From: Candidatus Zhuqueibacterota bacterium
GTDB taxonomy: Bacteria > Zhuqueibacterota > Zhuqueibacteria > Zhuqueibacterales > Geothermadaptataceae
Length of the DNA: 32,858 bases
NCBI GenBank assembly: GCA_030950365.1
Contig: JAUZRQ010000017.1
Location: 1-32,858, forward strand
Direction of reading: 5' to 3'
This document shows, piece after piece, positions 1 to 32,858 of this stretch. Positions within the stretch are counted from its first letter, which is position 1, and every line of letters begins with the position of its first letter. The notes beneath the pieces are model-generated. The model did not search any database, was not told the origin of the DNA, and saw only the letters and a list, made by a program, of their open reading frames with translations. The translations under genes and the position numbers were made by a program.

Positions 1-121
1 ACCTGCATATTCGTCCAAAACGTCGTTTCAATCCCACCGTGGTTCGATTCAAACTTTTTCTTTGCCGTTTTGAATCGAATTATGTTGGGATGTTTCAATC
101 CCACCGTGGTTCGATTCACAC
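1..121. CRISPR. End of a CRISPR array (two 30-bp repeats, one complete 37-bp spacer)
   Basis: Two near-identical 30-bp repeats lie at 25-54 and 92-121. They start GTTTCAATCCC and end in GATTCAAAC and GATTCACAC, differing only at the 28th base. They enclose a 37-bp spacer (55-91); bases 1-24 are the end of another spacer cut by the window edge. On the minus strand the repeat ends in ATTGAAAC, the 8-nt 5' handle typical of type I-B/III crRNAs, which suggests transcription towards lower coordinates with the leader right of 121. The altered repeat at this end would more usually mark the trailer, so orientation is unresolved. No cas gene is in the window. The spacer partly repeats the array's own repeat in inverted form (see findings). 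Confidence 0.85.
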
Positions 122-175
122 CCGTTTAAAATATACCGAAAAACGTGCAAAATGCAGCCGCTCATGGCCAAAATT

Positions 176-220
176 GTCGTCGACCCTGAATCTTGCAACC
201 GCAAGCACGAGGTCGACGAC
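176..220. other. Two-tier stem-loop next to the CRISPR array
   Basis: A perfect 10-bp inverted repeat (GTCGTCGACC at 176-185, GGTCGACGAC at 211-220) encloses a second 5-bp stem (CTTGC 192-196, GCAAG 201-205) with loop AACC. It lies between the last repeat and the end of the first gene, in what would be the leader if the array is transcribed on the minus strand. There is no adjoining T-run, so it is not an ordinary terminator. It could be a leader element, an RNA structure or a protein-binding palindrome. Confidence 0.5.
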
Positions 221-293
221 CCGATTGAAGATGACATCAAAATAACATGCTTGGAGGTGATACGCAAGCAAAAAATGTTCAACGCTCCCAGGT

Positions 294-884
294 TTACCGT
301 TTAAGGCGGGTCCACCAGCCGATTGGCCAGCGCAATCCCACTTCTACGCCCCGGTAATCGCGACCGAACCGGTAGCTGACCTGCCAGGCGCGCAGCGCCA
401 CGCCAACGCCGCCCACGGGGCGCCAGCCGCCGCCCGGCGGGTCCACCACCCCCAGGCTCAACAGCAGCGCCAGTTCCGATATGCCCATGATGCGTTTCAG
501 ATCGCGATACATGGATTTGTAGCCTTCATACAGCGCCGCTGTGGTATCGATCAGTTGTTTCTGAATGGCCACATGCTCATGCGCGGCTCTGGCAAAACGT
601 TCGTATTTCTCCAGCAGCGATTGCGTGTGTGAAAGCGTCGCCTCATGGCGCTGAATGATCGCCTGCTGCTGTTCAATCTTTTTCAACAGCGAATCCAAAA
701 CGCTTTGGGGCAGCACAAAGTGCGCCACGCCGTCAATCTCGGTTTTCCAGACGGTGTGCGTCCAGCCGCTCAGTTGCATTTGCACCGCCTGAACCGGCAG
801 CGGCGCACCACGGTATTGCATGGTCAGCGCTTGCGCCGATAGCGCCGCCGGCAGAAAGCACAGCACCAGCCAGAGTCGCGTCAT
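294..884 (-). CDS. Secreted/periplasmic coiled-coil protein of unknown function
   Basis: This 196-aa protein matches no family I recognise. Residues 1-18 form a signal peptide ending ALSA, so it should be exported. Residues about 60-125 are rich in Q, E, K and L with heptad spacing and read as a coiled coil. A hydrophobic patch (about 135-147) is followed by a Gly-rich C-terminus with alternating aromatic and charged residues (about 148-196) that could form beta strands or a short membrane anchor. The ATG has a good GAGGAAG Shine-Dalgarno site 6 nt upstream. It is the last of four minus-strand genes, 17 bp after the coiled-coil membrane protein, and probably belongs to the same envelope cassette. 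A spanin- or lysis-accessory-like role is possible but unproven. Confidence 0.7.
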   Translation of the reverse strand: MTRLWLVLCFLPAALSAQALTMQYRGAPLPVQAVQMQLSGWTHTVWKTEIDGVAHFVLPQSVLDSLLKKIEQQQAIIQRHEATLSHTQSLLEKYERFARAAHEHVAIQKQLIDTTAALYEGYKSMYRDLKRIMGISELALLLSLGVVDPPGGGWRPVGGVGVALRAWQVSYRFGRDYRGVEVGLRWPIGWWTRLKR

Positions 885-901
885 CGCTCGCTTCCTCGGG
901 C

Positions 902-1348
902 TTAATTGGACAGAATGGCTTTGAGTTTTTCCAGGGTCTCGTCCGGGGTGAGGTTCTGGTATTCTTTCTCAATCTCTAGCAGCCGTTCCTGCAGCTCGCG
1001 ATCGAGGCGGGCCAGGAACAGCGCGTGCTCCTTGCGGGCCTGTTGCAGCTCCGCCAGGGCGGCCCTGTACGCCGCTTCGCTGATTTCCGCCTTCTGCCGC
1101 AAGGCTTCGAGCTCTTTTTCCTGGCGCTTGCGGATCTTTTCCTGGGCCTCGAGCTCGCGCAGGACTTGCTTGCGCAGCCAGCGTTTCACCAGCAACACCC
1201 CCCCCAGTCCGGCCATGCCCAGCAAAATGGCCCACGACCGGCGTGATGCCAGCCGGAAATCCAAAATAAACAAAATAAACACCAGAACAAACACCCCTAA
1301 AAAAAACAGATCGACCAGATCAAACATGCTGAACTTGAGCCAGTTCAT
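902..1348 (-). CDS. Small two-helix membrane protein with C-terminal coiled coil
   Basis: This 148-aa protein has two hydrophobic helices (about residues 8-30 and 38-54). A long charged helix (about 55-140, many E/K/R/Q/A/L) follows and should form a cytoplasmic or periplasmic coiled coil. There is no enzymatic motif. The ATG is preceded by GGAG at 7 nt. The gene lies 143 bp after the three-helix membrane protein gene and 17 bp before the secreted coiled-coil gene. The 143-bp gap contains a weak 6-bp CCCGGC/GCCGGG stem. Position and architecture suggest an envelope partner of the neighbouring amidase protein; a holin- or spanin-like role is only a guess. Confidence 0.7.
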   Translation of the reverse strand: MNWLKFSMFDLVDLFFLGVFVLVFILFILDFRLASRRSWAILLGMAGLGGVLLVKRWLRKQVLRELEAQEKIRKRQEKELEALRQKAEISEAAYRAALAELQQARKEHALFLARLDRELQERLLEIEKEYQNLTPDETLEKLKAILSN

Positions 1349-1491
1349 GGCCTGTCTCCGTTTCGTTGAAGCATTTCTTTACAGTTAAAAGACCTTGCCC
1401 GGCGAACCCCGTTGTTTTGCGGCCGGGTGAGCTTCGCCGCGCTGGAGCTGGCTTGCTGCGCAGACTCGCGGCAGCGCGATTTGCCGGCGGT

Positions 1492-2076
1492 CTAAGCCTG
1501 TGCGGCCGGTTTGGTTTTGCGCGCGGCGAGTTCCTCAATTTTGCTAATGATCTGATGCAGCGGTTCGGCCCCTACAGAAATGGCCGCGGCGGTGAGCAGG
1601 ATGCGAAACGTCTGATTGTTGATCAACAACTCGATGATCTTCTGCTGCGGCAGCGCGGATTCGAAAATGCGGTACAGCACCTGAATGAAATCCAGGTCCT
1701 GGGTGATGACCAGCATCAGCGCCAGCAAGAAGCCGATGACACGCGTGGCCAGGCGCACTGCGTTCAGCCGCACCAGTCCGGCCGATACCATGGCCTGGCC
1801 GCCGGGATACGCTGGCTCGACCACGAATTTGGCCAGCAGGTCGTTGAGCATCTGCTGGATGGGCGCGCCATGCGCGCGGGCGGCCTTCTGGTAGCGATCG
1901 AACCGGCGCTGCAGGTCCGTCGCCTTGCGGTTCCAATACCGGTACCAGCCGAAGCGCCATTCGAGATATTGAAACGCGGCCATCAGAATTTCCAGCGCCC
2001 GCTCGATGAACAGCGCCAGCAGCAGATAAATCATGAAAATATACGTGCTCAGGCTGATGACTTCGATGTTATCCAT
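1492..2076 (-). CDS. Membrane protein paralogous to the membrane part of the amidase protein
   Basis: This 194-aa protein has a hydrophobic N-terminal helix ending in an ER.LEI motif (about residues 10-32), a charged middle, a second helix (about 107-125) and a third near 158-172 that runs into VGAEPLH. The upstream amidase protein has the same layout: VERFLEI after its first helix and GAGSKPVH after its last. The two are therefore probably paralogues, one without the enzyme domain. The start is clear: AGGAGG sits 5 nt before the ATG and the upstream stop codon is only 9 bp away, so the genes are co-transcribed and perhaps translationally coupled. A G(A/S)xxP(L/V)H turn after a final helix recalls phage holin-like proteins, but I cannot assign a family. 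Confidence 0.75.
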   Translation of the reverse strand: MDNIEVISLSTYIFMIYLLLALFIERALEILMAAFQYLEWRFGWYRYWNRKATDLQRRFDRYQKAARAHGAPIQQMLNDLLAKFVVEPAYPGGQAMVSAGLVRLNAVRLATRVIGFLLALMLVITQDLDFIQVLYRIFESALPQQKIIELLINNQTFRILLTAAAISVGAEPLHQIISKIEELAARKTKPAAQA

Positions 2077-2085
2077 GCGGTCCTC

Positions 2086-3408
2086 CTATACCATGGGCAT
2101 GCGTTTGAAGGCCCTCAGCGCGGTCTGAAATCCGTCGTCACGGGTCCAGCGGTCGTAATAGCCGCGCGCCAGCTCCTGCAGGGCATCGTGCGGGAAGCGG
2201 CCGCCCGGGCAGGCGGTTTTGGCCAGCTCACCGTGCGGCACCAGCACGTTTTTGATGTCCCTGGGCAGATCGTACAGATGCATCCATAAGGCGATGAGCC
2301 GCGCGGCGGCGTGCAGTTGGTCCGATGTTGGCACGGGCGGACCGAATTCGCCATGCGGATTGCTATGCGGTACCGCTGGATCGGTTTCGAAATTGCCTTG
2401 CAGGGCCACCCCCAGCGAGCGGTCGTTGTAGCCGCGGGCATGGTTGCCAATGCGGTCCCACCGGCAGATGGAGCGGATGCCGCCGTCGGCGAAGACCACG
2501 GCGTGGTAGCTGGTGAGCCAACCGCGTTGCTCGAACTGCTCGATGATGGCTTCCAGCGGCGCCTGCGAATGCAGCGCGGTGTGATGGTAAACGATCATAT
2601 CGATGGGGCGGGTGCGCTGATGCGTGTATTCCAGCCGCTGCGGCAGATAGCCGCCATCGTAGCGAACGCCCACGATGGTTTCAATGTCGGGCAACGCGGC
2701 GGGCGGCGGTCCGGGCGCGGTCGGGGGCGTTTCGGCCGGAGGCGGTGATGGCTGTGTCGGTGCCGGGGCTCCGGGTCGGGGCGCCAGCTCGCCTTTTTTC
2801 AGGGTTTCGCGTGTGATCACGATTTTGCGTTTGAGCAGGAAATTCATCAGAAAATGCACGGGCTTGCTGCCAGCGCCAATGATGATGCCCGTAAACACCA
2901 TGCCCAGCGCCGTGGCCTGCGCCTCATCGGGTTGCCGCCCCGCGGCCCATTGTTTCAACCATTCCACCAGACCCCAGATAGAAAACCTGGAGTAGATGCA
3001 AATGCCCACGGCCACCAGCATGCCGGAAATCTGTAGCCAGAATTCCTTGGTGAGCTTGACCGGCTGTCCGGGCTCGTAGGGTTTAGCCTGCCAGTCCGGG
3101 ACTGCATCCGCGCGGTCGGGATGGAGCGGGATGTCCGGTTCCGGGCCGCTCGTCTGCGGGGCAGGTGGATTGCGCAACAGAGCGTCTTCCGCGCTGGCTT
3201 GCTTTTGCAGCGCGATGGTGGCGTCCAGCGCCTCTTCCGTTGGCCGGGTGGCAAAATGGCGGACGAGGTTGAGCCGTTCGATGATCCAGGCAAAAATTTC
3301 CAGGAAGCGTTCCACCATGAGGGAAAGCGACAGCATGACGCCCAGCGCCGCCAAGAGCGGGGCAAGGGGGACGAAACGAACCAGTCCCTCGTTGATCACG
3401 TCCTGCAT
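2086..3408 (-). CDS. Membrane-anchored N-acetylmuramoyl-L-alanine amidase / PGRP-domain protein
   Basis: This 440-aa protein has three membrane helices (about residues 15-40, 124-147 and 168-190), a Pro/Ala-rich linker (about 205-240) and a C-terminal amidase_2/PGRP domain (about 265-405). The domain has the expected zinc ligands: His in IVYHHTA (275), His in LVPHGEL (392) and Cys in KTACPGG (400). Family knowledge predicts cleavage of the amide bond between muramic acid and the stem peptide, here tethered at the membrane. A longer frame starts at 3435, but AGGAG 7 nt before the ATG at 3408 favours the shorter protein. It is the first gene of the four-gene cassette. Fusing a holin-like membrane part to an amidase is unusual; it might remodel the wall or help an envelope-spanning machine pass through it. 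Confidence 0.82.
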   Translation of the reverse strand: MQDVINEGLVRFVPLAPLLAALGVMLSLSLMVERFLEIFAWIIERLNLVRHFATRPTEEALDATIALQKQASAEDALLRNPPAPQTSGPEPDIPLHPDRADAVPDWQAKPYEPGQPVKLTKEFWLQISGMLVAVGICIYSRFSIWGLVEWLKQWAAGRQPDEAQATALGMVFTGIIIGAGSKPVHFLMNFLLKRKIVITRETLKKGELAPRPGAPAPTQPSPPPAETPPTAPGPPPAALPDIETIVGVRYDGGYLPQRLEYTHQRTRPIDMIVYHHTALHSQAPLEAIIEQFEQRGWLTSYHAVVFADGGIRSICRWDRIGNHARGYNDRSLGVALQGNFETDPAVPHSNPHGEFGPPVPTSDQLHAAARLIALWMHLYDLPRDIKNVLVPHGELAKTACPGGRFPHDALQELARGYYDRWTRDDGFQTALRAFKRMPMV

Positions 3409-3415
3409 GGATGGT

Positions 3416-3420
3416 CTCCT
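3416..3420 (-). promoter_or_regulatory. Ribosome binding site fixing the amidase start
   Basis: AGGAG (minus strand) within AGAGGAGA lies 7 nt before the ATG at 3408. The in-frame ATG at 3435 has no such site. Confidence 0.65.
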
Positions 3421-3956
3421 CTGTGGTTGAGGCATCGTTGGTTCGGTGCTACTGGCTCGGTGCGGTTATCTGTCAATGGACGGAAAGCGTTTGTGTGTGC
3501 TCCGCCACGCAACGGTCGAGTCGGCGTGCGCACTGAGCGTTGCGCGTGAAGCTCAACTGAGCAAGGTTGCGCAGCCCCTGAAAAACAAATATGCAAGACG
3601 GATGGCAAAAAGGCAAACCATTTTTGCCGATTCCTGTATTTCTTTTCCAGTGGATGCCAGGCGGCTTGCAATGATTCAGCACCGGCCGGATGGCGATTTT
3701 TGCTGCTATTTATTGTAACAATTCAGTTGTAGAGAACCAATTCGCGATTCACCCGTCGTTGCCAGGAGCGAAGCGACGACGCAATCTCTTTACAAAAGGC
3801 ACGGATATCGCCATCCTCCAGTAGTCGGACAGGCGCCTTCGCCAGCTGGCGGTACTTCGCGATGACGGATCCTTATCATTTTTTGTTCCAAAGGGCTGAA
3901 GGGTTGCGGTGTTCTCTAATCAAGCGTTCTTAGTTTGGATCGTGATGCCGTTCAAG
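3421..3956. other. Intergenic region with a mobile-type repeat
   Basis: No convincing gene lies between the amidase gene and the terminator of the signalling operon. The short open frames here lack protein-like composition and good ribosome sites. The region holds the interspersed repeat at 3755-3866, which is bracketed by an 8-bp inverted repeat (TAGAGAAC 3730-3737, GTTCTCTA 3911-3918). A 15-mer at 3714-3728 also recurs near 16.9 kb. The promoter of the amidase cassette should lie in its left part, but I could not choose a convincing one. Confidence 0.6.
3755..3866 (+). repeat. Interspersed intergenic repeat, copy A
   Basis: This approximately 112-bp element begins GTCGTTGCCAGGAGCGAAGC, continues GACGACGCAATCTC, contains AGTCGGACAGGCGC and ends TTCGCGATGAC. 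Its ends are roughly inverted (GTCRTYGC / GCGATGAC). The reverse complement of the segment at 16927-17040 aligns along its whole length, sharing the exact block AGTCGGACAGGCGC. It resembles the 'GAGCGAAGCGACGAAGCAATC' type of small interspersed repeat often seen in intergenic DNA of uncultured bacteria. It is non-coding and looks MITE- or REP-like. Confidence 0.75.
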
Positions 3957-3996
3957 AAATAAAAAAGCCCGCGCAGACGGCCGGCCAGCGCGGGCT
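3957..3996 (-). terminator. Rho-independent terminator of the signalling operon
   Basis: On the minus strand, AGCCCGCGC (3996-3988) pairs with GCGCGGGCT (3974-3966) around a 13-nt loop and is followed by a run of T. It lies 96 bp after the stop codon of the pseudokinase gene and in the right direction to end that operon. Confidence 0.88.
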
Positions 3997-4091
3997 GAAT
4001 TTCAAACCAGACATCGGGATTTCCCATCATGCTCCCATGGAACGGGTTCCCAGAAACAGGCTCCCTGTTCCCCTGCCCCTCTAATCCCGAT

Positions 4092-6410
4092 TCAGGACGA
4101 TTGTTGCAATTCCTGCTGCATCAACATGATCTGAATCTTGCGGATTTGCAGATCCACCTCGTTCCATCTCTGATAGCGTTTTTGCACATCGCTCTCGATG
4201 GCTTTCATCACCAGCTCGTTCCATAGATCCGCGTTTTGCTGTTTATGATTTTTCAGATCATCGATCTTCGCCTTGTAAATGTCCCGCGGCGTTTTGATGC
4301 TCACCGTGGTGTCGTACGGATGCTTGCCGGTGAGCAGCTCGTAGGCCAGGATGCCAAACGAGTAAATGTCGCTGCGGGCGTCGCCCTCCTCGCCGGATAG
4401 AATCTCCGGAGCGGCATAGCGCCACTGCGCCGGAAACAGCACCTCGGTGTTGGCAAGGTCGGCCGAAAGCCCGGGACAGCGGAAATCCGCCAGCTTGATT
4501 TCGTTTGCCTCGGTCATCCAGATGTTGCTGGGCTTCAAATTCAAATGGGCGATGCCCTCCCGGCTGGCGGCCATGAGGGCGCGCACCATGCTCTGCAAAA
4601 TGGCCGCAATCTGCTGATCGCGGTCGTCTTCTGGCAGCTTGAATTCGGTAATCGGCCTGCCGTCGATGTGCTCACGGATCAGGTAAAGCATGTCCTGATG
4701 CTCGCCGATATCGAAAATCGTGGCGATGTGTGGGTTGCTGATGCGCGCAATGGCCCGCAAATGATCGAAAAAGCGGGCCTTTTGCTCCTCATCTTTGAGG
4801 ATCGGCAGCGAATGGTCCGGCGGAATGATCTTGACCACCACCGGCCGGTCGAGCTGCGAGTTGATGCCCTGATAGGTGGCATACTGGCCGTGGTTTCGCA
4901 AGCACTCCTGCACCACGAATTGATTGATCCGCAGTTCTGTGGCCTGGCCATTGAGCTGTTCCAGCGGATTTTCCCAGACGATGCGGTAGTATGTGGCCTC
5001 TTTGGCCGGGAAATAGCGGTACGGCCCGTTTTTCAGATACTGGCCCCAAAAAGTCGGCTGTTGCTGCAGAAAGTCGCTCCCGGCCTGGATAAAAAAGGCG
5101 CTGGCGTCGGCCGAAATGGCCTTTTCGCGGACCTGGGTCTGCCAGTGATGCAGCAGCTCCGCCACGGTCCGGGTAAACTGCTTCTCATCGGCTGGCGGAG
5201 AGGCGAGCACCATCAAAAGCGTGTGCGCAAAGATGCGCTGTGGCACCGGCAGGCCGGCATTGTGCTCGGATAGCTTTTGCAACGCATCCAGGAGCAGTTC
5301 GTAAGCGGGCAGAGGGTCGCTCACAAAGCCGACGAATCCGTCCTTTGCCGCCAGCACGACGCCCTTTTTGAGCTGCCGTAGGCGGTCCGCAAAAAGTTGG
5401 TGCGCCTGCTCGAACGCCTCTTTCGCCGCGGAGGGCGGAAAATGCACCAGAAAAAAGCCTTTGAACTGGCCGGGTTTGAATTCGCCGTTGGTGGCGCGGT
5501 CGCAGATCATCGGCATGGTTTTGAACAGCGCCTGCAGCAATCCCTCAGGCGCATCCTCTTCGACCTCCTCGTCCTTTTCTTGCAGCGCATCGAAAATTTC
5601 ATCCAGCGACAGATCGTTGAGGATGAGCTCGTACTCTTCAAATGTCCGGTTCTTCTCCGGTTTGGCCTCAGGCTTTTCAGCGGGCAGGGCCGCCCGCAAC
5701 AGCGCCAGCCACTGCAAGTCCTGCAGCGAGCGCTCCGGATCGAGGGGTTCGGCCGCCTGTTGCAGCAACTGTACATCACCGGCGTCCTCCACCGCCGCCT
5801 CGCTGTGCAAAGCACGGTAGGCGCGGGTCACGGCTGCCAGAAATTGCGTTTTCTCAAGATGGCCGTTTTCTTGCTCCGCCTGTTGCAGAAGTTGCTGTGC
5901 CTCGTCGAATTTCGCATCCAGCCAGAGCTTTTGCAGATAATGCTGCAGTTTCTGTTCGTCCGTTTCCAGAAGAATCAGCGCGTTTTCATGCTGACTGGCG
6001 CGGTCGGCATCGCCTTGCTCTTCATAATAGCGATGCAGGAATTCCCGGATGGCCTTTTCGTTGGGCGGCTGATGTTCCAGGGCGGCCTCACAGATTTCGA
6101 TGCTGAAATCGGAAACGATATTTTTCTGCACGAACAGCGCGGCCAGTCCCAGTTTCAGCGCCGTGCCGTCCGGAAACAGCTCGAGCGCCTTGTGGTAAAT
6201 CGGCATTGCCCGTTCGGACACGTCCTTCATCCCGATCAGCGCGACCGCCATGTCGCGGATGATCTCGTGGTCATCGGGATCGAGCGAATACAACTGCTGC
6301 AGTTTCTCGTAGGCCTCGGCGAATTGGTGCCTTTCGAGGTAGGCCCTGGAGAGCTGCCGCAGGATCATGCGGATTCTCTCGTTTTGCTGTGCTCCCGTCA
6401 TGGTGGCCAT
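4092..6410 (-). CDS. TPR protein with cyclase-like domain and C-terminal pseudokinase domain
   Basis: This 772-aa protein has no signal peptide or membrane helix, so it is probably cytoplasmic. Residues about 10-180 are TPR-like helical repeats and about 240-290 an acidic linker. Residues about 315-480 follow the order of a class III nucleotide cyclase domain (GFFLVHF, AAKDGFVGF, RIFAHTLLM), but the first metal-binding Asp position reads His (323); this match is tentative. Residues about 505-760 are a Hanks-type kinase fold: Lys527 in VVVKII, APE at 667-669 and Asp681 in SDIYSFG are kept. However, the HRD motif reads HLN (622-624) and DFG reads DFR (642-644), and the glycine loop is eroded. 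With the catalytic Asp replaced by Asn it is probably a pseudokinase acting as scaffold or regulator. It is the last gene of the operon, 32 bp after the TPR gene; the Shine-Dalgarno site is weak. Confidence 0.82.
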   Translation of the reverse strand: MATMTGAQQNERIRMILRQLSRAYLERHQFAEAYEKLQQLYSLDPDDHEIIRDMAVALIGMKDVSERAMPIYHKALELFPDGTALKLGLAALFVQKNIVSDFSIEICEAALEHQPPNEKAIREFLHRYYEEQGDADRASQHENALILLETDEQKLQHYLQKLWLDAKFDEAQQLLQQAEQENGHLEKTQFLAAVTRAYRALHSEAAVEDAGDVQLLQQAAEPLDPERSLQDLQWLALLRAALPAEKPEAKPEKNRTFEEYELILNDLSLDEIFDALQEKDEEVEEDAPEGLLQALFKTMPMICDRATNGEFKPGQFKGFFLVHFPPSAAKEAFEQAHQLFADRLRQLKKGVVLAAKDGFVGFVSDPLPAYELLLDALQKLSEHNAGLPVPQRIFAHTLLMVLASPPADEKQFTRTVAELLHHWQTQVREKAISADASAFFIQAGSDFLQQQPTFWGQYLKNGPYRYFPAKEATYYRIVWENPLEQLNGQATELRINQFVVQECLRNHGQYATYQGINSQLDRPVVVKIIPPDHSLPILKDEEQKARFFDHLRAIARISNPHIATIFDIGEHQDMLYLIREHIDGRPITEFKLPEDDRDQQIAAILQSMVRALMAASREGIAHLNLKPSNIWMTEANEIKLADFRCPGLSADLANTEVLFPAQWRYAAPEILSGEEGDARSDIYSFGILAYELLTGKHPYDTTVSIKTPRDIYKAKIDDLKNHKQQNADLWNELVMKAIESDVQKRYQRWNEVDLQIRKIQIMLMQQELQQSS

Positions 6411-6442
6411 ATAACGTTCCCGTCCGTTGGTTAGTCAGATGG

Positions 6443-8323
6443 TTAATTCGCTTTCTGGTTTTCATCGCCGGCTTGCAAGCGCTGGGTTTCCGCTTTCAAA
6501 GCCGCTTCGAGCACCCGAATGGCGTCGTCATCGGTTTTGCCTTCCTGTAGATAGTTCTGCGCCAGGAGCGCCTGGATTTCGTCCTGTTTCGGTGTGGCAA
6601 GATTCAGGCGCATGATCATTTTGAACACCTTTAAGGCCTGCTCATCCTTGCGTCCCATGAGCAAATACAGATCTGCGAGAGTGCGGTAGAGCTTGATTTT
6701 ACCCGGGTTTTTTTCGAGAATGCGTTCGTAAATCTGCGATGCGGCGAGGTAGTTTCCGCGCATCAAGTAGTACCGTGCGCGCACGCCCGGAATGAACAGA
6801 AACGCGCCCGCCACGGGGAAGATGATGGCCGACAGGGCGACGCCGATCCAGAGCAGGGAAGAGGAACCCGGCCGCGCGCCGGCCGATGCCGCCGATGCCA
6901 GACCAGCGGCGGTGAGCTGCGCCCGAATGGTTGCTACTAGATCGAGTACATCGCGGTATTCTGGATCGCGCAGGCGGATTTTTTCCAGCGCTACCAATGC
7001 GTCGTTCCAGGATTTTTGGTCCATCCACGCCAGCGCCTCTTGATATAACGAATCCAGTTCGTCGGCCATCAATGCCTGGGAAGGTGCCTTGACCGTTGCA
7101 TCTGCCAAAGCTTTTTCACTTTCGATTTGCTGTAAGAGGTTTTGTACATCGAGGTAATTCGGGTTCAGGCTGGCGACTTTCTTCAACGCCGCTTCTGCCT
7201 GATCCCAATCGCGGTTTTGCATGGCTGCAATGCCATTGGCATAATATTGCTTGATTAAGTTTTCAATATTTTCATTTTCAAGCCCCTTCTGGGCCTGCGT
7301 CAGTTTTTTGCGCGCGTCTTTAAACGAAGGATCAATTTTAATGATTTTTTCGAACGAATAAATGGCCGCTGCCCAGTTGCGGAATTTCAGCGCATTCAGG
7401 CCAGCCTTGTATTCGCGCTCCAGCTCGTCCTGCTGCCGCTTTTTCTGGTAAGCCTCCTGCACCCGTTGCAATCGCGCCTTGATCTCATTGCCGGGGTCCT
7501 TCTGTGCCAGGTCCTCGTAAATCGCCAGGGCCAGTTCCAGACGTCCTTCTTTTTCGTATTTTTCTGCGCGTTGCAGCGAAGCCTGTAGCGTCTGCTTTTT
7601 GGTTTCCACGGCCAGGATCGAGTCCAGCTCGGTGAGCCGTTTGGCGACGTTGCGAAAGTCCCGATTCTGGTCGAAAATTTGCTGGTACAGGCTGCGGGCG
7701 CGCTGATACTGGCCGGAATTTTTGGCTGCCTCGGCCTGCTGATACAGGCGCTCCAGTTTCAGCATCTCTTCGCTGTCGCGGATCAGCCTGTTGAACTGCA
7801 TCCGAAATTCGGGCGGAATGCCGACGTCCTTGCGGAGCTCGGCAAGCGCCTCTTCGTAACGGCCCTGCTCGTACAAAATCCGGCCGAGCTGAAACAGAAT
7901 CTGGGCGCGCGTTACCGAATCCTTGGCCAGGGCCAGGGCTCCCCGCAGCGATTCTTCGGCATCCGTCAGCTTACCCATCTTCTGGCTCACGAAAGCGAGT
8001 TCGAACAGGAGCTTCATTTTTAGCTGATCGGTGTTGCGCTCAGACTCGGTCGTGTATGCGCGCATGAAATAGGTATAGGCATTGTCGTAATCGCGGATGC
8101 GCTTGAACGTCAGTCCGAGATTGTAGAGCGCTTCGATGAACTTCGGTTCCAGTTCAATCGCTTTTTTGTAATTAGCGATTTTCTGGAAGGGGTCCTTCTC
8201 CTTTAGCGCCATGTTGTAATAGCGCGCAGCCTGCTTGTTTTTGATCTGCTCGCCCGCTGAGGGTGCCGAGAGCAGAGTGAAGCAGATGCTTAACCCCAGA
8301 AGGATGCGAACAATTCTGGCCAT
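6443..8323 (-). CDS. Membrane TPR protein with repeats on both sides of the membrane
   Basis: This 626-aa protein starts with a signal peptide or signal anchor (about residues 1-24). A long array of TPR motifs follows (about 30-465), with typical A/Y/L/G/P spacing such as YNLGLTF and AIELEP. There is then a membrane helix (about 489-511) and two to three further TPRs (about 518-610). With the N-terminus exported, the large array would be periplasmic and the short C-terminal set cytoplasmic, giving a bridge across the membrane. TPRs bind proteins and no enzyme motif is present. AAGGAGAT lies 7 nt before the ATG. The gene follows the PP2C gene after 185 bp, which include a CCGCAT/ATGCGG stem at 8460-8475, and precedes the pseudokinase gene by 32 bp. 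Confidence 0.82.
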   Translation of the reverse strand: MARIVRILLGLSICFTLLSAPSAGEQIKNKQAARYYNMALKEKDPFQKIANYKKAIELEPKFIEALYNLGLTFKRIRDYDNAYTYFMRAYTTESERNTDQLKMKLLFELAFVSQKMGKLTDAEESLRGALALAKDSVTRAQILFQLGRILYEQGRYEEALAELRKDVGIPPEFRMQFNRLIRDSEEMLKLERLYQQAEAAKNSGQYQRARSLYQQIFDQNRDFRNVAKRLTELDSILAVETKKQTLQASLQRAEKYEKEGRLELALAIYEDLAQKDPGNEIKARLQRVQEAYQKKRQQDELEREYKAGLNALKFRNWAAAIYSFEKIIKIDPSFKDARKKLTQAQKGLENENIENLIKQYYANGIAAMQNRDWDQAEAALKKVASLNPNYLDVQNLLQQIESEKALADATVKAPSQALMADELDSLYQEALAWMDQKSWNDALVALEKIRLRDPEYRDVLDLVATIRAQLTAAGLASAASAGARPGSSSLLWIGVALSAIIFPVAGAFLFIPGVRARYYLMRGNYLAASQIYERILEKNPGKIKLYRTLADLYLLMGRKDEQALKVFKMIMRLNLATPKQDEIQALLAQNYLQEGKTDDDAIRVLEAALKAETQRLQAGDENQKAN

Positions 8324-8508
8324 GACGGTGATCTCCTTACAATTTGGCCCGTGAGTTTAACCTGAGTACTGTAGCCCGGTAGCCGGCAGGGAGTAAAAAC
8401 GGATACCGATACCGGTATAAAACGCCACTGATTTCGCAAATGGACACAGAACCACGACCCCGCATTTGAATGCGGATCATTCTTTCCCTTTGTGCGGGAT
8501 GCCAGACT

Positions 8509-10146
8509 TTAAAATTCAATGGCAATGGTCTTGCCGCCGATGATGCGCACATCGCGTTTCAGCCGGAGCAGCTTGCCATCCTGATCACGGATGGCAATGG
8601 AATAGCGGCCCTGGCGGAGATAAAAGCCTTTATCCAGATAGTTGTCCAAAAGACCGAGCGGCCATTCGTTGATGTAAATTTGGGCCTGCCGGAATGGGTC
8701 CTCGTCGAAATTTCCCACCAGATAGACCCTGCCCCGGCGGCGCGGAACAGCGCGTGGTTCGTCACCGGTACGCACCACGATGTCGCTGGACTCGGCCGGT
8801 TTTTCTTCCAGCATTGGATCCGTTTGTGGCCAGCGGTTGCGGGCCATGAGCTGGATGTCGGCGCGCTGATAGACCACCTTGCGTGTGGAGTCGGCCAGCG
8901 CCCAGGTATAATTGCCGGCCACCAACGGCCGGTTGTGGACATTCTTGACGATATCCAGCACCCGGATGCCGTTCAAATAGCGCAGCGCTTCGATGTCCGT
9001 CGAATCCACGGCCTGGATCAGCACCAGCCAGCCGGCCTCGGGCCGGCCCGCCGGGTCCATGGCCGGATCGTCGGAAACGGTCTTGAACCAGTCGTCCGAT
9101 AGCAGCGCCACGGTATCCTGCGCCGCGCTGCTGGACGCCTGCGTGGCATTCTGGCGCAGAAAAAACGAACCCGCCAGCAGCGCCAGGGCCAGCAGGGAGG
9201 CTGCAATCAGCATGGGCTTTTGGATACGGCGCGCTGGTTTCTGCACTCCGAAATGCGCTTTCAGTATCCGGTCTAAATGCTGAGAGACTTTATCCGGCTC
9301 ATCGGGAATTGTGCGCTCAAGCGGGTGGATGTTGCTGCCCGGTTCGGGGCACGTTTCGATGTGGATAAGGCCGGCGGTGATGTTGTCGGAACCATCCAGC
9401 AGGCGTGCATTGAGCACGATTTTTTCCACTGCCTTTTGCAGCGAACCGTGATCGGCCGAGAGCACGCTGCGGATCAGCGCATCGGCGAGGGCGTTGTGCA
9501 GACCATCGGTGCACAGTAGATAAAGATCGTCCGGACGCACCGGCTCGATGCGCAGGTCGATTTTAATCGTCGGCGCGATGCCCAGCGCCCGCGTGAGCAC
9601 GTTTTTCTGCCGGAAGGCCTCGGCCTCGTCTTCGCTGATCTCCTGGTCTTCGATGAGCTCGTTGAGCCAGGTGTGGTCGCGGGTCAGGCGCTCCAGTTGC
9701 TGGTGACGTAACCGGTAGAAGCGGCTGTCGCCGGCATGTATCAGATACAACCAGCCATGCCGGATGATCCCGGCGACCAGAGTGGTGCCCATGCCTTTGA
9801 GTTCTGGATGTGCGCGCGCATGATTGAATAGCCGTCGGTTGGCCAGGCGAACGCCGGCGATCAACTGCAGGGCAGCCGGCGGCAGGTCGTCGGCCACATC
9901 CTGGGTCATTTTTTTGATATCGAGAAATTTCTCCTGCAGCACCGCCTCTTTCAGAGTCTCACCGGCCATGCGGCTGGCCAGTTGTCCAGCCTTGTGGCCG
10001 CCCATGCCATCGCAAATGACAAAGAACTGGTGTTTTTCGGAATAATAGAAAAAATCTTCATTGTGTTGGCGCACCTTGCCTGTGTCCGTTGCGGCGGCCA
10101 TCTGCAATTGGATCGTAGGCGCCACCTGATCGTTCATTGTATCCAT
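8509..10146 (-). CDS. Transmembrane PP2C-type protein phosphatase with PEGA-like C-terminal domain
   Basis: This 545-aa protein has a cytoplasmic PP2C/SpoIIE-like catalytic domain (about residues 12-263) with all metal ligands visible: NED at 29-31, DGMGG at 46-50, GDSR at 139-142, TDGL at 213-216 and SDN at 253-255. It should dephosphorylate Ser/Thr residues using Mn or Mg ions. A single membrane helix (about 311-330) and a linker follow. The C-terminal domain (about 470-545) has PEGA-like features (YINEWPLG, GFYLRQGRYSIAIRD). The kinase two genes upstream is built the same way, so the two are probably opposing enzymes sharing a periplasmic signal. The start could be 10146 or the ATG 9 nt downstream; AGGAAACCAGG upstream fits either. 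The 284 bp before it hold no gene but a GC-rich stem (10341-10367). Confidence 0.9.
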   Translation of the reverse strand: MDTMNDQVAPTIQLQMAAATDTGKVRQHNEDFFYYSEKHQFFVICDGMGGHKAGQLASRMAGETLKEAVLQEKFLDIKKMTQDVADDLPPAALQLIAGVRLANRRLFNHARAHPELKGMGTTLVAGIIRHGWLYLIHAGDSRFYRLRHQQLERLTRDHTWLNELIEDQEISEDEAEAFRQKNVLTRALGIAPTIKIDLRIEPVRPDDLYLLCTDGLHNALADALIRSVLSADHGSLQKAVEKIVLNARLLDGSDNITAGLIHIETCPEPGSNIHPLERTIPDEPDKVSQHLDRILKAHFGVQKPARRIQKPMLIAASLLALALLAGSFFLRQNATQASSSAAQDTVALLSDDWFKTVSDDPAMDPAGRPEAGWLVLIQAVDSTDIEALRYLNGIRVLDIVKNVHNRPLVAGNYTWALADSTRKVVYQRADIQLMARNRWPQTDPMLEEKPAESSDIVVRTGDEPRAVPRRRGRVYLVGNFDEDPFRQAQIYINEWPLGLLDNYLDKGFYLRQGRYSIAIRDQDGKLLRLKRDVRIIGGKTIAIEF

Positions 10147-10430
10147 TTGCCTGGTTTCCTGCCTCGGAATTCATTCGATCACACCAAAGGTAGCCATTCA
10201 ACCATACGCCGTTAGCGACAGTATTTGCGCCTGCAACGCGCTCATGGCCGGGCTTCGAACCGATGTGCCTGCGGCGCTTAATCTCGCCATGAATATGGCT
10301 AAATCGCTACTATTGAAGAGCTGTAAAGATCACCTCACAGAAAGCGCCGGCCGCGGTGGCCGCCTTTCGCGCCATCCCGCCACATCCGATCATGCATGCC
10401 CACGACGTAACGGCCATCACCAGCGGCAGC

Positions 10431-12860
10431 TCATATCTGCCATTTGCGATACTGATGCACATGGAAGAACACCGCAACTGCCGCGCTGGCAATCAAAATC
10501 AGGCCGAAGATCAGCCGCGCCATGGCCGAGTTGGGCCCGGGAAGGCGGAATCCGGCCAGTTGCGTGTGCTGCGCGTTGCTAAACACCTGTCCCCAGGCCA
10601 CCGTTGAAGCGGGCACCCGGCTGTTGGTTTGATACTGAAACACGCGGTTCCTGCGAGCCAGCAGAAGAATATCCAGCTGAGTATCGTCGCCAAAATCCGC
10701 CAGCAGCGGGCCCGAAGTGATGTCGGACAGGGGTTGGCCGGTATCCCACAGCGGTCGGCCGCTCCGGCCGTCAAGCAGTTTCAAGCGGTGGTTGCGATCC
10801 AGGACAATGGCATCCGCCGCGCGGTCCTTGTTGACATCCACGGCAAGCACAAATTCGATGGCGCTCCCTGGCGTTTTGGGCGCATGAGTCCATAGTGTTT
10901 GCGTCTGGTTGGACCGGCGCTGGCCGGAAATTGCCAAAATTCGGCCATCTACACTGGACGCAATCACATCGGGGGTGCCATCGTTGTTGATATCGCCAAA
11001 AGCGAAGGGAAACGGAAAATCGAGATTGAGAATGACTTCATCCAGCAGCGTGAGGCTCCACAACTGCTGCCGGTTGGCGCCATCGATGGCTAGCAGGTGG
11101 CCTTGCGCCGTGCTGCATACCAGATCGGGCACATCATCGCCGTTCAGGTCTGCCGCGCCCACCGGAAAACGGATGCGGCTGTCGGTCAACATGGAGCCGA
11201 ACGCCTTGCCCAGCTCCTCGTTGATGTCGATGGTGCCGGCGGCTTTCAGCGTGCGGCCATCCAGAATCAGAATCAGGCCGCGGTCGGTTACCACGATGAG
11301 CTCCGCCGCCCGATCGCCGTTGAAATCCACCGCCGACAGCGGCGCAGTTATCATGAAGCCGGGCTCGATCTGCTGCCACTGGTACTCCAGCAGCCGGTTG
11401 AAGCCGATGCGAATGGCGCCGGACGCTTCGGCTACGGCCACGTCATTCCAGCCATCGCCATCAAAATCGGCCGACACCGGCGGACCACTGAAAGGCAGCT
11501 TGAAATAGGGACTGGCAAAAATTTCCGCACCGGTTACGCCATCCACGCCGATCAGCCGGCCATTTTTGGATACAAACACAATGTCGGTCAGGCCGTTGTC
11601 GTTCAGCTCGCTCAGCAGCAGCGCATAATCCGGATGCGTCACGAATTCGCTGAGTTTCCATGCCAGTCTCTTCTGTTCTCCATCGATGAGGCGCAGGGTC
11701 AAATCTTCGGCTACCGCTGCCATATCCACATAACCGTCGCCGGTGAAATCGGCCACCGCCGCCAGCGGCCGATACAAGGCCGCATCGCGATCGGCCACCA
11801 CCGGCTCACGGTTGTATTTTCCGGAAGCCGCGCGCCATTTGAGCAATTTCATGGAAAACGGCTCCGGCTGCTGTTTCAGCAGGCGATAATCCGAGAATCC
11901 GCCGATGGCCATCACCAGGCCGAGAACTACAGCCACGGCCGCCGCGCCGAACAGCATTTTTTGCCGGTAGCGCAGCCACCACACGCCAGCCCTTTTCGGC
12001 GACGAAAAATCCCAGTTGCCTTCGGCCACGAACCGGAAGATCGTGCTCTGCTGATCACTGACGATTTCGATTTCGTCGCCGGGATTCAGCCGAATCTCTC
12101 GGTCCTCGGGCACCTCTTCCTGATTGACATACGTGCGGGTCTTGCTGCGCCGGTCCAGTACGTGAAACGCCTGGTCATGATAAGAAATGGTGGCATGCCG
12201 CCGCGATATGCTGGGATCGATCTCGCCACGCTTGTTGTGCCGGATGACGATATCATTCAACTTGCTATCCCGTCCAATGCGCGTTTCGCCATATTTGAGC
12301 TGAAATCGTTTGCCGCGGTACGGCCCATAGATGGCCAACAGGTAATAAGGCGCCATTTCGGTTTTGCTGCGCGCTTGCTGCTGGCGCTGGTGCGCCAGAG
12401 ACATTTCCAGGGCCTCGAGTTCGCTCTCCAATGTATCCACATTGCCAAAAGATTCGGTTTGCGCAAAAGGCTGTTCCGCTGTAACTCTGCCGGAGGTCGT
12501 CGGCTCGGCGGGCGTGTCTGTAATGGAGTCGTCCACGGAATCAGCCTGCATGGTGGTAGCTTCCAGCGGATTTTCGAAGACGATGGTGTGGCCTCCGATG
12601 GTAAGCTGATCGCCGTTGTGCAGCTCTGCCTGCTCGGTGATTTTCTCGCCATTCAAAAACGTACCGAAAGCACTGCGTAAATCGCGGATGTAGTACTGAT
12701 TGCCATGGCGTTCGAGCTGCGCGTGCCGGTTGGAAACCTGTTTATCGTCTATGACCAGATCGTTATCCTCATCCGAGCCGATGGTGACGATCGCCCTGGT
12801 GTTTTTCAGCGGCAGTTCCTTGATCACCTCGGCTTTGCGTTTCAAAATCAGCTTTGGCAT
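10431..12860 (-). CDS. Double-FHA transmembrane protein with FG-GAP/VCBS beta-propeller
   Basis: This 809-aa protein has two FHA domains, which bind phosphothreonine. The first (about residues 1-97) has GSDEDND at 28-34, SNRHA at 43-47 and NG at 70-71; the second (about 173-280) has GRD at 196-198 and SRRHA at 219-223. A membrane helix (about 302-322) leads into at least seven FG-GAP repeats (about 365-735), each with a calcium-loop motif such as DFDGDGWND or DINNDGTPD, forming an integrin-alpha-like propeller. A second helix (about 782-802) and a four- to six-residue basic tail end the protein. Predicted topology is cytoplasmic FHA, periplasmic propeller. GGGAG sits 8 nt before the ATG. The gene starts 38 bp after the kinase stop, so it is the likely reader of that kinase. 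Confidence 0.9.
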   Translation of the reverse strand: MPKLILKRKAEVIKELPLKNTRAIVTIGSDEDNDLVIDDKQVSNRHAQLERHGNQYYIRDLRSAFGTFLNGEKITEQAELHNGDQLTIGGHTIVFENPLEATTMQADSVDDSITDTPAEPTTSGRVTAEQPFAQTESFGNVDTLESELEALEMSLAHQRQQQARSKTEMAPYYLLAIYGPYRGKRFQLKYGETRIGRDSKLNDIVIRHNKRGEIDPSISRRHATISYHDQAFHVLDRRSKTRTYVNQEEVPEDREIRLNPGDEIEIVSDQQSTIFRFVAEGNWDFSSPKRAGVWWLRYRQKMLFGAAAVAVVLGLVMAIGGFSDYRLLKQQPEPFSMKLLKWRAASGKYNREPVVADRDAALYRPLAAVADFTGDGYVDMAAVAEDLTLRLIDGEQKRLAWKLSEFVTHPDYALLLSELNDNGLTDIVFVSKNGRLIGVDGVTGAEIFASPYFKLPFSGPPVSADFDGDGWNDVAVAEASGAIRIGFNRLLEYQWQQIEPGFMITAPLSAVDFNGDRAAELIVVTDRGLILILDGRTLKAAGTIDINEELGKAFGSMLTDSRIRFPVGAADLNGDDVPDLVCSTAQGHLLAIDGANRQQLWSLTLLDEVILNLDFPFPFAFGDINNDGTPDVIASSVDGRILAISGQRRSNQTQTLWTHAPKTPGSAIEFVLAVDVNKDRAADAIVLDRNHRLKLLDGRSGRPLWDTGQPLSDITSGPLLADFGDDTQLDILLLARRNRVFQYQTNSRVPASTVAWGQVFSNAQHTQLAGFRLPGPNSAMARLIFGLILIASAAVAVFFHVHQYRKWQI

Positions 12861-12898
12861 GGTTGCATCTCCCTTGCAGTCAACGAATAGTCCCTTAT

Positions 12899-15820
12899 TT
12901 ATTCCTGCGTTTCCATCTGAAAGGTATAGCGATTCAGCGCATCGCTGCGGAAATTCAAAATTTTCGATTTCGGTCGGTAGCCCGGTTTTTCCACACGGAT
13001 TTGGTAGCGACCGGCCTTGATTTCGCTGATGACGCTGCCGTTTTCATCGCTGACACCGAGCTGGCTTTCTTCACCCAGTGTGCGCAAATTGCGGTAATAC
13101 ACGCTGGCGTTCGGAAGCGGCTCGCGCGTGCGGCGGTCCAGAATGATGAGCGCAATGCGGGCCGGTAGCCGCTGCATTTTGGCCATCACCATGCGCTGCC
13201 CCGGTGCGATTTGCAGATAAAAATCCTGAAAGCCCGGTTTTTTCAGCACCGCCGTGTAACGGTAGGGCAGAAGACGGATTTCCGCCGGCGTGGTTTCATC
13301 CAGGTTGATGCGCTGGCGCCGGGTGCGCAGCTCCACGATGCGCGCGCCGATGTCGCTGTCCTCGGTGGCGCCCTCTTCTTTGGCGAAGATGCGCACGCGC
13401 CGCAGCAGCAGGTGCGTCAGGCTGGAGGGCGTGTTTTCATTGACCTCGATGCTGAATTGCCGCGGCAAATAGCCATTCTTTCGCAGGGTGATCAGATGCT
13501 GGCCCACAGTGAGCAGCAGCGTGCCGTTGATGCCGGTAATGCCCACGGGGCGATCGGCATCGTCAAGATAAATTTCCGCACGGCCGGGAATGGACTTGAT
13601 TTCCACCGGCTTGCGAAACACGCCTTCGATGGCGAAGTGATCCTTGACCCGGTCAAGGCGCTGGAATTTCCAGAAACGCCGGTCGCTGATGTTCTCCTGG
13701 CCGCGCAGGCCGTCGATCTCCAGCCCGGTGATGTCCGGCAGGCCCGCATACGTCATTTTGATGCGAATGGGCTCGTCCGTCACTTCCCAGAACACGGTAG
13801 TGGGGGTGGTTTCCGCCAGCTTGATGTCATTGATATAAATGGTGGCCCCGGACGGATACGAGGAGAGTTCCAGTTGCGTACGGAAGCGGAACACGTACGG
13901 CTGACTGGGATGGCGCTTCTTCTCACCGGCCACCTGCAGCTCGCCCTTGCGCGGCACATGGATCGATTTGATGATCGGCTCGAAGCGCGACATGGTTAAC
14001 ATCAACTTATGCACGCCAGGTGAAATCTCTTCGATGCTCAGCGGCGTGGTTTCCTGCAGCGGCTTGTCGTCCAAATATACCTGCGCACCCGGCGGGATGG
14101 ATACGATTTTGATGGCCGGCGGAAACAGAAAATCATAGATCGACGTGCCCAGGGCAGTGAAATGGGCAAAGGTATCAACCACTGTGAATAGCACGAACAT
14201 GGCTGCAAGGGAGAACAGGCCGACTTTGATGGATTTTTGATGCGAGCGCGCCGACAGCCGCACCACGTCGATGATGGTTTTCAGTTCTTCCTCTTCGTCA
14301 TCGATTTCTTCGACGATGCTGTAAAATTTCGAAGGTGTTTCCGGCAGTACATCGTTTTGCGAATCGAGTATTTTGACCTGCGGCTCCGCCTCTTCAGACG
14401 CTCTGGCTTTCTTTTTGGTTTTGGATTTGCTTTTTGGCGGAGCGGATGGCTCTTCGGCCACCGCCTCTGGCGCTACTTCGTGCGGTGGAATGTCGGTAAT
14501 GGGCGGCGCCTTTGTCCCGGCGGAAGCTGTTTCCGGCTCGGGTTCGGCATCGGTGGCCGCCATTTCGGGCCCGAACTCGACATCGGTCACGGGCTCCGCT
14601 CCGTCCGCCGGCTTGCTGTCGGCAGCCCCGTCGGCCGAGGGGCCATCCGGCTCGACCGGATGCGCCTTTTCGATTTCTTCCACGGTGAGCTCGGAGATGT
14701 CCATCAGTTCGGACGTGAGGTCGCTCTGCTTGCCATTTTCAGGTCGGGGGTCCTTTGCTTGGGGCGCTGCTTTTTCCGCTGGTTCGTCAGCCGGTACTGT
14801 TGCAACGTCATCGGCAGGCGGTTGTTGGGAAAGGCCGTCCGGCGGAATTTTATCGGTGGTGGATGCCGCGTCTTCCGCCTCCGTGGTCATCTCGTCCTGC
14901 ACCTTTTGGATGTACTCCGCCAGCTCGGTGCTGAAATCCGCAGCGGGGGCGGTCAGGATGAGAAAGTGCATCAGCTCCATGTACATCTGGTTGGCGTTGG
15001 CGTAGCGGTTGTCCGGTTTGACCGCCAGCGCTTTGCGCACGATTTGCTGCAGGTTCTCCGGCACCTGGCGTTCCTGCAGGCCGGACAGGTTCCATTTACC
15101 GTGGCGCAGGATGTCCACCACCGTTTGAGGATCGCTGGCCCGGATGAGCCGCTTGCCGGTGAGCAGTTCGTACAGCACCAGTCCCAGCGAAAAAATGTCG
15201 GCTCGGCGGTCGAGATGGGTGCTGCCATTGAGCTGTTCTGGCGCGATGTAATTCAGCTTGCCCTGGATGAGCACCTGCCCTTTTTGCCGCGATTGCTTGC
15301 GGCGAAAGTTGGCGATGCCGAAATCGATGATTTTGACCTCGCCATTGCGCGTCACCATGATGTTGGCCGGCGAGATATCCTGATGCACCAGATTGAGCGA
15401 CTGGTTGGTTTGTGGATCTTTGCGGTTGTGAGCATAGTCGAGTCCGGCACACACCTCCGCGACGATATACACACCAAGATGAAGAGGGAGGGGCTGGCCG
15501 GTGCGTTTCCCGGCCCGGATGAGGCGACTCAGATCAGGGCCATCGATGAATTCCATAATGATGTAAAACTGGCCGTCTTCGTCGCGCCGGATATCGAAGA
15601 TTTGCACGATATTGTGATGATTGAGGCGGGCCACACTGAGGGCCTCGTCGCGGAACATGTCGATATACTTCGCCTCGCCGAGCAGGCGCGGATCGACGGC
15701 CTTGATGGCGACCTTGCGGTCCGTTGCCAGGTCCAGGCCTTCGTAGATGACGCCGAAGCCTCCGCGTTTGATTTCGCGTAATATTTCGTATTTTTCGTCA
15801 ATGACTTTTGAAATCAGCAT
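12899..15820 (-). CDS. Transmembrane Ser/Thr protein kinase with PEGA-like periplasmic repeats
   Basis: This 973-aa Hanks-type (PknB-like) kinase catalyses ATP-dependent Ser/Thr phosphorylation. In numbering from the longer frame (two residues more), the glycine loop is RGGFGV at 21-26, the ATP lysine K42 in VAIK, the catalytic loop HQDISPAN at 148-155, DFG at 168-170 and APE at 195-197. Catalytic Asp150 is kept, but Gln replaces Arg, making it a non-RD kinase. An acidic, Pro/Ala-rich juxtamembrane stretch (about 310-530) is followed by a membrane helix (about 535-558). PEGA-like repeats (about 572-625, 648-695, 740-795) and a carboxypeptidase-regulatory-like domain (about 888-960) complete the periplasmic part. 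The longest frame opens with TTG at 15826, but AGGAG is 9 nt before the ATG at 15820, which I prefer. It is the first gene of the operon. Confidence 0.93.
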   Translation of the reverse strand: MLISKVIDEKYEILREIKRGGFGVIYEGLDLATDRKVAIKAVDPRLLGEAKYIDMFRDEALSVARLNHHNIVQIFDIRRDEDGQFYIIMEFIDGPDLSRLIRAGKRTGQPLPLHLGVYIVAEVCAGLDYAHNRKDPQTNQSLNLVHQDISPANIMVTRNGEVKIIDFGIANFRRKQSRQKGQVLIQGKLNYIAPEQLNGSTHLDRRADIFSLGLVLYELLTGKRLIRASDPQTVVDILRHGKWNLSGLQERQVPENLQQIVRKALAVKPDNRYANANQMYMELMHFLILTAPAADFSTELAEYIQKVQDEMTTEAEDAASTTDKIPPDGLSQQPPADDVATVPADEPAEKAAPQAKDPRPENGKQSDLTSELMDISELTVEEIEKAHPVEPDGPSADGAADSKPADGAEPVTDVEFGPEMAATDAEPEPETASAGTKAPPITDIPPHEVAPEAVAEEPSAPPKSKSKTKKKARASEEAEPQVKILDSQNDVLPETPSKFYSIVEEIDDEEEELKTIIDVVRLSARSHQKSIKVGLFSLAAMFVLFTVVDTFAHFTALGTSIYDFLFPPAIKIVSIPPGAQVYLDDKPLQETTPLSIEEISPGVHKLMLTMSRFEPIIKSIHVPRKGELQVAGEKKRHPSQPYVFRFRTQLELSSYPSGATIYINDIKLAETTPTTVFWEVTDEPIRIKMTYAGLPDITGLEIDGLRGQENISDRRFWKFQRLDRVKDHFAIEGVFRKPVEIKSIPGRAEIYLDDADRPVGITGINGTLLLTVGQHLITLRKNGYLPRQFSIEVNENTPSSLTHLLLRRVRIFAKEEGATEDSDIGARIVELRTRRQRINLDETTPAEIRLLPYRYTAVLKKPGFQDFYLQIAPGQRMVMAKMQRLPARIALIILDRRTREPLPNASVYYRNLRTLGEESQLGVSDENGSVISEIKAGRYQIRVEKPGYRPKSKILNFRSDALNRYTFQMETQE

Positions 15821-15829
15821 TGCCAATCG

Positions 15830-15834
15830 CTCCT
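15830..15834 (-). promoter_or_regulatory. Ribosome binding site fixing the kinase start
   Basis: AGGAG on the minus strand is 9 nt from the ATG at 15820 but only 3 nt from the TTG at 15826, so the ATG is the likely start. Confidence 0.7.
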
Positions 15835-16240
15835 GATTAGTCCCTTAATCAAACGTCACCTGTGAAAGCAGGAAGGTAGGAATGATTATCCACAGCCGTT
15901 TTCGAGCAGCCCCGGCCGTCGGTGCGCCGAGAAACGTGCCAGAATCAGGCCGATCGCGCATATGGAACCGAACCCGCGGGCAGGCAGATCGCGGCAGCGC
16001 AGTGGGTTCAATATCCGTCGGCGAAGTATTCCGGCCTGATAATCTGAAAATGGTGGTATTACTGCATCATTATTACACACGAAAAACATTTGATGCAGAA
16101 AATTTCATGCAGGTTATGGATGAATCGTTGCAAGAAAGGCAGAGTGTGACACAAATGGCGGGAGTAAATTTGCAAGCCAGGCGAACAATGGAATCTTTCG
16201 TTTGTATTAAAGTGCTGAAAAGGAAAGTAGATAACCGTTT
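15835..16240. other. Intergenic region upstream of the signalling operon
   Basis: No supported gene lies here. The half nearer the Mth938-like gene (about 16040-16240) is AT-rich and should hold the operon promoter; TAATAAT on the minus strand near 16070 is a possible -10 box without a matching -35. A plus-strand open frame (15882-16256) has AGGAAGGTAGG before its ATG, but its protein looks random. Confidence 0.4.
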
Positions 16241-16642
16241 TCAGCAAGTCGAATGAAAAAGACCGGCGACTCGACAACCATCCTCTACCAGATGATTGTA
16301 CAGGGCAACCGCTTTGGGCGTGCGGTGAATGTGGTATTCCACGCCAAACTTATCCAGCCAGCGGCGAGTTTCGGAGGGCACGCGCAGCGCCCCCAGCATG
16401 CCCTGGGATAGGACGATCACCTCGGCGCCGTGCTCGAGAAGTTCCTGCACATCCGCTGGCTGGATGCCCGGATTGTGGCGGGTGCCGGTCTCACGCCAGT
16501 CCCACTCCCGAGCGCCCCCCGGAAAAACCTTGGCGTCCTTGAAAGCATGCTCGGTCCCATCCACCTCGAGACGTCCCCACGACAGTTTGACAATTCTTGG
16601 TGATGGGGCAGGGGATTCACGCGGTTTCGTTTTGGCCACCAT
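16241..16642 (-). CDS. Mth938-like (DUF498/NDUFAF3-type) domain protein
   Basis: This 133-aa protein consists almost wholly of an Mth938-like domain. Recognisable features are WGRLEVDG, KVFPGGAREWDWRETGT, HNPGIQPADVQELLEHGAEVIVLSQG and the later LYNHLVEDGCRVAGLFHSTC end. Family members are small soluble proteins of uncertain function, related to the AAMDC and NDUFAF3 proteins; no catalytic activity is established here. The ATG has GGGGAGA about 9 nt upstream. It stands alone: over 400 bp separate it from the kinase gene and over 700 bp from lpdA, so it is probably its own transcription unit. Confidence 0.85.
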   Translation of the reverse strand: MVAKTKPRESPAPSPRIVKLSWGRLEVDGTEHAFKDAKVFPGGAREWDWRETGTRHNPGIQPADVQELLEHGAEVIVLSQGMLGALRVPSETRRWLDKFGVEYHIHRTPKAVALYNHLVEDGCRVAGLFHSTC

Positions 16643-16762
16643 GACGAATCATCTCCCCGGAAAAAACCACGCTCCGTTGGCCTACTTGGCAGTAAGCTAT
16701 TGAGATTTGATATTTTTGCGTTTATGTATTTGTCGCAATTCAGCCTGTGCCACTATTGGTCT

Positions 16763-16809
16763 TTCCGGCTTTCAGCGGCGACCGGAAGAGATCCGCTGAA
16801 ATGCCGGAA
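16763..16809. repeat. Long palindrome / hairpin
   Basis: TTCCGGC (16763-16769) plus TTTCAGCGG (16770-16778) pair with CCGCTGAAA (16793-16801) and GCCGGAA (16803-16809), giving a 16-bp stem with one bulged T and a 14-nt loop. There is no T-run after it, so it looks more like a palindromic repeat than a terminator. Confidence 0.6.
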
Positions 16810-16850
16810 TCTCATTCCCGGCGCGTTCGATGAAGGGGGAATTTTGCAAT

Positions 16851-16882
16851 TTTTGTCATTCCACATTTGCGGAATGACAAAA
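16851..16882. repeat. 12-bp perfect inverted repeat
   Basis: TTTTGTCATTCC (16851-16862) and GGAATGACAAAA (16871-16882) flank an 8-nt loop. The stem includes its own A/T ends, so it might act as a weak bidirectional terminator, but GTCATTCC-type palindromes are also common as interspersed repeats. It lies immediately before repeat copy B. Confidence 0.55.
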
Positions 16883-16926
16883 TAAATGTAACTATTCAGT
16901 TATTTTCGTTGGATGAAATCTTGCTT

Positions 16927-17040
16927 GTTATCGCGAGCAGCCGCCGCGAGGCGGGTGCGCCTGTCCGACTGCTGGCGGACGGCGATCTCTTTGCAGATAT
17001 GCCAATGAGATCGCTTCTTCGCTCCGCTTATCGCGATGAC
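16927..17040 (-). repeat. Interspersed intergenic repeat, copy B (inverted relative to copy A)
   Basis: Read on the minus strand, this 114-bp segment aligns along its length with 3755-3866: GTCATCGCGATAAGCGGAGC at the start, AGTCGGACAGGCGC in the middle, TCGCGATAAC at the end. Outside it lies a second pair of inverted ends, TGTAACTATT (16887-16896) and AACAGTTACA (17054-17063). The left one belongs to a 15-mer (16887-16901) that differs by one base from 3714-3728 and stands at almost the same distance from its repeat. It is non-coding. Confidence 0.75.
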
Positions 17041-17187
17041 GAGCAAGAGGATAAACAGTTACAAATAGATTCAAAAGCTACCGCATCGAGTTTCATTGTT
17101 TAAATGGAGCTATCCGGCGAATGGTCAAGGGACACTATGAGAAGCTTATATCTTTTGAAGGCCTGTGGAATCGGTGTTGGGTTATCG

Positions 17188-17260
17188 GTTCCCGGGGCAT
17201 TGCCCCGGGCTTTGTTTATTCTGCCGCGTTGCGGCTGTGATGGCAGCGCACCCCGGGAAC
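17188..17260. repeat. REP-like palindromic element
   Basis: Outer arms GTTCCCGGGG (17188-17197) and CCCCGGGAAC (17251-17260) are exact inverted repeats. Inside them are two hairpins: CCCGGGGC-ATT-GCCCCGGG (17191-17209), followed by CTTTGTTTATT, and GCCGC-GTT-GCGGC (17223-17235). The arrangement resembles REP elements mobilised by RAYT-type transposases. The first hairpin and its T-rich tail could also end plus-strand transcription. No transposase gene is in the window. Confidence 0.6.
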
Positions 17261-17373
17261 ACGAAAAATCCACATCCGAGCATTCTGAAAGGCTGCAACA
17301 GGAATTATCGACCTGTTGGTGTTGAATCATGATGTTGAAAAACCAGCCGGTCCGCTTACAATGAGTCAGCGTT

Positions 17374-18798
17374 TTAACCTTTTTTCTTCGGCCGGTACAC
17401 GTGCGTGCTCTGGCCGAAGAACATCTCCGCGGCTTCCATCAGGGTTTCGGACAGCGTCGGATGTGGATGAATGGACAGCTTCAAGTCCGTGGCCAGCGCC
17501 GCCATCTCCACTGCCAGCACCCCTTCGGAGATCAGCTCGCCCGCGCCCGGCCCGACGATGCCCACGCCTAAAATGCGCTCGGTCTGCGGATCGATGAGCA
17601 GCTTGGTGACGCCATCGTTGCGGCCGAGGGTGGTGGCGCGACCGGAGGCGCCCCAGGGGAAGCGCACCACTTCCACCGGAATGTTCTTTTCTTTCGCCTC
17701 GCCTTCGGTGAGGCCGCAGTAGGCGATTTCTGGATCGGTGAACACCACCGCGGGAATGGCGTGCGGTTCGAACGCCACCCGGTGACCGGCGATGGCCTCC
17801 ACGGCCACCCGGCCCTCGTGCGAGGCTTTGTGCGCCAGCATGGGATTGCCGGCAATATCGCCGATGGCAAAAATGTGCGGATCGGTGGTGCGCCGCTGCG
17901 CATTCACTTTGACGAAGCCGCGTTCATCCAGCTCCACACGCGTGTTTTCCAGGCCGATGTTCTCGGTGTTCGGCCGCCTGCCTACTGACACCAGCACGCG
18001 ATCGAACACCCGCTCCATACCGGCCGCCTTTTCGCCGGCAAACTTCACCCGGATGCCGTTCGGCTCTTCGTGCAGCTCCACCACTTTGGTGCTCAGCAGC
18101 ACATCGTGGAACATGCGTTTCACCCGCGCTTCCAGAATCCGCACCAGGTCGCGATCCACCCCGGGCAGCAGGCCGGGGGTCATTTCCACCACGGTCACTT
18201 CCGAGCCCAGCGCCGAATAGACGGTGCCCAGCTCCAGCCCGATGTAGCCGCCGCCGATCACCAGAAGCGATTTTGGAATTTCTTCCAGCTCCAGCGCCCG
18301 GGTGCTGTCCATGACCCTCGGCGAATCGAGGTTCAGGGTGGGAATGGTCAGCGGGCGCGAGCCGGTGGCCAGCACAATGTAGTCGAACTGCAGCTCCTGT
18401 TCCTCGCCGGAGACGTGCTTCACATGCACCGACTGCGATCCAGTGAGCGTGGCCGTGCCCTGGATAAATTGAATCTTGCGCATTTTGGCGAGCTGGCCGA
18501 GGCCGCCCACCATTTTTTGCACCACGCTGGTTTTCCACTCGCGCAGTTTGTCGAGGTGGATGTTGGGCTCGGAAAACGCCACGCCCCAGTTTTTGGCCTC
18601 ACGCGATTCGGTGATCAAATGGGCCACATGCAGCAGTGCCTTGCTGGGAATACAGCCGCGGTACAGGCAGACGCCGCCGGGATGGGTCTCTTTGTCGATA
18701 AGCGTGACCTGCATGCCGAGGTCGGCGGCCAGAAACGCCGCCGCGTAGCCGCCCGGTCCGCCGCCGATGACGGCAATGTTTGGTTTTTGCGAATTCAT
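17374..18798 (-). CDS. lpdA: Dihydrolipoyl dehydrogenase (E3 of pyruvate dehydrogenase)
   Basis: This 474-aa FAD flavoenzyme reoxidises dihydrolipoyl groups on E2 and passes electrons to NAD+. The FAD-binding GGGPGGY motif is at 12-18 and the redox-active disulfide at Cys44 and Cys49 (CLYRGC, four residues apart as in the family). A second dinucleotide-binding site (VIGGGYIGLE) lies mid-protein, and the catalytic His-Glu pair is in HPHPTLSE (His446, Glu451). The longest frame begins with TTG at 18831, overlapping the E2 stop; the ATG at 18798 has AGGAG 11 nt upstream and sits where family members start. It is the third gene of the pdh operon, 29 bp after E2. No clear terminator follows. Confidence 0.95.
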   Translation of the reverse strand: MNSQKPNIAVIGGGPGGYAAAFLAADLGMQVTLIDKETHPGGVCLYRGCIPSKALLHVAHLITESREAKNWGVAFSEPNIHLDKLREWKTSVVQKMVGGLGQLAKMRKIQFIQGTATLTGSQSVHVKHVSGEEQELQFDYIVLATGSRPLTIPTLNLDSPRVMDSTRALELEEIPKSLLVIGGGYIGLELGTVYSALGSEVTVVEMTPGLLPGVDRDLVRILEARVKRMFHDVLLSTKVVELHEEPNGIRVKFAGEKAAGMERVFDRVLVSVGRRPNTENIGLENTRVELDERGFVKVNAQRRTTDPHIFAIGDIAGNPMLAHKASHEGRVAVEAIAGHRVAFEPHAIPAVVFTDPEIAYCGLTEGEAKEKNIPVEVVRFPWGASGRATTLGRNDGVTKLLIDPQTERILGVGIVGPGAGELISEGVLAVEMAALATDLKLSIHPHPTLSETLMEAAEMFFGQSTHVYRPKKKG

Positions 18799-18809
18799 GG
18801 GGAATTGTT

Positions 18810-18814
18810 CTCCT
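18810..18814 (-). promoter_or_regulatory. Ribosome binding site for lpdA
   Basis: AGGAG on the minus strand, 11 nt before the ATG at 18798. Spacing is long but it is the only candidate and excludes the TTG start upstream. Confidence 0.5.
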
Positions 18815-18827
18815 CGTCGAAACCGGT

Positions 18828-20588
18828 TCAACCTTCGAGCGCAATCATGAAGGGCTGTTCCAGCGCCGTGACGATCCAGCGCAGAAAACGCGCCGCATCC
18901 GCGCCGTCGATGATGCGGTGATCGTACGACACCGAAAGCGGCAGCATCAGCCGCGGCTGAAACTGGCCGTCGATGAACACCGGCTCATAGCTGCCGCGCG
19001 ATACGCCGAGAATGGCTACTTCCGGCCAGTTGATGATCGGCGTGAAGTTGGTGCCGCCGATGCCGCCCAGATTGGTGATCGTGAACGTGCCGCCCTGCAT
19101 TTCCTCGAGAGAGGTCTTGCGGTTGCGCGCACGGTCTGCGGCTTCGGCCACTTCCACGGCCAGTTGAATGATGTTTTTTTGATCCACATCGCGGATCACC
19201 GGCACCAGCAGGCCGCGCTCGGTATCCACGGCCACGCCGATGTGATAGTAATCCTTGAAAATGATCTCGTTTTTGGCAGTGTCAATGCTTGCGTTGAACT
19301 TGGGAAACACCTTCAGCGCCGCGGCCACCACTTTCAGCAAAATCGCCGTGATGGTGAGTTTGGCGCCCATGGCCTCGGCCTTGGGCGCAAACTGCTTGCG
19401 CAATTTTTCCAGCTCGGTGATGTCCGCCTTGTCAAACTGGGTAACGTGCGGAATGGTGTTCCAGGCGGTGCCCATGCGCTGCGCCGTGGCCCGGCGCACG
19501 CTGCTCATGGGCTCTTTGCGCACCGCGCCCCACCTGGTGAAATCCGGCATGGGGCCGGGCTGAAATACCGCGCCCGCCGGGGCGCCCCTGGTTTCGGCTT
19601 CGCGCCGGCGCAGATCGCGCGAATAGCGCTTCACATCCTCGATGGTGATGCGGCCGCCAGGGCCCGTGCCCGGCACCTTGCTGATGTCGATGCCGATTTC
19701 GCGTGCGAAGCGCCGCACCGCGGGGGATGCCGGCACCAGCTTTTTGCTCACCGACGGCGGGAACTCGCCTGCTGACGCCGCTGGCGAGGGAGCGGGTTCG
19801 GCCACCGGGGCCGGTGCAGGTTCCGCCACACCGGGTTGCGTTCTTTCTTGCGGCGCGGGAGCCGGCTCGGACACGGGTGCCGCCAGCGGAGGCGCCGGGG
19901 CTTCCGCCGCAGGTACCGTTGCCGGGGCCGTGACTGGCTCCGCGGACTCGGCAGTTTCCACCGTCATCAGCAACTGATGAATCTCGGCTTTGTCGCCTTC
20001 TTTGACCAGCACCTCTTTCACCCGGCCGGCAAACGGAGATGGCACTTCGATGGTGGCTTTGTCGGTCTCGATTTCCATGATGACATGATCTTTTTCCACC
20101 GTATCGCCGGGCTGAACGTGCACCTTCACCACATCGCCGGATTCGATATTTTCACCCAGCTCAGGCAGCCGCACTTCGCGGATCATGGGCTTGCCAGCGT
20201 CCGCTGCCGAGGCAGGCGCGGGAGCGGCAAGGGGGGGTTCGGCGACCGGCGTCGCCGCTGCGGGCGCGGGTTGCGGTCCCGCTACCGGTTCCGCTGTCGG
20301 TTCCGGGGCTTCCGCGACGACCGGCCCTGCTTCAGTGGTTGGCGATTCGGCGTTGACTTCGAACGTCAGGACCAGTTGGCCAACCTCGGCGACATCGCCG
20401 GGCTTGACGAGTATATCCTTCACCCGGCCCGATTCCGGCGCCGGAACCTCAATGGTGGCCTTGTCGGTTTCAATTTCCAAAACGGGCTGATCTTTTTCAA
20501 TGCTATCTCCTGGGGATACCAGAACCTGGATGATATCCCCCGAGGTAATATTTTCACCCAGTTCGGGTAATCGGAATTCCTTGATCAT
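18828..20588 (-). CDS. aceF: Pyruvate dehydrogenase E2, dihydrolipoyl acetyltransferase
   Basis: This 586-aa E2 core protein transfers acetyl groups from lipoyl arms to CoA. It has two lipoyl domains (about residues 3-78 and 136-212) with lipoylated lysines K43 and K177 in ETDKATIEVP. Both are followed by Ala/Pro/Glu-rich swinging linkers. An E3/E1-binding domain (about 283-322, ASPAVRRFAREIGID) precedes the catalytic domain (about 355-586), which ends with the active-site motif DHRIIDG (His557, Asp561). GAGG about 10 nt before the ATG serves as ribosome site. It lies 15 bp after aceE and 29 bp before lpdA. The plus-strand frames opposite it are shadows of its repetitive linkers. Confidence 0.95.
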   Translation of the reverse strand: MIKEFRLPELGENITSGDIIQVLVSPGDSIEKDQPVLEIETDKATIEVPAPESGRVKDILVKPGDVAEVGQLVLTFEVNAESPTTEAGPVVAEAPEPTAEPVAGPQPAPAAATPVAEPPLAAPAPASAADAGKPMIREVRLPELGENIESGDVVKVHVQPGDTVEKDHVIMEIETDKATIEVPSPFAGRVKEVLVKEGDKAEIHQLLMTVETAESAEPVTAPATVPAAEAPAPPLAAPVSEPAPAPQERTQPGVAEPAPAPVAEPAPSPAASAGEFPPSVSKKLVPASPAVRRFAREIGIDISKVPGTGPGGRITIEDVKRYSRDLRRREAETRGAPAGAVFQPGPMPDFTRWGAVRKEPMSSVRRATAQRMGTAWNTIPHVTQFDKADITELEKLRKQFAPKAEAMGAKLTITAILLKVVAAALKVFPKFNASIDTAKNEIIFKDYYHIGVAVDTERGLLVPVIRDVDQKNIIQLAVEVAEAADRARNRKTSLEEMQGGTFTITNLGGIGGTNFTPIINWPEVAILGVSRGSYEPVFIDGQFQPRLMLPLSVSYDHRIIDGADAARFLRWIVTALEQPFMIALEG

Positions 20589-20603
20589 GCTTGGGATCCT
20601 CTT

Positions 20604-23297
20604 CTATGATATCGCGGGGTTGGGTTTCTCCGGGTTGATTTCCAGATCCTTCATGGCTTTTTGAACCATCGACAGCTCGATCTGGCCGTCACGGTGCAAC
20701 GCCACCAGCGCGCCGAAGGCAATATGGCGCGCATCGACTTCAAAGAAATCGCGCAGGGCCTCGCGCGTTTCGCTGCGGCCGAAGCCGTCGGTGCCCAGTA
20801 CCACGGGCGGCTTCGGGAACCAGCGCGCCACGGAATTCGGCAGCGCCTTCACGTAATCCGATGCGGCCACGAACACGCCTTTTTCGTTCTTCAGCACGTC
20901 GCTGAGATAAGGCCGCCTGGCCGGCTTGTTGGGATGCAGCATGTTCCAGCGCTCGGTATCGATGCCGTCGCGGTACAGTTGCTTGTAACTGGTGACGCTC
21001 CACACGTCGGTGGCGACGTTGTATTTTTCTTCTAAAATCTGCCGCGCTTTCAGCGCCTCGTTCAGAATCGCGCCGGAGCCGAACAGGTGGGCGCGCAGTT
21101 TGGCGCGTTTTTTCGAAGACGCCTTGAAGCGGTACACACCTTTGAGAATGCCCTTTTTCACCTCTTCGCCATCCGGCATGGCCGGCATCGGGTAATTCTC
21201 GTTCATCACCGTGATGTAGTAGAACACGCTTTGCTGGTCCTCATACATCCGCTTGATGCCGTCGCGGATGATGACGGCCAGCTCGTAGGCGAATGCCGGA
21301 TCGTAGGTGATGAGATTGGGCACCGGGTAGGCCAGCAGATGACTGTGGCCGTCCTGGTGCTGCAGACCTTCGCCGGCAAGGGTGGTTCGGCCCGAGGTGG
21401 CGCCGATGAGAAAGCCGCGCGTGCGCATGTCCGCCGCCGCCCACACCAGGTCGCCGACGCGCTGCATGCCGAACATGGAGTAGAAAATGAAAAACGGAAT
21501 GGTGTTGATGCCGTAGGTGGCATAGGCCGTGCCGGCGGCGATGAAGCTGGACATGGAGCCGGCCTCGGTGATGCCTTCTTCGAGAATCTGGCCGTTTTTG
21601 GCTTCTTTGTAATACAGCAGGCTGTCGGAATCCACCGGTTCATAGAGCTGCCCCACGTGTGAGTAAATGCCCGCCTGACGGAACAGCGCCTCCATGCCGA
21701 AGGTGCGCGCCTCGTCCGGCACGATGGGCACGATCAGTTTGCCGATTTCTTTGTCGCGCAGCAGTTTGGCCAGCAACCGTACAAACACCATCGTAGTGGA
21801 GACTTCGCGGCCTTCGGTGCCCTTGTAAAATTCTTCGAAGATGGCTTCGGCCGGCGTCTTGATGGCCGGCGCCAGCTCGATGCGCGTGGGCACGAAGCCG
21901 CCCAGCTCGCGGCGGCGTTCGCGCAAGTAGCGCATCTCCGGGCTGTCCTCCGGTGGCCGGTAAAACGGCGCTTCGGCCACTTCGTCATCGGAAATGGGGA
22001 TGCCAAAGCGGGTGCGGAATTCGCGCAGCTCCTGCTCGTTGAGCTTTTTCTGCTGGTGGGTGATGTTTTTTCCTTCGCCGCTTTCGCCCAGGCCATAGCC
22101 TTTGATGGTTTTGGCCAGAATGACGGTTGGCGATCCGGTGTGCTCCACCGCGGCCTTATAGGCGGCGTACACCTTCTCAGGATCGTGCCCGCCGCGGCGC
22201 AATTTCCGCAGTTGCTCGTCGGACAGGTGTTTCACCAGCTCCAGCAAGCGCGGATCGGCGCCGAAGAAATGCCGGCGGATGAAATCGCCGCTGGACACGG
22301 TGTATTTCTGATACCAACCATCCACCACCTCGGTCATACGCTGCACCAGTACGCCGTCGTGGTCGGCTTCCAGCAGCGGATCCCAATCACTGCCCCAGAT
22401 AACCTTGATTACGTTCCAGCCGGCGCCGCGGAACATGGCTTCCAGTTCCTGGATGATCTTGCTGTTGCCGCGCACCGGGCCGTCCAGCCGCTGCAGGTTG
22501 CAGTTGATCACGAAAATTAGATTGTCCAGTTTTTCGCGCGCCGCCAGACTGATGGCGCCGAGGGCTTCCGGCTCGTCGGTTTCGCCGTCGCCGAGGAACG
22601 CCCATACCTTTTGATTGGTGCGCGGTTTTAACCCTCGATCTTCCAGATAGCGCATGAAGCGAGCCTGATAAATGGCCATGATTGGGCTCAGTCCCATGGA
22701 TACGGTTGGGAACTCCCAGAAATTTGGCATCAGCCATGGATGCGGATACGAACTCAGGCCGCCGCCCTTGCGCAGCTCGCGACGGAAGTTTTCGAGCTGC
22801 TTTTGCGTGATGCGGCCTTCGAGAAACGCGCGAGCGTAGATGCCGGGCGAGGCATGGCCCTGAAAATAGACCACGTCGCCGCCGCTCTCGTGCTCCTTGC
22901 CGCGGAAGAAGTGATTGAAGCCGACTTCAAACAGCGTGGCCACTGAGGCAAAGGTGGAGATGTGACCGCCGATGCCGGGCGACTCGATGTTGGCGCGCAC
23001 CACCATGGCCATCGCGTTCCAGCGAATGATGCTCTTGATGCGCCGCTCGATTTCCCGGCTGCCCGGAAATGGCGGCTGCTTTTCTTTGGGAATGGTGTTG
23101 ATGTATGGCGTGTTAGCCGTGAACGGCAGCCGAACGCCGGCCTTGTGCGCATAGTAATCCAGTTGCCGCAACAACCGCTGCACGCGCTCGGCGCCGCCGG
23201 TTTGCAGCACGTATTCCAGCGATTCCAGCCATTCCCGCGTCTCGACGCGTTCGATTTCGCTAAGGGCCTGTATGTCGTGCGTTGTTTTGTTGTTCAT
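20604..23297 (-). CDS. aceE: Pyruvate dehydrogenase E1 component, homodimeric type
   Basis: This 897-aa thiamine-diphosphate enzyme decarboxylates pyruvate and acetylates the lipoyl group of E2. Length and order match the single-chain AceE family rather than alpha/beta E1. The ThDP-Mg motif runs from GDGET (236-240) to NCNLQRLDG (265-273), and the conserved FQGHASPG stretch (145-152) carries an active-site His. Further AceE landmarks are SYPHPWLMP and RTTLAGEGLQHQDGHS. AAAGGAA lies just before the ATG at a short spacing. It is the first gene of the aceE-aceF-lpdA operon. The neighbouring pfk gene, over 300 bp upstream, supplies the glycolytic side. Confidence 0.96.
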   Translation of the reverse strand: MNNKTTHDIQALSEIERVETREWLESLEYVLQTGGAERVQRLLRQLDYYAHKAGVRLPFTANTPYINTIPKEKQPPFPGSREIERRIKSIIRWNAMAMVVRANIESPGIGGHISTFASVATLFEVGFNHFFRGKEHESGGDVVYFQGHASPGIYARAFLEGRITQKQLENFRRELRKGGGLSSYPHPWLMPNFWEFPTVSMGLSPIMAIYQARFMRYLEDRGLKPRTNQKVWAFLGDGETDEPEALGAISLAAREKLDNLIFVINCNLQRLDGPVRGNSKIIQELEAMFRGAGWNVIKVIWGSDWDPLLEADHDGVLVQRMTEVVDGWYQKYTVSSGDFIRRHFFGADPRLLELVKHLSDEQLRKLRRGGHDPEKVYAAYKAAVEHTGSPTVILAKTIKGYGLGESGEGKNITHQQKKLNEQELREFRTRFGIPISDDEVAEAPFYRPPEDSPEMRYLRERRRELGGFVPTRIELAPAIKTPAEAIFEEFYKGTEGREVSTTMVFVRLLAKLLRDKEIGKLIVPIVPDEARTFGMEALFRQAGIYSHVGQLYEPVDSDSLLYYKEAKNGQILEEGITEAGSMSSFIAAGTAYATYGINTIPFFIFYSMFGMQRVGDLVWAAADMRTRGFLIGATSGRTTLAGEGLQHQDGHSHLLAYPVPNLITYDPAFAYELAVIIRDGIKRMYEDQQSVFYYITVMNENYPMPAMPDGEEVKKGILKGVYRFKASSKKRAKLRAHLFGSGAILNEALKARQILEEKYNVATDVWSVTSYKQLYRDGIDTERWNMLHPNKPARRPYLSDVLKNEKGVFVAASDYVKALPNSVARWFPKPPVVLGTDGFGRSETREALRDFFEVDARHIAFGALVALHRDGQIELSMVQKAMKDLEINPEKPNPAIS

Positions 23298-23335
23298 CGT
23301 TCCTTTCTCGCTCCGTCGTTATGGATGTTCAGGGC

Positions 23336-23364
23336 ATTTTTAATAGAAAAGGGTTTGTTGACAA
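23336..23364 (-). promoter_or_regulatory. Candidate promoter of the pyruvate dehydrogenase operon
   Basis: On the minus strand TTGTCA (23364-23359, five of six to the -35 consensus) is followed after 17 nt by AAAAAT (23341-23336, four of six to the -10 consensus), about 38 nt before the aceE start. FCB-group promoters can differ from this consensus, so the call is tentative. Confidence 0.3.
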
Positions 23365-23603
23365 AAGTGATGTTTGTTTACTCTTGCAGGGGCGCTGTGG
23401 GCGCAGAGGCTCTTTGTCCGTTAATCCTATCGTAATGGCGCGGAAAAGCATGGCCGCAGTATTTTAAGAATCCATGCCGAAGGTGTCCGGGTTCAATCCG
23501 CGGCCAAGGCTTCAAAAAATCGGGCTATCGGTAAAGCCTTTGATTTTTCGCAACTTCAATGACTGCGCGAAATGCATGATCAAGTAGCTCTATGCATTTA
23601 GTT
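23365..23603. other. Spacer between pfk and the pdh operon
   Basis: No gene is seen. Just after the pfk stop an 8-bp inverted repeat (AAATGCAT 23570-23577, ATGCATTT 23592-23599) with a 14-nt loop could help end pfk transcription, although it lacks a good T-run. Candidate pdh promoter elements lie to its left. Confidence 0.4.
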
Positions 23604-24944
23604 CTATTCATTCGCCTTTTTATTGACCATCGAGGCTGGCTGGCCGGTGGCCTCAAGCACACTGAACCACAGCTCACTTTCCGGATGAATCCGCTTGCGC
23701 TGCGCTGCTGCGACTTCGATCGGAATGTGCGTGAACACGCCGTGGCACAACCCGATAATCAAATCGGTTTTGCCGGCCATGGCGGCGTGCACCGCATACC
23801 GACTCAAATTGTCGCAGAAGATGCTGTCGTTGGCATTGGGTAACACGCTGCGAATCGTGTAACTCGGATCGATGTACTTCAAATTGATCGGGATCTGGCG
23901 CTCGGCGAAGTAGTTCAAAATTTTTTCCTTCAAAAACAGGCCAATATCGCGGTAGCGCACGTTGCCGGACGGATCGCGTTCCTGCAGCGGACCGCCCATC
24001 AGGTCCTGCCCGGCGCCTTCGGAAACGATGATCAGCGCGTGTTTGCGCCGGAGAATGCGCTGCTCCAGCGCATGCAAGAAACCGTTTTCGCCCTCCAGTT
24101 CAAACGGTATTTCCGGAATGAGGCAAAAATTGACCTCGCGGCTGGCCAGGGTGGCATGCGCGGCAATGAAGCCCGCATCCCGGCCCATCACCTTCACCAG
24201 GCCGATGCCGTTCATGGCGCTGCGCGCCTCGGCATGCGCGCATTCCAGCGCCCGCCGCGCCTCTTCCACCGCCGTGTCAAATCCAAACGTTTTATCGACG
24301 AAATTGATGTCGTTGTCAATGGTTTTGGGCACGCCCACCACGGCGATTTCGAGCCCGCGGCGCTCTACCTCTTCCCAGACGTGGTGCGCGCCGCGCATGG
24401 TGCCGTCCCCGCCGATGGTGAACAGCATATCGATACCTTCCTGCTCCAGACGGTCGACGATGATTTTGGGATCGACATGGCCGCGGGAGCTACCCAGCAC
24501 CGTGCCTGGCGAACGGTGGATCGGCTCCACAAATTCCGGCGTCAGCTTGATAGGCTCGTAACCGTATTGCGGATCGAAACCGCGAAAACCGAACCGGAAT
24601 CCCAGCACATCGCGCACACCGTAGCGGTAGTACAGTTGCATGAACAGCGAGCGGATGACGTTGTTCAAACCTGGAGAAATGCCGCCGCAGGTCACAATAG
24701 CGGCTTTGCTGTAGCCCGGACGGAAATAGATATTCTCACGCGGTCCGGCCTTTTCCAGGGTGATCCTTTCATCGGTGCGCTCGCCGGCGATTTCCTCTAT
24801 ATTAAAAAGAATGCGCGTCTCGTCCGACACATAGCTGGCCGAGCCCTCCGTGTAGCTGGTGGACAGCTTCAGCGGCGACGGAATGCGGCACGGCCCCAGG
24901 GTGCGGACTTTGAAATCGGCATTTTGGTAACGGCTCTCGGGCAT
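23604..24944 (-). CDS. pfkA: 6-phosphofructokinase, long PPi-family type with ATP-type signature
   Basis: This 446-aa enzyme phosphorylates fructose 6-phosphate. An N-terminal extension of about 80 residues precedes AAIVTCGGISPGLNNVIR. The donor-site motif is GGDGT (178-182): PPi-dependent enzymes usually have GGDDT, so Gly181 suggests ATP. PKTIDND (206-212) and MGRDAGF (253-259) are the catalytic and substrate motifs; Lys207, normally a PPi-type residue, also occurs in ATP-dependent long-type enzymes such as those of trypanosomes. ATP use is therefore my inference. The ATG has only a weak GGAAA site. The gene is divergent from mutL and stands 306 bp upstream of aceE. Confidence 0.92.
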   Translation of the reverse strand: MPESRYQNADFKVRTLGPCRIPSPLKLSTSYTEGSASYVSDETRILFNIEEIAGERTDERITLEKAGPRENIYFRPGYSKAAIVTCGGISPGLNNVIRSLFMQLYYRYGVRDVLGFRFGFRGFDPQYGYEPIKLTPEFVEPIHRSPGTVLGSSRGHVDPKIIVDRLEQEGIDMLFTIGGDGTMRGAHHVWEEVERRGLEIAVVGVPKTIDNDINFVDKTFGFDTAVEEARRALECAHAEARSAMNGIGLVKVMGRDAGFIAAHATLASREVNFCLIPEIPFELEGENGFLHALEQRILRRKHALIIVSEGAGQDLMGGPLQERDPSGNVRYRDIGLFLKEKILNYFAERQIPINLKYIDPSYTIRSVLPNANDSIFCDNLSRYAVHAAMAGKTDLIIGLCHGVFTHIPIEVAAAQRKRIHPESELWFSVLEATGQPASMVNKKANE

Positions 24945-25341
24945 TTTGAGTGATTTCCAGATTATGGATTCGCCAGGCCATGAATGATCCCCATTTCGGA
25001 TCGCTTTACCGGCATGCAGACAAACCTTTTAATTTAACAATTTGCATCGCAAAAACAAGCCTGAATTGCGTTCAGTTTTGAAGAGATGTCGATTGTTGTT
25101 GCATTCGTGTTACGATTGGCGTGAATTCAGCTTGCATGTGGTCGGGCCTTTGGCTATTTTTGATGAGATTATTTTGTGTGAATACGGAATGGAAAGACGT
25201 GTTTCTGCCGCAGCTGCTCCAATAGGCAGCCAAAGATTCACGCGGATGGCGGTTCCGCGGCTATTTGTTTGAATAGATCAAACCGTTGTAAAAGGATTTC
25301 AGCAGCCATTGGCTGCCCAATTCATGGAAAGTCAAACCTCG
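24945..25341. other. Divergent intergenic region between pfkA and mutL
   Basis: No gene is seen. It should hold promoters in both directions. For pfkA, TTGTTT and TAAATT with 16-nt spacing (minus strand, 25058-25031) are a weak candidate. A short hairpin GCAGCC-ATT-GGCTGC lies at 25302-25316, just upstream of the mutL start. Confidence 0.4.
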
Positions 25342-27162
25342 ATGAACCAACAAACACGCATACACATTCTTCCGCCAGAGGTCGCCAACAAAATTGCGGC
25401 GGGCGAGGTGGTGGAGCGTCCGGCGTCGGTGGTAAAAGAGCTGGTGGAAAACGCCATCGACGCCGAGGCCACCGAGATCACCATCATTCTGAAAAACGGC
25501 GGCAAGGAATGGATCCAGGTTGTGGACAACGGCACGGGCATGACCGGCGAGGAACTCAAGCTGGCCTTCCAGCGCCATGCCACCAGCAAAATCGAAACCG
25601 CCGAGGATTTGCACGCCATCGAGACGCTCGGCTTTCGCGGCGAGGCGCTGGCCAGTATTGCGTCGGTGTCGCGCGTCGAGGCGAAATCCATTCCCCGCGG
25701 CGAGATCAGCGGCACGGAGCTGGTCCTCAAAGGCGGCCGCATCGTGCAAGAAAAGCCGGTGGGCGGTACGTCCGGGACGACCTTCACGGTCAAAACGCTC
25801 TTCTTCAACACGCCCGCGCGCCGCAAATTTTTGCGCGCCGATGCCACCGAATACCGTCACTGCCTGACTGTGGCCAACCGTTTTGCTCTCTGTTATCCCG
25901 ACATCCAGTTCACCTTTGTGCACAACAGTGAGGTGATCTGGGAGGTGCAGCCGGAGCCGCTCAAAGATCGCATCAGCCACATCCTCGGCAAGCGGCTGCA
26001 GAACCTGCTGGTGCAGGTGGAAGACGACGCCGGCGCGGTGAAGATCAGCGGCTATGTTGGCACGCAGGACACGGTGCGCCGGAACCGCGGCGAGCAGTAC
26101 CTGTTCCTCAATGGCCGTTACATTCAGGACCGATCCCTGCACCACGCGATCATCTCCGCCTATGGCGAAATCCTGGCGCACGGCGGCCACCCGCTGTATG
26201 TGTTGCAACTGTACATTGATCCCGCTCGCGTGGATGTGAATGTGCATCCCACCAAAATGGAAGTCAAATTTGCCGACGACCGGCTGATTTACTCGCTGGT
26301 GCGCGGGGCCGTACGGCGGGCGCTGATTTCGGCCAAAGTCGTGCCCGATTTGCATCAGCCCGGATCGAGCCTGCCGCAAACCTCCACCGAGCGCTGGCTG
26401 GAAAAAGACTGGAATCCGACGGTCCGACCGGTCTCGTCCGGCGGGGCGGCGTTTCCGGCCAATGCGATTGAAAAAGAGCCGCCTGCCGAATCGCAGACAC
26501 AGCTCGATTTCGATACCGCGGCGCCAGAAGGCAGCTTTTACGGCTCCGGTGAGGCTGGCGCGCCGCCCGAACAGACGGCCACCCCACTGAATGCGGCTCC
26601 GGCGGATGTCTGGCAGATGCACAACCGTTATATTCTGACGCAAGTCAAATCCGGGTTGGTGATCATCGATCAGCACGTGGCGCACGAACGCATTCTGTAC
26701 GAGCAGGCGCTGAAACGGTTCGAAAACAGCCAGCCGGTATCGCAAAAGGTACTGTTTCCGCGCATGATTGAGCTGAACGCCGAAGATTACGATATTTTGA
26801 AAGAAATGATGCCTTTCCTGGAAAAGCTCGGCTTCATCATCCAGGAATTCGGCAAAAACACGGTCGTGGTGGAAGGCGTGCCGGCGGACATCAAAATCAA
26901 GGATTACACCAAGCTGCTGCAGGACATGATCGACGATTACAAACGCGGCAAGCGCAGCCAGCTCGAAATCCGCGACAACATCGCCAAAACCTTTGCCTGC
27001 CACAGCGCCATCCGTTCCGGCGACCGGCTGACCATCGGCGAAATGAAGGCGCTCATCGAGCAGTTGTTCGCCACCGAAACGCCGTATTTCTGTCCGCACG
27101 GCCGGCCGGTGCTGGTCAATCTGTCGCTGGAAGAGCTGGATAAACGGTTTGGGCGGATTTGA
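25342..27162 (+). CDS. mutL: DNA mismatch repair protein MutL with endonuclease motif
   Basis: This 606-aa MutL couples mismatch recognition by MutS to strand removal. The N-terminal GHKL ATPase shows VKELVENAIDA (32-42), DNGTGM (62-67) and GFRGEAL (97-103). After a variable Pro/Ala/Glu linker (about 335-425) the dimerisation domain carries the endonuclease site DQHVAHERILYE (443-454; usual form DQHAxxE), ACHSAI (552-557) and CPHGRP (584-589). It should therefore nick DNA, as expected without MutH. The frame is open back to a TTG at 25309 and an ATG at 25324, but family members start close to IHILPPEV, so I chose the ATG at 25342, with GGAAAG 10 nt upstream. It is followed by miaA after 108 bp. 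Confidence 0.95.
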   Translation: MNQQTRIHILPPEVANKIAAGEVVERPASVVKELVENAIDAEATEITIILKNGGKEWIQVVDNGTGMTGEELKLAFQRHATSKIETAEDLHAIETLGFRGEALASIASVSRVEAKSIPRGEISGTELVLKGGRIVQEKPVGGTSGTTFTVKTLFFNTPARRKFLRADATEYRHCLTVANRFALCYPDIQFTFVHNSEVIWEVQPEPLKDRISHILGKRLQNLLVQVEDDAGAVKISGYVGTQDTVRRNRGEQYLFLNGRYIQDRSLHHAIISAYGEILAHGGHPLYVLQLYIDPARVDVNVHPTKMEVKFADDRLIYSLVRGAVRRALISAKVVPDLHQPGSSLPQTSTERWLEKDWNPTVRPVSSGGAAFPANAIEKEPPAESQTQLDFDTAAPEGSFYGSGEAGAPPEQTATPLNAAPADVWQMHNRYILTQVKSGLVIIDQHVAHERILYEQALKRFENSQPVSQKVLFPRMIELNAEDYDILKEMMPFLEKLGFIIQEFGKNTVVVEGVPADIKIKDYTKLLQDMIDDYKRGKRSQLEIRDNIAKTFACHSAIRSGDRLTIGEMKALIEQLFATETPYFCPHGRPVLVNLSLEELDKRFGRI

Positions 27163-27180
27163 GAGTGTTCTACCCAGAAA

Positions 27181-27213
27181 AACTACCTGGCACCTCGAAG
27201 GGGCCAGGTGGTT
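27181..27213. other. Stem-loop between mutL and miaA
   Basis: AACTACCTGGC (27181-27191) pairs with GCCAGGTGGTT (27203-27213), with one G-T pair and an 11-nt loop. The adjoining run of five A on the left would be a T-run only for minus-strand transcription, so it could stop antisense read-through from the glycosidase operon. For the plus strand it could be an attenuator or processing site. Confidence 0.5.
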
Positions 27214-27270
27214 GGATTCGTGCCCGGTTTTAAGTCGAAGTTCCTCATAATGTAACAGAAGACCCATTCT

Positions 27271-28212
27271 ATGCAGCCCCGTGATTTTCCGGTCATCGTC
27301 ATCGTTGGTCCGACGGCCTCGGGCAAAACGGATGTGGCGCTCGAGCTGGCCGAACGGCTGCAGGCCGTGATCGTGTCCGCCGACAGCCGGCAGTTCTACC
27401 GCTGGATGGACATCGGAACGGCCAAACCAACGCCGGAACAGCTCCGCCGGGCCAAACATTATTTCGTGGATTTCCTGCATCCGCGTGAGGAATACAGCGC
27501 CGGGCAGTTCGCGCGCGAGGCCCGCAAGCTGATCCGTGAGCTGCGCCAGGCCGGGAGGCCGGTCGTGGTGGTGGGGGGATCGGGCATGTACATTCAGGCG
27601 CTGCTACAGGGCTTTTTTGAGTCGGTGGTGCGCGATCCGAACATCAAGGCCGAGCTGAAGCGGCGGGCAGAGCAGGAGGGGGCTGCGGTCCTGCATGCGG
27701 AACTCCAGCGCGTCGATCCGCAGCGGGCGGCCGAACTGCATCCCAACGATGCGCACCGCATCGTGCGCGCGCTGGAGGTGTATTACGTCAGCGGCAAGCC
27801 GTTTTCAGAGCTGCAGCGGCAGCCGCGCGTGCCAGCGGATTTTCCTTACCTGCCATTCGGGCTTATGTGGCCCCGCGAGGTCCTATACCGCCGCATCGAA
27901 GCGCGTGTGGACCGTATGGTGGAGAGAGGCCTGGAGCGGGAAGTGCGCGGGCTGCTCGCCATGGGCGTTTCGCCGCGCGCGAATGCGCTACAAACCGTCG
28001 GCTACCGCGAGATGATTCAGTACATCCGCGGAGAGCTCGATCGGGATGTGGCCATCGCGCTCATTAAGCAACACACGCGCAACTTTGCCAAACGGCAAAT
28101 CACATGGTTCAAACGCGACCGCGAGATTCACTGGCTCGACATCGCAACGCCGTTTCAACCGCAAACTGTTGCCGACCGGATTTTGCGCCGCCTGTCGGCC
28201 GATGCGGAATGA
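27271..28212 (+). CDS. miaA: tRNA dimethylallyltransferase
   Basis: This 313-aa enzyme transfers a dimethylallyl group to adenine 37 of tRNAs that read codons starting with U. The P-loop GPTASGKT is at 13-20, followed by SADSRQFYRWMDIGTAKP (36-53), the conserved GGSGMY, and the late motifs NALQTVGYRE and HTRNFAKRQITWFKRD. Length is normal for the family. The ATG at 27271 directly precedes the conserved start and has only a weak AGAAGA site. It lies downstream of mutL on the same strand, as in many bacteria, and converges with the secreted propeller gene, whose stop codon is 22 bp away. Confidence 0.96.
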   Translation: MQPRDFPVIVIVGPTASGKTDVALELAERLQAVIVSADSRQFYRWMDIGTAKPTPEQLRRAKHYFVDFLHPREEYSAGQFAREARKLIRELRQAGRPVVVVGGSGMYIQALLQGFFESVVRDPNIKAELKRRAEQEGAAVLHAELQRVDPQRAAELHPNDAHRIVRALEVYYVSGKPFSELQRQPRVPADFPYLPFGLMWPREVLYRRIEARVDRMVERGLEREVRGLLAMGVSPRANALQTVGYREMIQYIRGELDRDVAIALIKQHTRNFAKRQITWFKRDREIHWLDIATPFQPQTVADRILRRLSADAE

Positions 28213-28234
28213 GGAGTTTCCCGCCCATTGGCTA

Positions 28235-29659
28235 TCACCGCAAAAGCAGCATCCGCCGCACCTCTACTTCTTCTCCAGCCCGGAACTGGTACAGATACAC
28301 TCCTGAGGCCACTGCCTGCCCCTGGTCATCGCGGCCGTCCCAGGTTACAGAGTAAGCGCCGGCGCCCTGATAGCCCTTTACCAGGGTTCGTACAAGTTGC
28401 CCCTTTAGGTTGTAAATTTTTAACTGCACCAGGAGAGCGCCTGAAGGCGATAAAGGAACGGTGTAAGAAATAACGGTTTCTGGATTGAACGGATTCGGGA
28501 AGTTTTGCAGCAATTGGAACTCATCGGGTCTTTCCCGGTTCCGCTCGTTGACCGCTGTAGGCGAGTCTTTGCGCGGCAGAAACCATGGGTCGGCGTCGAA
28601 ACGATCCGTGGGGGTGGCCGCACTATCGGCATCGTACACTACGACGAAGGCGATGTCACCATGGCTGGTCAACGTAGGTTCTCCCACGGCAAAGGTGTTG
28701 CCGGTGCCGATGACCAGTTCCGGTTTACTCCAACTATTCCAATCGCCGGGGATGGATTGGCGGGCTCGATAAATACCGGATTTCAGAGTGATGGGATCGT
28801 CACTCATGAAATACAACCACCACTGGCCGGTGCTGTCGCGAAATAGGTGCGGCATTTGATTATCCAATTCTGTATTGATGCTGGTGGCCGGCTGCGGCTC
28901 GGCCCAGGAGGCCGCATCGTCGGAGCTGGTGGTGTACCAGATGTCCAGACCGCCCTTGCCCCCCGGTCGGTCGCTGTCGAAGAACAGCACCAGGCTTTGG
29001 CCATCAAGTCGCTCGAAGTGCGGGTTGTCTTCCACAAAATCCGAGTTGGCCAAAGGCGCGAGAAATTCGCCGATCCCGGACGGGTTGAGGTTGCTGTTAC
29101 GAAAGATCAGGATGTCTCGGTCATCTTCGTTCGGTGGCGAATCGTGATTGCTGGTATAGGCAAAGATGTCGGCGGTGCTATCATCTTTCATGATGATCTG
29201 CACCGCTCCCTCGGTCCAGATAGGGCGCGCCAGATTAGACAACTGCCACTCCGGGAATGGTTCAGTGACGCTATTGCGGTGGCTATACAGAATATCACCG
29301 TGCAGCCATTCCTTTGCACCGATGGGATTGGTGGTAAGGTCCATGCCGAAGGTGGGGCCACGGCGGTAGGGTGAAAAATTGGTGATGTCGCCATTACCGA
29401 CATAAATCAGGGAGAACACGTCCACCGGCAGATAAACGCAGTAGAGATTGAGTCCGTCTCGTGAGATATAAATGCCATCTTCCCAACCGCCCACAGCCAT
29501 GGGCAGCTTGTACGGCGTTTCGTATTCGTCGGGCAGGGCAACAAATGGCCTGGCATTGGCTTTGATGCTTTCCCAATCGGGCTGCGCGAAAACCATGTCG
29601 GCGCATAATAACAAACCAGACCAGACGGCGAAAAACGTTTTTATGGATTGCCTGGGCAT
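28235..29659 (-). CDS. Secreted sialidase-like beta-propeller protein with T9SS/FlgD-like C-terminal domain
   Basis: This 474-aa protein has a signal peptide (about residues 1-25, ending VFAQ). Residues about 30-370 have repeated W/D-rich strands and an Asp-box-like SSDDAASW, which suggests a sialidase- or PD40-like beta-propeller that may bind or cleave glycans. No catalytic set can be confirmed. Residues 379-474 form the FlgD-like sorting domain: FPNPFNPETVISY, TWDGRDDQGQAVASGVYLY and final RRMLLLR. Such domains direct export and surface attachment by the type IX system or a similar route. AGGAGG precedes the ATG by 7 nt. It follows the clan GH-A hydrolase gene by 64 bp, probably in one operon. 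Confidence 0.82.
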   Translation of the reverse strand: MPRQSIKTFFAVWSGLLLCADMVFAQPDWESIKANARPFVALPDEYETPYKLPMAVGGWEDGIYISRDGLNLYCVYLPVDVFSLIYVGNGDITNFSPYRRGPTFGMDLTTNPIGAKEWLHGDILYSHRNSVTEPFPEWQLSNLARPIWTEGAVQIIMKDDSTADIFAYTSNHDSPPNEDDRDILIFRNSNLNPSGIGEFLAPLANSDFVEDNPHFERLDGQSLVLFFDSDRPGGKGGLDIWYTTSSDDAASWAEPQPATSINTELDNQMPHLFRDSTGQWWLYFMSDDPITLKSGIYRARQSIPGDWNSWSKPELVIGTGNTFAVGEPTLTSHGDIAFVVVYDADSAATPTDRFDADPWFLPRKDSPTAVNERNRERPDEFQLLQNFPNPFNPETVISYTVPLSPSGALLVQLKIYNLKGQLVRTLVKGYQGAGAYSVTWDGRDDQGQAVASGVYLYQFRAGEEVEVRRMLLLR

Positions 29660-29723
29660 ACCTTTACCTCCTCATTGATTTGAACGACCGTATAACTTTA
29701 AGTGCAATAAAGGCATCATTCCA

Positions 29724-31565
29724 TCAACGTAGCAGCAGCATTTTGCGAGTCTGGTGAAATGGCCCGGCCTCGATCCGGTACAGATACACGCCACCAGGAA
29801 GCCTGCCGGTATCAAAGCGCACCGTATATCTGCCGGCCGGCAGACGTTCTGAAACCGGGCGGGCCACTTCCTGCCCGAGCATGTTGTAGATGCTTAGTGT
29901 GACGAAATGCGATTCAGGCAGGTCGAACGCAATGATGGTTGTGGGATTGAATGGGTTCGGGACATTTTGTGCCAAACGAAACGAACGCGGAAACGTCTGG
30001 CTGTGCTGCTGACCAATCGAAGTGACATTCGGTCGATCCACGATGGTGGCGTAAGTGGCCTGATTGTTGGCCGTGTCCTGCGCCACAGCCTGGAGCACAT
30101 GCGTTCCGGGTGTCAAGCCGGTCGGATCGAACAGAAACGCATAGGGCGGGGCGTGGATGGTTTGCACCACGTTGCCGTCCACCAGGAACGACACGCTGGC
30201 CACGGCATGATCATCGCTGGCAACGGCCGCAACCAGGGTGATCGAATCCAGAACCGCATGCTCCAGGGGCCAGACCAGTACCACCTGGGGGGGCGTCGTG
30301 TCGGGTTCTGTGGGTTCGGGCACGGAATTCCCGAGCTGGCGATTGGCCTCCTTGATCTTTTCGATGAAAAAATCGGTGTACCCCGGCTCGATGGAAAACT
30401 CGGTAAACAGGTAGGGCTGGTATTTGTAAAACTGCCAGACCCAGGGAGCACTGAATGGAATACGCAGTTCGACGATTTTGTTTAGCACGTTTTGGGAAAA
30501 CGGTGCCGTACGGTCGTACAAAATCGGTGGGTCCGCATCGGCGAACTCACCCACAAAGAGTAGCTTGTTCAAGGAATCGGCAATCTGTTTCACGACATCC
30601 AGCAGCTCAACGTTGGTGGCGCCGCTCAGTCCCCATCGCACATTGCTGCGCCGGGTATCTGGATAGAGTGTGTCCTCCACGCTGTTGTAAAAGTGGATGC
30701 TGATGATGTCCATATCGGCATGGATTTCAGCAAGATGCTGGATAAATTCTTCTTTCGAGTCTGGCGTCCAATCGGGTCCATCCGATGACCAGGCCGGCTG
30801 TCGTCTCAGATGAGCGGCTGCTCTGCGTGGCAGATTGAAGCCGGAGGAGATAAGCCGGGTCGAATCCAGGCTACGGATGAAACGCGCCAGGCGGCCCGTA
30901 AAAGCAATCAATTCATCCGTGCTGAACGTTGCGACAGCCCCGCATGGCGATTTGCCATCGCACCACACCTCGAAAAGGTTGATATCGGCGTGGTCGTTAA
31001 GCTCGTTGGATAATTCGTAAAAATAGACGGTTGGGTTATCGCGGTAACGCTGGATGAATTCCGATATGTAGCGGATGAGGGTCTGGTAGGACCAGGAAGT
31101 CGAATCGGCGATTAAGTCGGCAATGGTTTCGTTGCCGCTCATGGCCGGGAACTGCAATACGTTCCATACGAACACCGGCACAAGCCGCACGCCCGCGGCG
31201 TTCAGGTCTGCCATCAGCTCGTCGAACAATGCCCAGTGAGCTTGCGGATCGTGCATCCACAGATCCAGATCGCCCGGTTCGCCATAGGCCGCCGGTTGAA
31301 ACCCGGTGACCGACACACGAAAATAGGTGATGCCTGCATTAGCCGCATCCACGATGGCTTTTTTGGCCATGGCTCGGGAAACCTTCTGGTAGGCCGAACC
31401 GGCATACGCTCCCATGGGCGTGCCCTGATACTGCTTGAACAGATCGAATTTGTTAATGCCCACGGCCGGCTGAATATCATTTGCTGGTGGTTGTCCAAAG
31501 CCAGCGCGAATGATCCCAATGCAAACCATTATGAGAAGTAAAGAGGTTGTGATGCGTGTGCTCAT
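29724..31565 (-). CDS. Secreted clan GH-A (GH5-like) glycoside hydrolase with Ig-like and T9SS/FlgD-like domains
   Basis: This 613-aa protein has a signal peptide (about residues 1-25). A TIM-barrel domain (about 33-410) shows the acid/base Glu188 in YELSNELND and the likely nucleophile Glu340 in LLFVGEF, as in GH5-type cellulases and mannanases. A bacterial Ig-like domain (about 423-510, starting TPPQVVLVWP) and a FlgD-like sorting domain (about 525-613, NVPNPFNPTTIIAF to RKMLLLR) follow. It probably hydrolyses a plant-type polysaccharide at the cell surface; the substrate cannot be read from sequence. The open frame reaches a GTG at 31580, but AGGAG is 7 nt before the ATG at 31565. The downstream propeller gene is likely co-transcribed. 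Confidence 0.85.
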   Translation of the reverse strand: MSTRITTSLLLIMVCIGIIRAGFGQPPANDIQPAVGINKFDLFKQYQGTPMGAYAGSAYQKVSRAMAKKAIVDAANAGITYFRVSVTGFQPAAYGEPGDLDLWMHDPQAHWALFDELMADLNAAGVRLVPVFVWNVLQFPAMSGNETIADLIADSTSWSYQTLIRYISEFIQRYRDNPTVYFYELSNELNDHADINLFEVWCDGKSPCGAVATFSTDELIAFTGRLARFIRSLDSTRLISSGFNLPRRAAAHLRRQPAWSSDGPDWTPDSKEEFIQHLAEIHADMDIISIHFYNSVEDTLYPDTRRSNVRWGLSGATNVELLDVVKQIADSLNKLLFVGEFADADPPILYDRTAPFSQNVLNKIVELRIPFSAPWVWQFYKYQPYLFTEFSIEPGYTDFFIEKIKEANRQLGNSVPEPTEPDTTPPQVVLVWPLEHAVLDSITLVAAVASDDHAVASVSFLVDGNVVQTIHAPPYAFLFDPTGLTPGTHVLQAVAQDTANNQATYATIVDRPNVTSIGQQHSQTFPRSFRLAQNVPNPFNPTTIIAFDLPESHFVTLSIYNMLGQEVARPVSERLPAGRYTVRFDTGRLPGGVYLYRIEAGPFHQTRKMLLLR

Positions 31566-31572
31566 TTTTTCT

Positions 31573-31577
31573 CTCCT
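31573..31577 (-). promoter_or_regulatory. Ribosome binding site fixing the glycoside hydrolase start
   Basis: AGGAG on the minus strand, 7 nt before the ATG at 31565; the upstream GTG lies inside this region and is excluded. Confidence 0.7.
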
Positions 31578-31910
31578 CACGTGGGTTGGGTTTCCAGGGG
31601 GAATTGCCTTAGGGGGGCCTTTCGGGGCAGGACAAGTTTCTCCTGCCAGACCTTTAAGGCCGGACTGGCGTTGCCAGCACCGTCATACAGCCCAGTGTCC
31701 TTCCATATCGCGCGGCCTTTCATCCCCTTTGTGCAAGTGAGTTTTACGAAAGCCATATCAACTATCGTGCCATTGGAAAGACGAACGGCTGGATTCCATC
31801 TCGTGTTTTTGATAACGATGAAGTTAGCAGGAAGGATCGTCTGTATTGGCTGCTTCTAAAGGTGTGAATTGTGACCACAGGTGTAGTTGATTTGCAACAG
31901 CCCATCTAAA
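31578..31910. other. Intergenic leader region with clustered hairpins
   Basis: No gene is seen. Upstream of the glycoside hydrolase lie GGCAGGA/TCCTGCC (31626-31632 with 31641-31647), the palindrome CCTTTAAGG (31651-31659) and CTGGC-GTT-GCCAG (31665-31677). Their density suggests a structured 5' leader. I could not match it to a known riboswitch. Confidence 0.4.
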
Positions 31911-31952
31911 CATGAAAACGGATGAGACTCATCGCGTAAATGAGTCTCATCC
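31911..31952 (-). terminator. Terminator-like hairpin after the GH51-like gene
   Basis: On the minus strand GGATGAGACTCAT (31952-31940) pairs perfectly with ATGAGTCTCATCC (31932-31920) around a 7-nt loop, followed by GTTTTCATGTTT. It lies 20 bp after the stop codon of the partial glycosidase gene. Confidence 0.75.
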
Positions 31953-31971
31953 AGGTTGCAATTGCACAACA

Positions 31972-32858
31972 TCATCGCAATATCAGCATCCGCCGCACTT
32001 GCACCTGCTCGCCGGCAACCAGCCGGTAGAGGTACACCCCGCTGCTCACTATTTGCCCGCGGTCGTCCTTGCCATCCCAGGTTACGGTATGCTCGCCGGC
32101 GCTCTGGCGGCCCCGCACCAGCGTGCGCACACGCCGGCCGCGAAGGTCGTAGATGGCCATCTCGACCTGACTCGCGACTGAAAGCTGGTAGCGGATGGTG
32201 GTTGCCGGATTGACACCGTTGGATAAAATCGCGCTCCTACTTCCCCTCTCGCCGCCATGGCTATCCAATGGGGTGAAGGGGTTGGGGTAGTTCGGATAAA
32301 GCGCGAATGTGCCAGGTGCGCCGGGTTCGTTGCCAAGGGACGTGATTGTTGTACCGGAAAGCTCCAGAAAAACCACCGAATGGGGTTGCAGCACCAGCGA
32401 ATCAACAGCGCCAGCAGAGACGGGTTCGTCCTGCAGTACCACATTCATCGGATTGGACTCATTGTGTGCCGTAGGGGATGGCGCCTCCAGACGGCGGATG
32501 CGGCCGCCATGGTAACGAAACCCCTCGATAGCCAAATGACACGATAGCATCTCCTGCTCAGCACTGTTACTGATCGCCACATACAGCGTGTCACCGCGAG
32601 CGGAAAGTGCGGCTGAAGCATTTACGTAAGGCAACACCTGGTCATACGCCAACTCGGACGGGGATTCCACCTGTACTGGCAATTCCCGGCTATTTTGCCA
32701 CGGCTTGAAGCCCTCGAACACATAGCCCATGGGGCCGATGCTGAAGCTGGTCCAGTTGTTGTACAGCGCCAGCCAGACGCCGCCCAGGGCAAACTGGTTG
32801 GCGAACCATACCGGAAATTCTGCTCCGGCATTGAGCGTGCGGATGAAAAATTCGGCGG
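31972..32858 (-). CDS. C-terminal part of a GH51-like secreted glycosidase (cut by window edge)
   Basis: The reading frame is open to the window edge, leaving 294 residues of the C-terminus. Its N-terminal visible part (FANQFALGGVWLALYNNWTSF, later LYVAISNSAEQE, NPMNVVLQDEP, VLQPHSVVFLEL) resembles the end of the catalytic barrel plus the beta-sandwich of GH51-type alpha-L-arabinofuranosidases. This family call is tentative, because the catalytic residues lie outside the window. The last 90 or so residues are a FlgD-like sorting domain ending in VRRMLILR, so the enzyme is secreted. The sorting signature is interrupted by 21 residues between NPF and NPATTIRY (see the repeat at 32212-32274). 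A terminator follows. Confidence 0.7.
   Translation of the reverse strand, partial: AEFFIRTLNAGAEFPVWFANQFALGGVWLALYNNWTSFSIGPMGYVFEGFKPWQNSRELPVQVESPSELAYDQVLPYVNASAALSARGDTLYVAISNSAEQEMLSCHLAIEGFRYHGGRIRRLEAPSPTAHNESNPMNVVLQDEPVSAGAVDSLVLQPHSVVFLELSGTTITSLGNEPGAPGTFALYPNYPNPFTPLDSHGGERGSRSAILSNGVNPATTIRYQLSVASQVEMAIYDLRGRRVRTLVRGRQSAGEHTVTWDGKDDRGQIVSSGVYLYRLVAGEQVQVRRMLILR
32212..32274 (-). repeat. 63-bp in-frame insertion with terminal inverted repeats inside the glycosidase gene
   Basis: Related domains read NPFNPxTxI; here 21 codons separate NPF from NPATTI. The inserted DNA has inverted ends (TTGGATA 32219-32225, TATCCAA 32262-32268) and contains GTAGGAGCGCGATTTTATCC on the minus strand, similar to small interspersed repeats seen in uncultured bacteria. 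It keeps the frame open and adds a Gly/Ser/Arg-rich loop. It resembles the palindromic elements that insert into Rickettsia coding genes. Confidence 0.6.

Follow-up and report, generated by a model that had tools for sequence, protein, structure and literature searches.

In the threonine-phosphorylation pathway of the type VI secretion system (T6SS), a kinase (PpkA), an FHA reader (Fha) and a PP2C eraser (PppA) are encoded next to each other in one locus, and in Agrobacterium the Fha protein binds the inner-membrane protein TssL at DLPpTVVEI, phosphorylated on Thr14 (PMC3953482). The actinobacterial pknA/pknB-pstP-fhaA-fhaB locus, which served as a further comparison system (PknB-PstP-Fha; PMC6554272), combines a PknB-like kinase, a transmembrane PP2C and FHA proteins with MviN, a pseudokinase partner of an FHA domain. 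In type VIIb secretion the pseudokinase EssB/YukC binds the degenerate FHA tandem of EssC/YukB (PMC9600267), and the bacterial pseudokinase families described comprise ActPs1-3, DLHK, GLW, CP1 and DYD (PMC12599244). The five-gene cassette reported here, located in a window of 32,858 nucleotides (the complete contig JAUZRQ010000017.1 from a 5-Mb draft genome of a Candidatus Zhuqueibacterota bacterium), resembles the T6SS pathway and the PknB-PstP-Fha locus in the way it works but is a member of neither. Our literature searches on FHA in KSB1, on FHA with type IV pili and serine/threonine kinases, and on FHA with PEGA returned nothing. New in our data are the loss of the catalytic Asp in the pseudokinase, the split between the two FHA domains, a juxtamembrane motif in the kinase and paralogous cassettes (in family f7) that flank a pilus/type II-like cluster.

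The cassette occupies positions 4092-15826 on the minus strand, and all five ORFs were found reading in the one direction claimed by the original prediction. In order of transcription they encode a sensor Ser/Thr kinase (12899..15826; 975 aa from a TTG start at 15826 or 973 aa from an ATG start at 15820), an FHA-FHA-TM-beta-propeller-TM protein (10431..12860; 809 aa), a PP2C phosphatase (8509..10146; 545 aa), a TPR protein (6443..8323; 626 aa) and a TPR-pseudokinase (4092..6410; 772 aa). Pfam matches supported every call, together with catalytic motifs for the phosphatase and the pseudokinase, hydropathy for the FHA, PP2C and TPR proteins and an AlphaFold model for the FHA protein; the kinase, complete PP2C, TPR protein and pseudokinase identities that had been predicted are borne out. 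By hydropathy, the kinase and the PP2C each have a single transmembrane helix (TM), the FHA protein has two, the TPR protein combines one with a signal peptide and the pseudokinase has none, in agreement with the prediction that four of the five are membrane-anchored. The intergenic gaps measure 38, 284, 185 and 32 bp, and the two larger ones could be promoter sites. The terminator proposed after the last gene exists as a hairpin with a T-tail at 3628-3612 (minus strand), about 460 nt beyond the last stop, but it is a weak signal, as terminator-like matches in the region (20) are not above those in shuffled sequence (16.7, sd 4.5); for this reason we do not claim a single transcript for the five genes.

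Of 82 phylum genomes examined, 34 encode the FHA/propeller protein, as do 24 of 59 genera. In 36 examined FHA loci, the kinase gene immediately precedes the FHA gene on the same strand in 33 and the PP2C gene immediately follows it, again on the same strand, in 31, with the order conserved across six families. The genes are thus not scattered in relatives, which accords with the earlier expectation of co-occurrence and of one functional module; judged by this synteny, the set is not a chance neighbourhood and is a conserved membrane signalling unit. The nearest named relatives of the window locus are MAGs of candidate division KSB1 and Calditrichaeota (best 77% identity), and near-full-length matches with a taxon name belong to KSB1 and Caldithrix/Calditrichaeota, except one labelled 'Bacteroidetes'. 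A maximum-likelihood tree of the FHA protein, built on a sample of MAG data with fragmentary contigs, defined its subfamilies: group A, with families f1 and f2, one f7 copy and the window; groups B and C, which are additional paralogues in f7; and D, a set formed by f5, f9 and f11. B cassettes have no PP2C and f2 has no separate TPR gene, hence not all five parts are needed.

The kinase (Pfam: Pkinase, 1e-42, and four PEGA stretches) has its catalytic domain at 14999-15790 (minus strand) with VAIK, HQD and DFG intact; HxD is intact in 34/34 partner kinases, and every readable row also preserves DFG and VAIK. A low-complexity linker of about 240 residues leads to the TM (approximately 14177-14233, minus strand, by hydropathy), and from there to position 12902 Pfam places the periplasmic PEGA repeats and a carboxypeptidase-regulatory-like domain. 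Mean conservation is 18% in the linker and 79% in a juxtamembrane motif, KTIIDVVRLSAR (14246..14281, minus strand), which follows an acidic run and stands 15 residues ahead of the TM. Its consensus is [acidic run]-[KRN]-T-[IV]-[IF]-D-[VI]-x-R-[LIV]-[SA], the Thr, the Asp and the Arg being each present in 34 of 35 aligned kinase homologues, and the 9-mer TIIDVVRLS is conserved to nearly the level of the catalytic loop. The motif occurs in no other ORF of the examined loci, since the four 'other' matches were second copies of the same kinases.

Pfam finds two FHA domains (3e-39) and FG-GAP in the FHA protein, and its AlphaFold model (pLDDT 83.7) runs from a pair of FHA sandwiches through a TM helix to a propeller and a second TM helix at the C-terminus. 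In FHA1 (12570..12860, minus strand) the phosphothreonine-binding Arg is replaced (IGS), and this Arg is missing in 35 of 36 homologues, with L037 as the only exception; FHA1 is therefore likely not a phospho-reader. FHA2 (12021..12356, minus strand) shows the canonical GRD...SRRH...N pattern, its pocket residues R197, S219 and N246 are invariant in all 36 homologues and it aligns with GarA/OdhI, which makes it a likely phosphothreonine reader. The predicted double FHA protein accordingly holds as a fold, but with FHA1 lacking the binding Arg only FHA2 is a credible reader. The periplasmic FG-GAP/BamB-like propeller (residues 337-756; 10593..11852, minus strand) was recognised by Pfam, AlphaFold and fold search, and resembles BamB in fold at about 14% identity. 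Together with the PEGA part of the kinase it supports the periplasmic sensor parts that had been proposed.

The PP2C (Pfam: PP2C_2, 1.6e-11) has a complete catalytic domain at 9343-10113 (minus strand) with all motifs present, which are also intact in homologues where readable, and a TM at 9157-9213 (minus strand, by hydropathy) with a small periplasmic tail beyond. It scores 224.2 bits against the Stp1 family, just under the cut-off of 230, and carries a TM. Its linker contains Thr279 (codon 9312-9310, minus strand) within a conserved T-[IVL]-x-[DE]-E; a site of this kind, read by eye, was seen in about 27 of 32 homologues and is weaker than the kinase motif. The TPR protein consists of a signal peptide, a periplasmic TPR part, a TM (6791-6847) and a cytoplasmic TPR part. 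Its gene is the least conserved of the cassette: f2 has none, some members of f1 and f11 carry it in duplicate and C cassettes retain only its membrane end. A paralogue of it (about 32% identity) is found elsewhere in the window's genome (contig C48, L162:8612-10525) beside an 828-aa protein, and no kinase match was found on that contig.

The pseudokinase (Pfam: Pkinase, 3e-27, and TPR) is a soluble protein with TPRs at 5688-6395, an alpha/beta domain at 4977-5519 and the pseudokinase domain at 4131-4934, all on the minus strand. It has HLN for HRD and DFR for DFG, and the alignment of catalytic motifs places Asn624 (codon 4541-4539, minus strand) at the position of the catalytic Asp. That Asp is absent in all 29 readable homologues (24 Asn, 4 Arg, 1 Ser), and the Gly-rich loop is lost, while 28 of 30 still have the VAIK Lys and none has lost the DFG Asp. 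By the alignment of homologues, the pseudokinase is real and conserved. It is probably a cytoplasmic scaffold. Among kinases of solved structure, StkP, PknB and PknA are the closest. The same motif pattern, with only the catalytic base lost and Lys and DFG Asp kept, is shared by some CP1 members, among them Q8F1M0 of Leptospira (PMC12599244); CP1 pseudokinases carry COG3899, whereas the cassette protein, compared by Pfam, gave no such match and has TPRs and the alpha/beta domain. The wholly pseudokinase families of the same review lost other combinations of motifs, and MviN is membrane-fused and has lost all three motifs, in contrast to the soluble, TPR-linked cassette protein. The alpha/beta domain is mostly confidently modelled and its strand-helix order recalls nucleotidyl cyclases. 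Neither Pfam, run on 18 members, nor a sequence search of the PDB backed the cyclase reading, and most fold-search matches were kinases, so the domain is left unassigned.

As a working model, which rests on sequence comparison and structure prediction and to which we give a probability of roughly one half, the cassette would be a transmembrane phosphothreonine signalling system in which the kinase writes, FHA2 reads, the PP2C erases, the pseudokinase scaffolds and the resulting complex switches an envelope apparatus. On the periplasmic side, the kinase through its PEGA part and the FHA protein through its BamB-like propeller would monitor the condition of the envelope or of a machine within it. 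The kinase would then autophosphorylate Thr517 (numbered from TTG; codon 14278-14276, minus strand) in the acidic-KTIIDVVR motif, the predicted FHA2 dock, and binding of FHA2 to pThr517 (pT-x-x-D) would draw the propeller protein to the kinase. The TPR-pseudokinase, with its ATP-binding Lys and metal-binding Asp kept and its catalytic base lost, may serve as a phosphorylation-independent cytoplasmic scaffold that attaches to FHA1, to the TPR protein at its cytoplasmic end or to both, in the manner of EssB/YukC on the EssC/YukB FHA tandem. The membrane-bound PP2C would erase the mark, its linker Thr may offer a second dock, and the assembled complex might act as an on/off switch for an apparatus that spans the envelope, which for the B and C copies of f7 would be the adjacent pilus or type II-like machine. 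In this model the original prediction that the FHA protein reads the mark of the kinase is plausible for FHA2 and unlikely for FHA1, and the most likely marked partner is the juxtamembrane TxxD of the kinase itself, not primarily the TPR 'bridge', the least conserved part. Matches to T-x-x-[DE] in the pseudokinase and TPR proteins were scattered or lay within the kinase fold and were not conserved in linkers.

The juxtamembrane motif can be read in another way, namely as a conserved helix for TM-kinase coupling or dimerisation without a phosphosite, with FHA2 reading a different protein such as a machine component or the PP2C at its linker Thr. The motif is indeed hydrophobic and runs on as RLSAR towards the TM, and the PP2C Thr stands at a matching place and is kept in L057 and L067, where the Thr of the kinase is gone. 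The near-invariant Thr and Asp, coming after an acidic stretch, are more in keeping with a phospho-dock than with a bare helix, and they follow the same T-hydrophobic-hydrophobic-acid pattern as the proven TssL pThr14 site (PMC3953482); Rad53 FHA1 reads the pTxxD ligand class (PMC3146460). Moreover, the motif is damaged in three loci (Thr to Ala in L057, Thr to Pro in L067 and T-V-W-E in L069), and altered FHA2 residues, especially at Arg242, occur in exactly these three; this co-change spans two independent lineages, and because there are just two the correlation is suggestive only. We regard the helix reading as somewhat unlikely. Quite improbable is an enzymatic role of the pseudokinase, by AMPylation, glutamylation or residual phosphotransfer, in modifying cassette members: the retained Lys and DFG Asp make nucleotide and metal binding plausible, and such chemistry is known from other pseudokinases (PMC12599244), but the loss of the Gly-rich loop and the variation of the catalytic-loop residue among N, R and S suggest no single conserved new chemistry.

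The resemblance to described systems raises the question of whether the cassette is one of them. With T6SS phosphorylation it shares the adjacent kinase-FHA-PP2C trio (as in PpkA-Fha-PppA) and, by our prediction, the docking of FHA to an inner-membrane protein through a T-h-h-[D/E] site and an envelope machine as output. However, it lacks T6SS genes, its FHA protein is transmembrane with a periplasmic propeller, its PP2C is membrane-bound, and the TPR protein, propeller and pseudokinase are not known parts of that pathway. No match to VipB/TssC was found in the window, in its genome (G000) or in the f1 and f7 genomes searched, and the match of the FHA protein to TagH/VI_FHA (TIGR03354) reached 71.5 bits against a cut-off of 120.25, so that a branch of a T6SS is hardly conceivable. 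Equivalence to the actinobacterial cell-wall and growth control locus we consider improbable. The kinase and the pseudokinase are closest to PknB/StkP, the PP2C is close to Stp1, and an N-acetylmuramoyl-amidase gene (Pfam) lies downstream of the cassette in the window, yet no amidase was recognised beside the cassette in relatives. The cassette kinase carries PEGA instead of PASTA, for which Pfam gave no match and the PknB_PASTA equivalog only 238 bits against a cut-off of 450; rodA/pbpA or other cell-wall genes were recognised neither among the scanned window ORFs nor in the scanned flanks of relatives, and presence in 34 of 82 genomes argues against a core growth function. The type VIIb pair likewise joins a pseudokinase to a tandem FHA, with at least one domain degenerate, at the membrane, but it has no active kinase or phosphatase and its FHA domains lack the phosphothreonine residues that make FHA2 of the cassette canonical.

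The absence of secretion-machine genes noted in the original prediction stands for the window, where no pilus, secretion or other envelope machine was recognised beside the group A copy, and none was recognised next to the cassettes of f1 and f2; it does not extend to f7. There, B cassettes directly follow PilMN-SPOR, PilO-like and secretin genes in 5/5 loci, with pseudopilin-like genes also ahead in 3/5, and C cassettes directly precede a small pilin-like gene, PilC (T2SSF) and PilB (T2SSE) in the 4/4 loci with a readable flank, mostly with PilT-like genes after the cassette as well. The secretin, T2SSE, T2SSF and SPOR assignments are backed by Pfam and PilN weakly so, the names PilM, PilN, PilO and 'pseudopilin' being given from sequence and position. 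In one genome (G019), C and B cassettes flank the same pilus/type II-like cluster on a single contig. Since paralogous cassettes of f7 flank such type IV pilus/type II secretion-like genes, a genetic link to secretion or pili exists for cassettes of this kind.

In f7 the A cassettes have a divergent neighbour in 4/4 loci, an operon of p328, a TonB-like gene, p481 and two more genes; the TonB-like call comes from sequence reading, with no Pfam match. The operon (p328, TonB-like, TPR-like p481, proteins of about 190 and 440 aa), a putative envelope system, was seen at L161, L145, L046 and L052, mostly without Pfam matches. The p481 TPR gene occurs in 17 of 60 genomes, all of them cassette-bearing (Fisher 4e-6, uncorrected for phylogeny), and is absent from f2, although f2 keeps the cassette. 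In the window's genome this operon is unlinked to the cassette (contig C107, L161:6926-12503), and it is our best candidate for the output of the window's A copy. The neighbouring genes in relatives that were to be listed include pilus/type II-like, TonB-like and Mla/SpoIIE-GAF genes. We tentatively propose an undescribed envelope module, possible though with the odds somewhat against it, in which one transmembrane complex gating type IV pilus/type II-like and TonB-like machines would be built from an active kinase, an FHA tandem (one domain canonical, the other degenerate) joined to its own periplasmic propeller, a PP2C in the membrane and a pseudokinase dedicated to the module. If so, phosphothreonine control would reach a new class of machine, and pseudokinase-FHA and pThr-FHA interactions would meet in one adaptor. 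The cassette also connects phosphothreonine signalling with pilus/type II-like machinery, in a phylum that has been little studied. Writer, reader, eraser and dedicated pseudokinase are encoded together in one compact conserved set, and the precise predicted docking site at Thr517 opens the role of bacterial pseudokinases beside FHA adaptors to tests with purified domains.

In f7, f9 and f11 the C and D cassettes have SpoIIE-GAF and MlaE/F/D genes as divergent neighbours. Divergent MlaE-MlaF-MlaD loci are L048, L051, L053, L057, L061 and L068 (f7), L058 and L065 (f9) and L054 and L062 (f11), all except L065 having a SpoIIE-GAF phosphatase, and an RsbW-like ATPase was present near these genes where scanned (L138). 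Mla, SpoIIE-GAF and RsbW-like genes may together represent a partner-switching plus Mla neighbourhood.

Pyruvate dehydrogenase genes occupy 17374-23297 of the window (minus strand; dihydrolipoamide dehydrogenase, E2 with two lipoyl domains and E1, with phosphofructokinase upstream) and are not linked to the cassette in relatives with scanned flanks; they were rejected as a link common to the window and f7, where the divergent genes form the different, TonB-like operon. A defence system was also rejected, the PADLOC kinase matches being generic kinase-domain matches with no partner genes. At L059 (G038, contig C213) a divergent cassette has a Big_5 surface protein, with a weak match to a T9SS sorting tail, and a PorV-like protein between the kinase and FHA genes, and the locus adjoins a Tad-like cluster with FHA proteins. 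L074 and L075 contain another kinase, which lacks the TIIDVVR motif, together with a small FHA gene, after which come genes resembling those of a membrane machine. A second kinase locus of the window's genome (contig C74, L164:7522-11839) places a kinase beside a protein that matches both FHA and SpoIIE.

Follow-up and report, generated by a model that had tools for sequence, protein, structure and literature searches.

Why is one protein-sorting domain interrupted in the middle of its signature motif? The question is posed by the window, the whole stretch of 32,858 nucleotides analysed here, which is the complete contig C46 of genome G000 (Candidatus Zhuqueibacterota bacterium). Near one end of it, an open frame of 294 amino acids, cut by the contig end, occupies positions 31972–32856 of the minus strand and reads LYPNYPNPF-TPLDSHGGERGSRSAILSNGV-NPATTIRY around the interruption. 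NPF and NP are parted by 63 nt (32274–32212, minus strand), that is 21 codons in frame, placed precisely on a codon boundary of an NPFNP motif that is otherwise intact. The window's two other sorting domains are ungapped (NPFNPETVI and NPFNPTTII). The first-pass annotation was thus correct on the place, length and frame of the insert and on its uninterrupted neighbours. The features concerned are as follows.

32212–32274, minus strand: 63-nt in-frame insert of 21 codons between NPF and NP, read from sequence and frame, unique in G000 and among 82 genomes of the phylum.
32219–32268, no strand assigned: 50-nt stretch within 7-nt inverted arms, TTGGATA (32219–32225) and TATCCAA (32262–32268).
31975–32310, minus strand: predicted type IX secretion system (T9SS) type A sorting domain, a FlgD_ig-like beta sandwich, carrying the insert (TIGR04183, 34.2 bits; PF13860, 52.6 bits; AlphaFold2 core with the insert disordered).
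32353–32856, minus strand: stretch of the cargo gene (its 3' part) that precedes the sorting domain; probably arabinofuranosidase-like and truncated at the end of the contig.
29727–29969, minus strand: second sorting domain of the window, for comparison, with NPFNPTT and no insert (from the sequence).
28238–28510, minus strand: third sorting domain of the window, for comparison, with NPFNPET and no insert (from the sequence).

The window protein (P0001) passes the NCBIfam model TIGR04183 at its C-terminus, well above the cut-off of 23 bits, and judged by its sequence it is a member of the T9SS type A sorting-domain proteins and a predicted cargo of that system. Ahead of the sorting domain no Pfam family matches, and homologues of the 168 upstream residues are patchily distributed, occurring in two of 81 other genomes of the phylum. 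One of these (L320, in G070) is 39% identical and ends in a sorting domain with uninterrupted NPFNPRTTI, showing a sub-threshold match to the arabinosylfuranosidase ArfA (40.5 bits against a cut-off of 625); the other (L321, in G038; 29% match) has no sorting domain at its end and carries the alpha-L-arabinofuranosidase C-terminal domain PF06964. The glycosidase assignment made earlier is plausible but weak. The comparison with an insert-free homologue, which had been proposed as a check, agrees with the idea of an added segment: the sole homologue found with a sorting domain has an empty site, the insert is in frame, and the host protein is otherwise intact. Just 3' of the stop codon of this gene, two perfectly inverted 13-nt arms around a 7-nt loop (31920–31952) resemble a terminator.

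The insert had also been described as palindrome-ended, which our analysis does not uphold. The arms sit six or seven nucleotides inside the insert ends and enclose 50 of the 63 nt; as 50 nt is not a length that keeps the frame, the arm-bounded unit alone would break it. Such arms are mildly unusual, since a perfect inverted repeat of at least 7 nt near both ends, equal in quality to that of the insert, occurs in 62 of 4,000 stretches of 63 nt drawn at random from the window (1.6%); with placement anywhere in the stretch allowed, the figure is 434 of 4,000. As single-stranded DNA, the insert folds no better than shuffled sequences (z 0.80 and 0.33; separately -0.07), and no known RNA family matches between positions 31800 and 32858 of the window at E up to 1.

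The first-pass annotation had suggested a search for further copies of the 63-bp element and held that the absence of any second copy would speak against its reading. A 76-nt query spanning the insert matches only itself in its own genome, where the next matches are 14–20 nt long with E 0.6 or worse, and finds nothing in 39 relatives searched together with it, nor in the 81 other genomes of an 82-genome phylum set. An exact 19-mer from the insert is absent from IMG/VR, and in the f1 genomes, with two codon patterns tried, the window insert is the sole clear insert of its kind. Given its single copy, its only mildly unusual arms and a fold no better than that of shuffles, the window insert cannot by itself be counted as a mobile repeat.

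We also weighed a rival account, in which the surface loop after NPF simply varies in length and no mobile element took part, the 21 residues having arisen by slippage or from small indels. Other sorting domains of the same genome do carry different loops at this position (NPFSPDSDGHEDFALI in L077, NPFVPVASEDGVRLQL in L107 and NPFTPNGDGFNDRVRF in L095), and the lack of a second copy agrees with such an origin. In the AlphaFold2 model of the window domain, the core is confident, with ten-residue blocks from 41 to 110 averaging 93–98, and the insert is disordered (residues 13–27 and 29–33 under 50), forming a loop outside the intact beta-sandwich core. This disorder again fits ordinary loop variation; it also argues that the loop is tolerated, as it looks to be from the model. 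Against loop variation, no loop of this length was seen among the other domains of the genome that were read (about half of 114), and the insertion point falls exactly on a codon boundary of an intact motif. We consider this account a serious possibility, though one held at clearly less than even confidence, and it must also be set against what is found at the same codon boundary in related genomes.

A whole-protein search returned matches from a sister family of the same order, belonging to candidate division KSB1 (family f2; eight genomes, G007–G014), that align across the window insert and have inserts of their own at the same codon boundary. Most of these share a hairpin element, in its basic form 30 nt long (TGGAGCGNAGCGACATCCCGC-TCT-GCGGGA), with a conserved 5' end, TGGAGCG, and extended in other copies to 36 nt (stem CCCCCGCT/AGCGGGGG) or to 54–57 nt. 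The 36-nt form folds better than its shuffles (z -3.1 and -2.4), its stem being 92.6% paired as against 53–67% when slid. Three of the insert-bearing domains pass the TIGR04183 cut-off, and no known RNA family was found at the element in five loci. In the 54–57-nt forms (L126, L177 and L156) the loop of the basic form holds an additional hairpin. We also considered whether the window insert is itself akin to this element: the insert does contain the loose pattern GGAGC..GCGA..TCC, which matches twice in the window against an expectation of 0.33, but the f2 model has no match in the insert, and we do not claim the relationship. Spread by phage was rejected, as the exact element pattern is missing from IMG/VR.

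The KSB1 element is largely confined to the NPF/NP boundary. A pattern devoid of flanking sequence, allowing up to two mismatches, gave 34 matches in the eight genomes, 27 of them at this boundary, and at zero or one mismatch all 19 matches lay there. The seven off-site matches (L157, L158, L166, L168, L169, L172 and L185) all had two mismatches; a reversed control pattern gave 11 matches in the same eight genomes. A model likewise built without flanks (R1), trained on 19 copies that were all at the NPF site and came partly from the protein search and partly from the flankless pattern, returned 33 matches in these genomes at E up to 0.1. Of these, 32 were at the boundary, in a single orientation and frame, and among the 14 absent from the training set 13 were so placed; the sole off-site match (contig C54 of G014) had E 0.046. 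No intergenic copies were found in the f2 genomes. Matches were most numerous in G013 (20), followed by G012 (8). The residues ahead of the insert are mostly NPF, with NPV or NPL in L183, L187 and L186 and NLF in L154 and L167. In three of the 32 copies at the site, the domain appears damaged or diverged (a stop soon after the insert in L171; NLF in L154 and L167).

Other sequences occur at this boundary as well. Loops in L113, L119, L122, L125 and L132 are non-palindromic, from which it follows that the loop varies anyway, a point in favour of ordinary loop variation; such variation would nonetheless leave the hairpin copies of KSB1 unexplained. In L116 (G012, contig C7, 22170–22630) the NPF insert has another palindrome (GTGGCGTAGCCGCTCGCGCGGCGGG), and the site may thus serve more than a single palindromic family. 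A second kind of insert, ending in GG[CA]NTTCGGC or similar before AAYCC, is seen at the same boundary in L121 (G011, contig C461), L131, L317 and L318 (G014) and L108 (G013, contig C7). Peptides of this kind are APLGRGTFGN, SPLGRGISGN and SAKAHGAFGN, two of which begin with [AS]PL; the window insert begins with TPL.

How the hairpin came to occupy so many domains can be read from the 20 copies in G013. Inside the insert, codons for the same residue agree in 0.73–1.00 of pairs, as compared with 0.48 and 0.23 for the two codons that precede it and 0.66 and 0.25 for those that follow. Differences by codon position are 0.10/0.31/0.13 within the insert versus 0.03/0.06/0.49 upstream; they are not concentrated at third positions, meaning that the insert does not behave as selected coding sequence. 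Six copies are identical over their first 18 nt and differ in their flanking codons. Protein-level selection or plain descent of the domain would not yield such conservation, which copying of DNA into diverged domains would. Since the insert DNA is conserved while the adjoining codons are randomised, the best explanation for these sequences is that the element probably spread as DNA, being copied into sorting domains that had already diverged.

Two other accounts of this conservation were weighed. The hairpin could have been gained once and then carried along as sorting domains were duplicated or converted among paralogues. These domains are abundant (114 matches in the window's own genome), and two KSB1 genomes have the element in apparently orthologous genes (L117 and L126). 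In G013, however, conversion tracts would need to end at the borders of the insert, which is far more conserved than the codons touching it on both sides, and in other phyla the same element is found outside sorting domains. We regard such passive spread as unlikely. Selection on the nucleic acid itself could also yield the conservation of the insert, if the hairpin were kept for a role in the mRNA, for instance a pause before the sorting domain is synthesised, with bases conserved whatever the codons. The base-level conservation against the codon frame, the conserved stem and the constant position near the 3' end of cargo genes would suit such a role. Yet most sorting domains do without the element (20 copies in G013 against 302 first-look candidates from the protein search), stem covariation is not above that of shuffles, and copies in other lineages occur in both orientations or outside sorting domains, making a function of this sort quite improbable in our judgement. 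Spread as DNA into diverged domains thus remains our preferred reading for KSB1.

To follow the element beyond KSB1, we drew on an exact scan of one genome per species across 84,980 species, which gave 56 matches in 53 stretches. All nine from two KSB1 genomes (JAKEEU and JAJVHT) were at the NPF/NP boundary, and 12 of 13 from JAQUPX (STD1_36) and JAQTXJ (STC_131) lay beside a sorting domain. Copies in Bacteroidota (Saccharicrinis, Chitinophagales and Phaeodactylibacter) and in Armatimonadetes had no sorting-domain site and, judged from open frames only, were mostly intergenic-looking. In the STD1_36 genome (G040), the model gives 24 matches, of which 19 fall inside a sorting domain or immediately ahead of one, in both orientations, and all 18 of these that were tested against TIGR04183 pass (L295 was left out); the other five (L299, L302, L304, L310 and L311) are elsewhere. 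In G040 the flanks are conserved to much the same degree as the insert (0.80 and 0.83), so that co-duplication with the domain is conceivable in this genome and the account of passive spread gains some ground. The same genome has further repeat-like peptides (AVCHLAHLEHPAQAATA, NNPPTADFASLNNG, EYGTSRSGGDTN and NMEHPALA) in sorting-domain loops or tails (L295, L308, L312, L298 and L292), as if several translated repeats had entered the same domains.

A candidate for the enzyme behind such insertions is the Y1 transposase family (PF01797), which was found in 15 of the 16 genomes searched for it, f2 genomes among them; at eight loci examined, no f2 element stood beside a Y1 transposase gene. Excerpts of PMC8266576 describe IS200/IS605-type enzymes as picking their sites via a tetranucleotide 5' of a stem, and by analogy the GGAG of the f2 element could be a guide tetranucleotide. 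In all 20 G013 copies the element is preceded by T or C, which is too short a target to explain the confinement. We infer that selection against insertion elsewhere also fails to explain the missing intergenic copies in that genome.

Translated repeats had been held to be rarely described outside Rickettsia, a view that passages of two sources speak against: intragenic REPs of the GTAG and CGTC types are listed in several species (PMC3733652, in part), and reading frames of MITEs fused in frame are reviewed for bacteria besides Rickettsia (PMC2229807, in part). The KSB1 element resembles Rickettsia palindromic elements (RPE) and MITE-type repeats in being palindromic DNA tolerated in frame inside genes, as the latter text describes them. 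RPE, according to the same excerpts, are 105–146 bp long and are spread over many unrelated genes as well as intergenic DNA, whereas the f2 element is 30–57 nt long and keeps to a single boundary in a single domain family; the window insert differs from RPE in being single-copy. With REPs, which are hairpins of 20–40 nt, the 30- and 36-nt stem forms share their size and their several copies per genome, the 54–57-nt forms being longer. The resemblance extends to REP/RAYT (TnpA-REP) systems, as REPs can be intragenic (PMC3733652, in the part consulted) and Y1 transposases are present in f2 genomes. Unlike REPs, however, whose two super-families are defined in that excerpt by a GTAG or CGTC tag, the f2 element has the tag GGAG; 32 of its 33 matches are inside sorting domains, while REPs are mostly intergenic; and, in contrast to REP/RAYT systems, it has at most 20 copies per genome, none beside the eight Y1 genes. 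The domain, too, departs from the usual T9SS type A form (TIGR04183/Por_Secre_tail) in that NPFNPxT is split by an in-frame insert. We conclude that the element works like translated palindromic repeats such as RPE and intragenic REPs, yet does so without a REP tag and without being extragenic.

Taken together, our leading reading, which we hold at a little under even confidence, is that the NPF/NP boundary of T9SS sorting domains serves as a docking site for translated palindromic elements, with the window insert most likely an event of the same class. Short palindromic DNA elements would enter this codon boundary and stay in frame, and their translation would give a disordered loop on the domain's edge. 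In KSB1, one hairpin family (30, 36, 54 or 57 nt) would have been copied as DNA into many diverged domains, at one boundary and in one orientation. Insertion may proceed by single-strand transposition of the Y1/HUH, REP-like type, or by hairpin-directed copying that favours the site, and the loop would presumably be neutral for export. The 63-nt insert of the window would be a private event of this class, now single-copy or decayed. It shares place and frame with the f2 inserts but not sequence, copy number or hairpin, for which reason we file it as a probable but unproven member. The earlier suggestion of a coding-compatible mobile repeat is thus partly supported, being right in kind, because dozens of KSB1 domains carry another hairpin element at this boundary, one that behaves as spreading DNA, and unproven for the window sequence, which is single-copy.

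A broader and more doubtful possibility is that a miniature hairpin family homes to DNA coding for secretion signals. In KSB1 it would insert as DNA at the NPF/NP boundary, in frame, in one orientation and hardly elsewhere; in STD1_36 the same element would take up the linker that directly precedes the sorting domain, facing either way. The window insert would then be a further element, unrelated to this family, that uses the same harbour.

Translated palindromic repeats scattered through unrelated genes were already known; what is new is a hairpin element apparently restricted to a single codon boundary in a single domain family, itself present in some hundreds of copies per genome. Among the papers we searched, none links such hairpin elements with T9SS sorting domains. 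The main value of the window insert is the docking site to which it pointed, and its position hints at an unusual meeting of mobile DNA with protein export. If our reading is correct, a protein-sorting motif would act as a safe harbour for mobile DNA, and these genomes would offer a natural setting in which to study site choice by miniature elements, the ways in which insertions are tolerated or exploited by sorting signals, and the birth of short peptide loops from mobile DNA.
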